A stretch of 64,000 nt of DNA from Acidiphilium sp. (GTDB lineage: Bacteria > Pseudomonadota > Alphaproteobacteria > Acetobacterales > Acetobacteraceae), in NCBI GenBank assembly GCA_028688905.1, contig JAQTXH010000001.1:248001-312000 (forward strand). Direction: 5' to 3'. Position numbers and translations under genes: made by a program. The notes under the pieces were generated by a model. The model did no database searches. It saw only the letters and a program-made list of their open reading frames with translations, and was not told where the DNA came from. Positions 1 through 64,000 of the stretch are shown piece by piece; position 1 is the stretch's first letter; every line of letters starts with the position of its first letter.

Positions 1-827
1 AGCTGATGCAAGAGGGCAAGCGGCCGGTCGCGGTCGGGTTTTACTTCTCGATCGGACACTCGCTGGTCTTATTCATCGGCACCATCGTCATCGCGGTGAC
101 GGTGATGCAGATTTCGGATGGGTTCAACAATTTCAACCATCTTGCCGGGATCATCGGCACTTTGGTGTCGGGGGTGTTTCTACTCGTGATGGCGCTCATG
201 AACCTGATGATCGCGCGATCGACCTACCGCACGTTCCGACATGTTCGTAACGGCGGCGCGTATAATGACGATGATTTCAATATTCTGCTGAACAACCGGG
301 GTCTGATCGCACGCATTCTGCGACCGTTGTTTCGGCTGGTCGAGCATAGCTGGCAGATGCTGCCGGTGGGTTTTCTGTTCGGCCTGGGGTTCGACACCGC
401 GACCGAGGTCAGTCTGCTGACCGTGGCGGCGGTCGAGGCGGGCAAGGGCATGCCAATGTGGTCGATCCTGGCGTTTCCGGCGCTGTTTTCGGCGGGAATG
501 TCGCTGATCGACACGACCGATGGTGTGTTGATGCTGGGTGCGTATAGCTGGGCCTTCGTCAAGCCGATACGCAAACTCTATTACAATCTGACGATCACGC
601 TGGTGTCGGTCGCAATCGCCCTGCTGATCGGCGGGGTCGAGACGCTGGGGTTGATTGGCGGCGAGATGAAATTTCAGGGCTGGTTCTGGGGCCGGATCTC
701 AGACCTCAACAATAATTTTGGGTTCCTCGGCTTTGGGATTATCGCGATCTTCGTTGTCGCCTGGGTTGTTTCGGTTGTCGTCTATCGCGTCAAACGGCTG
801 GACGAGATCGAGGTTGAGAGCATCTGA
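1..827 (+). CDS. Nickel/cobalt permease, NiCoT family (5' end cut by window)
   Basis: The reading frame is open from the left edge, so the N-terminus lies outside the window; about 274 residues are visible. It is a multi-spanning inner-membrane protein of the HoxN/NixA nickel-cobalt transporter family, which imports Ni2+ or Co2+ for metalloenzymes. Family signatures seen are FYFSIGHS near the visible start, GFDTATE near residue 130, and GMSLIDTTDGVLM near residue 165. The metal-binding HX4DH helix of the family should lie upstream of the window. At least five hydrophobic segments are visible, and the protein ends in a short charged tail. No urease or hydrogenase maturation gene is visible beside it. 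The family call is secure; Ni versus Co specificity cannot be read here. Confidence 0.93.
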   Translation, partial: LMQEGKRPVAVGFYFSIGHSLVLFIGTIVIAVTVMQISDGFNNFNHLAGIIGTLVSGVFLLVMALMNLMIARSTYRTFRHVRNGGAYNDDDFNILLNNRGLIARILRPLFRLVEHSWQMLPVGFLFGLGFDTATEVSLLTVAAVEAGKGMPMWSILAFPALFSAGMSLIDTTDGVLMLGAYSWAFVKPIRKLYYNLTITLVSVAIALLIGGVETLGLIGGEMKFQGWFWGRISDLNNNFGFLGFGIIAIFVVAWVVSVVVYRVKRLDEIEVESI

Positions 828-1224
828 ACCAGGGAACTCAAAACCTTGCCGTTGTTCACGAGAGCAATATTGCTTGAGGTTGACGCCCTTGCGGCAACCG
901 AAAGCGATGAAATTGCTCGCGAAAAGAAGATAGAGTATGTTCGTCCTGAAACGATCATGCTCTAGCACAAAATCAAAAGTTCCAATAAAAAACAAGGAAA
1001 TTTTCAGCAGTCCGCTAGAAGAGCTAAGAAGGATTTCATGATTCATGGTAATATTCAATCTAATCCCCCGTGATCGTTTCAAGCAATAATTTCATGCTGC
1101 GGAGACTGCCCGGCTTTCTCCAGTCCTGTTGCGGGAACGATTGCTGTTTCCTGGCAACTCATCTAAAGTTATACCGTTCCAAACTATGTTGTCTTGAGTT
1201 TGATCGTCGAGGAGGCAGTGAATT
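828..1224. other. Intergenic region, lower G+C, with one dispersed repeat
   Basis: About 400 bases without a supportable gene. Bases 862-965 are copy 1 of a dispersed palindromic repeat listed separately. The remainder (about 970-1200) is A+T-rich and presumably holds the promoter of the downstream glycosyltransferase; I could not identify -35/-10 boxes with confidence. A Shine-Dalgarno sequence (CGAGGAGG) lies at 1208-1215. Confidence 0.6.
862..965 (+). repeat. Dispersed palindromic repeat family A, copy 1
   Basis: About 104 bp, starting with the palindrome AGCAATATTGCT, then a segment with GGTTG...CAACC arms, and ending in a hairpin with arms AGAGTATG and CATGCTCT. It is clearly similar along its length to the reverse complement of 13161-13265 and, over the first 70 bp, to 9762-9830. 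It lies about 35 bp downstream of the permease stop codon. Confidence 0.75.
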
Positions 1225-2286
1225 TTGACGCGGATCATGCATTTAGTGAATCACTGCGGCAAGGCGAACGGGCATGTGAATGTTTCCGTCGACATGGCAT
1301 GCACGCAGGCCAGAAGCGGGCATGTCGTCGGGTATACCTGTTCAAAAGGCGACTATATTCCACTGCTCGTTGAGACGGGCGTAAAAGTATACGAAGTTCC
1401 AGAACCGCATCGCAGCGTCGGGCAATTTTTTGCGGCAAATTATCATTTGTGGAAAGCCATCAGGGCATTCCGTCCGGATATTTTGCATGTACATATGGCG
1501 GCGCAGAGTGTGCTGGTGCAGCCCTACCGGCTTTTTGGTTACAAAACCGTCACAACCGTGCATAATGAATTCGACCGCTCCGTCTGGCTCATGGGCCTTT
1601 CCACCAGGGTCGTGACCGTCAGCGAAGCCGGGTATAGGGCCATGGTGAAGCGTGGCTTCAGCCGCAAAAGAGTGCGGTTTGTTCTCAATGGGTCGGTCGG
1701 CTCGCCGCGGCTCGCACAAAAATTCACCTCGGCAAAGCTCGAACATCCGGCCGTCATCACGGTGTGCGGCCTACATCCCCGCAAGGGGATTGGCGATCTT
1801 CTGCACGCCTTCCGCATGGTCAAATCGGATTTCCCCGCTGCCCACCTGTATATTCTTGGTGAAGGTCCTTCGGAATCGGAATATCGGGAACTCGCTACGT
1901 CGATTGGCCTTTCCGGCAGTGCGCATTTTCTCGGCTATCAAAACGATCCGCGGGAATATCTTTCCTCGGCCGATATTTTTGTCCTCGCATCGCATTCCGA
2001 TCCGGGGCCTCTGGTCATCGCCGAAGCACGCAATGCGGGCTGCGCGATCGTCGCCACCGATGTTGATGGCATTCCTGAAATGCTGGACCGCGGCCAAGCC
2101 GGCATTCTGGTGCCGCCGAAACAGCCGGAAATGATCGCGCGCGCGGTGGGTGGGCTGTTGGCTGACGATGCCGCGTTGCAAAAATATTCGGGCCTAGCCA
2201 AAAAGAATTCAGAACGCTTTACCATCGAGCGGGTTTGCCGCGATATGGATAAAATTTACGCGGAGTTACTTCCGGCAGGCGGCTGA
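1225..2286 (+). CDS. GT4-family glycosyltransferase
   Basis: A 353-residue protein with the two-Rossmann-fold (GT-B) pattern of GT4 glycosyltransferases. The N-terminal half has the acceptor-side pattern (HLVNHCGKANGH, DILHVHM, VTTVHNEFD). The C-terminal half has CGLHPRKGIGDLL, ILGEGPSE and the donor-binding SDPGPLVIAEARNAG segment with the family E-x7-E type arrangement. It probably transfers a sugar from a nucleotide donor during surface-polysaccharide synthesis. The start is TTG at 1225, chosen because GGAGG lies 9 bases upstream. Base composition (about 50-55% G+C) is lower than in the genes right of 6100. It is convergent with an acyltransferase 3 gene and near a GH16 gene, consistent with an exopolysaccharide role. 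Donor and acceptor are unknown. Confidence 0.9.
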   Translation: MTRIMHLVNHCGKANGHVNVSVDMACTQARSGHVVGYTCSKGDYIPLLVETGVKVYEVPEPHRSVGQFFAANYHLWKAIRAFRPDILHVHMAAQSVLVQPYRLFGYKTVTTVHNEFDRSVWLMGLSTRVVTVSEAGYRAMVKRGFSRKRVRFVLNGSVGSPRLAQKFTSAKLEHPAVITVCGLHPRKGIGDLLHAFRMVKSDFPAAHLYILGEGPSESEYRELATSIGLSGSAHFLGYQNDPREYLSSADIFVLASHSDPGPLVIAEARNAGCAIVATDVDGIPEMLDRGQAGILVPPKQPEMIARAVGGLLADDAALQKYSGLAKKNSERFTIERVCRDMDKIYAELLPAGG

Positions 2287-2347
2287 AAACGAACGACGCG
2301 GTTGAGTTGCCCCTTCAAAACCGTTGCCGCGATGTCTCGAAGGTACT

Positions 2348-3472
2348 TTACTCGGCGCTCTGCAGATCGGGAGCGGGTTGACGCCAAGATAGAATTTTTC
2401 CTTCCCCAATTTTCAGGACAGAACGAAGCCTCTGAGCGGGTTTCTCGACAAAATGCCACGACACGGCAGCAAATAGAATGACTGTCGGGATACTCAATAA
2501 AATATTGACGGGCCAAAAATCACCGTAGGGTACGGCGTACACTATGGTTTGCTGAATCGCGAAGCCATAGAGAAAAATACCATATGAATAATCGCCACCG
2601 AAGAGAAATCTACGGCTCGGGTTCATCAGGCCAAGATAGACGGTGAAATAAGCTGCTGGGACCGGTGCCAGAAAATCCCCTGACGGGACAAAACCTAAAA
2701 GTGCCACGGAAAGAACACCGGAAATTAACCCAGAGGTTGGCGTAAACGGCAGTACATCGCGATACATATAAATCGATACGCCAGACAAGAATGTCGCAAT
2801 CAGGAGTGCGCCGTTGATGGCACCTGGCACCGGAACGATGACCCCATGATGGCGGTAAAGGGTCACGAGTAGATAGGTAAATGTGACCAGGACAACAAAT
2901 ATCGGACCGAGGATCCGGTGCCGTTTTACACCGAGCAGTGCGATGCCGGCCAGCGTAATATAACAACCGAGTTCGAACGGGATTGTCCAGAGCTGTCCGT
3001 TCACAATGTTGGGTAATGGATTGTGTTCAAACATCCCGGGCAAGTAGAAATGAACATCGCCAAGAACGTTGCGCAAATATAGGAAATACTGTGGGTCCGA
3101 AAAATATGTGTGGAGCGGCAACGTCGTCAGAAGTGGCCCGAGGATAAACGCAGAGAGGAGCACTTCGACGGCCAAGGCCGGATATATTCGTAAAACCCGA
3201 AGCCCCAAAAACATGAACAACGTTTTGGACCGTTCGAGACTCCCCGCGACCAAAAAGCCGCTTAAAGCAAAAAAGGCCGGTAAAATCATCCTGACGATCG
3301 GACGGGCCGGACTCTCAAAGATCGCCTGATCGGCGGCCAGCCCATAGCTTGTTATGGCGCTGTGCAGAGTAACGATCGAGAGCGACAGGCAAACCCGCAT
3401 ATAGTCAAAGCCCGATGCGTGGCCGCCGGTTCTGGTAATCCTCTGTGCAATGGTCGGGAACGGAACTTTCAT
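2348..3472 (-). CDS. Acyltransferase 3 family membrane protein
   Basis: 374 residues, mostly hydrophobic with about ten membrane segments, typical of acyltransferase 3 (OafA/ExoZ/NodX-like) proteins that O-acylate surface sugars from cytoplasmic acyl donors. Family features seen are the N-terminal GFDYMRVCLSLSIVTLHS segment with its histidine, then LPAFFALSGFLVAGSLERS, the RVLRIYPAL loop, and near the C-terminus GDYSYGIFLYGF followed by SWHFVEKPAQR. ATG start with GAAGGG upstream. It converges on the glycosyltransferase at 1225-2286 with only 61 bp between stops. Substrate is unknown; acetylation or succinylation of an exopolysaccharide is an inference from context. Confidence 0.92.
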   Translation of the reverse strand: MKVPFPTIAQRITRTGGHASGFDYMRVCLSLSIVTLHSAITSYGLAADQAIFESPARPIVRMILPAFFALSGFLVAGSLERSKTLFMFLGLRVLRIYPALAVEVLLSAFILGPLLTTLPLHTYFSDPQYFLYLRNVLGDVHFYLPGMFEHNPLPNIVNGQLWTIPFELGCYITLAGIALLGVKRHRILGPIFVVLVTFTYLLVTLYRHHGVIVPVPGAINGALLIATFLSGVSIYMYRDVLPFTPTSGLISGVLSVALLGFVPSGDFLAPVPAAYFTVYLGLMNPSRRFLFGGDYSYGIFLYGFAIQQTIVYAVPYGDFWPVNILLSIPTVILFAAVSWHFVEKPAQRLRSVLKIGEGKILSWRQPAPDLQSAE

Positions 3473-3945
3473 AATAACCCTTCATTTGGCCTTGGTGCAT
3501 GGATCGGGGCGCTTTGAGCGTTTTCCCATTGTATCGGCCATTATTGATCGTCGCGGAAACGGATACCCGAACTGGTCATCCAATTGAAAACATTGCGGGC
3601 GATTTTAGTTTTGGCCTTGTACTTGGAGGCCACAGAACAACCAAAGCATGCATGCCGTCACATGTTGTGCAACTAAAAGTATATCGCCGTGTCAGCATAT
3701 TAAATAATGGCCGCCGCAAGGGAAAAATTCTCACTGGATCATGATCCATGCACTTAAGCCATTGTTATCAACAACATCATATGAATGGCTACCGATATAA
3801 GCGTTTATTGATGGCCAAAAAAAGATTGTGGGTTACTTGTAGCGTGAGTTGCTCACAAGATTCAAGACAATTGCAGGTCACCGACAGGGCAAGGATACTT
3901 CAAAAAAAGTGCCTGATCGACCGCATAGTGGCCTGCGCACCGCAT

Positions 3946-3979
3946 CGTCCACAGGGCAATCGTCCACAGGGCAATCGTC
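3946..3979 (+). repeat. 15-bp tandem duplication
   Basis: CGTCCACAGGGCAAT occurs at 3946-3960 and again at 3961-3975 without change, followed by CGTC, the start of a third unit. Confidence 0.9.
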
Positions 3980-4026
3980 AAAAATTCGTGAAGCTCGTAT
4001 ATAGATTAGGCAACGCCTAACACCAC

Positions 4027-4068
4027 CCGAGGCAGGCTGGCCGAGGCAGGCTGGCCAAGGCAGGCTGG
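4027..4068 (+). repeat. 14-bp tandem repeat, three units
   Basis: CCGAGGCAGGCTGG at 4027-4040 and 4041-4054; CCAAGGCAGGCTGG at 4055-4068. It lies about 130 bp upstream of the preferred GH16 start. Confidence 0.9.
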
Positions 4069-4196
4069 ACAGCGGATGAAAATTCCCCATATCTTCTCCG
4101 CAGTTGGCAAAATATGACCATTTTACAAAGGTTTTATGATAAAATGTTGCTTTTATGACACGCCGTTGCATGACACCCATGGGTGGAGGGATCAGG

Positions 4197-5120
4197 ATGG
4201 CGGCGAAATGCGGTTTTTTATTTCGTAATATTTTTTCCCGGAATACAGGCATGTCCTGGAATACAGGCAAGTTCGCCGCCGCCGGAATTGTGCTCATGCT
4301 CGATTGTTGTCGCGGCACCGCCGCCACGCTCAACTTGAGCGGCTATCGAATGACCTTCGATGAAACATTCTCCAAGCTTGATATTTCCGCCTACGGACCC
4401 GGTACACAATGGACCGCGCATACGCCATGGAACGGCGATTTCGGCGATGCGATTTTCGGTAATCCGGGTCCGGACGGACCTTTTGCCATTACCCCGGACG
4501 GTCTCACGATCACCGCCCGTAAAGGTGCAAACGGCCGCTGGTACTCTGGACTTATATGTTCCGTAGACCGCGATGGCCCAGGGCAGCAAGGTTTTGTGCA
4601 GCGCTATGGCTATTTCGAGATGAAGGCCAAATTACCGACCGGCCCCGGCACTTGGCCGGCCTTCTGGCTGATCGGTCAGAATAAATCGAAATCAGCTTCG
4701 GAGATCGATGTTATCGAATATTATGGCGCTTTCGACCGTTATTATCACAGCACCGAGCACGTTTGGGTGAAGGGAAAGAATCAGCTTCTGCGGACCTACA
4801 TGAAGGAAGTGCCAAAGGGCATTCTCTCCTCGCAGTTCAACACTTTCGGCGTGCTGATCGAACCTGACCGGACCCGATTCTATTTCGACCGGCAGGAATA
4901 TTGGTCGACCCCCACGCCGCCGGAATATGACCAGCCAATGTATATACTCGTCGATCTTGCGCTCGGCGGCGGTTGGCCGATCGATCACCTGACGTCCCCG
5001 CAGGTGATGGATATAAAATATGTCAGGGTTTATCAGAAAATTCCCGGCGACTTAACCCAAAATGGTGCGCGGCATTCCCGGCCCGGCCAAACCCTGCAGC
5101 CGCATAGCAGCGTGCCGTAG
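4197..5120 (+). CDS. Secreted glycoside hydrolase family 16 (beta-glucanase-like)
   Basis: About 307 residues from the preferred ATG at 4197, which has GGAGG 8 bases upstream; an in-frame ATG at 4155 has no ribosome-binding site. The N-terminus has a hydrophobic segment (AAAGIVLMLDCC) ending near an Ala-x-Ala site, suggesting export. The catalytic centre SEIDVIEYYG matches the GH16 ExDxxE pattern, with the first Glu as nucleophile and the last as acid/base. GYFEMKAKLPTGPGTWPAFWLIG and the C-terminal MDIKYVRVYQ strand are also family-typical. Such enzymes (ExoK-like) trim bacterial exopolysaccharides or degrade beta-glucans. The early coding region contains an 18-bp duplication giving repeated NTG residues. 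The position beside GT4 and acyltransferase genes supports a role in polysaccharide processing. Confidence 0.9.
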   Translation: MAAKCGFLFRNIFSRNTGMSWNTGKFAAAGIVLMLDCCRGTAATLNLSGYRMTFDETFSKLDISAYGPGTQWTAHTPWNGDFGDAIFGNPGPDGPFAITPDGLTITARKGANGRWYSGLICSVDRDGPGQQGFVQRYGYFEMKAKLPTGPGTWPAFWLIGQNKSKSASEIDVIEYYGAFDRYYHSTEHVWVKGKNQLLRTYMKEVPKGILSSQFNTFGVLIEPDRTRFYFDRQEYWSTPTPPEYDQPMYILVDLALGGGWPIDHLTSPQVMDIKYVRVYQKIPGDLTQNGARHSRPGQTLQPHSSVP

Positions 5121-5181
5121 GCACCGGGCCTGACAGCAGTTCACCCGCGCGAGACGCGTCTTTGTGCCGATGACGCAGTCT

Positions 5182-5619
5182 TCAGCTCGGCACCCACGGC
5201 GTCGGCGGCGGCACGAGGCATGGGGCCTCGACATCCACGGTGCCAAACGCGGCGGGTCCCGCAATTTCGATATATTCCATATCCTCGGAGTAATCGAACA
5301 GGTAGTGGGTAATTCCGGGCCGCTGATGCACGCAATCGCCGGCCGCTACCAGATGCTCGACATCGCCGTACATGAACCGTGCCCAACCCTTGGTCATGAT
5401 CACGATGTGAAAATCCGCGATATGCTTGTGCCAGCCGGTACCGTGCTCCGGCGGCCGCGACGGATTCGCCTTCACCAGCTGGCAGATCACCTGCCCGCCG
5501 GTTGCCGCCTCAATGCCGAGGTCTCGATACATAAAGAAATCCCGCAATCCATCCATCCGCCATGGCGTATCGTCCGGTTTAATATGGCTGAATTCGGTGA
5601 TCATGGTTTTGTCCAACAT
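5182..5619 (-). CDS. Cupin-domain protein
   Basis: About 145 residues forming a single small beta-barrel cupin. The metal-binding motif is HGTGWHKHIADFH with a following glutamine/histidine-rich second motif (DCVHQRPGITHYLFDYS). The ATG at 5619 is preferred because GGAG lies 6 bases upstream; an earlier ATG at 5631 contributes only four residues. The function is unknown: small cupins of this kind may be enzymes, sugar-binding proteins or sensors. It converges with the GH16 gene (61 bp between stops) and is otherwise isolated, upstream of a tRNA cluster. Confidence 0.8.
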   Translation of the reverse strand: MLDKTMITEFSHIKPDDTPWRMDGLRDFFMYRDLGIEAATGGQVICQLVKANPSRPPEHGTGWHKHIADFHIVIMTKGWARFMYGDVEHLVAAGDCVHQRPGITHYLFDYSEDMEYIEIAGPAAFGTVDVEAPCLVPPPTPWVPS

Positions 5620-5795
5620 GACCTGCTCCATCGGTTTTAATCGGGGTCAAATCATGCAGGCTACGCCCATGCGGGGTCAAGAAATATTTTGCGCCGCACC
5701 ATTCCGCGCCGATCTGCGCTGCGAAATTTGCCTGCTCCGCTTGGGTCGGGAGCACCATTGAACCCCAACCTCAGCCAGATTATAGGAGCATTGTT

Positions 5796-5869
5796 GCGGG
5801 TGTAGCTCAACGGTAGAGTCCCAGCCTTCCAAGCTGGTTGTGCGGGTTCGATTCCCGTCACCCGCTCCA
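5796..5869 (+). tRNA. tRNA-Gly (anticodon TCC)
   Basis: 74 nt with encoded CCA. The acceptor stem GCGGGTG pairs with CACCCGC; the D-arm is GTAGCTCAACGGTAGAGT-like; the anticodon stem CCAGC/GCTGG encloses loop CTTCCAA (anticodon TCC); the T-arm is GCGGGTTCGATTCCCGT. Confidence 0.97.
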
Positions 5870-5978
5870 GTGGCTTTGCTGGGTTTGGGGTCGGTTTCTG
5901 CCTTGGGCCTTGACAGCGAAGCCCGCGCGTTGTGCAAGGCGGACGGATGCGTGTTGTCCGCAAGCGACCTGTCACTGC

Positions 5979-6054
5979 AGGGGTGTAGCTCAATTGGCTA
6001 GAGCGCCGGTCTCCAAAACCGGAGGCTGTGGGTTCGAGACCCTCCACCCCTGCC
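5979..6054 (+). tRNA. tRNA-Trp (anticodon CCA)
   Basis: 76 nt with encoded CCA. The acceptor AGGGGTG pairs with CACCCCT, the anticodon stem CCGGT/ACCGG encloses CTCCAAA (anticodon CCA), and the T-arm carries GTTCGAGAC. It lies 64 bp upstream of secE, the common bacterial tRNA-Trp/secE/nusG arrangement. Confidence 0.97.
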
Positions 6055-6118
6055 AACCGGGCTGTTCTGGGCCGGTGCGCGGCACGGTCTTTATTTCTTA
6101 TTTTGGAGCATAGCTAAA

Positions 6119-6313
6119 TTGGCGTTCAACCCGGCGAAGTTCTTGCGCGACGTGCGCACCGAGGCGTCCAAAACGACATGGCCGTCGCGCCGGGAAACAT
6201 TGGTGACCACCGGTGTTGTACTGGCGATGGTCGCGTTGACGATCGTATTCTTTTTGGTTGTGGATCAGGTTATCGGCCTCGGCATGCGGGTGCTGTTCGG
6301 CGTAGGGGGTTAA
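6119..6313 (+). CDS. secE: Preprotein translocase subunit SecE
   Basis: 64 residues, the usual length of single-span SecE in alphaproteobacteria. The cytoplasmic amphipathic part FLRDVRTEASKTTWPSRRE carries the conserved K-x-x-W-P-S motif, followed by one membrane span (GVVLAMVALTIVFFLVVD). It clamps SecY in the SecYEG channel. The start is TTG at 6119, preceded by GGAG at 6106-6109; no better start exists downstream. It follows tRNA-Trp and precedes nusG by 5 bp, so the two are surely co-transcribed. Confidence 0.96.
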   Translation: MAFNPAKFLRDVRTEASKTTWPSRRETLVTTGVVLAMVALTIVFFLVVDQVIGLGMRVLFGVGG

Positions 6314-6318
6314 AATTC

Positions 6319-6849
6319 GTGGCAAAACGCTGGTATGTTCTGCATGTCTATTCCGGGTTCGAGAAAAAAATTGCGACCCAGATCACTGAAACCGCAGCAC
6401 AGAAGGGTCTTTCTGACGAGATTGAGCAGGTGCTCGTGCCGACTGAGGAGGTGGTGGAAATCCGCCGCGCCCAGAAGGTCAACGCCGAGCGTAAATTTTT
6501 CCCCGGCTATGTGCTGGTCAAAATGGAAATGAGCGATGATGCCTGGCATCTAGTGCGCGATATTCCGAAGGTAACCGGCTTTCTCGGGACCAAAATCCGC
6601 CCGACGCCCATTTCCGACACCGAAGCCGAACGGATGATGCGCCAAGTTCAGGAAGGCACCGAACACCGCCGCCCGGCGGTTGTGTTCGAGATCGGCGAGC
6701 AGGTGCGCGTCGCCGACGGACCCTTCGCCAGCTTTATCGGCGTGGTCGAGGATGTCGACGAGGAAAAAGCCAGGGTGAAGGTCTCGGTCTCGATTTTTGG
6801 GCGCTCCACGCCGGTGGAACTGGAATACACCCAGGTCGAGAAGGTCTGA
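6319..6849 (+). CDS. nusG: Transcription termination/antitermination protein NusG
   Basis: 176 residues from the GTG at 6319, which begins VAKRWYVLHVYSGFEKK, the standard NusG N-terminus; the longer frame to 6178 is a read-back through secE and is rejected. The NGN domain (GYVLVKMEMSD, VTGFLG) is followed by a KOW domain (GEQVRVADGPFASFIGVVE). NusG binds the beta' clamp helices of RNA polymerase and couples to Rho or ribosomal S10. The ribosome-binding purines GGGGG are at 6306-6309 and nearby. Unlike in most bacteria, rplK does not follow: the next gene is a convergent MaoC-like gene. Confidence 0.97.
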   Translation: MAKRWYVLHVYSGFEKKIATQITETAAQKGLSDEIEQVLVPTEEVVEIRRAQKVNAERKFFPGYVLVKMEMSDDAWHLVRDIPKVTGFLGTKIRPTPISDTEAERMMRQVQEGTEHRRPAVVFEIGEQVRVADGPFASFIGVVEDVDEEKARVKVSVSIFGRSTPVELEYTQVEKV

Positions 6850-6863
6850 ACGGTTGCGTTTTC

Positions 6864-6890
6864 ACATTATACTCAAACCGAGTATAATGT
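6864..6890. terminator. Perfect 11-bp inverted repeat between convergent nusG and MaoC-like genes
   Basis: ACATTATACTC, spacer AAACC, then GAGTATAATGT: perfect arms and a 5-nt loop. It sits 14 bp after the nusG stop and touches the MaoC stop, a place for a bidirectional terminator, but no U-tract follows. The same TTATACTC-N5-GAGTATAA core recurs at 48935-48955, so an operator is also possible. Confidence 0.45.
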
Positions 6891-7309
6891 CACGGTTGAT
6901 CGAGCAGCACGCCTTTGCTGGTGCCTTCCACCGCCACCACCCCGGAATCGAGCAGTGTGAGGGTGCAGGTGGTGATGGTGCCCAATCCGGGCTTGTGCTC
7001 GATGCCCGTAATCGTCCAGCGGATCAGGGTGCGCGAGTCCATCGGCACCGCGCGCCGGAAGCGGAACGTAAATTCGAGGCCCACAGTCGGGCCAAGTCCG
7101 GAAAAGTGCCGTGCGGTCAGCCCCATCATGCGGGCAGTGGTTTCGGTGCCACTGGCGATCAGGCCGCCATATCGCGAGGCGGCGGCGATGGCGGCGTCAT
7201 GATGCATCGGGTTGGTGTCACCTACCAAGCGAGCGAAGTCTTGCGAAGATTTGGTTTCAAAGACATGCTCGGTCTCGAAACTAGCCCCGAGCTTTACCAT
7301 GTCACTCAT
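6890..7309 (-). CDS. MaoC-like hot-dog dehydratase
   Basis: About 139 residues with the single hot-dog fold of (R)-specific enoyl-CoA hydratases. The catalytic Asp/His motif is visible as DFARLVGDTNPMHHD near residues 25-40, followed by GLIASGTETTARMMG and the conserved LEFTFRFRRAVPMDS strand. Members hydrate trans-2-enoyl-CoA, for example supplying polyhydroxyalkanoate synthesis. The ATG at 7309 is preferred with AGGAAGGA about 10 bases upstream; the frame opens at 7330. It is convergent with nusG and divergent from galU. Substrate chain length is unknown. Confidence 0.82.
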   Translation of the reverse strand: MSDMVKLGASFETEHVFETKSSQDFARLVGDTNPMHHDAAIAAASRYGGLIASGTETTARMMGLTARHFSGLGPTVGLEFTFRFRRAVPMDSRTLIRWTITGIEHKPGLGTITTCTLTLLDSGVVAVEGTSKGVLLDQP

Positions 7310-7456
7310 CCTAGGTGATTCCTTCCTCACAACTTATTGCCCGCCACGTCATGCCGTGGCACTCAACTTACGCCAGAGGTGCCACAAGGTCAGCGTTCCG
7401 TCCATTCTTTAGTGGTCTCGGCCACGAGCGATTTTTTGATTTTTGGGGAAATTTCA

Positions 7457-8335
7457 TTGTCGATCAAACGGTTACGTAAAGCAGTCTTGCCGGTTGCCGG
7501 CCTCGGCACGCGGTTTTTGCCAGCGACCAAAGCGATTCCGAAGGAAATGCTGCCGGTGGTGGATAAGCCGCTGATCCAGTATGCCATCGATGAGGCGCGC
7601 GCCGCAGGTATCGAGCAATTTTGCATGGTGACGGGGCGGGGCAAGACCGCACTGATCGATCATTTCGACATTGCCTTCGAACTGGAAGCCACCCTTGCCG
7701 AGCGTGGCCGGGATGACGCCCTGGGGATGCTGCGTTCGGAGGCAATGGAACCGGGTTCGATCGTGACAGTGCGCCAGCAGGTGCCGCTGGGGCTGGGGCA
7801 TGCCATTTGGTGCGCGCGGGCGTTTATCGGCGATGATCCGTTCGCCATCATTTTGCCGGACGACCTGGTATTGAGCGAAACGCCGTGTCTGACCCAGCTT
7901 GCCCAGGCCTATCGCGAAACCGGGGGCAACGTGGTCGCGGTCGAGGAAGTGCCGATGGAGCAGGTGCATCGCTACGGCGTGCTGAAAACCGGCGAGACCC
8001 ACGGTAATCTGGTCGAGGTTCTGGGACTGGTTGAGAAGCCGAAGCGCGAGGTGGCACCGTCGAATTTGTCGATCATTGGACGCTATGTGCTGTTGCCCGA
8101 GGTGATCGCGCATCTGGCGCGGATGGAGCGCGGTGCCGGCAACGAAGTGCAGTTGACCGACGCAATGGCGAAAATGATCGGCCACGCACCATTTTTTGGT
8201 TTGAAATTCGAAGGTCGCCGGTTCGATTGTGGCGACAAGGTCGGGTATCTCGAGGCGCAGATCGCCTTCGGGCTGGTCCGGCCTGATCTGGGACCGGCAA
8301 TCCGCAACTTTTTGAAGGCTTACACCAATGTATGA
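7457..8335 (+). CDS. galU: UTP-glucose-1-phosphate uridylyltransferase
   Basis: About 292 residues from the TTG at 7457, which has GGGGA 8 bases upstream and begins just before the diagnostic KAVLPVAGLGTRFLPATK nucleotide-binding motif. PKEMLPVVDKP, DDPFAIILPDDLV and LVEKPKRE (uridine and sugar binding) follow, and the length fits bacterial GalU. It makes UDP-glucose for exopolysaccharide, lipopolysaccharide core and other glycans. The frame extends upstream to 7337 but without homology. It overlaps the start region of the following phosphohexomutase gene and is part of a glycan precursor block. Confidence 0.96.
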   Translation: MSIKRLRKAVLPVAGLGTRFLPATKAIPKEMLPVVDKPLIQYAIDEARAAGIEQFCMVTGRGKTALIDHFDIAFELEATLAERGRDDALGMLRSEAMEPGSIVTVRQQVPLGLGHAIWCARAFIGDDPFAIILPDDLVLSETPCLTQLAQAYRETGGNVVAVEEVPMEQVHRYGVLKTGETHGNLVEVLGLVEKPKREVAPSNLSIIGRYVLLPEVIAHLARMERGAGNEVQLTDAMAKMIGHAPFFGLKFEGRRFDCGDKVGYLEAQIAFGLVRPDLGPAIRNFLKAYTNV

Positions 8336-8351
8336 CAAGATGGGGGATGAC

Positions 8352-9761
8352 ATGGCTGGTTTTTCGCATCTGTTTCCCGCCAGCACGCTACGCGAATACG
8401 ATATTCGCGGCATTGTGGGCGAGAGCCTGCATGAGGCGGACGCGTTCGCGATCGGACGCACCTTCGGCTCGATTGTCGCGCGCAATGGCGGCACCAGGGT
8501 TGCGGTTGGGCGCGACGGGCGCTTGTCGTCGCCTGTGCTGTCCGACGTGTTGATCGAAGGGCTTATGGCGAGCGGGATGGCCGTGATCGATGTCGGCTGC
8601 GGGCCGACGCCGATGCTGTATTTCGCCGCGACCACCGAAGCGACCGACGGCGCGGTGATGGTGACCGGCAGCCACAACCCGGCGAACTACAACGGCTTCA
8701 AAATGATGCTGGGGCGCAAGCCGTTTTTCGGCGCGCAGATCCAGGAACTCGGGCGTTTGGCGGCGGCGGGCGATGTGGTGTCGGCGGCGGCGGGATCGGT
8801 GGCGGCGAAGGATGTCAGCGACGCCTATCTGAAGCGATTGTTGCAGGACTGGGACGGTGGCGATCGGGGACTCAACGTGGTGTGGGATTCCGGCAACGGG
8901 TCGGCGGGTGATATATTGTTGCGGCTGGTCAAGTCGCTACCGGGCAAACATACTGTGCTGAATGCCGAAATCGACGGGCGGTTTCCCGCTCACCACCCCG
9001 ACCCGACGGTCGCCAAAAATCTCGAACAGCTGGTCGCCGCCGTGCGCAAGCATGGTGCGGATATCGGGATTGCGTTCGACGGCGACGCCGACCGGATCGG
9101 TATTGTCGATGATACCGGTGAGATTCTGTTCGGCGATCAGTTTTTGATCCTGCTGGCGCGGGATGTGCTGGCGGCGCACCCAGGGGCGACGATCATCGCC
9201 GATGTGAAGGCGAGCCAGGTGTTGTTCGACCAGATTGCCGTCGCGGGTGGCAAGCCGCTGATGTGGAAGACCGGACATTCGCTGATCAAGGCAAAAATGG
9301 CGGAAACCGGCGCGCCGCTGGCGGGCGAAATGTCCGGACATATCTTCTTTGCCGATCACTGGTACGGGTTCGACGACGCGCTGTATGCCGCAATCCGGGT
9401 GATGAATGCGGTGATCCATAGCGGCAAGAGCGTATCCGCATTCCGCAAGAGCCTGCCGCAGGTGATCAATACGCCGGAACTGCGGTTCGATTGCGCGGAA
9501 GACCGGAAATTCGCGGTGGTCGACGAAGTCGCCGAACGGTTGCGCGCCGATGGTGCTAAGGTGTCCGATACCGATGGTGTGCGGGTTTCGACCGAGGACG
9601 GCTGGTGGCTGCTGCGGGCGTCAAACACCCAGGCGGTGCTGGTGGCGCGGGCGGAGGCATCGTCCGATGCGGGGTTGGCGCGATTGAAGGCGACATTGGC
9701 ATCGCAACTGGCGGCATCCGGGCTGGCACCGGATTTTTCCGGCGCGAATGCCGGGCATTAG
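8352..9761 (+). CDS. Phosphomannomutase/phosphoglucomutase
   Basis: About 469 residues of the alpha-D-phosphohexomutase family (ManB/AlgC/Pgm type). The phosphoserine loop is TGSHNPANYNGFK near residue 105, the Mg2+ loop is FDGDADRIG near residue 245, the sugar-binding motif is GEMSGHIFF near residue 325, and the C-terminal phosphate-binding RASNTQ is near residue 425. It interconverts hexose 1- and 6-phosphates for GDP-mannose or UDP-glucose supply. The ATG at 8352 is preferred, with GGGGGA upstream; the frame also opens at 8328, overlapping the galU stop. A dispersed repeat starts right at its TAG stop. Confidence 0.93.
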   Translation: MAGFSHLFPASTLREYDIRGIVGESLHEADAFAIGRTFGSIVARNGGTRVAVGRDGRLSSPVLSDVLIEGLMASGMAVIDVGCGPTPMLYFAATTEATDGAVMVTGSHNPANYNGFKMMLGRKPFFGAQIQELGRLAAAGDVVSAAAGSVAAKDVSDAYLKRLLQDWDGGDRGLNVVWDSGNGSAGDILLRLVKSLPGKHTVLNAEIDGRFPAHHPDPTVAKNLEQLVAAVRKHGADIGIAFDGDADRIGIVDDTGEILFGDQFLILLARDVLAAHPGATIIADVKASQVLFDQIAVAGGKPLMWKTGHSLIKAKMAETGAPLAGEMSGHIFFADHWYGFDDALYAAIRVMNAVIHSGKSVSAFRKSLPQVINTPELRFDCAEDRKFAVVDEVAERLRADGAKVSDTDGVRVSTEDGWWLLRASNTQAVLVARAEASSDAGLARLKATLASQLAASGLAPDFSGANAGH

Positions 9762-9830
9762 AGCGATATCGTTTGAGGTTGACGCTTTTGCGGCAACCGA
9801 ATGCAATGAAGTTGCGCGCAAAAACAGGGA
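9762..9830 (+). repeat. Dispersed repeat family A, copy 2 (partial)
   Basis: About 70 bp matching the first two-thirds of copy 1. The opening palindrome is CGATATCG instead of AATATT-centred, that is, paired changes that keep the palindrome. It lacks the terminal hairpin and abuts the phosphohexomutase stop codon. Confidence 0.65.
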
Positions 9831-9909
9831 TGGAGGGCGGATGCAGCTGGCCTCGGTTTCGACGATCGGCGATTATGCGGTGGTAATTTGCGGGAGTCCC
9901 TGAAATAAT

Positions 9910-10893
9910 ATGACCACACTACCGGTCGCGGTCCTTCTGCCGTGTCATAACGAGGGGTTGTCGATCGGCGGGGTTGTTCGAGCGTTTCGGGATGCTTTGC
10001 CGGAAGCGACGGTGTTCGTGTTCGACAACAACTCGACCGACGACACCGCGAGCCGGGCGCGAGATGCCGGTGCGATCGTGCGCACCGAGCGCCAGCAGGG
10101 CAAGGGCCACGTGGTGCGGCGGATGTTTCGCGATATCGATGCCGACTATTATGTCATGGCCGACGGCGACGACACCTATGACGCGTCGCTCGCTCCCGCG
10201 CTGCTGACGCTGGCGCGCAGCGGGCCATATGATCTGGTAAACTGCGTGCGTCTCGCGAACGATGATGAAGCGTATCGGGGCGGCCACCGGTTCGGCAACC
10301 AGATGCTGACCGGTGCCGTCCGGCTGATTTTCGGCGACCGGGTGCAGGATATCCTGTCGGGCTACAAAGTGTTGTCCTACCGCTTCGTCAAATCCTTTCC
10401 CGCCTTGTCCACCGGGTTTGACATCGAGACGGAGCTTGCTGTCCACGCGCTCGAACTGTCGATCCCGATCGCCCATGTCGAAGGCAGCTATCGCGGGCGG
10501 CCGCCGGGTTCATCGAGTAAGCTGCGCACCTATCGCGACGGGTGGCGCATTCTGATGATGATCCTGAAGCTGGTGCGCCACGAACGGCCACTGGCCTATT
10601 TCGGCGTCCTCGGGATCGGCTGCGTCGCACTGGCGTTGGTACTCATCGTGCCGGTGCTGCTGACTTATGTGAACACCGGACTGGTGCCACGGCTGCCGAC
10701 CGCGGTTCTGGCGACCGGGATCGTGCTGGTAGGGGCGCTGAGCCTGACCACCGGGATCATTCTGGATACGGTGACGCGCGGGCGGCGCGAGGTTCGGTTG
10801 CTCGCCTACCTCGGCCAGCGGGCACCCCCCTCTCTGGATGAACCCGCGCGCGCGCCAACCCATGCCGCGCGCCGGGGGGAGCCGATCCGTTGA
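9910..10893 (+). CDS. GT2-family glycosyltransferase with C-terminal membrane spans
   Basis: 327 residues. The N-terminal domain (residues 1-220) is a GT-A fold: LPCHNEGLSIGGVV, VFVFDNNSTDDTA, the GKGHVVRRMF loop and the DXD-type MADGDDTYD, then DILSGYKVLSYRF. The C-terminal part has two hydrophobic spans (about 228-250 and 262-285), like dolichyl/undecaprenyl-phosphate sugar transferases, so it may load a lipid carrier. It overlaps the next gene by TTGA at 10890-10893, indicating translational coupling to a large polytopic protein that could use the lipid-linked sugar. Donor sugar is unknown. Confidence 0.88.
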   Translation: MTTLPVAVLLPCHNEGLSIGGVVRAFRDALPEATVFVFDNNSTDDTASRARDAGAIVRTERQQGKGHVVRRMFRDIDADYYVMADGDDTYDASLAPALLTLARSGPYDLVNCVRLANDDEAYRGGHRFGNQMLTGAVRLIFGDRVQDILSGYKVLSYRFVKSFPALSTGFDIETELAVHALELSIPIAHVEGSYRGRPPGSSSKLRTYRDGWRILMMILKLVRHERPLAYFGVLGIGCVALALVLIVPVLLTYVNTGLVPRLPTAVLATGIVLVGALSLTTGIILDTVTRGRREVRLLAYLGQRAPPSLDEPARAPTHAARRGEPIR

Positions 10894-13007
10894 GCGCGCG
10901 CTTACGTCACCCGGTTGCCGCAACCGTTATGGCCTTTGCGCTGTACGCCGTGGCGTCGCTCGCGCTGTTCTACCGGCCCGGCTTGTTTGCGGGCACGCAT
11001 GATCTTGGCAACGGGACCGATCCGTATCTCTATATCTGGTCGTTTTACTTCATCCCGCACGCGATCGCTCACGGGCATAATCCATTCGTGATTCCGCTGG
11101 CCTGGGCACCGGCGGGGCTGAATATCACCCAGGCAACGACGACGCCCGGACTCGCCCTGCTGTTCTGGCCACTGACCGCGTGGGCCGGGCCGGTCGTGAG
11201 CTTCAATGTCGCATCGCTGGCAGCGCCGGCGCTCGGTGCCACCACGGCCTTCCTTTTCGCCTACGTGCTGACGGGGCGAGCGGTCGCCGCGTTCATCGCC
11301 GGTTGGATTTTCGGCTTTTCAACCTATGTCGCGGGAGCGCTGCTGGGGCATTTGCAGACCGATTTCGTGCCGCTGGTACCGCTGGCGTTTCTCGTGGTCG
11401 CCTTGCGCGGTCGCGGCCGGCTTTCCGCGTTACCCTTCGTTTTGCTCCTCAGCATGATCGACATCGGTCAGTTCCTGATCTCGTTGGAAACCTTTGTGAC
11501 GACCGCGATATTCCTCGGGTTGTTTCTCGTCGTCCAGGAAGCGGCCGCACCCGGCGGCTTATCGCGGGCGCGATGGCATCCGGCGGGCATCAACATCGGC
11601 TTGTTCGCACTTTGCTACGTGATTACCGCAGCAATGTTGGCACCGTATTTTTATTATTTTTTCAGCGATTATGCGCAGATTCCGCATGTGCTGCAAAACG
11701 GCGGCTATTTCTGCATCGATCTGCTGAATTTCATTATCCCGACACCGGTGACCTGGCTCGGCGGCCATTTGTTTTTACCGATAACCAATCGGTTCTCCGG
11801 AGGTTTGAGCGAAGATCTCGGCTACATCGGCCTGCCGCTTGCCATCCTGACCGCAATCGCGGTGGGGCGGACGTGGCGGGTGCGTCAGGCGCTGCCGCTC
11901 ATTGTGATACTCGTCGTTGCCTGCATCTTCGCCCTCGGCCCGGTGCTCAGGATCGACGGGCAACCGATCATGAGGCTGCCTTGGACCGGCATGCAGAGAC
12001 TGCCGTTGCTCGCCAATGTGGTGACCGGGCGGCTGATGGTCTATGCGGTACTGGGTATCGGCATCGTTTGCGCGATCTGGTTGAGTCGGCTGCAACGGGG
12101 CTATTTCGCCGGGTGTGCCGTTGTCGCGGCTGCCGCGCTGCTGACGCTGCCCAACAGCATCGCGGGGCCGAACACGGGATGGTACGACCCATTGCCAAAA
12201 ACCCAGTTCTTTCAGACCGGCGCTTACCGGCAGGAAATCGCCAGGGGCGAGACGGTCATGTTCCTGCCGTTCCAGGCCGCGAATGGCGATGCGATCATCT
12301 GGCAGACGTTGACCCGGGGTTATTTCCGCACGATCGACGGGTACGGAAACTTTATTCCGCCGCTGTACGCCGCCTGGCCGGCGGCGCAGATGCTGAACGA
12401 AGACGCTGCCGGACCGGACTTCGCACCGCAGTTCAACCTGTTCATGAAGCATTTCAGCGTGAGCAAGGTGCTGGTGCCACAGGCATTGTGGACGACCTGG
12501 GGACCGGCACTCGCCGAAGCGGGGTGGCGACGACAGGTGGAGGGGACGGTCGCGATCTACGATATGGCCCCAGCCTCCTGGGCGAAGATACCCGACGTGA
12601 CGGTGACGGCGGCGCAGGAGGCCTTCGATGAAAACCATCTGCGCGCGTTGACCCAAGCGGCTTCGTGTATGCTGGCCAAGCGAGCAACCCAGCTCGATCC
12701 CGATGCGGCGGTGGCCAGTGGCTGCCTCGATCCGGCCTTCCGGGCGGAGCCGGGGCCACCGACCAATTGGGACCGACTCGCCGGCTGGTTAGGATTTTTC
12801 GGCGGTAAAATCGGCGTGGCGGTGACGACGGATGGCGCGGTCGCCAAGCTCATCGCCGCCCACGCGGGGCCGGGTGTGACGCAGATCTATTTTCCCTATC
12901 CCAGGCTTTACGACACGGTAACGATCAAAAACGGCGAGACAGGTGAGTTGATCTTCGTCTATGGCCGGCGCACGCTGATGCCCGCTGGAGCCGTGGATCA
13001 CACGTGA
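10890..13007 (+). CDS. Large polytopic membrane protein, GT-C-like
   Basis: 705 residues. The first 430 hold about ten to eleven membrane spans, followed by a soluble periplasm-like C-terminal domain of about 270 residues. The first loop after span 1 contains GTHDLGNGTDPYLYIWSF, an acidic stretch where GT-C glycosyltransferases carry catalytic acidic residues; this and the coupling to the GT2 gene suggest a lipid-linked-sugar-dependent transferase, but no family motif is decisive. The start is TTG at 10890, overlapping the previous stop. The stop codon (13005-13007) lies inside the first unit of a 55-bp tandem repeat, so the last few residues are encoded by repeat DNA. Confidence 0.75.
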   Translation: MSARLRHPVAATVMAFALYAVASLALFYRPGLFAGTHDLGNGTDPYLYIWSFYFIPHAIAHGHNPFVIPLAWAPAGLNITQATTTPGLALLFWPLTAWAGPVVSFNVASLAAPALGATTAFLFAYVLTGRAVAAFIAGWIFGFSTYVAGALLGHLQTDFVPLVPLAFLVVALRGRGRLSALPFVLLLSMIDIGQFLISLETFVTTAIFLGLFLVVQEAAAPGGLSRARWHPAGINIGLFALCYVITAAMLAPYFYYFFSDYAQIPHVLQNGGYFCIDLLNFIIPTPVTWLGGHLFLPITNRFSGGLSEDLGYIGLPLAILTAIAVGRTWRVRQALPLIVILVVACIFALGPVLRIDGQPIMRLPWTGMQRLPLLANVVTGRLMVYAVLGIGIVCAIWLSRLQRGYFAGCAVVAAAALLTLPNSIAGPNTGWYDPLPKTQFFQTGAYRQEIARGETVMFLPFQAANGDAIIWQTLTRGYFRTIDGYGNFIPPLYAAWPAAQMLNEDAAGPDFAPQFNLFMKHFSVSKVLVPQALWTTWGPALAEAGWRRQVEGTVAIYDMAPASWAKIPDVTVTAAQEAFDENHLRALTQAASCMLAKRATQLDPDAAVASGCLDPAFRAEPGPPTNWDRLAGWLGFFGGKIGVAVTTDGAVAKLIAAHAGPGVTQIYFPYPRLYDTVTIKNGETGELIFVYGRRTLMPAGAVDHT

Positions 13008-13138
13008 AACCAAAAGTGTGATCGGCGGAGGCGGAATCGCCGGAGCCGTGAATCACACGTGAAACCAAAAGTGTGATCGGCGGAGGCGGAATCGCCGGAG
13101 CCGTGAATCACACGTGAAACCAAAAGTGTGATCGGCGG
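12984..13138 (+). repeat. 55-bp tandem repeat, about 2.8 units, with internal hairpin
   Basis: The unit boundaries can be set by ATCACACGT at 12997, 13052 and 13107 (exact 55-bp period). Each unit has inverted arms GATCACAC (or AATCACAC) and GTGTGATC around a 12-nt loop, plus a small GGCG-GAAT-CGCC stem. The first unit overlaps the 3' end of the membrane-protein gene; units 2 and 3 are nearly identical. No spacers, so not CRISPR. Confidence 0.93.
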
Positions 13139-13160
13139 TTCTTTCGGCGTCCGACAGACT

Positions 13161-13264
13161 CTAGAGCCTGATTGTTTAAGGACGAACAGGCTCTATCTTT
13201 ATTTTTGCGAGCAATTCCATTGCATTCGGTTGCCGCAAGGGTGCCAATCTCAAGCAATATTGCT

Positions 13265-13265
<1 letters not shown>
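13161..13265 (-). repeat. Dispersed repeat family A, copy 3
   Basis: On the minus strand it starts at the TAA of the ATPase gene with AAGCAATATTGCTT, runs through GCGGCAACCGAATGCAATGG, and ends in a hairpin with arms AGAGCCTG and CAGGCTCT around a 16-nt loop. It is very similar to copy 1 over the full length. Confidence 0.78.
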
Positions 13266-14241
<976 letters not shown>

Positions 14242-14245
<4 letters not shown>

Positions 14246-15240
14246 GCCGCGAGCGCCTGGGTGCGGGCGGTGGCACGCTCGGGCGCGGGGATGATGCAGG
14301 CGACCTGGTGTTCGGTGCCGGTCAGGGGCGGGCGGGCGTTGATGCAAGCGGGGCGGACAAAGGCGCAGCGGGGCGAAAAGGCGCAGCCTGGCGGGCGGCG
14401 GTTCAGCGCGGGGGGCAAGCCCTGAATGGTGGCGAGGCGCGGACGGCGGATACCGTCAAGCGCCGGCATCGAGCCGAGCAGGCCCCAGGTATAGGGGTGG
14501 TGCGGGTCTGCGAACAGCGCGGTGGTGCTTGCGGATTCCACGATGCGGCCAGAGTACATCACCGCCACGCGATCCGCGGTTTCAGCGACGACGCCGAGGT
14601 TGTGGGTGATCAGGATGACCGCCGAATTGAAATCATCGCGCAGCTTGCGGATCAGTTCGAGAATTTGCGCCTGGACGGTGACGTCGAGCGCGGTGGTGGG
14701 TTCGTCGGCAAGCAGCAGCGCCGGATTGCAGGAAAGCGCCATCGCGATGACGGCGCGCTGACGCTGGCCGCCGGAGAGTTCCTGCGGGTAGCGGGCGGCG
14801 GCGCGGGCGGGGTCGGGCAAGCCGACGGCATCCAACAAATCGACCGCGCGGGATCTGGCGGCGTGGCGCGAAAGTTCGGTGTGAATGCGGATTTGCTCGG
14901 CGATCTGCGCGCCGATGGTAAACACCGGGGTGAGTGCGGTCATCGGGTCCTGAAAGATCATCGCGATCGCCCCGCCGCGCAGGCGGCGCAGAACCCCCGG
15001 CTTTTGGCCGATCAGTTCGGTTCCCTTGAAGCGGATCGATCCGGCGATGACGACGTTGGGGTCGTTGATCAGGTCGAGAATGGCCAGCACGGTGAGGCTT
15101 TTGCCCGATCCGGATTCGCCGACAATGCCAAGGATTTCACGCTCGGCGATACTGAACGACACGCCATCGACCGCGCGGATGAGGCCGCTCCGGGTCCGGA
15201 AACTGACGGCAAGATCGGTGACATCTAACAAATTACTCAT
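14242..15240 (-). CDS. Peptide ABC transporter ATP-binding protein (DppD/OppD type)
   Basis: 332 residues. Walker A is GESGSGKSLTVLAIL, the signature is LSGGQRQRAVIAMAL, Walker B is LLLADEPTTALDVT, and the H-loop is LITHNLGVVAE. The C-terminal cysteine motif RRPPGCAFSPRCAF is typical of Opp/Dpp ATPases. It pairs with the adjacent DppF-type protein. It overlaps both neighbours by ATGA, so translation is coupled along the operon. Confidence 0.94.
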
Positions 15241-16211
15241 CGGCGCAGCCTCATGCGGGGATCGAATGCGGCGTAAACAATATCAACCACCGCATTGGAG
15301 ACGACGACGAACACCGATGCGTAGATCACGGTCGCCATGATCATCGGTAGATCAAGGGTTTCGAGCGCCTGATAGGTGAGATAGCCAACGCCTTGCAGGC
15401 CGAACACCACTTCGGTCAGCAGCGCGCCGCCGCCGACCAGCACGCCGAAATCGAGGCCGAACAGGGTGACGACGCTCACCAGCGAGCAGCGCAGGGCGTG
15501 GCGCAGCAGCACCTGGCGTTCGGTGAGGCCCTTGGCGCGGGCGGTGCGAATGAAATCTTCCTGCATGGTCTCGATCAGGGCGGCGCGCAGCACGCGGGCG
15601 TAGAGGCCGATATAAAGAATGGCCAGGGTGATCCAGGGAATGATCAGCGCCTTGAACCAGCCCAGCGGCGATGCCGTGAAATCGACGTAGCCCAGCGGCG
15701 GCACCCAGGAGAATAGCCACGTATGATGCCAGACACCCTGGGTGATCAGATTAGCCATGGTCGCGACCCAGAACACGGGCATTGAAATGCCAATCAGCGA
15801 CAGGACCATGAGGGTGCGATCGACCCAGCCGTTGCGAAACGCCGCAGCTAACGCGCCGATGACAATGGCAAAAACGATCCAGATAACGGCGGCACCACTG
15901 ACTAACGACAAAGTGATCGGTGCGGCCTTGAACACCTGCGGGACGACCTTTTCGCCAAGGTTGACGAACGAGGTGAGGTTGCGGCTGATGAAAAGTTTTT
16001 TCATCATGATGACGTATTGAACTGGCAGAGGCCGGTTGAGTCCAAATTCCTTTTCGACCCGCGCGATGGTCTGAGGCGAGGCGTTTTTGCCGGCGATGCG
16101 ATCGGCCGGGTTAGCCCCTGGGGTTGCGAAAAAAATCAAAAAGACCAGGACCGAAATGCCGAACAGCACGGCGATCATGTGGATCAGGCGGCGGAGGATG
16201 GTGGCGGCCAT
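15237..16211 (-). CDS. Peptide ABC transporter permease (DppB type)
   Basis: About 324 residues from the ATG at 16211 (MAATILRRLIHMIAVLFGISVLVF), the usual DppB N-terminus; a frame extension to 16286 is rejected because it runs into the DppC-type gene. Six membrane spans; the ATPase-contact EAA loop is RTARAKGLTERQVLLRHALR, followed by the family DFGVLVGGGALLTEVVFGLQGVG. It forms the channel with the DppC-type permease. Confidence 0.94.
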   Translation of the reverse strand: MAATILRRLIHMIAVLFGISVLVFLIFFATPGANPADRIAGKNASPQTIARVEKEFGLNRPLPVQYVIMMKKLFISRNLTSFVNLGEKVVPQVFKAAPITLSLVSGAAVIWIVFAIVIGALAAAFRNGWVDRTLMVLSLIGISMPVFWVATMANLITQGVWHHTWLFSWVPPLGYVDFTASPLGWFKALIIPWITLAILYIGLYARVLRAALIETMQEDFIRTARAKGLTERQVLLRHALRCSLVSVVTLFGLDFGVLVGGGALLTEVVFGLQGVGYLTYQALETLDLPMIMATVIYASVFVVVSNAVVDIVYAAFDPRMRLRR

Positions 16212-16218
16212 GGGATCC

Positions 16219-17241
16219 CTAGTTCCGCAGCTTGGCGCGCGGGTCGAGCGCATCGCGCAGGCCGTCACCAAGGATGTTGAGGGCAAGCACAGTGATGACG
16301 ATGGCGATCCCCGGCGCGATGGCGACGATCGGGCGGGTGTAGATCAGGCTCTCGCCGTTCTCGATGATGGTGCCCCAGCTCGCCGCTGGCGGTTGCACGC
16401 CGATCGAAAGAAAGGACAAGGCGGCTTCGGTTAACAAATCTAACGCAACGATCAGTGGGGCGAAGACCACGAGGGAGGAGATCACGTTCGGCAGAATATC
16501 GAACCACAGGATGCGCCATGCCGGCCCGCCGATGCCGATGGCGGCGAGCACGTATTCGCTCTGACGCAGCCCGATCACGAGGCCGCGCACCGGCCGTGCG
16601 ACATAGGGAACGTAGATGATGCCGATGATGGTGATTGGCAGCGCGAGGCTGGAGGCATCGAGGCGAATCGGGCCGATATCGATGCCGTGCGCGATCAGCA
16701 CCACCGAGAGCGAGATGGCCAGCAGAAACACCGGAAACGCCCAGAGCGCATCAAGCAGCCAGGAGATGATCCGATCGGTCCAGCCGCCGAAGTATCCGGA
16801 GAGAATGCCGGTGATCGCGGCCAACCCGAGGCAGATGCCGGCGGAGATGAACGAAATTATCAGCGAGTTGCGGCCGCCGTAGAGCAGGCGGGCGGCAACG
16901 TCGCGGCCTTGATCATCGGCACCGAGCATATAGGGGCCGAGCCGCCAGGACGGGCCGATCGGCTCGATGCCGAGATGCAAAGGGTTGTTGGCGGCGGCAA
17001 GAACTTCGACGGTTTTGCCGTGCCGAATCACGGTGCCGGACAGGTTGGACTGGAACGGATCGGTGCGGGCGATGTGCTGTGCATACCAGGGGGCCGCGGC
17101 GCAGAGCAGGGCGATGATGATGAGGACCGCGAGCGAAACGATCGCGGCGCGATCGCGGATCAGTTTGCGGCCGGCAGTGGCCCAGTAGCCAGGGGCCGGG
17201 GGTGCGATATCGGTGACCAATGGGTTCGTCGCATCGCTCAT
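16219..17241 (-). CDS. Peptide ABC transporter permease (DppC type)
   Basis: 340 residues. The N-terminal cytoplasmic segment and first span (AAIVSLAVLIIIALLCAAAP) are followed by the DppC signature LGADDQGRDVAARLLYGGRNSL and an EAA-type loop LAAIGIGGPAWRILWFDILPN. A roughly 40-residue periplasmic insert between spans 1 and 2 carries TVIRHGKTVEVLAAANN. It ends 7 bp before the DppB-type start and overlaps the SBP stop by 4 bp. Gene order SBP-C-B-D-F differs from the E. coli dpp order. Confidence 0.93.
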   Translation of the reverse strand: MSDATNPLVTDIAPPAPGYWATAGRKLIRDRAAIVSLAVLIIIALLCAAAPWYAQHIARTDPFQSNLSGTVIRHGKTVEVLAAANNPLHLGIEPIGPSWRLGPYMLGADDQGRDVAARLLYGGRNSLIISFISAGICLGLAAITGILSGYFGGWTDRIISWLLDALWAFPVFLLAISLSVVLIAHGIDIGPIRLDASSLALPITIIGIIYVPYVARPVRGLVIGLRQSEYVLAAIGIGGPAWRILWFDILPNVISSLVVFAPLIVALDLLTEAALSFLSIGVQPPAASWGTIIENGESLIYTRPIVAIAPGIAIVITVLALNILGDGLRDALDPRAKLRN

Positions 17242-18881
17242 TTGACCACCGCGAGTTGGGGCAGGAAGAAGTATTCGCCACTGAACCTGAAGTGCTTCAA
17301 GCGCGCTGAGACAAAATCAAGCCGTTTGACCGTGAACAGATTGACCGCAAGGGCGCGCCGGGTCAGTTGACGATCGACATGCGCCCAAAGTGCATTGCCT
17401 GTCTTGGCATCGGTCACTGAAATCAGTTCCGCTTTTTCCATTTCGGCATCGATCGCCGGATCGCAGAAGCCAGAAATGTTGATGGAATTATCGGAGCCTT
17501 TCCGGAACGAGTTGCAGGAATACAAGACATTGAGAAAGTCGGACGGTGCCGGGTAGTCCTGCGCCCAGTCAGTCACCGAAATCTGCACCTTGTTGTTGGT
17601 ATTCTGGATGTAGTTGAACTCGATGTTGGGGGAAATTGGTTTGACGTCGGCCTTGAACCCCAGCCGGTTCAGAATGTCCTGCAAATAAATGCCGATCTGG
17701 CGATAGGGCGATTCCAGGGGGGTAATCACTGTTACCCTCTGACCGATCATGCCGGATTTTTTCATGTACTGGCGCGCCAGTTTCCAATTCGGTGCGGTCC
17801 ACGTGGTGTCCGGGTTTTTGGTGAACGGACAATAGGGCCGATAGCCCGGAATCTGCGGCGGCAAAACCTGACAGGTCGGGATGGCGAGCGCGTTGCCGCC
17901 GAACAGTTTGACCGCCGATTCCCGGTTGATCGCGAATTCGACGGCGAGGCGCGCGTCCAAATTGTTGAAGGGAGGAATATTGACGTTCATCGGCTCGTAA
18001 ATAAGCCAGTTGACCGGCGTCAGATGCACCTGTTTGGTGTCGTGCGTAGCGATTTCATTGAGCCGGTCCGCCGGTACGTTCTCGTACATCCAGTCATATT
18101 GCCCATTTTCCACCGCGGTCACCTGCGACTCGGCGGACAGGCCGAAGCGATACGTTATGCGGGCCGGGAATCCCTTCGGCTGCGCGAGTGCGCTCCATTG
18201 ATGAAAATAGGGGTTGCGCACCATGACGATCCCGTTGGACGGATCGTAGGATTGCACCTTGTAGGCACCGGTGCCGGGGATTGGCGTGGTCCCCATGTCG
18301 TGATCGGGAGTGTCCGCCGGCAGGATCGAGGCAAAGGCGACGGCGAGCTGATCGAGAAACTCCGCATCCGGATGACGGAGATGAAACGTAACCGTGTTAG
18401 TTGCTGCATCGGTGACCAGCCCTGGCAGCGTGCAGTGTTCCGGGTGCGCGTTGCAGGCGCGGCCCCCGACAATCACGTCATACCAGGTTCCGGCATTCGG
18501 GCTGTTGACCTTGAACAACCGGCGGAAGCTGTGAACGACGGCCTGCATGGTGAGGGCCTGGCCGTTAGAGAATTTGATGCCCTGCCGCAAGTGAAACACA
18601 TAGGTGGTACCGTTGTCGGTTGGCGTTGGCACGTTGGTCGCAAGATCGGGTACGATCTGGTAGGAGCCGGCACCGCCCACCTTGGCGAAGGTGACCAGGC
18701 CATCATACATCGCCTGGAAAATTTCGGCATAGCGTAGCGTATAATTGACCTGCGGATCGAACGAGCCAGAGGCGGAGACCGTGACCATCCGCAGCGTGCC
18801 GCCATAGTCCGATTTGTTAGTAGCCGCGCGCGCCGATGCAAGGCCCGCGACGAGCAGCAGAACCGCAACGATAATTTTCAT
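17238..18881 (-). CDS. Extracellular solute-binding protein, family 5 (peptide-type)
   Basis: 547 residues. A signal peptide is visible ([19 protein letters not shown]). The mature part has the SBP_bac_5 pattern: [22 protein letters not shown], the conserved [47 protein letters not shown], and [22 protein letters not shown]. The family binds peptides, nickel, sugars or opines in the periplasm and delivers them to Dpp-like permeases; the ligand cannot be told from sequence. It overlaps trpS by ATGA (18878-18881), an unusual pairing of a tRNA synthetase with a transporter operon. Confidence 0.94.
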
Positions 18882-19879
18882 GCGGCGGGAAGCAGGCCGA
18901 CGAGGCGTTCGGCTTGCGCGACGATCGGGTTGGCGATGGCGGCGGCGCGGACGGCACCGGCTTGCAGGATCTGGTCGATATGGGTGGAATCGCCAGCGAG
19001 GCGGAGGGTTTCCTCGCGAATCGGGGTCAGCTTGGTAATGACCAGTTCGGTCAGGCGTTCCTTGAGATGGCCGAACCCCTGGTTGCCGTGCTCGCGCAGA
19101 ACTTCGGCGGGACTGACATTCGCAAGGGCTGCAAAAATGCCGACCAGATTGCGGGCTTCGGGGCGGGTTTCGAGTTTTTCGGGATGATCGGGCAAATCCG
19201 CCGGGTCGGTTTTGGCGCGGCGGATTTTTTGGGCGATGGTGTCATTGTCGTCGGTCAGGTTGATCCGGCTTTGATCGGAGGTGTCGGATTTCGACATTTT
19301 TTTGGTGCCGTCGCGCAGGCTCATGATTCGCGCGGTGCTGTTCATGATGCGTGGGTGGATAGCGGGGAAAAATTCGGTCCGATAGTCGTGGTTGAATTTC
19401 TGCGCGATGTCGTTGGCGAGTTCGAGATGCTGGCTCTGATCGTCGCCCACCGGCACTTCGGTCGCGTGATAGGCGAGAATATCGGCCGCCATCAGGTTGG
19501 GATAGACGAACAGGCCGGTCGAGACCGCTTCGCGATCTTTGCCAGCCTTGTCCTTGAACTGGGTCATCCGGCTGAGCCAGCCGAACCGGGCGACGCAGTT
19601 GAAAATCCAGGCGAGCCTTGCATGGGCATGCACCGCCGATTGGTGGAATAATATGCTGTGATCAGGGTCGATGCCGCAGGCAATCAGCAAGGCGGCGTTA
19701 GTGCGGGTCTGCGCCCGCAGGGCTTCGGGGTCTTGCCAGACGGTAATGGCGTGGAGATCGACGAGGCAATAGATGCTCTCGTTGCCCTCCTGCAATGCCA
19801 CCCAGTTCTGGATGGCACCGAGATAATTGCCAAGATGTGCGATGCCGGTGGGCTGAATACCCGAGAAAATACGTGCCAT
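18878..19879 (-). CDS. trpS: Tryptophanyl-tRNA synthetase
   Basis: About 333 residues from the ATG at 19879 ([12 protein letters not shown]), with AGAGG upstream; the frame opens at 19915 but would overlap murJ. Class I signatures are the HIGH-like [11 protein letters not shown] at residues 10-20 and KMSKSD near residue 190. [23 protein letters not shown] and [13 protein letters not shown] match bacterial TrpRS. It charges tRNA-Trp. It lies 10 bp after murJ and overlaps the peptide-binding protein gene, so it appears to be co-transcribed with both. Confidence 0.96.
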
Positions 19880-19889
19880 GGCCTCTGTA

Positions 19890-21443
19890 TCAGCCGGCTT
19901 GTGCGGCTGGGTCAAGCGGCGGGGAGCGGCGCAGCAGGGCGCGGAGTTCGTCGAGCCGGAATGCGCCGAGGCCCAGGCCGATGACCGCGAAGGTGGCGAT
20001 GCCGGCGGCGATCAGGATCGCGAGGCCGACGCTGGGGGGCAGCCGCATGATGCCGGCATAGCGCAGCCCGATGAGGACCGCGGCCATGATGGCGCTGGCG
20101 GCGATAATCCGCAGCGTGCGCCCGACCAACTGGTTATCTGGAACGAAATCGGCATGGCGGTGAAGGAAAAACGCCAGCATTCCCACATTGAACCATGCGG
20201 CGATGCTGGTGGAGAGCGCGATGCCCACCTGTTGCAGCGGATGCATCAAGGCGAGGTTGAGGACAAGATTGAGCGCAACGGCGGCGAAACCGATTTTCAC
20301 CGGCGTTTTGGTGTCGCCACGGGCAAAAAATCCGGGGGCAAACAGCTTTACCATCACAAATGCGGGAAGGCCGAACGCATAGGCGGCGAGGGCGGCGGCG
20401 CTGCGGGCGGCATCGGAGTCGGAGAACGCGCCATGGGCGAACAGGGTCTGCATGATCGGCAGGCCGATCGCCCCCAGGGCGGCGGCTCCTGGCAGGGTGA
20501 CGAGCAGGGCAAATTCGACCGCCCGGTTGAGGGTGGCACGCGCGGCGGCCGTTTCCTTGCGGCGGAAATGGCGCGACAGGCGGGGCAACAATACCGTACC
20601 GAGCGCCGCACCGATGACGCCGAGCGGCAACTGGTTCACCCGATCGGCGTAATACAACACCGAAACGGTGCCATTCGGCAGCAACGAGGCGATGATGGTA
20701 TCGACGGTCAGGTTGAGCTGGGTGACACCGGCTCCGATCAGTCCGGGGCCGAGCCGGCGCAGCACCAGCCTGGCACCCGGAGTCAACCGGGGGATGTGCA
20801 GGCGGAGCGGCACGCCGGCGCGGACCAGCGCCCGACCGAGCACGGCGAACTGCACAATGCCGGACAGCGCCACGCCATAGGCGAGGGCTTCCGGCACCCG
20901 CTCGCCTTCATCATGCAGGACGAACAGAACACCGATGATGCAAACATTGAACAATATCGGGGCGGCGGCGGCGGCGGCGAAATGGCCGCGCGCGTTCAGC
21001 ACGCCGGCGAACAAAGCGCACAGGCAGATCAGCCAGAGGTAGGGGAATGTGATCCGCGAGAGATGCACCGCGAGCGCGAATTTCGCCGGTTCCGCGCGGA
21101 AGCCGGGGGCCAGCACATCGAGCACATAGGGCATGAAAATCATCCCCAGCACCATCAGGGCGAATAGCCAGATCACCATGATCGCGGTGATCTCTTCAGC
21201 GAGTCGGCGAGCCGGCTCGTCGCCCTCATGGCTCAGCATGCCGGTATAGGCCGGGATGAAGGCGGCGCTGAAGGCCCCCTCGCCAAACAGGCGGCGGAAT
21301 AGATTAGGCAGACGGAGCGCGACGAAAAACGCGTCCGCCGCCGGCCCGGCACCGAGCATCGCCGCAATCAATATATCGCGCGCAAAACCGAGTACCCGGC
21401 TGCCGAGCGTCCAGACACCGACAGTGAAAGCGTTTCTGATCAT
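19890..21443 (-). CDS. murJ: Lipid II flippase MurJ
   Basis: 517 residues with about fourteen membrane spans, the size of MurJ/MviN. The N-terminus [31 protein letters not shown] and the [19 protein letters not shown] segment are strongly family-typical, as is the [16 protein letters not shown] region. It flips lipid II across the inner membrane for peptidoglycan synthesis. It starts 9 bp after a small lipoprotein gene and is followed closely by trpS, so it is probably the second gene of a long minus-strand operon. Confidence 0.96.
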
Positions 21444-21452
21444 TGCAGGGTC

Positions 21453-21779
21453 CTACCGCGAAGCAAGCTCGGTTTCCAATCGGGCGATGGTGGCGCGCGA
21501 GCATGGCTGGTCCGGCAGAATGAAACCATCGGCAGGGTAGTCGGTGACAACGGCGAGATGGCCCTCGTCCATCGAGCCGTGGCGGTGCAGTACCAGGACC
21601 GCGCCGATTTCGGGCGCGTTGCCGCGCGCATAGTGACCCGCGCCGGAGGCTGCGCGGGCATCGGGAACGCAGGAGAGATCGGTGGGAGCGCCATAGGCAT
21701 TGATACCGGTGCGCGGCGGCGACATGCCGCAGGCGGTGAGCGCGAGAGACGTCAGAACGATCGGCCAGCCGATTCGCAT
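21453..21779 (-). CDS. Small lipoprotein with a degenerate CHAP-like (cysteine peptidase/amidase) domain
   Basis: 108 residues. The signal peptide with lipobox LTAC indicates an outer-membrane or periplasmic lipoprotein. The rest resembles a CHAP (NlpC/P60-like) domain: DLSCVPDARAASG would carry the catalytic Cys and EGHLAVVTDY the catalytic His, with RGNAPEIGAVLVL between. From my knowledge of the family, a segment of roughly 15 residues between the Cys helix and ARGN, and the C-terminal part, seem to be missing, so activity is doubtful. It is immediately upstream of murJ, fitting a cell-wall role. Family call is moderately sure. Confidence 0.68.
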   Translation of the reverse strand: MRIGWPIVLTSLALTACGMSPPRTGINAYGAPTDLSCVPDARAASGAGHYARGNAPEIGAVLVLHRHGSMDEGHLAVVTDYPADGFILPDQPCSRATIARLETELASR

Positions 21780-21821
21780 CGCGCGATTTTATCAGAGCCG
21801 GGTCTCTGCTAGGTAAATTTT

Positions 21822-22514
21822 ATGGATACGATTTACCGGGGCGACATTGCGACCAGGGCCGGGCGGCGGAATGCGTGGATCGATGCGTTGTTCATCGATC
21901 ATGCACTTCTGCGGCTGGGCTGGACCAATTTTGCGGTGGTCGAGCCGGGGGCGCTGTATCGGTCGAACCATCCCGTGCCGTTTCAATTGGCAAAATTCAC
22001 CCGTGACGTCGGCGTGCGTTCGCTGATCAATCTGCGAGGTGAATGCCGCAACGGGTCGGACGCCCTCTCGCGCGATGCCGCCGCGCGGTTGGGGCTGGAT
22101 TTCTACGATATGGCCCTGGAATCGCGCGGTGCGCCCCAGCGGGACCGGATTTTGCGGATCGCCGGACTATATCGCGACATGAAACGGCCAGCCTTGGTCC
22201 ATTGCAAATCCGGGGCCGATCGGGCGGGGCTTGCGGCGGCTCTGTTCGTGCTGATCGAGGGCGGAACCGTGAAGCAGGCGCGGGCACAGTTGAGTTGGCG
22301 GTTTGGCCATATCCGGCAGTCGAACACCGGCATTCTCGATGCGTTTCTCGATGAGTTCGAGCGGCATGGTGAGGGGCGGAAGGAGTTTCTCGACTGGGTG
22401 ACCCAGGATTACGACGAGGCCGCGTTGCGCGCCAGTTTCGCGTCACGCGGGATCGGATCGCTGCCCCGACGCCTCGCCCGGTTTCTCAACGACAAGGTGT
22501 TGGCGCGGGAGTGA
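21822..22514 (+). CDS. Protein tyrosine phosphatase-like (DSP/PTP fold)
   Basis: 230 residues. The phosphatase P-loop is HCKSGADRAG (Cys-x5-Arg) near residue 127, preceded by ALVHC. A conserved N-terminal pattern, LYRSNHPVPFQLAKF with GVRSLINLRGE, matches the bacterial tyrosine/dual-specificity phosphatases often found near envelope genes. The catalytic general acid is probably the Asp/Glu in the MALESRGAP loop. It may dephosphorylate proteins or lipids; the substrate is unknown. It is divergent from the lipoprotein-murJ operon with 42 bp between starts. Confidence 0.85.
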   Translation: MDTIYRGDIATRAGRRNAWIDALFIDHALLRLGWTNFAVVEPGALYRSNHPVPFQLAKFTRDVGVRSLINLRGECRNGSDALSRDAAARLGLDFYDMALESRGAPQRDRILRIAGLYRDMKRPALVHCKSGADRAGLAAALFVLIEGGTVKQARAQLSWRFGHIRQSNTGILDAFLDEFERHGEGRKEFLDWVTQDYDEAALRASFASRGIGSLPRRLARFLNDKVLARE

Positions 22515-22568
22515 ACGTCATCCGAATCCACCCCGTCCTTGCTTCGCCGGTGACTTGCAATGGCCGGT

Positions 22569-22602
22569 GGCTTGCAATGACGACGGCTTGCAATGACGAC
22601 GG
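22569..22602 (+). repeat. 16-bp tandem duplication
   Basis: GGCTTGCAATGACGAC at 22569-22584 is repeated at 22585-22600 between two convergent genes. A similar core (TTGCTTCG ... CTTGCAATGAC) occurs at 59132-59160, suggesting debris of a wider intergenic repeat. Confidence 0.6.
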
Positions 22603-22617
22603 GGCGGCGTTGGCGGA

Positions 22618-23079
22618 TCAGGCGTCCGGCGGTGCCGCGTTGATCGGGATTTCGCGGGGTTCGACCACCGGCTGATCGCCCATGCCGATCGCAGCATCGG
22701 TGTCGTTGCTCTCGCCCTGACTCTCGTTGCCGTCGCGTCTTCCGTTGCCATTGCCGTTGCCATAGCCGTTCTGGCCGTGTTGCTGGCTGCCTTGGTTACC
22801 TTGGGCCTGGTTCATCGCGGTGATAATGCGAAAATAGTGCTCGGCATGCTGAAAATAGGCTTCCGCTGTCACCCGATCGCCGCTGCTCGAAGCGTCCCGG
22901 CCCATTTGCTGGTATTTGTCGAACAGTTGCTGCGCGGTTCCGCGTACCCGCTGCTCCGGCCCGCTGCTATCGAACACGTGATTGCGATTGAGGGGGGGGC
23001 CACTCTGGACACTGCGGAAATTGCCGCCGCCGCCGCCATGGTTACGGTTGTTGCGCCCGCGCATGCGTTTGATATTCAT
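22618..23079 (-). CDS. DUF4167 domain protein
   Basis: About 153 residues from ATG 23079 (MNIKRMRGRNNRNHGG); the frame opens at 23112, and neither start has a strong ribosome-binding site. The N-terminal basic stretch plus RVRGTAQQLFDKYQQMGRDA and EAYFQHAEHYFRII are the diagnostic DUF4167 pattern of alphaproteobacteria. The C-terminal half is low-complexity Gly/Asn/Gln (GYGNGNGNGRR). The basic N-terminus suggests nucleic-acid binding, but function is not established. It follows prmC-prfA on the same strand order seen in relatives. Confidence 0.85.
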   Translation of the reverse strand: MNIKRMRGRNNRNHGGGGGNFRSVQSGPPLNRNHVFDSSGPEQRVRGTAQQLFDKYQQMGRDASSSGDRVTAEAYFQHAEHYFRIITAMNQAQGNQGSQQHGQNGYGNGNGNGRRDGNESQGESNDTDAAIGMGDQPVVEPREIPINAAPPDA

Positions 23080-23299
23080 CGAAATTCCGTCATCCTGTTT
23101 CAGTGCGGCCATGAGCGTGCCGGATCGTGCGATCCGTTAACTCGATAATAAAGGCGCAGCGCATGGCGAGATCATTCATACGTTTTCGATGCGGCGATAT
23201 TGCACTACAACCCGCAATCGGATTGTATGACCGCCAATCCGGATAATATGCACCCGGATATCGAGCAACGCAGAATCGATGTAATCCGATTCCCTCGAT

Positions 23300-24157
23300 T
23301 CACCAAGTGGTTTTTTGCGTGCGGCTTCCCAATGCTGTCATGACGATTGCGCGCGGAAGGCCGGTGAGATCGGCGTGGCCCCAGGAGGTGAGGCCGTGGG
23401 CTTCTGCCAGAGCGCTGATGCCACCGGCTTGCCCGATCCCGGCCTCGACGATGGCGATGCCCCCGGGAGCCAGAAGGCGCGGCAGATTGGCGATGATGTG
23501 CCGATAGGCCACGAACCCGTCGGGGCCGCCATCGAGTGCCGACGCCGGTTCGAACCCGGCAACCTCCGGCATCAGGGTGACAATATCGGTGGTGGGAATG
23601 TAGGGCGGATTGGCGAGGATGAGGTCGAAGGTTGCAGTGAGGGCTTCGGCCCAGTCGCCCACGATAAAGGCGCTACGGTGGGCGAGGTTCAGGCGGTGCG
23701 CGTTGGTGCGCGCAAGGACGGCGGCGGCGGCCACGCGATCGACGCCGATGCCGAAGGCGGCGGGACATTCGGTAAGAGCCGCCAGCAGAAGCGCTCCGGT
23801 GCCGGTACCGAGATCGAGGATGCTGGTTACGCTTGCCCGATCCTTGATGTGGTGCAGAGCGGCGTCGATCAGGGTTTCACTGTCGGCGCGGGGGATCAGG
23901 GTCGCGGGAGACACCGCGAGATCGAGGCTCCAGAATTCGCGGTGGCCGGTGATGTAGGCAAGGGGTTCGTGCCGGGCGCGGCGGGCGGCGAAGGTCATGC
24001 CGGTGCTTTCGGGCACTTCGTCATGGGTGAGCAGGCCGGAAGACTTGCAGCCCAGAGCGTGGGTGAGGATCAGCCGGGCTTCGCGGCGCGGTTCGGGGAT
24101 GCCGGCGGCTTCGAGCATTGCCGCGATGGTGGCCAGGGCCTGCGCCACCGGGATCAC
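23300..24157 (-). CDS. prmC: Peptide chain release factor N5-glutamine methyltransferase
   Basis: 285 residues from GTG at 24157. The N-terminal helical domain precedes a SAM-binding Rossmann domain with ILDLGTGTGALLLAAL near residue 115 and the catalytic NPPYIP near residue 185, which positions the glutamine amide. PrmC methylates the GGQ glutamine of release factors. Its substrate gene, prfA, is 10 bp upstream in the same operon, a very common arrangement. Confidence 0.96.
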   Translation of the reverse strand: MIPVAQALATIAAMLEAAGIPEPRREARLILTHALGCKSSGLLTHDEVPESTGMTFAARRARHEPLAYITGHREFWSLDLAVSPATLIPRADSETLIDAALHHIKDRASVTSILDLGTGTGALLLAALTECPAAFGIGVDRVAAAAVLARTNAHRLNLAHRSAFIVGDWAEALTATFDLILANPPYIPTTDIVTLMPEVAGFEPASALDGGPDGFVAYRHIIANLPRLLAPGGIAIVEAGIGQAGGISALAEAHGLTSWGHADLTGLPRAIVMTALGSRTQKTTW

Positions 24158-24167
24158 GCCCGGACGA

Positions 24168-25219
<1,052 letters not shown>

Positions 25220-25223
<4 letters not shown>

Positions 25224-26452
25224 CGGAGTTGGGCGATAAGGTCCGCGATGGCGACTTCGCGCTGGCTGCCGTCGTCGAGGTTTTTCAGGGTGACGGTGCG
25301 ACGCGCCAGTTCATCGGCTCCGATCAGGAGGGCAGCACCGGCGTCGATTTTGTTGGCGCGTTCCAGGCGGCGCTTGAGGTTGCCGCGATAGGCCAGATCG
25401 GCCGCGATGCCGGCGCTGCGCAACCGGTCGAGAATCGCGACGGCGGTGGCATGGGCGGCATCGTCCATCGGGATCACCGCGACCGCGCGGGGTGCGGCCG
25501 GGGTTTGCGCGAGCAGCATGGCGAGGCGCTCGATGCCAGCCCCCCAGCCGACGCCCGGCGTCGGCGGGCCGCCCATCTGCTCGACCAGCCCATCGTAGCG
25601 CCCGCCCGCCAGCACCGCACTCTGCGCGCCGAGTTCGGTGGTCAGGAATTCGAAGGCGGTGTGGTTGTAGTAGTCGAAGCCCCTGACGATCCGCGGGTTT
25701 TCAAAATATACGATACCAAGGCTGCTGAGGGTGGTTTTCAACCCATCGTAGAACGCCGCCGAGGTGGTATTGAGGTACTCATAGATCAACGGCGCTTCCG
25801 CCAGCAGCTTGATGTCGGTGGCATCCTTGGAATCGAGAATCCGCAGCGGGTTCTTGACCAGCCGAATGCGGCTGTCGGTTGAAAGCTCGGCCTCGTAGCG
25901 GGATAAATAGGCAACCAACGCAGTGCGATAGGCGTCGCGACTCTCGCGGTCGCCCAGGGTGTTGATGTTGAGGGTGATGCTTTCGGTGATGCCGAGTTCG
26001 CGCAAAATCTGCCAGCCGCAGGCGATGGCTTCGGCATCGGCCAGGGGTTCGGCGGCACCGATGATTTCAAGCCCGATCTGATGAAATTGCCGATAACGGC
26101 CTTTCTGCGGCCGCTCGTAGCGGAACATCGGGCCGGTGTAGAAGATTTTTTGCGGCAGGGTCTGGGTCAGACCGTTCGAGACCAGCGCGCGGCAGATGCC
26201 GGCGGTGCCTTCCGGGCGCAGGGTGAGGCTATCGCCGCCGCGATCCTCGAAGGTGTACATTTCCTTGGTCACGACGTCGGAGGTTTCGCCGAGGTTGCGG
26301 GAAAACACCGCGGTTGCCTCGAAAATCGGGGTGGCCCATTCGGCGCAGCCATAGAGCGCCGAAATCCGCCGCGCGGTCGCCACGACATGCGCGTGCCGGC
26401 GCGAATCATCGCCGATCAGGTCCTGGGTGCCGCGCACGGGCTGTAGTTTGGT
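25220..26452 (-). CDS. hisS: Histidyl-tRNA synthetase
   Basis: About 410 residues. Class II motifs: motif 2 [17 protein letters not shown] near residue 110, and histidine motifs [22 protein letters not shown] near residue 300 including motif 3. The anticodon-binding domain follows. The start is preferably TTG at 26452 ([12 protein letters not shown]), with GAGGA 8-9 bases upstream; the TTG at 26470 overlaps the vapC stop but lacks a ribosome-binding site. It is downstream of a vapBC pair that appears inserted between ispG and hisS. Confidence 0.95.
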
Positions 26453-26466
26453 CAAGGCGATGGTCC

Positions 26467-26856
26467 TCAAAGGGCAGGGATGAGGTCGGTTTGCCGGAAA
26501 TCATCGCCCTTGAACAGCAGCGGTAGCCTCGTTGCCGCGGCCAACGCGTAGGAGAAGCAATCACCGATGTTCAAGCCCGCTGGATGTCGGCCCCTACCGA
26601 ACCGGCGGAAGGCCTCGATCGCGAGTTCGGCGTGCTGGGGCGTTACGGCAACGATATCGAGACAGGACAACTTGAAAAATCTCTCCAGAGCATGTCTGCC
26701 GGGGGTGCCCTTGCGCCCTTCCACGACCATCGCGAGTTCGACGCGGGTGACCGCTGAAATCAGGCGGGTTGGTGCGGCTTCGATTGCCTCGTCGTAGCGC
26801 CGCTGGTCGGGTTCGCCGAACAGGATCGCCACGACCGCCGAAGTGTCGATCACCAT
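26467..26856 (-). CDS. vapC: VapC-type toxin, PIN-domain ribonuclease
   Basis: About 129 residues from the ATG at 26856, which overlaps the vapB stop as TAATG; a GTG at 26865 is an alternative. PIN-domain acidic residues are in place: [12 protein letters not shown] (first Asp), [11 protein letters not shown] (Glu), [11 protein letters not shown] (Asp) and FKGDDF (Asp). VapC toxins are Mg2+-dependent RNases that often cut tRNA or rRNA and are neutralised by VapB. It is co-transcribed with vapB from an upstream operator. Confidence 0.93.
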
Positions 26857-27113
26857 TAACGCCACATGCCGGTGTCGTCGTAACCGATGATGTCGTCGGG
26901 GCTGCGGGTATCGAGATCGGGGAGTGCGGCGCAGTCGCGGCCAAGCTGTTCCAGCCGGTCAGCCAGACGCACTGTTTCACCCCGGCGCAGACGCTCACGG
27001 TCGAGCCGTTCGGACAGCGCAATCCGAATTGCCTCGGTCAAAGTTTCGCCGGTCAGTCTCGCCACCGCGCGGGCGAGGCGATCGGTCTCGGGGTCTTTCA
27101 GGCTGAGGGCCAT
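26856..27113 (-). CDS. vapB: VapB-type antitoxin
   Basis: 85 residues. The N-terminal MALSLKDPETDRLARAVARLTGETLTEAI pattern is that of the ribbon-helix-helix (PSK-type) VapB antitoxins; the C-terminal acidic/aromatic tail (DDIIGYDDTGMWR) is the likely VapC-binding part. It should bind DNA at the 12-bp inverted repeat located 13 bp upstream of its start. Translationally coupled to vapC. Confidence 0.9.
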   Translation of the reverse strand: MALSLKDPETDRLARAVARLTGETLTEAIRIALSERLDRERLRRGETVRLADRLEQLGRDCAALPDLDTRSPDDIIGYDDTGMWR

Positions 27114-27125
27114 CGGGGGCTTTCA

Positions 27126-27152
27126 ATCTATAAAATATGCTATTTTATAGAT
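27126..27152. promoter_or_regulatory. Candidate vapBC operator: perfect 12-bp inverted repeat
   Basis: ATCTATAAAATA, spacer TGC, TATTTTATAGAT. Perfect arms, very A+T-rich against a G+C-rich background, centred about 26 bp upstream of the vapB start. Position and symmetry fit an autoregulatory site over the promoter; this is inference from toxin-antitoxin biology. Confidence 0.75.
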
Positions 27153-27179
27153 AAAATTCAGAGGGCTGTCCAGCCTTTG

Positions 27180-28304
27180 TCACGCCGCCGCTTGCTTCGC
27201 CTGTGCGGCCTCGGCCTGTAGTTTTGCCACACGTGTTTCAACCAAACCCACAACATGCTCGATCATCGCATCGCCCTCGATCGTATGGTCGGTCTTGCCG
27301 GCGACATAGATCATGTGCCGCCCGTTGCCGCCGCCGGTCACGCCGAGGTCGGTCATCAGCGCCTCACCGGGGCCGTTCACGACGCAGCCGATGATCGACA
27401 GGGTGATCGGGGTTTCGATATGGGCAAGCCGGTCCTCCAGCTTCGCCACAGTGTCGATCACGTTGAACCCCTGGCGCGCGCAGGACGGGCAGGAGATGAT
27501 CCGCACGCCGCGGTGCCGGATACCGAGCGATTTCAGAATATCCCAGCCGACCAACACCTCTTCCTCGGGTTCGGCCGAGAGGGAGACGCGCATGGTGTCG
27601 CCGATGCCGGCCCAGAGCAGCGAGCCCAGGCCGATCGAGGACTTCACCGTGCCGGTGCGCCGCCCGCCGGCCTCGGTGATGCCGATATGCAGCGGGTGGT
27701 CGCAGACATCGGCCAACTGCTGATAGGCCGCGACCGCCATGAACACGTCGGACGCCTTCACGCTGATCTTGAATTCGTGGAAATCGTGATCCTGCAAAAT
27801 CTTCGCGTGTTCGAGGGCGGATTCGACCAGAGCTTCCGGGTTGGGTTCGCCGTATTTTTCGAGCAGATGCCGCTCCAGCGACCCGGCATTGACGCCGATG
27901 CGGATCGAACAGCCATGATCGCGCGCGGCGGTAACAACCTCGCGCACCCGCTCGGCGCTGCCGATATTGCCGGGGTTGATCCGCAGGCAGGCGGCCCCCG
28001 CCTTCGCGGCCTCGATCGCGCGTTTGTAGTGGAAATGAATGTCGGCCACGATCGGCACGTTGACGCTCCGCACGATTTCGGCCAGCGCCGTGGTGGCGGC
28101 TTCGTCGGGGCAGGAGACCCGCACGATATCGACCCCGGCGCGTTCGGCCCGGTGGATCTGCGCCACCGTGGCCACGACATCGTCGGTCAGCGTGTTGGTC
28201 ATGGTCTGCACCGTGATCGGCGCATCGCCGCCGACCTTGACCGATCCCACGCTGATCTGGCGGGATTTGCGGCGGGTGATCTGCTGGTATTCGCGGTAGT
28301 GCAT
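27180..28304 (-). CDS. ispG: 4-hydroxy-3-methylbut-2-enyl diphosphate synthase
   Basis: 374 residues. The TIM-barrel N-terminus has [19 protein letters not shown] and [10 protein letters not shown]; the C-terminal Fe-S domain has [14 protein letters not shown] and [12 protein letters not shown], supplying the [4Fe-4S] cysteines. It performs the penultimate step of the methylerythritol phosphate isoprenoid pathway. It follows the RodZ-like gene by 16 bp; vapBC separates it from hisS. Confidence 0.97.
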
Positions 28305-28320
28305 GAACAGGCTTTCGCGG

Positions 28321-29364
28321 TTATGGTGCTGGGGATGGCGCGGAGGTAGCGGGTGCCGTTGCCGGGGTGCCGTCGCTCCCCGTTGGGGCTGGTTTGGTGA
28401 GCGGCATTTTGCGCAGCACCGACCCGGCGGGACCGAGCGGCGCGCCGGTAACGCCGTCGCGGATCAGCACGGTGCCACCGGCGTTGCCGGTGGTGAGCGT
28501 CAACCCGGGTTCATCGGGTACCGGCCAGGATTCCCCAGCTTTGAGGACGCGGCTGAACAGAATGGTGCCGTTGGTGCCCTGCACTTGTACCCAGCTATCG
28601 GCGGTGGCGCTGATCACCAGCGGGTTGGTCGTAAGTCTGGCTCCCGACGCGACCGAACTTGCTGCCAGCGGGGCGGGGGGTGGGATCAAATGGCCCGGTA
28701 TGGCGCTCAATAACACGGCGTTGGCGGCGGCATTGCCGGGCGGCGGCGCACCGCTGGTTGTGTCAGCCGGTAAGGCAGGCACCGCACCGCCGGATGCCGT
28801 CGGGGGTGTGGCGGCCGACACCTTGGGTGCCGACTCGGGTTTCGATTTGGCCGGCGGCGGCTTCGGCATCGCCAGCGGTGCGAGTTTGGCCGGCACTGCC
28901 GGCACCATCTGCGCCATTTTCAGTTCGTGTTCGGAATGGCGATACCACAGGAAATAGGCACCGATCCCAATCACCGCCACCAGAAACACAATGGCACCCG
29001 GCGGGACCGCGCGATCTGGCACCGGTTCGGGAAAGGTGAAGGTAGGCTGCGCGGGCTTGGTCAGCCCCTCGGCGCGGAACCGGCGGAGAATTTCATTGGA
29101 ATCCAGCCCCAGGCTATCGGCGTAGGAGCGGATGAACCCGGCGGCATAGGCTGGCGCGGGCAGGGTGGCGAGGTTGCCGGCTTCGATCGCTTCCAGGAAC
29201 GGCAGGCGGATTTTCAAGCGGGCGGCGAGATCGGGCAGTTTCCAGCCCAACCGCTCGCGCACGCCGCGCAATTCCGCGCCCACCCGTGCAGGGCCGGTGA
29301 GACCAGATGACTGATACTCCGGGATGGTCATGTCGGTATCGCGGTCGCCATTCATACTATTCAT
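28321..29364 (-). CDS. RodZ-like helix-turn-helix membrane protein (DUF4115)
   Basis: About 347 residues from an ATG at 29364; ATGs at 29355 and 29331 and the frame opening at 29412 are alternatives, and no start has a clear ribosome-binding site. The N-terminal Xre-like HTH is seen in [25 protein letters not shown]... with [19 protein letters not shown]. One membrane span follows ([19 protein letters not shown]), then a Pro/Ala-rich linker and the DUF4115 beta domain ([17 protein letters not shown]). RodZ-type proteins link MreB to the elongation machinery. It lies between ptsP and ispG. Confidence 0.88.
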
Positions 29365-29449
29365 TGCAGGTCCGAGCCATAGGCCAACTGAATTGGGATT
29401 GGCGGCGATCATCCATCGCCAGTCGGATCAAATGTTTAGCCCGATCCGC

Positions 29450-31717
29450 TCAGATCGGCAAACCATGCTCGCGCGCCCAGGTGGCGAGAGGCTCCCGCAA
29501 CGATGTTCCGGCCGCACCGGCGCGGCGCAACTCGCGCAGCACCGGGCGCAGCATGGTCAGATCGGCGGCGGCGAGCGCCGCCTTGACCGGCAGAATCGCG
29601 CCACCCGACATCGACAGCGTATTGACCCCGATCGCGGCGAACACCAGTGCGTCCAATGGCCGTCCAGCGGCCTCGCCGCAAATCGAAAACCCAACCTCCT
29701 CTTCGGCGCAGGCGGCGGCCAGACCCTCGATCAGTTCGAGCACCGGGGCGCACAGCACATCGTAGCGATTGGCGAGTTTTGGGGTGCCGCGATCGGCGGC
29801 GAACAGAAACTGCATCAAATCGTTGGTGCCGAGCGAGATGAAATCGGCCTCGGCGAGCAACCCCGGCAACTGGAACAGCAGGGACGGCACTTCGAGCATG
29901 GTCCCGACCTCGATAGAGGTGGGTTTTACGATGAGTTTGGCGGCTTCGGCGTCCAGCAGGTCGCGCGCGGCACGGAACTCGGCGACAGTTGCGACCATCG
30001 GGAACATTACCGACAGCCGGTGGCCCGCCGCGCCCATCAGCAGCGCGCGCAACTGCTTACGCAGGATCGCCGGACGATCGAGTCCGACCCGCAAGGAGCG
30101 CCAGCCCATCGCCGGGTTTTCCACCATGTCCTCGGTCTCGCCGGGCAGCATTTTGTCCGCCCCGAGATCGAGGGTGCGAAACACCACCCGCTGGGTGCCA
30201 GCGCGTTCGATCACCCTGCGGTACTCGGCGGCCTGGGCCACGACCCCCGGAACCCGTGCCGCAGCAAGTGCTGCAATTTCGGTGCGATACAGGCCGATCC
30301 CTTCCGCCCCGGTGCGGGCAAGCTGATCAAGCTCGAACGCCAGGCCGACGTTGAGCATCAGGGTGAGATGCGTGCCATCGATGGTTTCGGCCGGGCGATC
30401 ACGATACGCGCTGAGTTCGGCGGCGCGGGTGGAGCGGGCCGCCAGAGCGCGTTTGTAAAGCGTGGTCACTTCCGGATCGGGGCGCAGGATCAGCGCGCCG
30501 GACAAGGCATCGAGCAGCACCTCGTCGCCCTGATGCGCGGCCTCGGTCGCGCCGGCTTCGACCGCGAGGGCCGGAATTTCCAGCGCACGGGCCAATATCG
30601 CCGCATGGCCGCCGGAACTGGCCTCCTCGATCGCTACACCGGCAATGCCGCGCCGGTGCCAATCCAGCAGCTCGGCTGGCCCGAGCCGGCGGACGATCAG
30701 GATCATGCCGCTCGCATCGTCGGGCTTCGCGGTGCCGGCCCCCAGCGCCGTCAACATGCGTTCGATCATGTCCTCGATGTCGGCGACCCGCTCGCGCAAA
30801 TAGGGATCGGCGATTTTGCGCATCCGGCGGCGCAGTTCCGAACCCACCTGATCGACAGCCGCCTCGGCGGTCAACCCATCGTTGATCGCGGTGCGGACGC
30901 GCTCCAACCAGCCGGTGCCCTGCGAGATCAGGCGATACGCCTCCAGCACCTCGCGGGTGGCGTGGCCTTTGGGCAGATGTTCGGCCATCAGACTGTCGAG
31001 GTTCCGTTCCGCCTCGGTCATCGCCTGCTCGAACCGGGAAATTTCCACGGCGGGGTCGTCGGCCAGAACATGGCGCGGGCCGGTCGAACGCCCTATCGGC
31101 AAGGCGATGCCGCGCACGATGCCGGGGGCCAGCGGATGGCCGGCGTAGCGGCGCGACAGGGAATCGCCCAGCCCCGCGGCAGTGATGTCGCCTGCCCCTT
31201 GTGCGGAGAGGATCTCCCCCAGCAGCATCGCGAGCGTCGAGATGGTTTCGGCTTCCATCACCGCGTAGGTGCGCGGCTCGGTACTCTGCACCGCGATCAC
31301 GCCGAGGGTGCGCCCGGCACGGCGGATCGGGACGGCCAGCATCGAGGCGTAGCGGTCTTCGCCGGTTTCGGGCCGATAGGCGAATCCCGGATGATTCTGC
31401 GCGTCCGGCAGGTTCATCAACTCGCCCTTGGCGGCGGCGAGGCCGATGATGCCTTCGCCAACCCGCAAGCGGGTGTGTCCGACCGCGCCGATCCGCAGAC
31501 CATGGGTGGCGGCGAGTTCGAGCATTTCGCCGGGTCGGGCGACATAGATCGAGCAGACCTCCAGGCCGAGTTCGCTCGCGATCAGATGAGTGAGGGCAGC
31601 GAGGCTGGAATTGCCGGCGCTGAGACTTTCGCGCAGCTTCGCAAACAGCCGCCGCGCGGCCGCGAGCGGATCGAGGGTGGGGTTCGACTCGGGGCTAAGC
31701 GGCGTGGCTTCGGGCAT
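29450..31717 (-). CDS. ptsP: Nitrogen-type PTS enzyme I, PtsP (GAF + PEP-phosphotransferase)
   Basis: 755 residues. An N-terminal GAF domain (residues about 25-165; LGLEVCSIYVARPGEMLEL) is followed by the enzyme I domains. The phosphorylated His is in SGGHAAILARALEIPALAV (His371), PEP-binding arginines lie in YRTEIAAL and FRTLDLGADK, and the C-terminal segment has FSICGEAAGRP, whose Cys is the usual catalytic one. PtsP phosphorylates NPr in the regulatory PTS-Ntr cascade that senses nitrogen state. Its start overlaps the nitronate monooxygenase 3' end by 23 bp. No ptsO or ptsN is in the window. Confidence 0.95.
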   Translation of the reverse strand: MPEATPLSPESNPTLDPLAAARRLFAKLRESLSAGNSSLAALTHLIASELGLEVCSIYVARPGEMLELAATHGLRIGAVGHTRLRVGEGIIGLAAAKGELMNLPDAQNHPGFAYRPETGEDRYASMLAVPIRRAGRTLGVIAVQSTEPRTYAVMEAETISTLAMLLGEILSAQGAGDITAAGLGDSLSRRYAGHPLAPGIVRGIALPIGRSTGPRHVLADDPAVEISRFEQAMTEAERNLDSLMAEHLPKGHATREVLEAYRLISQGTGWLERVRTAINDGLTAEAAVDQVGSELRRRMRKIADPYLRERVADIEDMIERMLTALGAGTAKPDDASGMILIVRRLGPAELLDWHRRGIAGVAIEEASSGGHAAILARALEIPALAVEAGATEAAHQGDEVLLDALSGALILRPDPEVTTLYKRALAARSTRAAELSAYRDRPAETIDGTHLTLMLNVGLAFELDQLARTGAEGIGLYRTEIAALAAARVPGVVAQAAEYRRVIERAGTQRVVFRTLDLGADKMLPGETEDMVENPAMGWRSLRVGLDRPAILRKQLRALLMGAAGHRLSVMFPMVATVAEFRAARDLLDAEAAKLIVKPTSIEVGTMLEVPSLLFQLPGLLAEADFISLGTNDLMQFLFAADRGTPKLANRYDVLCAPVLELIEGLAAACAEEEVGFSICGEAAGRPLDALVFAAIGVNTLSMSGGAILPVKAALAAADLTMLRPVLRELRRAGAAGTSLREPLATWAREHGLPI

Positions 31718-32732
31718 TCGGGGCGCGGTTCGTGTGGCGGGCGGCGTAGGCAGCCTCGGCCTGGGCGATCAGCTCGGCGATGATCGCGGCGACCGGCTGG
31801 ATTGCGGTGACCATGCCGACCGACTGGCCGGCCATCACCGAACCTTGCTCGACATCGCCGTCGATCACCGCGCGGCGGAGTGCGCCGGCCCAGAAATGCT
31901 CGATCGAGAGTTGGGCGGCCTCCTTGGTCAGTTCACCGGCCTGGAACTGCTTGAGCGTGGCCGCCTGATGGGCGAGGAAATTCCGCGTGCCTTCGTTCGC
32001 CAGGCCGCGCACCGGGATCACCGGAAACTGCGGATCAAGCTGCACCGAGGGCACCGCATCGCGCGCATTGGCGCGCAGGAAGGCGGCCTTGAAATTGGGG
32101 TGCGCGATGCTCTCGGTCGCGGCCGCGAAACGGGTGCCGAGTTGGACGCCCGAAGCGCCCATTTCGAGAAACGCCAGAATGGCTTCGCCGCGCCCGATAC
32201 CACCGGCGACGAACACCGGCACCTCACGGATCACTGGCAGAATTTCCTGCGCCAGCACAGTGAGCGAGACCGGGCCGATATGCCCGCCTGCCTCCGAGCC
32301 TTCGATCACCAGCGCATCGGCACCGGATTTGATCAGGCGCTTGGCCAGCACCAGCGCCGGGGCGAAGCAGATCAGTTTGGCCCCGCTGTCGCGCACCGCG
32401 CGCACCGCAGCCCCCGAAGGCACGCCGCCCGCGAGCACGATATGGCCGATGGTATGCGCAATGCAGACATCGATCAGTTCAAGCAACTGCGGGTGCATGG
32501 TGATCAGATTGACGCCGAACGGCTTGTTCGTCAGCGCCTTGGTTGCGGTAATCTCGGCGTCGAGCAGGGCCGGGTTCATCGAGCCGCAGGCGATCACCCC
32601 GAAGCCGCCGGCGTTGGAAATCGCCGAGACGAGATGGCGTTCGCTGACCCAGCTCATCGCCCCGCCCATAATGGCGGTTTCGGTGCCGAGGAATTCGCGA
32701 CCCCGTTCCCATAAATGATCGAGCGCGCCCAT
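31695..32732 (-). CDS. Nitronate monooxygenase family protein (FMN TIM barrel)
   Basis: About 345 residues from the ATG at 32732 (MGALDHLWERGREFLG), which fits the family start and has AAGGA upstream. The frame continues upstream through a 24-bp tandem repeat to a GTG at 32831, adding 33 residues in repeats of eight (SRIKESGV). FMN-binding features include AIMGGAMSWVSERHLVSAISNAGGFGV, EGSEAGGHIG (catalytic His of the family) and VFVAGGIGRGEAI. Members oxidise nitronates or act as 2-enoyl reductases. It lies between lysC and ptsP; the true N-terminus is uncertain because each repeat unit carries its own AAGGAG and GTG. Confidence 0.88.
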   Translation of the reverse strand: MGALDHLWERGREFLGTETAIMGGAMSWVSERHLVSAISNAGGFGVIACGSMNPALLDAEITATKALTNKPFGVNLITMHPQLLELIDVCIAHTIGHIVLAGGVPSGAAVRAVRDSGAKLICFAPALVLAKRLIKSGADALVIEGSEAGGHIGPVSLTVLAQEILPVIREVPVFVAGGIGRGEAILAFLEMGASGVQLGTRFAAATESIAHPNFKAAFLRANARDAVPSVQLDPQFPVIPVRGLANEGTRNFLAHQAATLKQFQAGELTKEAAQLSIEHFWAGALRRAVIDGDVEQGSVMAGQSVGMVTAIQPVAAIIAELIAQAEAAYAARHTNRAPNARSHAA

Positions 32733-32735
32733 TAC

Positions 32736-32836
32736 GCCACTATCCTTCATGTGGCTCACGCCACTCTCCTTATTGCGGCTCACGCCACTCTCCTTAATGC
32801 GGCTCACGCCACTTTCCTTAATGCGGCTCACGCCAC
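32736..32836 (-). repeat. 24-bp tandem repeat carrying ribosome-binding site and start codon, four units
   Basis: On the minus strand the unit GTGAGCCGCATTAAGGAGAG (+TGGC) recurs with GTG at 32831, 32807, 32783 and 32759. Each contains AAGGA(G/A/T) 9-10 nt before the next GTG, and a TGA in the lysC frame. The first unit includes the natural lysC stop codon. The last unit is most diverged (CACATGAAGGATAG). Confidence 0.93.
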
Positions 32837-34045
32837 ATCCAGCCCGTAGGCGGTGTGCAACGCGCGCACCGCAAGTTCGGTATATTCCGCCGCGATCAGC
32901 ACGCTCACTTTGATCTCGCTGGTCGAAATCACCAGAATATTGATCCCCCGCCCGGCCAGCGCGCGGAACATGGTACCGGCGACGCCCGCATGGCTGCGCA
33001 TGCCGACGCCCACCACCGATATTTTCGCGACATCGGCATCGATCGACAGATCGGCGTACTGGACCTCGTGGTGCATCGCATCCAGAATGGCCCTGGCGCG
33101 CGGCAGCTCGGTCTTGTTCAGGGTGAACGTCATGTCGGTGGTGCCGTCTTCGCTCACGTTCTGCACGATCATGTCGACATTGATGCCGCCCTCGGCCAGC
33201 GGCCCAAACACCGATGCCGCCACGCCGGGCCGGTCCGGCACGCGGCGGATGGTAACCTTGGCCTCGTCCCGCGAGTAGGCGATGCCGGCGACGATTTCCT
33301 GTTCCACGATTTCATCCTCATCAACGACCAGGGTTCCGGGGGCGTCGGAAAAACTGGAGAGTACCTGCACCCGCACACGCTCCTTCATGGCAAGCTCGAC
33401 CGAGCGGGTCTGCAACACCTTGGCACCAACCGAAGCCAGCTCCAACATTTCCTCGTAGGTAATTGCGGCAAGTTTACGGGCCTTGGACACAATGCGGGGG
33501 TCGGTGGTGTAGATACCATCGACATCGGTGTAGATATCGCACCGATCGGCCTTGATCGCCGCGGCCACCGCGACCGCCGAGGTATCCGAGCCACCGCGGC
33601 CGAGCGTGGTGATCCGCTTGTCCGGCCCGATGCCCTGGAAACCGGCGATCACCGGCACCTGGCCCGATTGCATGCGCCGGATCAGTTCGACACCGTCGAT
33701 CGCGTTGATCCGCGCCTTGCCGTGCTGGCCGTCGGTCGCGACCGGGATTTGCCAGCCGGTCCAGGAACGGGCTTCGACACCCATGGTCTGCAGGGCGATG
33801 GCAAGCAACCCGACTGTCACCTGCTCGCCGGTCGCCACCACGGTATCGTATTCGCGCGCGTCGTACAGCGGCGAAAGGTCCTGGCACCAAGTCACCAGTT
33901 GATTGGTGGCACCCGCCATCGCCGACGTGACCACCGCAACCTCGTGCCCATCGTCGACCGCGCGCTTCACCCGGGCGGCGACGTTGCGGATGCAGTCCAG
34001 ATCGGCGACCGACGTGCCGCCGAATTTCATCACGATGCGCGCCAT
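32828..34045 (-). CDS. lysC: Aspartokinase
   Basis: 405 residues, a single-function aspartokinase of usual length. The N-terminal KFGGTSVADLD at residue 7 is the kinase signature; LGRGGSDTSAVAVAAAIKADRCDIYTDVDG follows, then two C-terminal ACT domains (VPDRPGVAASVFGPLAEGGINVDMI and GVGMRSHAGVAGTMFRALAGRGINI). It phosphorylates aspartate at the head of the Lys/Thr/Met/DAP pathway; the ACT domains imply feedback inhibition. Its TGA overlaps a GTG of the downstream repeat array (GTGA). Confidence 0.97.
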   Translation of the reverse strand: MARIVMKFGGTSVADLDCIRNVAARVKRAVDDGHEVAVVTSAMAGATNQLVTWCQDLSPLYDAREYDTVVATGEQVTVGLLAIALQTMGVEARSWTGWQIPVATDGQHGKARINAIDGVELIRRMQSGQVPVIAGFQGIGPDKRITTLGRGGSDTSAVAVAAAIKADRCDIYTDVDGIYTTDPRIVSKARKLAAITYEEMLELASVGAKVLQTRSVELAMKERVRVQVLSSFSDAPGTLVVDEDEIVEQEIVAGIAYSRDEAKVTIRRVPDRPGVAASVFGPLAEGGINVDMIVQNVSEDGTTDMTFTLNKTELPRARAILDAMHHEVQYADLSIDADVAKISVVGVGMRSHAGVAGTMFRALAGRGINILVISTSEIKVSVLIAAEYTELAVRALHTAYGLDVA

Positions 34046-34185
34046 AATATTCCGTCTGTTGCCGTGTGAGTCTTTTGTTGCGTTAGTGCTTAAGTCGGGT
34101 ACTTGAGTCGGAAATTTGAGTCGGGCCGGGGCGCTTGCTGCTTCACCCCGGGGCGCTCACATAACGAGGCGAGCGGAGTAGGGCA

Positions 34186-34929
34186 ATGCAGGGTCACGAC
34201 ACCATGACACAATCGCAAGGACCAGCCAGAGGATCGGCCGACCGCCGCGAGGTCGAAAAATTCGACGCTTTAGCCGGGCGCTGGTGGGACCGGCACGGCC
34301 CGATGCGGCCGTTGCACGCGATGAACCCCGTACGCACCGCCTGGATCATGCAGCGGGTGCGGCTGAAGTTCGGCGTTGGGGGCGTTCAGGTGCTGGATGT
34401 CGGCTGCGGCGCGGGCCTGCTGGCGGAAAGCCTCACCCGGGCGGGGTGCCGCGTCACCGGCATCGATGCGGCGGCCGAAGCGATCGCGGCGGCGCGCGCC
34501 CATGCTTCCGGGCAGGGTCTGACCATCGATTATCGGGCGGCCGAAACCGACGATCTGGTGGCTGAGAAGTCTCGCTTCCCGGTGATCGCCGCCCTTGAAG
34601 TGATCGAGCACGTACCGGACCCGCAAGGGTTTCTCGACACTCTGGCAACCCTGCTGGAACCGGGCGGGTTGTTGTTCGTCTCAACCCTGAACCGCACGCC
34701 GCAATCCTATGCAATGGCGAAACTCGGGGCGGAATACCTGCTGCGCCTTCTGCCGGCCGGCACCCACGACTGGCAACGCTTCGTCACGCCGGGGGAACTC
34801 GCCGGCATGTGCCGGGCCGCGGGCTTGCGCCTCGCCGATGTCGCCGGGTTGGTCCCGGCCCCCCTGGCGGGCGGTTTCCGGGAATCGCGCCATACGGCGG
34901 TGAACTATATCGCGATGGCGCAAGGCTGA
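34186..34929 (+). CDS. ubiG: Ubiquinone biosynthesis O-methyltransferase
   Basis: 247 residues. The N-terminal EVEKFDALAGRWWDRHGPMRPLHAMNP is diagnostic for UbiG; the SAM-binding motif is VLDVGCGAGLLAESL near residue 67 and the post-motif is AALEVIEHVPDPQGF. ATG at 34186 with GGAG upstream; it is divergent from lysC with 140 bp between. It performs both O-methylations of ubiquinone synthesis, which fits a respiring alphaproteobacterium. Confidence 0.96.
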   Translation: MQGHDTMTQSQGPARGSADRREVEKFDALAGRWWDRHGPMRPLHAMNPVRTAWIMQRVRLKFGVGGVQVLDVGCGAGLLAESLTRAGCRVTGIDAAAEAIAAARAHASGQGLTIDYRAAETDDLVAEKSRFPVIAALEVIEHVPDPQGFLDTLATLLEPGGLLFVSTLNRTPQSYAMAKLGAEYLLRLLPAGTHDWQRFVTPGELAGMCRAAGLRLADVAGLVPAPLAGGFRESRHTAVNYIAMAQG

Positions 34930-34948
34930 GGTTTCGAGGTGGCCCCGG

Positions 34949-36697
34949 TCACGCCATTTGCATGCCCTGATGCGCGAGCAGGTCGCGGTAGGGTCCCGCC
35001 CGCGCCGAGAGCTCATCCGGGCCGCCCTGGTCGATGATCCGCCCCGAGTCCATCACCACGATGCGGTCGAAATCGCGGACTGTGGAAAGCCGGTGCGCCA
35101 CCGCGATCACGGTGCGCCCATGCGACAAGCGGGCGAGAGCTTCCTGCACCAATTTTTCCGATTCCGAATCGAGGGCGGACGTGGCTTCGTCGAGCAGCAA
35201 AATCGGTGAATCGCACAAAAACGCGCGAGCGATCGCGATGCGCTGGCGCTGGCCGCCCGAGAGTTTCATGCCCCGCTCGCCCACGATGGTGTTGAACCGG
35301 TCCGGCAGCTTGCGGATGAAGCCCATGCACTCGGCGGCCTCGGCGGCGGCGCGTACTTCGGCGTCTGACGCGTTGGGTTTGCCGTAGCGAATATTATCCA
35401 TCACCGTGCGGTGAAACAACTGCACATCCTGCGACACCACGGCGATGGCCCCCGCCAGACTGGCCTGGGTGCGGGTGGAAATGTCCTCGCCATCGATCAG
35501 GATCTGTCCTTCCGGCAGGTCGAACTGGCGTTGCAGCAGGCCGAGCAACGTGGTCTTGCCCGAACCGGAACGGCCAACCAGGCCGATCTTTTCACCGGGC
35601 GCGATATCGAGCGAAAAATCGCGCAGCAACACGTCGCCATCCGGGTAGCCGAATCCGACATGGCGGAAGCTGATCGCGCCGCGCCGGACCTCGAGCGCCG
35701 GGGCGTCGGGGTCGTCCACCATGTCGTGCGGCACCAGCAGGGCTTTCAGCGCATCGGTCAGGCGGGCGAAATCCTGCACCATTTCGACCAGTGCCACGGC
35801 AAGATCGCGGGTGCCGTGCAGCACGGTGAAGCCCAGAGTGGTCACCAGTACCACATCACCGGGCGAAACCCGGCCCTGCACCCATAAATGCAGCGTCCAG
35901 GCGAGGAGGGCGGCGGTGAGCGACGCGGTGCAGATGGCGTGGAAAATTCGCAGCTTTTCGAGATAGCGCAGGCTTTCCTGCCGCGCATCCATCTCGTGCT
36001 CCACGCTCCCGGCGAAGCGGCGGCGCTCGCGGGGCAGCGCCCCGAAGGCGCGCACCACGCCGACATTGTTGATCACATCGACCAGTTCACCATCGACGGT
36101 CGCCGCCTTGACCGCGTAATCCTGATGCAGATCTTCGCCGCCTTCGGCCATCCGCTTGAGAATGAACCCGAGGATCAAGGCGACCACGACAACCGAAAGC
36201 CCCATGACGGTGTTGACCGAAATCAGCAGCAGCATCGCGCCGAACACCGCGAACAGCGGCGGCAGCACATTCCAGAAGGTGAGGCTTTCGATCCGGAACA
36301 CCGCGTTGCCGGTGGCGGAAATCCGCCCGGCGAGCATGCCGGGGCGGCGGTCGGCGAAATAGCCGTGGGAATGACCGAGCATATGGTTGAACAGGCGGCG
36401 GCGGATATCGCCGCTGACCACCACAAAGGCGCGTGCCGCAACCCAGCCACCAACCCGCCAGGCCAGATTATCGGCGGCGATCAGCCCGGCGAGCAGCGAA
36501 AAGGCAACCCACACTTCATCGACCCGGTGCGCCGCCAGCACGTTGACCAGGAACTTCACGGCATATTGCGAGCCGATCGAGCAACTGACCGCGGCCATCA
36601 CCGAAACGAACACCACAACGTGCGACAGCGCCCGTCGCTTCGCGGCGGCAAGAATGAATTGCAGTGCGCTCTGCTGTTCGAGTGGCCGCTCGCTCAT
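34949..36697 (-). CDS. ABC exporter, fused membrane and ATPase domains (MsbA-like)
   Basis: About 582 residues from ATG 36697; the frame opens at 36790. Residues 1-320 form a type IV exporter membrane domain with six spans. The ATPase domain has Walker A GRSGSGKTTLLGLL, signature LSGGQRQRIAIARAF, Walker B PILLLDEATSALDSESE and the H-loop AVAHRLST. Half-transporters of this type act as homodimers exporting lipids, peptides or drugs; the substrate cannot be assigned. It is convergent with ubiG. Confidence 0.92.
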   Translation of the reverse strand: MSERPLEQQSALQFILAAAKRRALSHVVVFVSVMAAVSCSIGSQYAVKFLVNVLAAHRVDEVWVAFSLLAGLIAADNLAWRVGGWVAARAFVVVSGDIRRRLFNHMLGHSHGYFADRRPGMLAGRISATGNAVFRIESLTFWNVLPPLFAVFGAMLLLISVNTVMGLSVVVVALILGFILKRMAEGGEDLHQDYAVKAATVDGELVDVINNVGVVRAFGALPRERRRFAGSVEHEMDARQESLRYLEKLRIFHAICTASLTAALLAWTLHLWVQGRVSPGDVVLVTTLGFTVLHGTRDLAVALVEMVQDFARLTDALKALLVPHDMVDDPDAPALEVRRGAISFRHVGFGYPDGDVLLRDFSLDIAPGEKIGLVGRSGSGKTTLLGLLQRQFDLPEGQILIDGEDISTRTQASLAGAIAVVSQDVQLFHRTVMDNIRYGKPNASDAEVRAAAEAAECMGFIRKLPDRFNTIVGERGMKLSGGQRQRIAIARAFLCDSPILLLDEATSALDSESEKLVQEALARLSHGRTVIAVAHRLSTVRDFDRIVVMDSGRIIDQGGPDELSARAGPYRDLLAHQGMQMA

Positions 36698-36860
36698 GAT
36701 CCGATCACGTCGTCTGTCTGCCAAAACATGCCTCGCTGTCGGGGATTCGAAAGCGACCACTGGCCACGCAATCGTGGCGATTTTGGGCATAGTGGTACGA
36801 TGCAGCGCAACTTAGCCGTAATTTAATCCGTTGCGGTTTCGTGCGCAAATCGGGTCAGCC

Positions 36861-38612
36861 TCAGCCGGCACGGCCGAACATGCGTTCGAGGTCGGTGCGG
36901 GTGAGTTTCAGCACGGTGGGGCGGCCGTGCGGGCACGTCTGGGCGAGGGGGGTGGTTTCCATCGCGCGCAGCAGGGCGGCCATTTCATCGAGGCCCAGGC
37001 GACGGCCGGCGCGGATCGAGCGGTGGCACGCCATGCGGATCAGCACGGCGTCGAGCCGCGTGGTGAGGGCGGCGGCGGTGCCGGTTTCGGCCAGGGTGTC
37101 GGCAATGTCGCGCAGCAACACCCCCGGATCGGCGCGGTGCAGGGCGGCAGGGATCGCGCGGATCAGGATCGCCCCAGGACCGAAGGCCTCGATTTCGACG
37201 CCGAGTTCGCCGAGCGTGCCGGCAGCGGCGAGCAGGCGGGTGGCGTCATCATCGGGCAGATCGACCGGAAGCGGGCTGAGCAGTCCCTGGCTGGCAATGC
37301 CGCCGGCGTCCCGCTCCGCCCGCAGCCTGATTTCGGTGAGGCGTTCATGCGCGGCATGCTGATCGACCAGGACCAGCGACCCATCGGCCGTCTGCGCCAG
37401 AATATAGGTGTCGAACACCTGGGCGATCGGGGTGCCGAGCGGATAGTCGGTACCGGGTTCCGGCGGTTCATGCCGGCGCAGGCCGGGCGGCAGATCGAAC
37501 CCGAACGCCACCTCGGCTTCGGCAAACCCCCGTGATTGCGCCCGTGATGCCAGGGACGGTGCCGCCGGATACGGCCACGCGGCGGTGGCGCGGGCGGGGT
37601 CGAGGCGCAGCGCCGGGGCGGCGGCAATGGTGGCCGGCATGGCGAGATGGCGCTGGATCGCCCCGATCACCAGGCTGCGCACCGCATCGGGTTCGGCAAA
37701 GCGCAGTTCCGATTTGGCCGGATGCACGTTCACATCGAGCCGTTCAGGCGGGATTTCAAGCCACAGGGCCGCCACCGGATGCCGCCCCGCGGGGATGGCG
37801 TCGCGATAGCCGATCCGCAGTGCCATCCGCAGCAGCGGGTCGCGCACCGGGCGGGCGTTGACCATCATGTGCTGATGTCGCGCCGAAGCGCGGGTCAGGC
37901 TGGCCGGCGACATGAAGCCGGTGAGGCGGATGTCCTCGCGCACCACCTCGAGCGCAATCAGTGCCGCGCTGTCGCCGCGTCCGTACAGGGCGGCAACCCG
38001 GGCGCGGCGGTCCTGCGCCGGCAGGTCGAAACTCGTCGCCCCATCAATGGTCAGGCTGAACGCGACTTCGGCGGCGGCCAAAGCGAGGTGCCGCACCACA
38101 TCGGCGCAGGCGCTGGCTTCGGCGGCGACCGAGCGCAGAAACTTGCGCCGCGCGGGTGTGGCGTAAAACAAATCCTCGACAATGGCGCAAGTGCCGAACG
38201 GGGCCGCGACCGGGGATATCGCGCCGACGCAGCCGCCTGCGACGGTGATTCGTGCCGCGACATCCTGGCCGCGCGGGCGCGAGGTGATCGTCAGGCGCGC
38301 CGCCGCTCCGATCGAGGGCAATGCCTCGCCGCGAAACCCGAGGGTCGCGATCCGGACCAGGGCTTCATCGGTCAGTTTCGAGGTGGCGTGGCGCTCGATC
38401 GCCAGCGCCAGTTCGGCCTCGGGGATGCCCTCGCCGTCGTCGCTCACCTCGATTCGGGCGATGCCGCCGCCGGTGATGCTGACGGCGATGCGGCGTGCCG
38501 CGGCGTCGAGCGCGTTTTCGACCAGTTCCTTCACTGCCGCCGCCGGCCGCTCGATCACCTCGCCGGCGGCAATGCGGTTGATCGTGGCCGGGGTCAGGAG
38601 TCGGATCGCCAT
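36861..38612 (-). CDS. mutL: DNA mismatch repair protein MutL
   Basis: About 583 residues from ATG 38612 (MAIRLLTPATINRIAAGEVIERP). GHKL ATPase motifs: KELVENALDA, SDDGEGIP, and LGFRGEALPSIG. The C-terminal dimerisation domain carries DQHAAHERLTEIRL and ACHRSIRAGRRL, and CPHGRPT near the end, as in MutL proteins. The DQHAAHERL segment resembles the endonuclease-type DQHAxxE motif, so it may be a nicking MutL, as expected outside the MutH-bearing gammaproteobacteria. Confidence 0.96.
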   Translation of the reverse strand: MAIRLLTPATINRIAAGEVIERPAAAVKELVENALDAAARRIAVSITGGGIARIEVSDDGEGIPEAELALAIERHATSKLTDEALVRIATLGFRGEALPSIGAAARLTITSRPRGQDVAARITVAGGCVGAISPVAAPFGTCAIVEDLFYATPARRKFLRSVAAEASACADVVRHLALAAAEVAFSLTIDGATSFDLPAQDRRARVAALYGRGDSAALIALEVVREDIRLTGFMSPASLTRASARHQHMMVNARPVRDPLLRMALRIGYRDAIPAGRHPVAALWLEIPPERLDVNVHPAKSELRFAEPDAVRSLVIGAIQRHLAMPATIAAAPALRLDPARATAAWPYPAAPSLASRAQSRGFAEAEVAFGFDLPPGLRRHEPPEPGTDYPLGTPIAQVFDTYILAQTADGSLVLVDQHAAHERLTEIRLRAERDAGGIASQGLLSPLPVDLPDDDATRLLAAAGTLGELGVEIEAFGPGAILIRAIPAALHRADPGVLLRDIADTLAETGTAAALTTRLDAVLIRMACHRSIRAGRRLGLDEMAALLRAMETTPLAQTCPHGRPTVLKLTRTDLERMFGRAG

Positions 38613-38767
38613 GCGGTCATCTAATGCGGTTTGACCAACTCTGTCCAAATCACTCCGGTCAAATCAATCCGGTCGCATCACTTTGGGCACCAACCGCGAT
38701 CACCGCCTCGGCTTGGCAAAGCCGCCGCGATGATCGAAGCTGTTGTTCGAATATTTAAGGACACGCC

Positions 38768-39667
38768 ATGGCCAGTCTTGCCGCGCATCTGCTCAACCCG
38801 TTCCTGCGCTATCAAGTCAAGCGCAAGCTTTCGCATGCGGGCGATACCGCATCCATCCGCAAAGCTTTCGAGTCGAGGCTGCCCGTCCCGCGCGGGGTGA
38901 GCTACACCGAAGCGGTGATCGGGGGCATCGCGGGCGAATGGGTGGAACCGGCCGAGGGCGCGGGTCCGACGATGACGCTGCTGTATTTTCATGGCGGGGC
39001 CTACATGGTGTGTTCGGCCCGGACCCACCGGCCGATTACCGGCAGCTTCGCCCAGCGCGGCGTGCGGGTGTTCGCCGCCAATTACCGCCTGGCTCCGGAA
39101 CATCCGTTTCCGGCTGCGGTCGACGACGGTGTGGCCGCGTATCGCGGCCTGCTCGATCAGGGTACCGCCCCCGCGCACCTCGCCATCGCGGGGGATTCCG
39201 CCGGCGGTGGTCTCGCCCTGGCGGTGCTGCTCAAGGCGCGTGCCGCCGGACTGCCGATGCCCGCGCGCGCCGTGCTGTTCTCGCCCTGGACCGATCTGGC
39301 CGGCACCGGCGCGAGCGCGATCGAAAACGACGGGCGCGATCCGATGATCAAGGGCGGCAAAGTTCCCGAAGGGGCCGCGATCTACCTCAACGGGGCTGAC
39401 AACTGCGACCCCTTGGCCTCACCGCTCTACGCCGATCTGACGGGTCTGCCGCCGCTGATGATCCATGTCGGGGCCAACGAGGTGCTGCGCGACGACAGTG
39501 TGCGGTTCGATGCCAAGGCGCGCGCGGCCGGCGTACCCAGCCTGCTGCGGGTTTGGCCGGTGGTCGCGCATGTCTGGCCGATGTTTCACAGTTTCGTGCC
39601 GGAAGGGCGGCAGACGCTCGACGAAAGCGCCGCCTTCATCCGTGGTGCGGAGCGTGGTGCCGCCTGA
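38768..39667 (+). CDS. Alpha/beta hydrolase of the hormone-sensitive-lipase (esterase) family
   Basis: 299 residues. The oxyanion-hole motif is YFHGGAYMVCS near residue 80, the nucleophile elbow is GDSAGGGLAL near residue 145, the acid residue lies near GANEVLRDDS, and the catalytic His is in VAHVWPMFH. This is the HSL/acetyl-esterase pattern, acting on short-chain esters. Its 3' end overlaps the convergent MFS gene by 32 bp. Natural substrate is unknown. Confidence 0.93.
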   Translation: MASLAAHLLNPFLRYQVKRKLSHAGDTASIRKAFESRLPVPRGVSYTEAVIGGIAGEWVEPAEGAGPTMTLLYFHGGAYMVCSARTHRPITGSFAQRGVRVFAANYRLAPEHPFPAAVDDGVAAYRGLLDQGTAPAHLAIAGDSAGGGLALAVLLKARAAGLPMPARAVLFSPWTDLAGTGASAIENDGRDPMIKGGKVPEGAAIYLNGADNCDPLASPLYADLTGLPPLMIHVGANEVLRDDSVRFDAKARAAGVPSLLRVWPVVAHVWPMFHSFVPEGRQTLDESAAFIRGAERGAA

Positions 39668-40856
39668 TTTCATTGGTGCCGAAATAGACCAGAGCGGCGG
39701 CGGGTGCCGCTGCTCCGGCGGTTGCGACCAAGGCCCAGCCACCCCGGATCAGCAGCGCGCTCGCCACCGCCGACCCGGTGGCACCGCCCGCAAAAAACGC
39801 GGCCATATAGGCCCCGTTCAGCCGGGCGCGGAGTTCGGGGGCCAGCGCATAGATCGCGCGCTGACCCAGCACATTGTTCGCCTGCACCCCGAAATCGAGC
39901 GCCACCCCGGCGAGGGCGAGCAGCACCACGCTATGATCGGCCGCCCCCAGCGCGGAAACCCCGAACGAGGCGAGAATCAGGCTCAGCGACACCGCACTGC
40001 CGGCACGGCCATAGCCGGCGTCGGCCAGCCGCCCCGCCAGGGGTGCCGAGATTGCGCCCGCCGCCCCTACCAGCGCGAATACCGCGATCCCGAACTGGGT
40101 GTAGTGAAACGCCCGGGTCAGAAACAGCGGCACCGCCGTCCAGTACAGGCTGAACGCCCCGAAGGCGGCACATTGATAGGCAGCCCGGCGGCGCAGCGTC
40201 GGTTCGGTAAGGTAGAGGCGGAACATGCTGGCGATCAGCTCGCCATACCCGTGATCGGCCTTCGGCGTCACGCGCGGTAGTTTGGCGCGCAGCACCAGTG
40301 CCAGCCCCGCCATTCCCATCGCCGAGATCGCGAACACCGCCCGCCATCCCGCCACATAGGCAATCAGGCTGGCCACCGGCCGGGCGAGCAATATGCCGAG
40401 AACCAGGCCGCCCATCACATTGCCCACCACCCGGCCACGCACGGCGTCGGGCGTCAGGGTCGCGATCATCGGCACCAATATTTGCACAGCACTTGAACAC
40501 AAACCAGTCAGCAAGGCCGCCGCGAGAAAAATCGGCCAGGACCACGCGAGGGCGGCAGCCGCGAGCGCCAGCACCGAGGCGGCGACCAGCCGCACGGCGA
40601 GGGCACGATTCTCGACCAGATCGCCCAGCGGAACCAACAGCAGCAAGCCGGTGGCGTATCCCAGTTGGGTGAAGGTCACCAGCAGGCTGGCGACGGAGTC
40701 GGGCAGATGCAGCGCCGGTGCGATCAGGCCGACCAGCGGCTGCGCGTAATACAAGTTGGCCACCACCGCCCCGGCGGCGATCGCGTACATCACCACCAGC
40801 CCGGTCGGCGGCGCTGCCGGTACCGTGGCGCGATCCTGAGTCATGTTTTGCGACAT
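39636..40856 (-). CDS. MFS transporter
   Basis: 406 residues (394 if the second ATG, at 40820, were used; an ATG at 40844 is also possible) with twelve hydrophobic spans. The start VVANLYYAQPLVGLIA and the loop 2-3 motif GDLVENRALAVR fit the drug/sugar-efflux branch related to YnfM/NepI-like exporters. Function is probably small-molecule efflux; substrate is unknown. It is convergent with and overlaps the esterase gene. Confidence 0.88.
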   Translation of the reverse strand: MSQNMTQDRATVPAAPPTGLVVMYAIAAGAVVANLYYAQPLVGLIAPALHLPDSVASLLVTFTQLGYATGLLLLVPLGDLVENRALAVRLVAASVLALAAAALAWSWPIFLAAALLTGLCSSAVQILVPMIATLTPDAVRGRVVGNVMGGLVLGILLARPVASLIAYVAGWRAVFAISAMGMAGLALVLRAKLPRVTPKADHGYGELIASMFRLYLTEPTLRRRAAYQCAAFGAFSLYWTAVPLFLTRAFHYTQFGIAVFALVGAAGAISAPLAGRLADAGYGRAGSAVSLSLILASFGVSALGAADHSVVLLALAGVALDFGVQANNVLGQRAIYALAPELRARLNGAYMAAFFAGGATGSAVASALLIRGGWALVATAGAAAPAAALVYFGTNEIRRHHAPHHG

Positions 40857-40904
40857 GGCACCGGATATGACCCGTCAGCCAGCCGCTTCAACCGGCGGTG
40901 TGGC

Positions 40905-41483
40905 TCAAAATATGCTGAAAAGCCGGTCCAGCAGCCCTTTGGGTTGCGCGGTGCTTTGCTGCGGCGTGGAGCCGGTGGTCGCGGGCGCGCCGAGAGCGGC
41001 GTTTTCCTGCAACCGCCGCTGTTCGCCCGAGGCGTTGACGATGGTCTGGCCATTGTTCGCGCCGCCGAACGACATCAATGACGAAATAAATCCCGGGCTG
41101 CGGCTTTCAAGCTCGGCCTGATGATCGACGGTTGCCCTAATCCCGGCGGGCGGCGGCGGCCCGGCTTGCTGCAGCAATGCCTCCTGCCCTGGCCCCATGC
41201 TGGTGTCGGTTTTGGCGAGCGCGGTCTGTGGGGCCAGAACCTCCTCGGCCTGTTGCGAGGCGGAGACCTGCTGCGGCCGTGGTGCGCCGGGTTGCGGAGC
41301 CGGAAGCGTCAGGTCCGGCGGCATCGACAGTGGCGCTTCGCTCGCGACATCGTAGGCGTCGGGCGGGGTCACTTCGAGGCCAAAGGTTTTCGATGCATCG
41401 CTGCACCCGGCAAGCCCCAAGGTCGCGGCGAAAGCAATGACGGCGAGGGTCGCGGGTGCTGCCAGGCGGGATGATCGGATCAT
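40905..41483 (-). CDS. DUF3035 lipoprotein
   Basis: 192 residues. Signal peptide with lipobox LAGC, then the DUF3035 pattern [30 protein letters not shown], followed by a Pro/Gln-rich linker and the C-terminal [11 protein letters not shown]. The family is widespread beside lspA in alphaproteobacteria; its role is not established, though a cell-envelope function is likely. Its start overlaps the lspA stop by ATGA. Confidence 0.86.
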
Positions 41484-41989
41484 GGTGCCTCCTTATCGCC
41501 GCGCGTGGCACCGGGCAAGGGAGCGGGCGCATCGCGGCGAACCATATTCTCGATAATCAGGGTACCTACGCCGCAGACGATGGCGGCGTCGGCCAGGTTG
41601 AACACATACCAGTGATACGGCCCGATGTGGGCGTCGATGAAATCGACCACCGCGCCATAACGGATTCGCGACACCACATTCCCGATCGCGCCACCGATGA
41701 TCGTGCCGGTGGCGAGCGTGGTGGTCAGGTAGGCGGCCCGCCACAGCCAGATCGCCAGTGCGATAATCGCGACAATGGCGACCACGATCAGCAGTACCGT
41801 CGCGTTGTCGCCAGCCAGGATGCCGAAGGTGACGCCGTGGTTCCAGACCATTGCGAAATTGAGTACCGGCAGAATGCGCACAACGCCACGCTGTGGCAGG
41901 TCGAGGCCATAGAGCACCCAGTATTTCGACGCCTGATCGGCGGCGAGGACGAGGAGGGCGGTGAGCAGGCCGGCGAGGCGGCGGTTCAT
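41480..41989 (-). CDS. lspA: Lipoprotein signal peptidase II
   Basis: About 169 residues from ATG 41989, which overlaps the ileS stop (ATGA). Four membrane spans; the catalytic aspartates are in [20 protein letters not shown] and FNLADAAI. LspA cleaves the signal peptide from prolipoproteins, which would include the DUF3035 lipoprotein encoded next. The ileS-lspA pairing is widely conserved. Confidence 0.96.
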
Positions 41990-44874
41990 GTCACATACGC
42001 GCAGCAACGGCGGCACAGCGCCGGGTGGGCGTGGTTTTCCCCCACTTCAGGCAGCACCTGCCAGCAGCGGGCGCATTTGGTGCCGGGGGCGATCTCGATT
42101 TTCGGCAGGGCGCGCAACGGGGCGGCGGTGCCGGCCCCGGCTTCGTCAGGAGCGATCAGGGTTTCGGCGGCGGAGGTGATCAGCAATTCCGCCCAATCGA
42201 CGCTCTGCAACGCGATCGGCGCATCGACGGCGAGGGTGAGGGTGATTTTCGCTTGCAGCGACGAGGCGATGTCGCCGGTGCGGCGCGCATCTTCCAACTG
42301 GGTGTTGGCGAGTTTGCGCACCGCGCGGATTTCCGACCAGCCGGCATCGAGCGCCGGATCGCGCCAGTCGGCGGGCACGACCGGAAACTGTTCCAGATGC
42401 ACACACGCATCCTCGCCGAAGCGGGCGCGCCAGGCTTCGTCGGCGGTGAAAGGCAGGACCGGGGCGAGCCAGGTGGTGAGGCAGTGGTGGAGGATGTCGA
42501 GCAGGGTGCGGGCGGCGCGGCGGGTTTCGCTTTGTTTGAGTTGGCGACCCTCGGCGTCGAGCATCACGTCGCAATAGAGGGCGTCCTTGCGGATGTCGAA
42601 ATAGAAGGCGGAGAGGTCGTTGTTGCAGAATTGGTGGATCGCGGGATAGACGCCGGTCCAATCATGGGTTTCGACGGCGCGGCGGCGCAGGGCGTCGAGT
42701 TCGGCGAGTTTGTGGAGCATGTAGCGCTCCAGCTCGGGCATGGCGGCGGGTTCGAGGATTTCGGCTGCGGTGAACCCATCGAGGCTGCCGAGAATCCAGC
42801 GGAGCGTGTTGCGGATGCGGCGGTAGAGGTCGGCCTGTTGTTTGAGGATGTCGCGGCCGATGCGCAGATCGTTATGCACGTCGGAGTTCATCACCCAGAG
42901 GCGGAGGATGTCGGCCCCATAGAGGTCGATGACTTCCTGCGGGGCGGTGACGTTGCCGAGGGATTTCGACATTTTGCGGCCCTGCTCGTCGAGCACGAAA
43001 CCATCGGTGACGATGGCTTTGAAGGGCGCTGCGCCGCGGGTGCCGATGGCTTCGAGCAGCGAGGCCTGGAACCAGCCGCGATGCTGATCCGAGCCTTCGA
43101 GGTAGAGATCGGCCGGCCAGGGCATATTGCGGGCTTCGAGGACGAAGGCGTGGGTCGAGCCGCTTTCGAACCAGACGTCGACGATGTCGAACACCTGTTC
43201 GTAATCGTCGGGGTTGTAGTCGTTGCCGAGGAAATCGGCGGCGGGGCGGGCGTACCAGGCATCGGCCCCTTCGGTTTCGAACAGGGCGCGGGTGCGGGCG
43301 AAGACTGTGGGGTCGGTCAGAATGGATTTGTCGGTTTTGCTGACGAAGATGGCGATGGGCACGCCCCAGGCGCGCTGGCGGGAGATGCACCAGTCGGGGC
43401 GGGATTCGACCATCGAGCGGATGCGGTTGCGCCCGGCATCGGGGACGAAGCGGGTGGCGTCGAGGGCGGCGAGGGCCTTGTGCCGTATCGTGTCCGTATC
43501 TTGAACCCTATCCATATGGATAAACCAATTTGGTCGAGCCAAATAAATCAAAGGTGCTTTTGAACGCCATGAATGCGGATAAGAGTGAACAAACTCCTCG
43601 CGTTTAAGCAATGTGCCTGCGTTTTCAAGCGCACGACAAACTGGGTCAGCGGCCTTATAAACATGCATTCCAGCGAACAACGGAACATTTGAAGCATAAG
43701 TTCCGTCATCTTGGACAGAGTTTTCCGGGACTTCAATAGCGGATATTGTACAAAGGACGAAATCATCTGCACCGTGTGCAGGAGCCATATGTACAAAACC
43801 AGTCCCAGCTTCGGTAGTCACAAATACGTTGTCAAGTAAAACGGGGACGTCGAAATCATAACCATACCCGCGTAGTGGATGGGCGCATTTTGTATGCCCC
43901 CAGGAACCAAATTCGTGCCCCTTTAATTTTAGCGTAACAGTGTAATCTTCAATTCCAATCTTCTTTGAGAATTCAGAAACAAGATTCTCCGCAACAACAA
44001 GAGATTCTCCTGCGATTGCGCGGCTGCCATCCGTCGTCTTATTAACGGTGATAACGACATAATCAATATCAGCGCCCGCAGCGATCGCTCGGTTTCCAGG
44101 TATTGTCCAAGGTGTTGTAGTCCAAATTACGATGGAGCTTCCGTTCAAATCCGGTAGCCCCTCTTGCACGTTCGGAATAGCGCGAACTGTTTGAACAATA
44201 GGAAACCGCACCCAGATCGCGGTATCGGTCTTGTCCTGATATTCGACTTCGGCTTCGGCGAGGGCGGTTTTTTCGACGGGGCTCCACATGACAGGGCGGA
44301 GGCCGCGGTAGAGGGCACCGTTGGCCGCGAATTTGTGGATTTCGGCGGCGATGGCGGCTTCGGAGGGGAAATCCATGGTGGCGTAGCGCTGCGCCCAGTT
44401 GCCTTCGACGCCGAGGCGTTTGAATTCGGCGGCCTGGATGTCGAGCCATTTGGCGGCGTAGGCGCGGCATTCGGCGCGGAAATCGAGGACCGGCACGTCG
44501 TCCTTGTTGCGGCCTGCCTTGCGGTACTGCGATTCGACCATCCATTCGATCGGCAGGCCGTGGCAATCCCAGCCGGGGACGTAATTGGCATCGAACCCGG
44601 CCATCTGGCGGGCGCGGTTGATGACGTCCTTATGGATTTTGTTCAGGGCGTGGCCGATGTGGAGATTGCCGTTGGCGTAGGGTGGGCCGTCGTGCAGGAT
44701 GAAGGGGGTTTTTGCCGCCGAGTCAGCTCGCAACCTTGCGAACAACCCCATCGCCTGCCAGCGCGCCAGTGCTTCGGGTTCGCGTTGGGGCAAATCGCCG
44801 CGCATCGGAAACGGGGTGCGCGGCAGAAACACGGTGCCGCGATAGTCGCGTTCTGGGGTGAGGGTATCGTTCAT
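41986..44874 (-). CDS. ileS: Isoleucyl-tRNA synthetase (mosaic gene)
   Basis: 962 residues. Class I motifs: HIGH-type [16 protein letters not shown] near residue 65 and KMSKSLGN near residue 640. The CP1 editing domain has [10 protein letters not shown] near residue 255 and [16 protein letters not shown] near residue 360. The C-terminal zinc site is [13 protein letters not shown] with a second cysteine pair CRRC. Residues about 222-462 (bases 43490-44210) are encoded by DNA of about 45% G+C with different codon choice, against over 60% on both sides, while the reading frame stays intact. This suggests replacement of the editing domain by recombination. Confidence 0.96.
43490..44210 (-). other. 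Low-G+C block inside ileS (putative recombined segment)
   Basis: Hand counts on five 60-base lines between 43501 and 43800 give 37-48% G+C, with sharp edges near 43490 and 44210. It covers the whole CP1 editing domain in one open frame. Confidence 0.8.
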
Positions 44875-44911
44875 CGCAATCGCTCCGGCGGGAGAAAAAC
44901 AGGCGTCAGAT

Positions 44912-44933
44912 CCGGCCCTTAACCCAGGGCCGG
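44912..44933. promoter_or_regulatory. Stem-loop in ileS upstream region
   Basis: CCGGCCCT, loop TAACCC, AGGGCCGG: perfect 8-bp stem about 40 bp upstream of the ileS start, in the 296-bp divergent region before the MsrQ-like gene. It could be a leader hairpin; no T-box features (specifier loop, T-box sequence) were found. Confidence 0.35.
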
Positions 44934-45170
44934 GCGACTAATTCGCGGCGCTGACGCCGTGCGGATCTGTTGCGTGCTCATGAGCGCGTCTTATGCGAGG
45001 GTGGATGCCACCCGGTCAAGCGTCCCGCGATGGCCCGACCGGGGCGCAACCGGCCGCGGCACGGGCAGGCGTTAAAGATGTTTCATCGTCCGAACCGCCT
45101 GAAAGCCGGTATCGTCATCGGTATCATCCATAATTCCATAATATCGTCGCCCCATCCGAGTGAGTCCCGC

Positions 45171-46058
45171 ATGAGCACCATCATCCAACCCGCTGCTGCC
45201 ACCCAACCCTCTGCCCGGCCCCGCCGACCTGCGGTGTTCGGCGTTCCCTGGCGCACCCCGGCGGGGCGATTTTCGGGGCTGAAACTTGTCACTTTACTGT
45301 GCTGCATCGCCCCAACCCCCTTTATCGTCGGGCAATGGGCAACCGACAATCTCGGCGGCCGCCCGGTGCATCACGCCATGTTGGAAACCGGGTTCTGGGC
45401 AATCCGCTTCCTGATCCTCACCCTTGCCGTCACCCCGGCGCGGGCGTTGTTCGATTGGCCTCGCGTGACGATGCTGCGGCGTATGCTTGGCCTCGCCGCC
45501 GCGTTCTACACCTTCGCGCACATCATTCTCTATGCCGCCGACGAAAGCTTTGCCCTCGGCTTCGTGCTGAGCCAGATGCTTACGATATTCTATCTCATAC
45601 TCGGCACCATCGCGACTTTGGGGGTCATTGCTCTGTCGCTCACCTCGACCGATGCGGCGATGGCGCATCTGGGTAAGCGGTGGAAACTTCTGCATCGCTT
45701 GATCTATCTGATCACGGCCCTCTCGCTGTGGCATTTTTTTCTCACCCAGAAAATCGACGTCGGGCTGGCGATGGTGCCCGCCGGGCTGTTCGTCTGGCTG
45801 ATGCTGTGGCGGGGCGCGCCGCCGGGTTTCCGCCGCTCGCTGGGCGGGATCGGGCTGCTGGCGCTGGCCGCCGTGATGATCACCGCTCTGGGCGAGGCGG
45901 GGTGGTATGCCCTGAAATCCGGCATCAATCCGTGGCTGGTGCTCAAGGCCAATGTATCCACCATGCGGCCGACCGCCGCGATGTTCGTCGGTGTCGATCT
46001 CGCGCTCCTGATCCTGCTGGTCGCGGCGCGGCGGGTGCTGAAGCGGCGGGCCGCCTGA
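45171..46058 (+). CDS. msrQ: MsrQ-like haem-binding ferric-reductase-type membrane protein
   Basis: About 295 residues from ATG 45171; the open frame begins at 44970 but the upstream part has no homology-like content. The central part is the ferric-reductase-like/MsrQ domain: LILTLAVTPARALFDWP, LRRMLGLAAAFYTFAHIILYAADE, LLHRLIYLITALSLWHFFL, with haem-ligand histidines in the last two. It is longer than typical MsrQ (about 200 residues) because of extra C-terminal spans. MsrQ normally feeds electrons from quinol or flavin to the periplasmic methionine sulfoxide reductase MsrP; no msrP is visible here. Instead, 47 bp downstream begins a complex I-like gene group in the same direction. Confidence 0.82.
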   Translation: MSTIIQPAAATQPSARPRRPAVFGVPWRTPAGRFSGLKLVTLLCCIAPTPFIVGQWATDNLGGRPVHHAMLETGFWAIRFLILTLAVTPARALFDWPRVTMLRRMLGLAAAFYTFAHIILYAADESFALGFVLSQMLTIFYLILGTIATLGVIALSLTSTDAAMAHLGKRWKLLHRLIYLITALSLWHFFLTQKIDVGLAMVPAGLFVWLMLWRGAPPGFRRSLGGIGLLALAAVMITALGEAGWYALKSGINPWLVLKANVSTMRPTAAMFVGVDLALLILLVAARRVLKRRAA

Positions 46059-46105
46059 TCGTCGCCTGATGGCCGAATCGGGTCTTCCCCTGCTATAGGA
46101 GGAGC

Positions 46106-47413
46106 ATGGCCCGAACCTCCAAGCAACGCCGGCTGATGGGACCATGGTCGATGCAGGCGCTGATCCCGCTTGCCGCCGGCGTGGCGCTGGCCTTGGCGCT
46201 CGGCATGGCGGTTCTGGCGGTGCGGGGCGATGTCGTTGCACGGGTGGACATCCCCGGTTTTGGCCTTGGCGGCACCGTCGGGTTCGGGATCGATCCGGCG
46301 GGTGCCGCCCTCCTGGCATCCTTGCTGCTTGCCGCCGCCGCGACAATTCTGACCTCATCGGCGCACCGGGCGGCCTTGTTCAGCCTGATCGTCGCGACGG
46401 TCCTGGCGGTATTGGCGCGCGAGGGGTTCACCGCCGGGTTCTGGGCGCTGGCGGCGCTGCTGATCGCGGTGCGGGGACACACCGAGGCGTTCGCCCTCGC
46501 CGCCCTGCCGATGGTCGCGATCGTTCTGGCGCGAACCCAGGCACCTGCCGTGCTCGATCCCGCCTTCGCGGTTGGCGGCGGAATGGCGATGCTGGCGGCC
46601 GGGGTCTGGGCGGCGCGCACCCTTAAACTCGGGCAACTGGCGCGCGCGGTGGCGCTGGGATTCGCTGGGTTGGGCTTGCTCGCCGCCGGGATGGGGGCGG
46701 TATCGGCGGCGCTACTGGCGGTGATGGCGAACGCCACCATCGCCCCGTTGCTTGGCATCGCCGCCACTACCCTCGATGAAGCGACCGGCACAACCTCGCT
46801 CGACTGGCTGGGCGGGCTGGCGCGCGGTATGCCGCGATTTGCCCTGTTGACGCTGGCAGGACTGGCATTTGCCGCAATCCTGCCGCCAGGGCCAGGGTTT
46901 GCGGCGTTCAGCGCGGTGTGGCAGGCCGCGATCGCGGCCCGGTCCGGCGCGGTGATCGGGGTTCTCGCGCTGTGGTTTGGGTTGATGGGATTTGCCGGCT
47001 TGCGCGGCTTCGGGCTGGCGTGTCTCGGCCGGCCGCGCAGCCTGCGTGCCGCCGCCGCCGAGGACGCCGCCCGGCCGGTGCTGATCGCGCTCGCCCTGCT
47101 GGCGGCGGGCGGGGCGGTGTTGGGACTCGCCGATCCGGCGATGCTGGCGCTGGCGGCGGTTTTGGCGATGCTGGCGGCTGGGCTTCGTTGGCTCCTGACG
47201 CGGACCGGGCCGCTCGATGTCGCGGGGTTCGAGGGCGGCTTCGCGCGACCGCCGGCGTGGTTGCCGTTCGGCGATCCGGCGACCCAGATCACCGCGACCG
47301 GCTTTGCCGCGCCGCTGCGTCCCCCGTCGCGGCTGGTGGCGGCACTGACAGGGCTGCGATGCGCGGTGCGCTGGCTCGCCAGCGCGTTTCGTCCCCCCAC
47401 GTGTCGCCCATGA
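46106..47413 (+). CDS. HyfB/NuoL-like antiporter subunit, shortened and degenerate
   Basis: 435 residues, highly hydrophobic with about a dozen spans; start ATG 46106 with AGGAGG 7 bases upstream. The best match is the HyfB-type proton-conducting subunit of group 4 hydrogenase: DEATGTTSLDWLGGLARGMPRFALLTLAGLAFAAILPPGPGFAAF corresponds to HyfB's GTRDLDxLGGLxRxMP...GLPPxxGF region (shown here in parts). Typical HyfB is about 650 residues. The helix that normally reads H-x-x-N-H-A-L-F-K is here ANATIAPLLGI, without the ion-pathway Lys/His. So the antiporter chemistry appears lost or altered. It overlaps the next gene by ATGA. Confidence 0.72.
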   Translation: MARTSKQRRLMGPWSMQALIPLAAGVALALALGMAVLAVRGDVVARVDIPGFGLGGTVGFGIDPAGAALLASLLLAAAATILTSSAHRAALFSLIVATVLAVLAREGFTAGFWALAALLIAVRGHTEAFALAALPMVAIVLARTQAPAVLDPAFAVGGGMAMLAAGVWAARTLKLGQLARAVALGFAGLGLLAAGMGAVSAALLAVMANATIAPLLGIAATTLDEATGTTSLDWLGGLARGMPRFALLTLAGLAFAAILPPGPGFAAFSAVWQAAIAARSGAVIGVLALWFGLMGFAGLRGFGLACLGRPRSLRAAAAEDAARPVLIALALLAAGGAVLGLADPAMLALAAVLAMLAAGLRWLLTRTGPLDVAGFEGGFARPPAWLPFGDPATQITATGFAAPLRPPSRLVAALTGLRCAVRWLASAFRPPTCRP

Positions 47414-48771
47414 TCATCCTGACCCGGCTGATCGCGACGATCATCGATGTAACCGCGCTGCTGGCGGTGTCGCTGGCGCTGGCGATTGTGGATCAGACGC
47501 TTGCCGCCGTGCGCGCCGGTCTGGCCCCGCCGCCGTGGTGGCAGCCGTGGGATGATCTGGTAAAATTGGGCCGCAAACGCCGCCTGCGCCCGGCCTTCGC
47601 CTCGCCGCTGTACAGCGCGTGGCCGGTTGTCGCGCTGGCGGCGAGCGGGGCGGCGGCGTTGATTGTTCCCGGATTTGCCTTCGGGTTGATCTCGGCACCC
47701 CTCGCCACCGTGCCGGTGCTGATTGGCCTGCTGGCGCTCGCCGCAACCGCGCGGCTGGCGGCGATGCTGGAATCGGGCGAGGGCGCGCGAGGTCTGGCGG
47801 CATCGCGCGCGGCGGCGCGGTTGCTGCTGGGGGCTGCGGTGTGGCTGATCGCGTTGGGGGTTCTGGCGGTGCGGGCGGGCAGCCTGGCGCTCAGCGGGAT
47901 CGGCGGCGGCATTGCGGGGATGGCCGGCGGCGAACCCCTGGTGCTGCTGGCGGGGCTGGCGGCGACACTGACGCTACGGTGTTTCGCTGTGCCCGATCCC
48001 GCCGACTACGCCGGACCGGAGCGGGCGATGTTCCAGGCCGAGGCGGTGGTGCGCCGCGTGGTGATGCTGGCGGCGCTGATCGATCTGATCGCGCCACTGC
48101 CGATGGCCGATGCCCGGCTGATTTTTACCTGGCCGCTGGGTTTGTTGGCCTGGATCATTAAAATCATGTTGCTCGCGGGGGTGACGGCGCTGATTGCGCC
48201 GCGCCGTTACGCGATGTGGCTTGGCGTGGCCTGTGCCATTGCGGCGGCAGCGCTGCTGGTGATGCAGGAAGCCGATGCACCGGGACTCCTCGTGGCGAGC
48301 GGCGGTGCAATCGGTGTGGTGGGGCTGGTCTGGCTGATCCGGCGTGGCCCGGTGCTGGAGGTTGCGAGCCTGGTGCAGTTGGGCGTCGCGGTGATCGGAT
48401 TGGGGATCGGCGCGACGCAGGGGGCGTTTCTGATCCTGGCGATGGTGGTGCTGGCGCGGGGAGCGGCGCAGCTGGCGGGCCGTGTGCCTGGGCTGATTGC
48501 GGCACTATGCGCGGTCGCGATGGCCGGCTTGCCGCCGTTCGGCGGATTTGCTGGTGATTTTGCGGTGCTGCGCGCCGGATTTGCCCTGGATCCCTGGCTC
48601 GGCGGTTTCATGCTGTTGGCCATGACATTGACGGCGATCACCCTGATTTCCCGCCTGCCGGCGACGCTGCCGCGCCCCAAAGCCGAACCCCGGGTGCTGC
48701 TCGCCGGAATATGCCTCGCAATCGCGCTGGCGCTGGGTGTGGCGCCCTGGCTGATCGCGGGTCTTTCATGA
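47410..48771 (+). CDS. Fused HyfC(NuoH)/HyfE/HyfF-like membrane subunit
   Basis: 453 residues from ATG 47410, coupled to the previous gene. Residues 1-250 look like HyfC/NuoH: APPPWWQPWDDLVKLGRKRR matches the conserved GPxxLQPxxDLxKL loop, and PDPADYAGPERAMFQAEAVV sits where NuoH/HyfC has its acidic DxPxxxxELxxxxxxE loop. Residues about 250-340 look like a short HyfE (NuoK-like) subunit. Residues 345-453 match the C-terminal end of a HyfF/NuoN-like antiporter (AGLPPFGGFAGDFAVL). These are three separate genes in known Hyf operons, so this is a condensed fusion. The assignment of the middle part is the least certain. Confidence 0.65.
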   Translation: MIILTRLIATIIDVTALLAVSLALAIVDQTLAAVRAGLAPPPWWQPWDDLVKLGRKRRLRPAFASPLYSAWPVVALAASGAAALIVPGFAFGLISAPLATVPVLIGLLALAATARLAAMLESGEGARGLAASRAAARLLLGAAVWLIALGVLAVRAGSLALSGIGGGIAGMAGGEPLVLLAGLAATLTLRCFAVPDPADYAGPERAMFQAEAVVRRVVMLAALIDLIAPLPMADARLIFTWPLGLLAWIIKIMLLAGVTALIAPRRYAMWLGVACAIAAAALLVMQEADAPGLLVASGGAIGVVGLVWLIRRGPVLEVASLVQLGVAVIGLGIGATQGAFLILAMVVLARGAAQLAGRVPGLIAALCAVAMAGLPPFGGFAGDFAVLRAGFALDPWLGGFMLLAMTLTAITLISRLPATLPRPKAEPRVLLAGICLAIALALGVAPWLIAGLS

Positions 48772-50069
48772 ATTTCGACTTGAACCCGGATCTGGCCGCC
48801 GCTCTCGACGCCGCACCACAGCTGGCAGCGGCCCCCGCCGCGTTGCAGATGCTGAACGCCGAAGCCTGGGCGATCCTGACACGTGGTGACGCCGCCTTGG
48901 GGTTTTGCGGCCTTTGGGTGGCGGGAACGCGCGCTTATACTCTATTTGAGTATAAGTCGGCCCTGCTGTTCGTCGCGACGGATCTGGTGGCGAACGCTTA
49001 CCCCTCGCTCGCGGCGGGATTTCCGCTGGCGGCATGGTTCGAGCGTCTGGCACACGACCTGACCGGTGCGGTGGCGACAGGTGCCACGGATTGCCGCCCG
49101 GCGATTGCCCAAGGTGCTGCGGGGACCGATGCTGCGTGGCCGCGTTTTCTCGAAACGCGGTGCGAGGGGGGCTATCAGATTGGCGAAGGCCCGGCCTCAG
49201 GGGTGATTGCGGCACCAATGCACCAGCGATTCAGCCTTGATGGTGGCCGGATACTGCGGCTCGAACACCGGCTGGGCTATGCTCATCGCGGCGTGACCGG
49301 GTTGATGGGCGGCAAGTCGCCCCGGGTAGCGGCCCGGTTTGCCGCGCGGATCACCGGCGATGCCACGGTGGCGCACGCGGTCGCGTTCGCCCGTGCCGCC
49401 GAGGCAGCGTGCGGCCTGTCGGCACCAGCCCGGGCCGAGGCGCTGCGCGGCGCGATGCTGGCAATCGAACGGATCACCGGCGATCTGGCGTCCCTGGCGG
49501 CAACCGCCGGAGTGGCGGGTCATGCGCGACTGGCGGCGATGCTGGGGCGGGCGCGTGAGCAGATTGCAACGGCGCTGGGCGAGACGTTCGGCCACCGGCT
49601 GATGATGGACATCGTGGTTCCCGGCGGGTTGGCGCTCGATTTCCGACCGGAGGGGATGCCGGCGCTGCGGCGCGGCCTCGATCAGGCACGGCACGCGGTG
49701 CGCGGGATCGGGCGAGAGCGGGTCCGGCATGACCTGGGTGCCGCCGTGGCCCTGACGTTGGCACGGGCGCGCGCCGTGCTGGCGCTCGTCGCCGAGGTGC
49801 CGGGCGCGATTGAAGCCGCGCCGGCGGGGATTATCGCGCAGGCGTTGCCGGCGGTGAGTGGCATGGGGCTGGGGGCAGCGGTGAGCGCGCGTGGGATGGT
49901 GCATCACTGGCTCGATGTCGAGGGCGGCCAGATCCGCGACAGTTTCGCGATCGACCCGTCGGCGCGGCTGTTGCCCGCGCTGGAGGCGGCGGCGGTGGGG
50001 CTGGATTTCCACGACGCGGCGGTGCTGGCGGCGTGCTACGGGTTATCGGTGGGGGCGATTGATGGATGA
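48768..50069 (+). CDS. HyfG/NuoCD-like large subunit lacking Ni-binding cysteines
   Basis: 433 residues from ATG 48768 (ATGA overlap). Residues 1-120 resemble the NuoC part (SLAAGFPLAAWFERLAHDLTG). From residue 160 the NuoD/hydrogenase-large pattern appears: LRLEHRLGYAHRGVTGLMGGKSP, and FGHRLMMDIVVPGG. At residues 194-203, R-I-T-G-D-A-T-V-A-H aligns without gaps to the hydrogenase R-I-C-G-x-C-x-x-x-H motif, with Thr196 and Ala199 in place of both cysteines. The C-terminal DPCxxC motif is also absent (the end reads CYGLSVGAIDG). It therefore cannot bind NiFe like a hydrogenase and may work like the quinone-site subunit of complex I or something new. Confidence 0.78.
   Translation: MNFDLNPDLAAALDAAPQLAAAPAALQMLNAEAWAILTRGDAALGFCGLWVAGTRAYTLFEYKSALLFVATDLVANAYPSLAAGFPLAAWFERLAHDLTGAVATGATDCRPAIAQGAAGTDAAWPRFLETRCEGGYQIGEGPASGVIAAPMHQRFSLDGGRILRLEHRLGYAHRGVTGLMGGKSPRVAARFAARITGDATVAHAVAFARAAEAACGLSAPARAEALRGAMLAIERITGDLASLAATAGVAGHARLAAMLGRAREQIATALGETFGHRLMMDIVVPGGLALDFRPEGMPALRRGLDQARHAVRGIGRERVRHDLGAAVALTLARARAVLALVAEVPGAIEAAPAGIIAQALPAVSGMGLGAAVSARGMVHHWLDVEGGQIRDSFAIDPSARLLPALEAAAVGLDFHDAAVLAACYGLSVGAIDG
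48934..48956. promoter_or_regulatory. Inverted repeat TTATACTC-N5-GAGTATAA inside the large-subunit gene
   Basis: CTTATACTC, spacer TATTT, GAGTATAAG: perfect 9-bp arms within coding sequence (YTLFEYKS). Same 8-bp arms and spacer length as the palindrome at 6864-6890. A role is not shown; could be chance, a protein-binding site or a hairpin. Confidence 0.3.
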
Positions 50070-50072
50070 CGC

Positions 50073-50594
50073 GTGATGGATGAGGCGGCGACGAGCCTGC
50101 TGGCGGCACGCCTGACCGAGGCCGGCACTGTGCTGCTGGGGCGCAGCTTGGCGGTGCGGCATGTCGATGCCGGCAGTTGTGGCGGCTGCGAAATCTCGCT
50201 CGCCGGGGCGCGGGTGCTGCGCGACGGACTGACGCACCACGGCGTCGTTCTGGTCGATGACCCGCGCGCAGCCGATGTGTTGTTGATCACCGGGGTTGCC
50301 ACCCACGCCCTCGCCGAGGCGGTGCAGCGCACCCTGGCGGCGATGGCACCGCCGCGCTTTGTGGTCGCGGTGGGGGATTGCGCGGTCGATGGCGGGGTGT
50401 TCAAGGGCGCGCCGACCGTGCTCGGAGGGGCGGAACAGGTGGTTGCGGTGGATTTGTTGATCGCCGGCTGCCCGCCGTCGCCGCGCCGGATCATCGCGGG
50501 GCTGGTGGCATTGCTGGAAGCCAATACGGCCCCGGCGCGGCCTCGCCAACCACGGCGGCCAAAGGGGCAAAAGCGAATTGAACCGCGTGCCTGA
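50073..50594 (+). CDS. HyfI/NuoB-like iron-sulfur subunit
   Basis: 172-173 residues (GTG at 50073 or ATG at 50076). Four cysteines sit as in the NuoB/[NiFe] small-subunit family: SCGGCE (Cys35, Cys38 counting from ATG), VGDCAVDGG (Cys102) and IAGCPPSP (Cys132), enough for the proximal/N2 [4Fe-4S] cluster. The C-terminus is a basic tail ([13 protein letters not shown]). It should pair with the large subunit encoded just upstream, so an electron-transfer centre is kept although the Ni site is lost. The last bases overlap the rnhB start. Confidence 0.88.
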
Positions 50595-51198
50595 TTTCAT
50601 TCATGAGCGGCGGGTCGGCGGCATTGTCGCCGGAGTCGACGAGGTTGGTCGCGGTCCGCTGGCCGGCCCGGTGTTGGCGGCGGCGGTGATATTGCCGTTC
50701 GATCTTGATATGAATATCATAGTTCTGATCGATGATTCTAAACGATTATCAGCGCAGCAGCGTTGTGCCGCGTTAACCGCGTTGACCATGGCGGGTGTGA
50801 CGATCGCGCTCGGAGCGGCCTCGGTGGATGAGATTGTCCGGCTGAATATATTGCAGGCGAGCCTGCTGGCGATGCGCCGCGCGGTGGTGCGGTTGCCGCT
50901 GGTGCCGGACCATGTGCTGGTCGATGGCAATATCGCGCCGGGTCTGCCGATGCCGTGTTCAGCCATTATCGGCGGGGATGGGATTTCGTTGTCGATCGCG
51001 GCAGCCTCGATCGCCGCGAAAGTGGCGCGGGACGGACTGATGACGCGGCTGGACGGCAGGCATCCCGGCTACGGTTGGGCGCGCAACGCCGGATACGGAA
51101 CCAGACTGCATCGTGACGCAATCGGCACGCTCGGCGCAACACCGCATCACCGGCCCGGGTTTGGCCCGCTATTGCGTGATCTGGCGGAAGCCAGGTGA
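50578..51198 (+). CDS. rnhB: Ribonuclease HII
   Basis: 206 residues. [25 protein letters not shown] carries the [10 protein letters not shown] catalytic motif (Asp-Glu); the further acidic residues lie in VLVDGN and [14 protein letters not shown]. RNase HII removes ribonucleotides from DNA. The start is TTG at 50578 overlapping the 3' end of the Fe-S subunit gene by 17 bp; GTG at 50587 is an alternative. Nothing links it functionally to the preceding complex. Confidence 0.94.
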
Positions 51199-51201
51199 TA
51201 A

Positions 51202-51489
51202 TCAGGCGTATTTCTGTTCGGGATGGCGCAAATACCAAAGCCGTTCATGGGCCGCCACGAGGCTCTCGATACTCTTGCGGCGATTGGTGTCGACGTTAGC
51301 GGTGCGGCGCATCAGCATCCGTTCCAGGAGGATCAGCAACTGCTCGGCAATCTCGTAATCGTTCTGATCGCAGGCATGGTGGAACGCAATCAGGATTTTA
51401 TCGGACAACCGCCGACTATACCGCGTCTGCGATTTATCTGGCTTTCCGGCATCTTCAATTAACTGATCGATGGTATCCTCATTTATCAC
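51202..51489 (-). CDS. Conserved-looking small hypothetical protein
   Basis: 95 residues from GTG at 51489, no family recognised. It is charged and helical, with AFHHACDQNDYEIAEQLLILLERMLMRRT resembling a TPR-like helix pair, then ESLVAAHERLWYLRHPEQ. No signal peptide or membrane span. It is convergent with rnhB (3 bp between stops) and has a lower G+C than its neighbours. Function is unknown. Confidence 0.7.
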   Translation of the reverse strand: MINEDTIDQLIEDAGKPDKSQTRYSRRLSDKILIAFHHACDQNDYEIAEQLLILLERMLMRRTANVDTNRRKSIESLVAAHERLWYLRHPEQKYA

Positions 51490-51749
51490 GGCTGTTATCC
51501 CGGTCCAAAGATGAACGAAACGTCATCTTAGCGGTTTCCCGACATTTGTCCATCCTGAAATTCGTTGAAAACAACAAAATACACCATCTGTGTGGTTACC
51601 ATAGTAAGTAAACCGCAGCTTCCGCCCTAATCTTTATTTTTGTACAACCTATCGCAATTTACTTTAAATCATATTCTTAATTTTGGCAAGCCCCTTCTCA
51701 GACCTACCCTTAAATTCCCAATTTTGTGAAAACCCAGGATGCTATGAGA

Positions 51750-52802
51750 TTATGCTGACGTGCTCAGGGGCAGAGTCGCGCCGGTAACTCCGAAATCTGA
51801 AAAAGCGTCTTCCCACGATCCGGTCGTGGAGGCTCTGCTGTATTCGGTGGCGCGGTTTTCGAAAAAATTGGCATGCTCAACCGCGTTGAGCATCTCATCG
51901 AGCCAGGGCAGCGGGTTTTTCTCGACATGGAACAACGTGTTCAAGCCAAGCTGTTGCAACCGACGGTCGGCGATGAAACGGATGTAGCGCTTGACCTCGG
52001 CGGCCGTCAGTCCCTCGATCGCGCCGAACTCGAAGGCAAGGTCGATGAAAGCGTCTTCGTGGTCGACGATGGTGGCACACGAGAGGTAAAGCTCGCGGCG
52101 GAGTTCCTCGGTCCAGACATCAGGGTTTTCCGAAATGAAGGTGCGGAACAGCCGGATGATCGAACTACAGTGCAGGCTCTCGTCGCGCACCGACCACGAA
52201 ATGATCTGACCCATGCCCTTCATTTTGTTGAAGCGCGGGAAATTCAGCAGAATCGCGAACGAGGCGAAAAGTTGCAACCCTTCGGTAAACGCACCGAACG
52301 CCGCCAACGTCTTGGCGATCTCGTGCTTATTTTCCACGCTGAAACCGTGCATATAGTCGTATTTGTCCTTCATTTCCTTGTATTTCATGAAGGCGGAATA
52401 TTCGAGTTCGGGCATGCCCACGGTATCGAGCAGATGTGAATAGGCGGCGATATGCACCGTTTCGATGTTGGAGAATGCCGATAACATCATCAGCACCTCG
52501 GTCGGTTTGAACACCTGACTGTAGTGCTTCATATAGCAGTTGTTCACCTCGACATCCGCCTGGGTGAAAAACCGGAAAATCTGGGTGAGCAAATTGCGCT
52601 CGCCGGCGGTGAGATTCTTGTGCCAGTCCTTGACGTCATCGGCCATCGGCACCTCCTCGGGCAGCCAATGCACGCGCTGCTGGGTGAGCCACGCCTCGTA
52701 GGCCCAGGGGTAGCGGAACGGCTTATACACCGGGTTTTCGGTGAGGAGGTCGAACTTGATGGGGAGGATGATGGGCGAGGGCGGGGTGATGATGGCGGAC
52801 AT
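51750..52802 (-). CDS. nrdB: Ribonucleoside-diphosphate reductase, small (beta) subunit
   Basis: 350 residues. Di-iron ligands and radical tyrosine are in place: FTQADVEVNN (Asp), NIETVHIAAYSHLL (Glu, His, and Tyr at the radical position of E-x2-H-x3-Y), EGLQLFASF (Glu), and VRDESLHC (Glu, His). It supplies the tyrosyl radical for class Ia reduction of NDPs. The ATG is preceded by AGGA. The partner nrdA is about 4 kb away on the same strand, upstream in transcription order, not adjacent. Confidence 0.97.
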   Translation of the reverse strand: MSAIITPPSPIILPIKFDLLTENPVYKPFRYPWAYEAWLTQQRVHWLPEEVPMADDVKDWHKNLTAGERNLLTQIFRFFTQADVEVNNCYMKHYSQVFKPTEVLMMLSAFSNIETVHIAAYSHLLDTVGMPELEYSAFMKYKEMKDKYDYMHGFSVENKHEIAKTLAAFGAFTEGLQLFASFAILLNFPRFNKMKGMGQIISWSVRDESLHCSSIIRLFRTFISENPDVWTEELRRELYLSCATIVDHEDAFIDLAFEFGAIEGLTAAEVKRYIRFIADRRLQQLGLNTLFHVEKNPLPWLDEMLNAVEHANFFENRATEYSRASTTGSWEDAFSDFGVTGATLPLSTSA

Positions 52803-53112
52803 GGTTTTGATCCTTTAGGGCAACGCGAAGGATAGGCGAGGACTCTGCCCTCGACCCGCCGGGGCCTTAGGCCCCGGACCCCACTGGTTTAGGGAGGCGA
52901 ATCTGATGACGTCTTATGGACTGGCACGATGGATTCAGCAACCGCGAAAATGGCCGACGACCGATCTCGGTTACCATATATGTTGCTCCGGGCATGATTG
53001 GCTACAAGATGTGGTGGTATCCGCCAGATATGTCAGTTGGATCGGTCCGGGAGATTGACAGCGGTGCCCGCGGCTCGGAGAGTCGGCGCAGACAGGACCA
53101 ACAGGATACACG
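52803..53112. other. Intergenic region holding a repeat family B copy
   Basis: Just upstream of nrdB. It contains repeat B copy 1 (52835-52890). A 50-codon open frame from 52906 has no recognisable content. The nrdB promoter presumably lies here, but no NrdR-like box was seen. Confidence 0.5.
52835..52890 (+). repeat. Dispersed G+C-rich repeat family B, copy 1
   Basis: Two adjacent hairpins: GCGAGG-ACTCTG-CCCTCG-type, then CCGGGGCC-TTA-GGCCCCGG, followed by ACCCCACTGGTTT. Near-identical to 54176-54231 and, inverted, to 56731-56784. Confidence 0.88.
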
Positions 53113-53385
53113 ATGACCGACGAGCCGCAGCGCCACGCCGAAATTCTGATGCAGACCCTCAAAGACAACGGCAAGCCCGACCACGCCGCGCGCTTCGCCG
53201 ATGTGCTCTCGGGCAATCTGGTCGGCCGCGCGCTGCTCGAAGCGTTGCGGGATGTGAGCGATACGGTCATGGCCGGGGTCGAGGCGCTGGACCCCGCGGC
53301 CGTGGTGGCGCTGGAGGATTTCCGGCTCTCGGTCGACCGGCACCTGACGACCGACCCGGACGGCACACCGCCCGCCACGCCCTGA
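53113..53385 (+). CDS. Small hypothetical protein
   Basis: 90 residues with a plausible ribosome-binding site (AGGA) 8-9 bases before ATG 53113. Sequence is soluble and helical (EALRDVSDTVMAGVEALDPAAVVALEDFRLSVDRH in parts). No family recognised. Its TGA abuts the TGA of the convergent thioredoxin-like gene in the palindrome TGATCA. Confidence 0.65.
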   Translation: MTDEPQRHAEILMQTLKDNGKPDHAARFADVLSGNLVGRALLEALRDVSDTVMAGVEALDPAAVVALEDFRLSVDRHLTTDPDGTPPATP

Positions 53386-54099
53386 TCAGGATTTGTGAGG
53401 CACCGAAGCCGCGCTCTGCGCGGTCTGTTTCTCCTGCGCTTCGGCCCGATCGACCGTTCTGACCAGATCGCCGTAGCTGATCGACCCGATGATGCGCTGG
53501 TGGCCGATATACCAGCTCGGCACGTATTTCAAGCCGAGCGCGTGGCCACGGGCCAGATTGGTTTTCAGGCGGGCGGCGACGATGGGGTCGTTCAGGGCGG
53601 TTTTCAGGGTCGGCCAATCGATGCCGGCTTTTTGCGCGTCGGTTTTGAGGATGGCCATGGTGGGTTTACGCTTCTGGCGCATCAGGATGTGGCGCAGCGC
53701 ATGGTATTTGTGCTGAAGGGCGGCGACGAACAGGGCTTTGGTGCCGAGAACGCTTGGCCTGCCGAGGATGGGGTAATCAACCGGGACGTAGCGGATATCG
53801 GGGTCGGACTGCATCAGCCGGTTGAACCGCAGATTCATGCGCCGGCAGGGCGGGCAGCGGATATCGTAGAAATCGACGATGGTAAGACGGGCCGACTTGT
53901 CCCCGAACACTGGATCATCCGGCTGAACCAGACTGGCCGCGGTGAAAGCAGTCTGGATGACCGGCGGATTGGCATCACCGGGCGGTTTGCGCGTGAAATG
54001 ATGCAGCGTAACGGCAACCACAGCAGCCAGAGCAATGCCACCAACGGCAAAAAGAGCGGGACGATGATTCATGAGGCTCCGTCGGGTGGGTTGAGGCAT
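53386..54099 (-). CDS. DsbA-like thiol oxidoreductase, exported
   Basis: About 237 residues from ATG 54099; ATG 54072 is an alternative and the frame opens at 54180. The N-terminus reads PTRRSLMNHRP then a hydrophobic run (ALFAVGGIALAAVVAV), a Tat-like or Sec signal. The thioredoxin-fold active site is FYDIRCPPCRRMN (CPPC). The C-terminal pattern ALGLKYVPSWYIG contains the cis-Pro (VPSW). Members catalyse disulfide exchange in the periplasm, DsbA/DsbG-like. It is one of the genes between nrdB and nrdA. Confidence 0.85.
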   Translation of the reverse strand: MPQPTRRSLMNHRPALFAVGGIALAAVVAVTLHHFTRKPPGDANPPVIQTAFTAASLVQPDDPVFGDKSARLTIVDFYDIRCPPCRRMNLRFNRLMQSDPDIRYVPVDYPILGRPSVLGTKALFVAALQHKYHALRHILMRQKRKPTMAILKTDAQKAGIDWPTLKTALNDPIVAARLKTNLARGHALGLKYVPSWYIGHQRIIGSISYGDLVRTVDRAEAQEKQTAQSAASVPHKS

Positions 54100-54175
54100 G
54101 GAGTCTAGACCATTCCGGGGGCGTGGGGCCAGAGTTGTTTGAGGGTTAGGCAAGGCAAGGCAAGGCAAAGGGTAA

Positions 54176-54231
54176 GGCAAGGGCTCTGCCCTTGACCCGC
54201 CGGGGCCTTAGGCCCCGGACCCCATTGGTTT
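54176..54231 (+). repeat. Dispersed G+C-rich repeat family B, copy 2
   Basis: GGCAAGGGCTCTGCCCTTGACCC-type first hairpin (shown in part), then the same CCGGGGCC-TTA-GGCCCCGG hairpin and ACCCCATTGGTTT. It is preceded at 54147-54166 by four AGGCA pentamers. Confidence 0.88.
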
Positions 54232-54256
54232 GGCTTTGGAGTTCGTCGCGCTTTTG

Positions 54257-55003
54257 TTATTGAGTGAGTGCAATATCGCTGAATAGCGTCAGGACCGTTT
54301 TATCGGACTCGGTGGAGCGGATGACGTCATCCACCCATCTCACGATATCCGGAAAAGCCGAGGTGCCGCAGATCTGACGACATGCCTCGTTGAGATCCAT
54401 CGATGAACGCAAAAAGGTGACGCCCGGACCGAGCATCGCCCAGTGGGGACCGCTACGTCCGTAAGTCATACCGATGCTGCCGGGGTTGATGACCATTCTG
54501 CCACGCACGAGGCGGGCGAATGGCATGTGAGTATGGCCGCAGACGATGGTTTCGATTTCGGGGGCGATAGCGGTGAAGACTTCGTCCCAGCGCGGATAGG
54601 GGGAGTCGACCAGGATGATGTCGTCGTCGGCGCGAGGAGTTGCGTGACAGAACAGGGTTGGGCCGAGGCCTTCTATTGTCAGGTGCAGCGTCAAAGGCAG
54701 GGTTTCGAGGACGGCGATATTTTGATCCGTGATGGTTTGCGCGGCGAATTCCGCGATGGCGTCTGGCATTTCGGTGCGGCGGCCGCGCCGGTATTCGATC
54801 AGTTCGCGATCGGCGTTGCCAATGAGCCATTCCACGCGGTCACCGAGGGCGAGCAGGCGGTGCATGACCTCGTTCGGTTGCGGGCCGGCGGCGATGTCGC
54901 CCAGGGCGATGATGCGGTCGGCGGTGCGGATTGCGGGGTCCGTGAGGACGGCATCGAGGGCGGGGAGGACGCCGTGGATGTCGGCGAGGACGGCGATTTT
55001 CAT
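54257..55003 (-). CDS. Metallophosphoesterase
   Basis: 248 residues of the calcineurin-like/YfcE-type superfamily. Metal ligands: LADIHG (Asp, His), IALGDIAAG (Asp), IGNADRE (Asn, in GNxD rather than the usual GNHD), CHATPR (His), and CGHTHMPF (His, His). Such small enzymes hydrolyse cyclic nucleotides or phosphodiesters; substrate is unknown. The replacement of the GNHD His by Ala is common in YfcE-like relatives. ATG 55003. Confidence 0.9.
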   Translation of the reverse strand: MKIAVLADIHGVLPALDAVLTDPAIRTADRIIALGDIAAGPQPNEVMHRLLALGDRVEWLIGNADRELIEYRRGRRTEMPDAIAEFAAQTITDQNIAVLETLPLTLHLTIEGLGPTLFCHATPRADDDIILVDSPYPRWDEVFTAIAPEIETIVCGHTHMPFARLVRGRMVINPGSIGMTYGRSGPHWAMLGPGVTFLRSSMDLNEACRQICGTSAFPDIVRWVDDVIRSTESDKTVLTLFSDIALTQ

Positions 55004-55219
55004 GAGGGGGTGCGTTGGGTTCTGGTTGGAGGCAGTGGTGTTAATGATTGAAGGACGGTGAGCTTCGCTAGGGCTCTTCCCATACGTACTTTAGTCGGAA
55101 AGGAACTTAGCGAGTTGAATTTTATCGACAATTTCGCCCGTGTCGTATAGATCGCGGTGAAGAGATAGGTCTCAAGTAGGACCCACCCTACAATTTGCTA
55201 CCTCTTGCTATTTCGTAAC

Positions 55220-56656
55220 CTAAAAACTTTGTTTTATATTACATATCTTGCCGTTTTCAGCAGAATAGTATGCTTGGAAAAACTCAAAGTCTTGTCGACC
55301 AGTTTCGACACATTTCCGCCTTATGATATCGACGATACGTTTCTTTTCTAGGACTGGCGTCTTTATGCCGAAAATTATCCCCGTTAAATCAGAAAATTGA
55401 TATGTTAATTTTCTGTCGCTAGGATCTTCGAAGCCGCCTAGGGACGAGTACAAGACCAATCGATATTCGTTTTCGTGTTGCCAATCGCTAAGTTTCGTTG
55501 CTAAGATTGACTGAAATCTCTTCCAGTATTCGAGTCTCCCCTCCTCGATATTTCTGAAGGTAGAATCGGAACAGGAACTTCTTTTCCCGTCTTGGCCGTT
55601 GTACCAATCGGCGTTGAGAGCCATGACTGAAATGCGACCGATGGACCTGAAAAAATCGATCTCAGCGAATCGATCAACGTAGTTTATCTTTAAAAAGTCA
55701 TGGAACACTTCGCCGTAATGTTTTATTGTTTCTTGCCCGTTCGAACCCCATCCTGTTATCCTGTTCATCTTGAGACCAGGCTGACCGTTTGATAGCTTAT
55801 TAGAAAATTTTAGACATGCGCCTTTATGTCCGTCGCCGTAGTTTCCCCACATTGCGGCGTGATTTGGGTTTGATACAAAGCATGCGGCGTACCATTCGCA
55901 AAACAATATCTTTTCCAGACTTTCAACATATTCGGCTGGAAAATCAGCAATCTCGGTGTGCCAAATCTGATCACGAACATTCGTCGCCGTAAAGTATCGA
56001 GACGAAACAAATGCCCGATTTATATGGTCGGCGGCCTCGAATAACAAATTCATCGATTTTCGCTCTTGGTCACCGTGGCATCTGATGCTCTCCTGTATAA
56101 CTCTGAACAGCCCGTTTATTGTCTGGCCTCCAATTAACGTATTTGGATTAAATTTATCTACAGAAGCTGTAACGAGTCCTTTCGTAGCGAATACAGAAAA
56201 TATGCAGTTCGTCGCGGCACCATGCATCCCTCTTAAGTAAAATTTTATTTCTTCCCGGCGCACTGGGTGTTCGCTGATTGATAATAGTGAGGGCATTTTA
56301 TCTATTTCACTATCAAAAAACAGTTTGCAGATCTCGTCAAAAGTATTTTTAAATTCTACAGAAGGATGATTTGTTGAAGATGAGAATATAATATTATTTG
56401 CATAATCCGGATGATATGCTTCTCCCATCAGCAATATTAACATGACTTTTCTGGTAAAACACAGTAAATAGTGGCGAATTAAGTTACGCCATATAATAGC
56501 ATCGCCGCTCCAGAAGATATCTTTGAAACCCTCCATCGGGTCATTTAGTTCGTTCGGCGACGCGAAGTAAATTTCTTGTTTTTCCAGTTCTTGCCAACCG
56601 TCAAGTAATGCGTGAGTAGAGCGAAAGCGATAAAAGTGTTCGCTATCATTTATCAT
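55220..56656 (-). CDS. DUF2971 domain protein, A+T-rich, probably horizontally acquired
   Basis: 478 residues. DUF2971 features: HFYRFRSTHALLDGW, then IYFASPNELNDPMEG near residue 30, and CFVSNPNHAAMWGNYGDGHKGACLKF near residue 265, with FSDLTGIIFG near the end. No enzymatic function is established for the family. The gene is about 35-40% G+C (one hand-counted line gives 35%), unlike every neighbour, and ATG 56656 lacks a strong ribosome-binding site. It lies between two inverted copies of repeat B together with the metallophosphoesterase gene. Such isolated low-G+C genes are often accessory or defence-related, but that is inference. Confidence 0.82.
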   Translation of the reverse strand: MINDSEHFYRFRSTHALLDGWQELEKQEIYFASPNELNDPMEGFKDIFWSGDAIIWRNLIRHYLLCFTRKVMLILLMGEAYHPDYANNIIFSSSTNHPSVEFKNTFDEICKLFFDSEIDKMPSLLSISEHPVRREEIKFYLRGMHGAATNCIFSVFATKGLVTASVDKFNPNTLIGGQTINGLFRVIQESIRCHGDQERKSMNLLFEAADHINRAFVSSRYFTATNVRDQIWHTEIADFPAEYVESLEKILFCEWYAACFVSNPNHAAMWGNYGDGHKGACLKFSNKLSNGQPGLKMNRITGWGSNGQETIKHYGEVFHDFLKINYVDRFAEIDFFRSIGRISVMALNADWYNGQDGKRSSCSDSTFRNIEEGRLEYWKRFQSILATKLSDWQHENEYRLVLYSSLGGFEDPSDRKLTYQFSDLTGIIFGIKTPVLEKKRIVDIIRRKCVETGRQDFEFFQAYYSAENGKICNIKQSF

Positions 56657-56730
56657 AATATAGCTCGTATAAACCTGCTTCTAAGGCGAATTTGAGGAGT
56701 TTTTTATCAAAATTCTGTTCTCCATAAAGA

Positions 56731-56784
56731 GGGGTCTGGGGCCTAAGGCCCCAGTGGGGTCGAGGGGCGAAGCCCTCGCCTTGC
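56731..56784 (-). repeat. Dispersed G+C-rich repeat family B, copy 3 (inverted)
   Basis: On the minus strand: GGCGAGGGCTTCGCCCCTCG-like hairpin, then CCACTGGGGCCTTAGGCCCC. It directly follows the nrdA stop codon (56785-56787). Confidence 0.85.
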
Positions 56785-58734
56785 TTACTGGCAGGCTAGA
56801 CATTCTTCGTAATTCGTCGCCGCGGCAACCAGGGGGAGGGGCACGTGGGCGGTGTCGTTGGCGGCTTCCAAATGGGTGCGGTGTTCGACTTTTTCGCTGA
56901 TGCTGTCGGCGCGTTGGATTGAGAGGGAGCGGCAGTAGTACAGGGATTTCACGCCGCGTTTCCAGGCCTGGTAGTGGATTTGGTGGAGGTCGCGCTTGTT
57001 CACATCGGCGGCCAAAAACACGTTGATGGACTGGCTTTGGCAGATGTGGGGGGTGCGGTCGGCGGCGTGTTCGATGATCCAGCGTTGGTCGAGTTCGAAG
57101 GCGGTTTTGAAGACGGCTTTTTCGTCGTCGGTCAGGAAGTCGAGGTGTTGGACCGAGCCTTTGGTGACGGTGATGTTGGACCAGGTTGCGTCATCGTCGC
57201 GGCCTTTGGCGGCGAGGAGGATTTGGAGGTGGCGGTTGCGGACGGAGAAGCTGCCGGAGAGGGTTTTTTGCAGGAAGACGTTGGCGGCGATGGGTTCGAT
57301 GCCGGGGCTGGAGTTGCCGGCGATGATGGAGATGGAGGCGGTGGGGGCGATTGCCATTTTGTTGGAGAAGCGTTCCATGATGCCGTAGTCGGCAGCGTCC
57401 GGGCAGGGGCCGCGTTCGTGTGCCAGCGTTTTCGACGCGCGGTCGGCACCGGCGCGGATGTGTTTGAAGATTTTGATGTTCCACGCCTTGGCCAAGGCAG
57501 ATTCGAACGGGATGTTCAGGGCCTGAAGGAAGGAATGAAAACCCATGACGCCGAGGCCGACCGAGCGTTCGCGGGAGGCGGCGTATTTGGCGCGGGACAT
57601 CGAGGGGGGCGCGCGGTCGATGAAGTCCTGCAACACGTTATCGAGGAAGCGCATGACGTCCTCGATGAACTGGGGGTTGTCGTGCCATTCGAGCCAGGTT
57701 TCGAGGTTGATCGAGGACAGGCAGCAGACGGCGGTGCGTTGCTTTCCGTGCATGTCGAGCCCGGTGGGGAGGGTGATTTCCGAGCAGAGGTTGGAGGTTT
57801 TGACTTCCAGGCCGGCGAGTTTGTGGTGTTCCGGGCGGGCGTTGTTCACGTGGTCGGAGAAGATGAGGTAGGGTTCGCCGGTTTCGATCCGGGCGGTGAG
57901 GATGCGGACCCAGAGGGCGCGGGCGGCGACGTGGCGGACGTGGGCGCCGTCCTTCGGTGAGGTGAGGGACCATTGGTCGTCCGCTTCGACCGCGCGCATG
58001 AACGCATCCGAGATCAGGATGCCGTGGTGCAGGTTGAGCGCCTTGCGGTTGGGATCGCCGCCGGTGGGGCGGCGGATTTCGATGAATTCCTCGATTTCCG
58101 GGTGGGAGATCGGGAGGTAGACGGCGGCGCTGCCGCGGCGGAGCGAGCCCTGGCTGATCGCGAGGGTGAGGCTGTCCATCACCCGGATGAAGGGGACGAC
58201 GCCGGAGGTTTTGCCGTTCTGGCCGACTTTTTCGCCGATCGAGCGGAGGTTGCCCCAGTAGGAGCCAATGCCGCCGCCCTTGGAGGCGAGCCAGACGTTT
58301 TCGTTCCAGAGATCGACGATGCCTTCGAGGCTATCGGACGCTTCGTTGAGGAAGCAGGAGATGGGCAGGCCGCGCGCGGTGCCGCCGTTGGAGAGAACGG
58401 GGGTCGCGGGCATGAACCAGAGCTTGCTGATGTAGTCGTAGAGGCGCTGGGCGTGGGCCTGGTCGTCGCCGTAGAAGGAGGCGACGCGGGCGAAGAGGTC
58501 CTGATAGGATTCGCCGGGGAGGAGGTAGCGATCATTCAGGGTGGCACGGCCGAATTCGGTGAGCAGCGCGTCGCGCGTGCGGTCCACCTTGATCTGGTGG
58601 CGGCCCTGAAGCTGGATGTCGGTTTCGAGCAGGGTAGGCTCGAGCAGGGCTTGGTCGGCACGGGACATGGCGTTCATTGCGGCGGAGACTCCAATCGGTT
58701 CGGCAGAGGGTATAACAACATATTGGGAGGGCAT
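56785..58734 (-). CDS. nrdA: Ribonucleoside-diphosphate reductase, large (alpha) subunit
   Basis: 649 residues, a short alpha subunit as in many alphaproteobacteria. Active-site features: ISCFLNEASDSLEG (redox Cys), KTSNLCSEITLP (the N-x-C-x-E radical site), PTASISIIAGNSSPGIEP (substrate phosphate loop), and the C-terminal CLAC redox pair. It reduces NDPs to dNDPs with nrdB. The N-terminal ATP-cone is minimal or absent. ATG 58734; a downstream ATG near residue 20 is possible. Confidence 0.97.
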   Translation of the reverse strand: MPSQYVVIPSAEPIGVSAAMNAMSRADQALLEPTLLETDIQLQGRHQIKVDRTRDALLTEFGRATLNDRYLLPGESYQDLFARVASFYGDDQAHAQRLYDYISKLWFMPATPVLSNGGTARGLPISCFLNEASDSLEGIVDLWNENVWLASKGGGIGSYWGNLRSIGEKVGQNGKTSGVVPFIRVMDSLTLAISQGSLRRGSAAVYLPISHPEIEEFIEIRRPTGGDPNRKALNLHHGILISDAFMRAVEADDQWSLTSPKDGAHVRHVAARALWVRILTARIETGEPYLIFSDHVNNARPEHHKLAGLEVKTSNLCSEITLPTGLDMHGKQRTAVCCLSSINLETWLEWHDNPQFIEDVMRFLDNVLQDFIDRAPPSMSRAKYAASRERSVGLGVMGFHSFLQALNIPFESALAKAWNIKIFKHIRAGADRASKTLAHERGPCPDAADYGIMERFSNKMAIAPTASISIIAGNSSPGIEPIAANVFLQKTLSGSFSVRNRHLQILLAAKGRDDDATWSNITVTKGSVQHLDFLTDDEKAVFKTAFELDQRWIIEHAADRTPHICQSQSINVFLAADVNKRDLHQIHYQAWKRGVKSLYYCRSLSIQRADSISEKVEHRTHLEAANDTAHVPLPLVAAATNYEECLACQ

Positions 58735-58746
58735 CGCGCAATGACC

Positions 58747-58786
58747 ACTAGATCAAGTTTTGACAGAAAAATCACTTGCACCGAGT
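58747..58786. promoter_or_regulatory. Candidate NrdR-type box pair upstream of nrdA
   Basis: ACTAGATCAAGT at 58747-58758 and the weaker ACTTGCACCGAGT at 58774-58786 share an ACT...AGT palindromic frame, 27 bp apart, just before nrdA. NrdR boxes are paired palindromes upstream of nrd genes; the match is by eye only and weak for the second box. Confidence 0.3.
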
Positions 58787-58859
58787 CGGGGGGTGCGGTG
58801 GGCGGTGTTCGTTGTTTGTTCTTATCGCTTGTGGGGGTGGAAGGCAAGGTTAAGGGAAG

Positions 58860-58897
58860 GCTTCTTTTTTGGAAAAAAGAAGCAAAAAACTTTTTTT
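58860..58897 (+). terminator. Strong A/T-arm hairpin followed by T-tract (repeat family C, copy 1)
   Basis: GCTTCTTTTTT, GG, AAAAAAGAAGC: perfect 11-bp stem (58860-58883), followed by AAAAAAC and seven T. A similar element lies inverted at 59213-59258, so it may be a mobile/dispersed repeat rather than, or as well as, a terminator. Confidence 0.6.
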
Positions 58898-58926
58898 GAC
58901 TCTGGTGTGGCGGCTTTGGCGCGTTG

Positions 58927-59128
58927 ATGGAGCACTCTGACGGTTGGTTGCCGTTGTGTCCGAACCGTGTTACTGCACTTTGGTCGGATGCATCGCTTCC
59001 TTGGTGGATTTGCTGGCGGGTATGTGATGGATCATGCGGTCGGCAGACGGATCAGGGATCATCGCGATATCGATGTGCCGGTCCTGCGGCGTGACGAGGC
59101 CTTGGTGCGGTGCGCGCTGGCGGGATGG
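58927..59128 (+). pseudogene. Frameshifted, truncated nucleotidyltransferase remnant
   Basis: From ATG 58927 the frame reads MEHSDGWLPLCP...ALWSDASLPWWI, then shifts. Removing one T at 59009-59011 joins PWWI to AGGYVMDHAVGRRIRDHR and then DIDVPVLRRDEALV...LAGW (to 59128). This is the aminoglycoside/antibiotic-nucleotidyltransferase-like pattern (WWIAGGxxxDxxxGRxxRxHxDIDVxVLRRD) with the catalytic DxD. The rest of the enzyme is missing; a common intergenic-repeat-like sequence (TTGCTTCG...TTGCAATGAC) follows at 59132-59160. It is bracketed by inverted A/T-rich hairpins. Recognised by eye, not by search. Confidence 0.62.
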
Positions 59129-59212
59129 ATTGCTTCGTCGTAAGGACTCCTTGCAATGACTTGGGTAGGGTTGAGGTTGGGTCGGTGTCGGTGACATCAC
59201 CAGTGGCTCAAC

Positions 59213-59258
59213 TAACAAAAATTTTTTGGTTCTTTTTTATAAAAAAGAACTGCTTACC
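59213..59258 (-). terminator. A/T-arm hairpin downstream of aspC (repeat family C, copy 2, inverted)
   Basis: GTTCTTTTTTA/TAAAAAAGAAC forms a perfect 22-bp palindrome at 59229-59250, 13 bp after the aspC stop on the minus strand. The surrounding 45 bp resemble the reverse complement of 58856-58902. Confidence 0.6.
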
Positions 59259-59262
59259 CGCC

Positions 59263-60492
<1,230 letters not shown>

Positions 60493-60590
60493 TTAACCGT
60501 AAACGGATGGGTTGAATATGGCGCATATGCAACATCTGACGTGCGGGTCTTGCCGAGCGGAGCGCAAACCCATATCAGAGCGGCACGGAT

Positions 60591-60665
60591 TGGGGTGTAG
60601 CCAAGCGGTAAGGCAGTGGATTTTGATTCCACCATGCGGAGGTTCGAATCCTCCCTCCCCAGCCA
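60591..60665 (+). tRNA. tRNA-Gln (anticodon TTG)
   Basis: 75 nt with encoded CCA. Acceptor TGGGG.../...CCCCA, D-arm GTAGCCAAGCGGTAAGGC, anticodon stem GTGGA/TCCAC around TTTTGAT (anticodon TTG), T-arm GGAGGTTCGAATCCTCC. It lies between the divergent aspC and the DUF4175 stop. Confidence 0.96.
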
Positions 60666-60674
60666 GGTTTCCGC

Positions 60675-62984
60675 TCAAAAATCACTCCCCAGCAGCCGGT
60701 GATAATAGTCGTGCGCGGGCGGCGGCAGATCGGGTTCGGCATCGCGCCGGATGAGTTCGTCCTGAATTTTTCGTGCATCCGAGTTCGCGCCGGCACGACC
60801 GAGGGTGATGACGCTGCGGTTCTGGTTGCCGAATTCGCCATGGCCGCCCGAGGCACGTTGGCCAAGACCGGAGGGACCACCGCCGGTCCCATGGCCAAGC
60901 CGCATCGCTTGGAGCGAGGCCTGGGCCTGTTGCAGGGCGGCGATGGCGGCGCGCTCGGCGGGAACCGCACCGGGGCGATCACCCATTTGCAGCGCCGCCC
61001 GCGCGGACTGCATGGCGTGCTGACCTTGGCCGAGGGAGGGCGAGTTTGGCAATCCAGCCTGTGCCATCGCCTCGGCGGCGGCTTGCAATTGCCGTTCGAG
61101 ACCTTGCTGTTGCTGCGCGAGGGCCTGGCTTTGCGGATTGGGTGGCTGCCCGGCTTGATTACCCATTTGCGGTGGGGCGTTTTGTTGGGCCGTGCGGTCC
61201 ATCAAGCTGGACTCCTGGCGCATCAGCTTGGATAGAGCGCCGGAGGCCTGCTGCGCGGCTTGCTGCCTGGCTTGCTGGGTGGCGGACATTGCTTTGGCAT
61301 TCTGCAACTGGCGCAGCATGGCGCGGAGTTTGGCAAAATCGCGCTGGGCCTGGGCGGTATCGCCGGCGGCGGCTTCATCGGCGATGTGCTGGGCCAGCCG
61401 ACTGATTGCCGACATCTGCATCATCTGGGCGTTGGTCGGAGCTTTCTGGCCTTGGGCGGCGAGATGCGCCTGCGATGCGGCGTTCAACTGGGCAAGGAGT
61501 TTTTGCAACTGCATCGCGCTGGGCGATTTGCCGGCGAGCGCCTTGTTGAGGGCTTGTTCCAGGGCGTGCCGGGCGTCGGCAAGCCGCTGGGCGGCATGGA
61601 AGGCAGCGCCTTGTTCGGCCCGTTGCACCAGGGTCCAGAGTTTGGCTTCCGGGTCCGCGGCGGGCGGGGCGTTGGCGGCAAAATCAGCGGCGAATTTCGT
61701 GAGATCGCGTTTGGTGTCTGGTGTAATCGGGCCGGGTGGCGCTTTGGCGATGGCGGTCAGGCTGATGGCCAGCGCGGGGCGAACTTGTGGGGTAAGGGCG
61801 AGGCTGCGGCGGATCGCTTCAAGCGCCTGGGCGGTTTTGTTGTGCAGGATCGGTGCGGGCAGGATCACGCTGGCGGCGGCGGAGTGGCCGGTCAGGCTGG
61901 CCTTGTTGGTCGCGACCAGATCGGTCGTGACCGTCATGCCGGCGTAGGGGCTGGAGAGCAGATCGAGCAAGGCATCGCCATGGGTGGGATTTTCATGGGG
62001 TGCGCTGGCGGCGTCGGGCTGCGCGCCGGGCGCGGCGAGCGGGCGGAATTGCAGGACGAGGTGGGTCAAGCCGTAGGGGCTGACGGCTCGCCAGGAGAAA
62101 TTGGTGCGTTTGCCGTCGGGATCGGGTGTCGGCGGCGCGGTGAAGCTGATTTGCGGCGGTGCCGGGACGGCGATGACCAGATGGTAACGCGCGATCCGGT
62201 GCCAGAACGGACCGATGGTGATGGTGGTGGGGACGGCGAGGGTTTTGGTGGTGCGGTAACTACCGGTGGCGATAGTGGTGAAGCTGAGGGTATGGTTGCC
62301 GATCCAGGCGGCAGGTGCGGCGGAGCCGGCTCCAGTGAGGATGACCGACACCGATGAACCGGTCAGGGCTTGGATCGGTTTGGCACCCGGTTCGATCAGG
62401 CGCGGGGCTTCGCCGGTCCAGCGCGGCGGGGTGATCCAGGCTTGGGCCGTGATCCCGCTGGGGGCGAACAGGTGGGGCAAGGTGAGGCTGGCGGCGAGGC
62501 GGGAGCCGGCGTTGCCGCCGGCGGCGATCCAGGCGGCGATCAGGGCGAGCAGTAGCAGGGCGCGCAGCGCGAACGGATCGTGCGCTGCCAGATCGGGCGA
62601 CGGGCGGCCGATACGGGCGGATTGGATGGCGGCGTCGATCCGGGTCCGGTGTGCCTGCCAGAGTGGATTGCCGCCCGCTTCGATCAGGGCGGGGTGATCC
62701 TCATAGGCAGTGATTGGGCGATGCGGCAGGCGGGAATCGTGTTCGATCCGGCGGTCGATCGCAGCGGACTCGGGTGTGGTGAAGCTTCGGCGGGCGTGGA
62801 GCGTGGCGGCGATCAGGGCGATTGCGGCGATCAGGTCGGTTTGCCAGCCGCCGGCACCGAGCAGGGTGGCGATCAGGAACAGGGCGACGACGCCAAGCGG
62901 GAGTAGCGCGGCAACGGTGAGCGCCTCGAGGATCAGCACGATCCGCGCCCGGCGGCGCAGATGAGCCAGACGCGTACCGATCAT
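60675..62984 (-). CDS. DUF4175 (TIGR02302-type) membrane protein
   Basis: 769 residues. Two N-terminal hydrophobic spans (VLILEALTVAALLPLGVVALFLIATLLG; DLIAAIALIAA) and a third near residue 140, then a large periplasmic-type region: ITPPRWTGEAPRLIEPG is typical of the family, followed by a long Ala/Gln-rich helical part (QQARQQAAQQASGALSKLM; QALAQQQQGLERQLQAAAE) likely forming coiled coils. Family members are found in alphaproteobacteria beside lysA; function is not established. Its start overlaps the lysA stop (ATGA). Confidence 0.88.
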   Translation of the reverse strand: MIGTRLAHLRRRARIVLILEALTVAALLPLGVVALFLIATLLGAGGWQTDLIAAIALIAATLHARRSFTTPESAAIDRRIEHDSRLPHRPITAYEDHPALIEAGGNPLWQAHRTRIDAAIQSARIGRPSPDLAAHDPFALRALLLLALIAAWIAAGGNAGSRLAASLTLPHLFAPSGITAQAWITPPRWTGEAPRLIEPGAKPIQALTGSSVSVILTGAGSAAPAAWIGNHTLSFTTIATGSYRTTKTLAVPTTITIGPFWHRIARYHLVIAVPAPPQISFTAPPTPDPDGKRTNFSWRAVSPYGLTHLVLQFRPLAAPGAQPDAASAPHENPTHGDALLDLLSSPYAGMTVTTDLVATNKASLTGHSAAASVILPAPILHNKTAQALEAIRRSLALTPQVRPALAISLTAIAKAPPGPITPDTKRDLTKFAADFAANAPPAADPEAKLWTLVQRAEQGAAFHAAQRLADARHALEQALNKALAGKSPSAMQLQKLLAQLNAASQAHLAAQGQKAPTNAQMMQMSAISRLAQHIADEAAAGDTAQAQRDFAKLRAMLRQLQNAKAMSATQQARQQAAQQASGALSKLMRQESSLMDRTAQQNAPPQMGNQAGQPPNPQSQALAQQQQGLERQLQAAAEAMAQAGLPNSPSLGQGQHAMQSARAALQMGDRPGAVPAERAAIAALQQAQASLQAMRLGHGTGGGPSGLGQRASGGHGEFGNQNRSVITLGRAGANSDARKIQDELIRRDAEPDLPPPAHDYYHRLLGSDF

Positions 62985-64000
62985 GGGTTCGGGACGATCT
63001 CGTCGCGCCAGAGTTGTTCGATGGTTTGCCGCATTCTGATCAGATGGGGCTGGCCGCGATCGATCAAGACCTGGGCTGCGAGCGGACGTCCATTATAGGT
63101 GCTGCTCATCGCGGCACCGTAGGCCCCGGCATCGAGGATCGCGACCAGCACGCCGGGGGTGAGGGCGGGCAGATCGTAGGTGCCGAAGCGATCGCTGCTT
63201 TCGCAGACCGGGCCGACGATTTCGGTGGACTGGGCGGGCTGGGTGGCATCGATCGCGCTGACCGGCACGATGCCGTGGGTGGCCTCGTACAGCGCGGGGC
63301 GCAGCAGATCGTTCATCCCGGCGTCCAGAATGGTGAAGTTTGCCGCTTCGGTGTGTTTGGTCAGAGTGACCCGCGCGAGCAACAAGCCGGCGGGGCCGGC
63401 GAGCCAGCGGCCGGGTTCGATGATCAGGTCGAGCGGTCTGTCCGCCAGAATGCGCCGCACCATCGCGGTATACGCCGGCAGCGGGAAGCCGGTACCGTCG
63501 TCATAAGGGATGCCGAAGCCGCCGCCGAGGTCGAAGCGGGTGACTGGATGGCCTTCGGCGTTGAGGGCGTCGATAAGGGTCAGAACGCGGCTGTAGGCGG
63601 CCTCGAACAGGGCGGGGCTGAAAATCTGGCTGCCGATATGGGTGGAAAACCCGACCGGTTCGATCCCCGGCAGGGTAGCGGCGTGGCGATACAGGGGGCC
63701 GGCGTCACGCAGCAAAATACCGAATTTATCGGTGGCGCGGCCGGTGCTGATTTTGTCGTGGCCGCCGGCCGCGACGTCCGGATTGATCCGGAGCGCGACC
63801 GGTGCGGTGCGGTTCCGGGCACGGGCGATGGCCGAAATGGCCGCGAGTTCCTCGACACTTTCAACGTTGATCTGGCCAATGCCGGCTTCGATGGCGTGGC
63901 TGATTTCATCGGTGCGTTTGCCGACGCCGGAAAAAACCATGGCGCTGGGGGCAATGCCGGCGGCGGCGGCGCGGGCGAATTCCCCGGCGCTGGTGACATC
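62981..64000 (-). CDS. lysA: Diaminopimelate decarboxylase (5' end beyond window)
   Basis: The frame is open to the right edge on the minus strand (339 residues visible; DVTSAGEFARAAAAGIAPSAMVFSGVGK at the edge is the conserved LysA region shown in part). Family motifs: RINPDVAAGGHDKISTG, DLGGGFGIPYD, EPGRWLAGPAGLLL, and VGPVCESSDRFG (the active-site Cys). It decarboxylates meso-DAP to lysine, the last step of the pathway that lysC begins in this window. The PLP-lysine should lie upstream of the edge. Confidence 0.95.
   Translation of the reverse strand, partial: DVTSAGEFARAAAAGIAPSAMVFSGVGKRTDEISHAIEAGIGQINVESVEELAAISAIARARNRTAPVALRINPDVAAGGHDKISTGRATDKFGILLRDAGPLYRHAATLPGIEPVGFSTHIGSQIFSPALFEAAYSRVLTLIDALNAEGHPVTRFDLGGGFGIPYDDGTGFPLPAYTAMVRRILADRPLDLIIEPGRWLAGPAGLLLARVTLTKHTEAANFTILDAGMNDLLRPALYEATHGIVPVSAIDATQPAQSTEIVGPVCESSDRFGTYDLPALTPGVLVAILDAGAYGAAMSSTYNGRPLAAQVLIDRGQPHLIRMRQTIEQLWRDEIVPNP

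Follow-up and report, generated by a model that had tools for sequence, protein, structure and literature searches.

Whether redox chemistry can be separated from proton pumping is a long-standing question in the complex I superfamily. Complex I itself has 13–14 subunits with an NADH module, and the superfamily also includes the energy-converting hydrogenase-related (Ehr) complexes, for which the 2013 work of Marreiros et al. is said to be the usual reference. As defined in PMC6349859, Ehr complexes combine a HyfG/HyfI-type module without NiFe ligands with HyfC and antiporter-like membrane subunits, and are suspected of coupling redox chemistry to charge translocation via the antiporter-like subunits. 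The locus described here, from Acidiphilium sp., shares this composition, but it has four genes in place of six, and of its shortened antiporter-like subunits hardly any key residue is left. Another well-described relative is the Escherichia coli formate hydrogenlyase, whose membrane arm (HycC, HycD; PDB 7z0s/7z0t) is the best structural match of our gene 2 and among the best for gene 1, although that enzyme is a working [NiFe] hydrogenase with a formate dehydrogenase. We found no four-gene form in the open-licence literature, which does not establish its absence from print.

Four consecutive reading frames on the + strand, at 46106–50594 of the analysed window (a stretch of 64,000 nucleotides), make up the locus. 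Gene 1 (46106..47413, 435 aa) encodes a HyfB/HycC/NuoL-like antiporter-like subunit, and gene 2 (47410..48771, 453 aa) a HyfC/HycD/NuoH-like domain (residues ~1–292) fused to a short HyfF remnant (~293–453). Gene 3 (48768..50069, 433 aa) encodes a HyfG/HycE/NuoC-NuoD-like large subunit without NiFe ligands, and gene 4 (50076..50594, 172 aa, or 173 aa from an alternative GTG start at 50073) a HyfI/MbhJ/NuoB-like [4Fe-4S] subunit. The original prediction had read gene 2 as a HyfC/E/F fusion and placed ATGA overlaps at the first three junctions. The HyfC and HyfF parts are indeed there but no HyfE part was recognised; similarly, the overlaps exist at junctions 1–2 and 2–3 but not at the end of gene 3, where the ATGA opens a frame of just five codons and gene 4 starts 3–6 nt past the gene 3 stop. 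Neither an NADH module nor a set of 13–14 subunits is found at the locus, which has four subunits only. By their sequences, the four genes belong with the Ehr complexes within the complex I superfamily, in a reduced form. Our preferred reading, to which we give a probability of about 0.5, is that of a reduced Ehr-type complex which would have lost ion pumping, kept its Fe-S redox site and now carry out uncoupled electron transfer.

All 13 genomes of the genus carry this condensed type, although G001 has just a fragment of it (gene 4, rnhB and part of gene 3, where a contig ends); G001 was left out of the residue tables, and membrane-arm residues were readable in the 12 other genomes. It is accompanied in the genus by a second, full-type paralogue. 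In the genome studied here this is a six-gene Hyf/Ehr operon (C11; L096:5419-12550) with the same subunit families, no NiFe ligands and the four HyfI cysteines, but its HyfB, HyfC and HyfF have intact pump residues and its C, E and F genes are separate. The Acidocella-type Ehr (e.g. L024, Acidocella aromatica DSM 27026) forms a sister clade with common HyfB C-terminal motifs; it differs in having six genes, a HyfB of ~554 aa and, except at locus L022, intact pump residues. A further group, here called 'odd', is found in Rhodopila, Acidisphaera and MAGs (L047, L052, L072, L080 and others). It has lost the same HyfB residues and kept the HyfI cysteines, but its HyfB is 529–724 aa long, the HyfG segment discussed below is mostly kept and more of the HyfC Glu residues remain.

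The catalytic pair of HyfG/NuoD-like and HyfI/NuoB-like subunits is present. Gene 3 matches Pfam NiFeSe_Hases (1e-9), HycE in the PDB (3.5e-14) and the Mbh alpha subunit (7.6e-12), the Pfam profile placing it within the NiFe hydrogenase family, as had been proposed. Aligned to HycE, the site of the hydrogenase RxCGxC ligand motif reads RITGDATVAH (49347..49376, + strand). Cys occurs at neither position of the first NiFe ligand pair in the 101 HyfG rows, including that of the window, and none of these rows has a CxxC in its last 80 aa. The two NiFe-binding CxxC pairs of group 4 [NiFe] hydrogenases are therefore lacking, and a [NiFe] hydrogenase identity was rejected for want of these ligands. 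The missing NiFe site, which the original prediction had singled out, is ordinary for the Ehr family. An internal segment conserved among relatives is also deleted from gene 3, and E226, N232, H233, D236 and G238 (paralogue numbering) are mostly replaced in condensed HyfG; these losses suggest that the catalytic pocket may be eroding too. Gene 4 matches Oxidored_q6 (1.7e-24) and MbhJ (5.6e-26), and the strength of the former match, together with the recurrence of the arrangement across the genus, argues against a chance operon. Its cysteines follow the pattern CxxC...C...C and are, as predicted, exactly four (Cys35, 38, 102 and 132), all at conserved positions; all 12 condensed rows and all 10 'odd' rows have them. 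The NuoB of complex I carries an adjacent cysteine pair, unlike the CxxC spacing of Cys35 and Cys38.

The membrane arm has fared differently. In structure predictions gene 1 resembles HycC/NuoL and gene 2 HycD/NuoH, which bears out the proposed families of the membrane proteins: a HyfC/NuoH-like subunit is present, and antiporter-like subunits are represented by gene 1, by its fold, and by HyfF as a remnant only. According to PMC7613608, the key pumping or coupling residues are the TM5 Glu, the TM7, TM8 and TM12 Lys (or His/Glu) and those of the E-channel. In gene 1, an internal deletion spans the TM5-TM7 segment and the C-terminus is shortened. The HyfB TM5 Glu, TM7 Lys, TM8 Lys and TM12 Glu are missing from all 12 condensed sequences; at the same sites, 60 rows that are neither condensed, 'odd' nor L022 have E in 55, K in 56, K in 58 and E in 60, the remainder being gaps. 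The predicted membrane-segment cores of condensed HyfB contain zero Lys (12/12). Gene 1 also carries the motif LGRPRSLRAAAAED (47024..47065, + strand), conserved in the condensed sequences aligned, and PPAWLPFGDPATQITATGFA (47249..47308, + strand), which in the alignment resembles the Acidocella-type HyfB C-terminus. Five Glu positions of HyfC hold E in 55, 61, 61, 61 and 61 of 61 other rows, and only one E and three D in total across the 12 condensed rows. HyfF is mostly gone in the 12 readable genus genomes, and its TM7 Lys, present in 72 of 73 other rows, is missing from 11 of 11 condensed ones. The condensed type thus lacks nearly all residues of ion translocation, a suspected function of Ehr complexes and not a formal part of their definition, and it is quite likely to be non-pumping. 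Gene 2 does retain Arg350 (48457..48459, + strand), aligned with the HyfF TM8 Lys, and Asp383 (48556..48558, + strand), aligned with the TM12 Glu; both are the same in 11 of 11 condensed sequences. With this pair, some charge function may persist in the membrane, and one could imagine that ions are still moved by another route, for instance through Arg350 and Asp383 with water chains invisible to conservation. We regard this as improbable given the Lys-free HyfB cores, the deleted TM5-TM7 segment and the nearly vanished HyfC Glu chain, and a salt bridge would account equally well for the pair.

In the non-pumping redox complex that we prefer, HyfG and HyfI would together bind a single [4Fe-4S] cluster facing the cytoplasm, where a soluble donor or acceptor would dock. 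Through the cluster, electrons would be exchanged in either direction with a membrane acceptor at the HyfG/HyfI/HyfC interface, a quinone being the likeliest candidate, and the membrane proteins would serve as anchor and cavity and not as a pump. For an acidophile living with a very large pH gradient, dropping the pump might allow a reaction with little driving force to proceed. Residue loss need not yield an uncoupled active enzyme, however, since complex I mutants engineered in the membrane subunit Nqo13/ND4 are described in PMC9802314 as strictly coupled even when catalysis is impaired.

The surroundings of the operon offer few hints of a partner. In agreement with the original prediction, no Pfam family of ferredoxin, maturation or dehydrogenase genes was found among the ten neighbours at 36861–56656, nor did the operon or msrQ contain ferredoxin-like or maturation genes; a plasmid search gave no match. 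The original prediction had also envisaged a quinone- or haem-linked redox complex, of which the reduced complex stands and the haem link is not favoured. Upstream lies a gene for an MsrQ-like haem membrane protein (44970..46058, + strand; NCBIfam MsrQ 1.2e-32; 113 bits, below the cut-off of 130). Queried with a trimmed part of its ORF, it was linked to the condensed operon in 7 of 13 genomes; G001 and G009 had no match, and in G007 and G012 MsrQ adjoins an Oxidored_molyb gene elsewhere. A haem partnership was set aside on the basis of this partial linkage and the Oxidored_molyb association, and the MsrQ neighbour is probably incidental and not part of the complex. Downstream follows rnhB (RNase HII; 50578..51198, + strand; Pfam RNase_HII 5e-37), a neighbour and not a subunit, with in-frame starts at TTG 50578 or GTG 50587, so that its start overlaps the gene 4 stop. 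When the neighbours of 61 chosen loci were clustered, with the complex's own genes and the frames antisense to them set aside, no gene family recurred across lineages in a manner suggestive of a partner, and rnhB recurred beside the complex in the condensed group only. These data bear on the idea of a sensor, in which a single membrane-anchored [4Fe-4S] cluster would respond to oxygen, iron or the quinone pool and signal via a partner. One cluster site is kept and no catalytic partner is recognisable, but rnhB apart, no gene recurs at the condensed operon in a partner-like fashion, and four large proteins would be a costly device; we find a sensor hard to credit.

Estimates of dN/dS indicate purifying selection on all four genes. 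Values were 0.09–0.19 for HyfI and 0.17–0.40 for the other three condensed genes, with 0.05–0.20 for the full paralogue and 0.17–0.25 for rnhB as references; gene 2, and in part gene 1, scored higher than the full paralogue. Domain loss, gene fusion and an rnhB gene following the operon in all 13 genomes could be taken to mean that the operon is a decaying remnant, which persists solely because translation or transcription of rnhB runs through it. Divergence from genome to genome points the same way, the condensed copy exceeding the full paralogue in 35 of 36 genome pairs for HyfG, whose identity is lowered by some over-long ORFs, and in 28 of 36 for HyfI. Such decay is nevertheless very doubtful: the condensed-type matches to genes 2 and 3 show no internal stop codons genus-wide, the cysteines are invariant, the small genome G007 (2.4 Mb, 94% complete) still has the condensed type, and decay alone is disfavoured by dN/dS. 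Somewhat more plausible, if still unlikely, is a structural role, in which redox chemistry is gone and the proteins stabilise or help to assemble another membrane complex. Such a role has been proposed in PMC10715153 for the bc1 complex of Acidocella and Acidiphilium, and the erosion of both the membrane arm and the HyfG pocket would fit it. The deranged bc1 of Acidocellaceae likewise persists in the same organisms after losing conserved functional residues, but as far as that source describes it, it has lost metal ligands, whereas the condensed complex shows the opposite pattern, with its ion path lost and the four Fe-S cysteines invariant (12/12). In each of the three pairs tested, moreover, dN/dS was lower for HyfI than for any of the other three genes, which favours a retained redox site. 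Besides the reported bc1 case, the condensed complex is a further respiratory-type complex retained by acidophilic Acetobacteraceae despite lost conserved functional residues.

Within one bacterial family there seems to be a gradation between full pumps and none at all and, as the cell also contains an intact paralogue that can serve as control, this makes the separation of redox chemistry from pumping directly testable. We tentatively suggest that machines of the complex I superfamily have naturally and repeatedly been stripped of the proton pump while the Fe-S redox site stayed under selection, the Acidiphilium form possibly being the most reduced in these searches, working without pumping in acidophiles, for which pumping would be a burden given the pH gradient already present. 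Relatives were sampled as the best 80 of at least 571 loci and a further best 30 among loci from 118 of 299 genomes; the latter query, an 'odd' HyfB at E 1e-30, did not catch the condensed type, and neither set, comprising best rows only, gives prevalence. All trees were quick ones without bootstraps, with program warnings of long branches and odd letter make-up, and rows with short HyfB C-termini were left out. In a first HyfG+HyfI tree of 92 rows, the condensed and the pump-less 'odd' clades came together (22 rows; starred value of 99), which would imply a single loss common to both. This grouping is probably due to the long-branch row L075. With L075 left out, the condensed clade joins the Acidocella type in the HyfG+HyfI tree (95, starred) and in the concatenated tree (100, starred), where L158/L159 and L160/L161 are one genome each; it does so as well in the HyfB C-terminus tree (98, starred), in which L075 was kept, as it was in the first tree and the residue tables. 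In AU tests, a single condensed and 'odd' clade gave p = 0.032 (HyfB), 0.264 (HyfG+HyfI) and 0.053 (concatenated). Grouping condensed with Acidocella on HyfB gave p = 0.059, probably due to the ungrouped Acidocella row L030 lying inside the set. Independent loss of pump residues in the condensed and 'odd' lineages is favoured, and probable, on these comparisons. There seem to have been several separate losses among the Acetobacteraceae relatives: the best HyfB tree, again without L075 (113 rows, 106 different, some genomes having two identifiers), needs five changes of the TM7 state, three of them forced by starred branches. In the trees, the full paralogue of this Acidiphilium genome groups with Xanthobacter, apart from the Acetobacteraceae lineages.

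The missing NiFe site of the four-gene complex is ordinary for its family, since none of 101 HyfG proteins has a cysteine at the first ligand pair or a CxxC within its last 80 residues (0/101 in both cases) and these ligand-free loci match the definition of the energy-converting hydrogenase-related (Ehr) complexes in PMC6349859. At least 571 loci related to gene 3 came out of a scan of genome contigs, and the 80 best were taken further. All six genes (HyfB, C, E, F, G and I) could be recognised at 44 of the 80. At 38 of these complete loci every gap between the genes is below 150 nt, and at the other 6 there is a single gap of 156-531 nt; the remaining 36 of the best 80 are broken by contig ends or too diverged. 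The complex is a variant of the known Ehr group, and its chief interest lies in the recurrent loss of the proton-pump residues. We found no account of the four-gene form in the open-licence papers searched, nor is it treated in the accessible parts of PMC7677001, which deals with the genus Acidiphilium, or of PMC12361115, whose subject is complex I variants.

All four genes lie on the forward strand: a HyfB-like gene 1 (46106-47413), gene 2 joining HyfC to a HyfF remnant (47410-48771), a HyfG-like gene 3 (48768-50069) and a HyfI-like gene 4 (50076-50594). ATGA overlaps join genes 1-2 and 2-3, as originally predicted; the third such junction of that prediction is wrong, because gene 4 begins 3-6 nt past gene 3. 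Downstream, the start of rnhB (50578-51198) overlaps the stop of gene 4, and rnhB lies 3' of the complex in 13/13 genus genomes (the window and 12 loci). Translational coupling of this housekeeping gene to the complex is possible. Ten neighbouring proteins between 36861 and 56656 belong to mismatch repair, transport, signal peptidase, tRNA synthetase, RNase HII, ribonucleotide reductase, thioredoxin-like, phosphoesterase and two DUF families; the predicted lack of ferredoxin, maturation and dehydrogenase genes nearby was borne out among these ten. An MsrQ-like gene (44970-46058) stands without MsrP beside it in the window, and msrQ adjoins the operon in 7/13 genus genomes. As its homologue neighbours an Oxidored_molyb gene in genomes G007 and G012, the window copy is probably an ordinary MsrQ moved beside the operon.

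A condensed-type relative of gene 3 is present in all 13 available genus genomes, although G001 has only 65 residues of it where a contig ends, and gene 2 was found in all but G001 (12/13). Acidiphilium rubrum ATCC 35905 (NZ_FTNE01000003.1) has the same operon, and in genome G006 the operon has five genes, HyfC (294 aa) and the E/F-like gene (341 aa) being still unfused. A second HyfG-like match, of about 40-42% identity, occurs in 13/13 genus genomes; nine of these loci were retrieved, with six genes each. HyfB of the G006 paralogue (L169:2034-3945) is split, matching as two neighbouring stretches that leave out about 22 residues; the gene may be broken or the assembly at fault.

PMC7613608 names as key residues of antiporter-like subunits the TM5 Glu, TM7 Lys, TM8 Lys/His and TM12 Lys/Glu, together with the E-channel glutamates. 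Among 60 HyfB proteins that belong neither to the condensed type, nor to the longer pump-less 'odd' loci, nor to locus L022, these are kept as E (55), K (56), K (58) and E (60), the remainder being gaps, and all four are absent from 12/12 condensed proteins. There the TM5 and TM7 segment is missing, TM8 holds A, V, T, G or I and TM12 holds F, M or L; no lysine lies in any predicted membrane-segment core (12/12). Little can be read from the loss of a further TM8-region His, whose column holds Cys in 19 of the 60 as it is. HyfF, which keeps these residues in 69, 72, 72 and 72 of 73 corresponding proteins, has lost the TM5 Glu and TM7 Lys in the condensed type (n = 11), with Arg in the TM8 place and Asp in the TM12 place in 11/11. 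Five HyfC positions are Glu in 55, 61, 61, 61 and 61 of 61 corresponding proteins; over all cells the 12 condensed proteins hold one Glu and three Asp there, and two HyfC lysines are mostly retained (10/12 each).

The loss recurs within Acetobacteraceae. The 11 odd loci (Rhodopila, Acidisphaera S103 and MAGs) lack the same HyfB residues in longer proteins; L045 among them still has a TM5 Glu in both of its antiporter-like subunits, one in each, and one HyfC Glu position is kept in 8/11. Five of the 11 carry a squalene/phytoene synthase-like gene (labelled by eye; e.g. L072:10338-11234). Within the Acidocella clade, the TM12 Glu is the only one of these HyfB residues left in L022 (TM5 G, TM7 M, TM8 R), a separate loss in a locus with all six genes. 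A family-wide search matched 118 of 299 genomes. Among the best 30 loci, TM7 Lys is gone in L183 and L202 and other residues in L191 and L195, four further HyfB proteins in which the loss is partial or complete; L178, L179, L189 and L194 belong with the odd set, three of them identical in the compared region to loci already counted (L178 to L047, L189 to L043, L194 to L067), and the remaining 22 have lost none of the residues wherever their sequences cover them. The best HyfB tree needs five TM7-state changes, three of them forced by starred branches, a count that does not separate gain from loss; its outer lineages retain TM7 Lys. Save in one earlier tree with a very long branch, the sister of the condensed clade is the Acidocella type, a six-gene Ehr with pump residues kept except in L022.

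The four HyfI cysteines are kept in 12/12 condensed and 10/10 odd proteins (71, 71, 71 and 70 of 71 others). Condensed HyfG retains GP, the R before the old ligand motif, VAH, RLMMD and PGG (12/12), but the 12 lack nearly all conserved columns of an inner stretch that corresponds to about residues 308-369 of the paralogue. In three close pairs, dN/dS is 0.19-0.31 for gene 1, 0.28-0.40 for gene 2, 0.17-0.27 for gene 3 and 0.09-0.19 for gene 4, beside 0.17-0.25 for rnhB and 0.05-0.20 for the six-gene paralogue (two pairs). These ratios indicate that all four genes are under purifying selection, strongest on the Fe-S subunit. However, divergence is greater in the condensed type than in the paralogue in 35/36 genome pairs for HyfG, where some ORFs are over-long, and in 28/36 for HyfI, which counts against this reading. 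With its Fe-S site kept and its ion path nearly gone, the complex would transfer electrons at the membrane without coupling to ion pumping, perhaps as a quinone oxidoreductase supplied by a soluble carrier. The main rival is a structural role like the one that PMC10715153 proposes for the deranged bc1 complex found in these organisms; the invariant HyfI cysteines argue against it. A possible rationale is that a large pre-existing pH gradient in these acidophiles would work against pumping, and that losing the pump would free the reaction.

The window's genome holds seven Oxidored_q6 genes and a complete six-gene Hyf/Ehr operon (L096:5419-12550), which groups with Xanthobacter and was possibly acquired from outside the family. 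Besides the two Ehr types, loci L097, L098, L099, L100 and L101 hold what look, from labels given by eye, like several clusters of complex I type and a pair of NiFe hydrogenases. Several genus members carry a third, distant Ehr type (L173, L175, L176, L177) with HyfB pump residues kept; its gene order is C-E-F-G-I-B in L173 and L175, and E has no match in L176. The HyfB of L043, a contig labelled Nitrosovibrio, is identical in the compared region to that of G296, a genome of the window's family; this MAG title is probably mistaken, and the name Asaia bogorensis may likewise be wrong for several of the loci that bear it.
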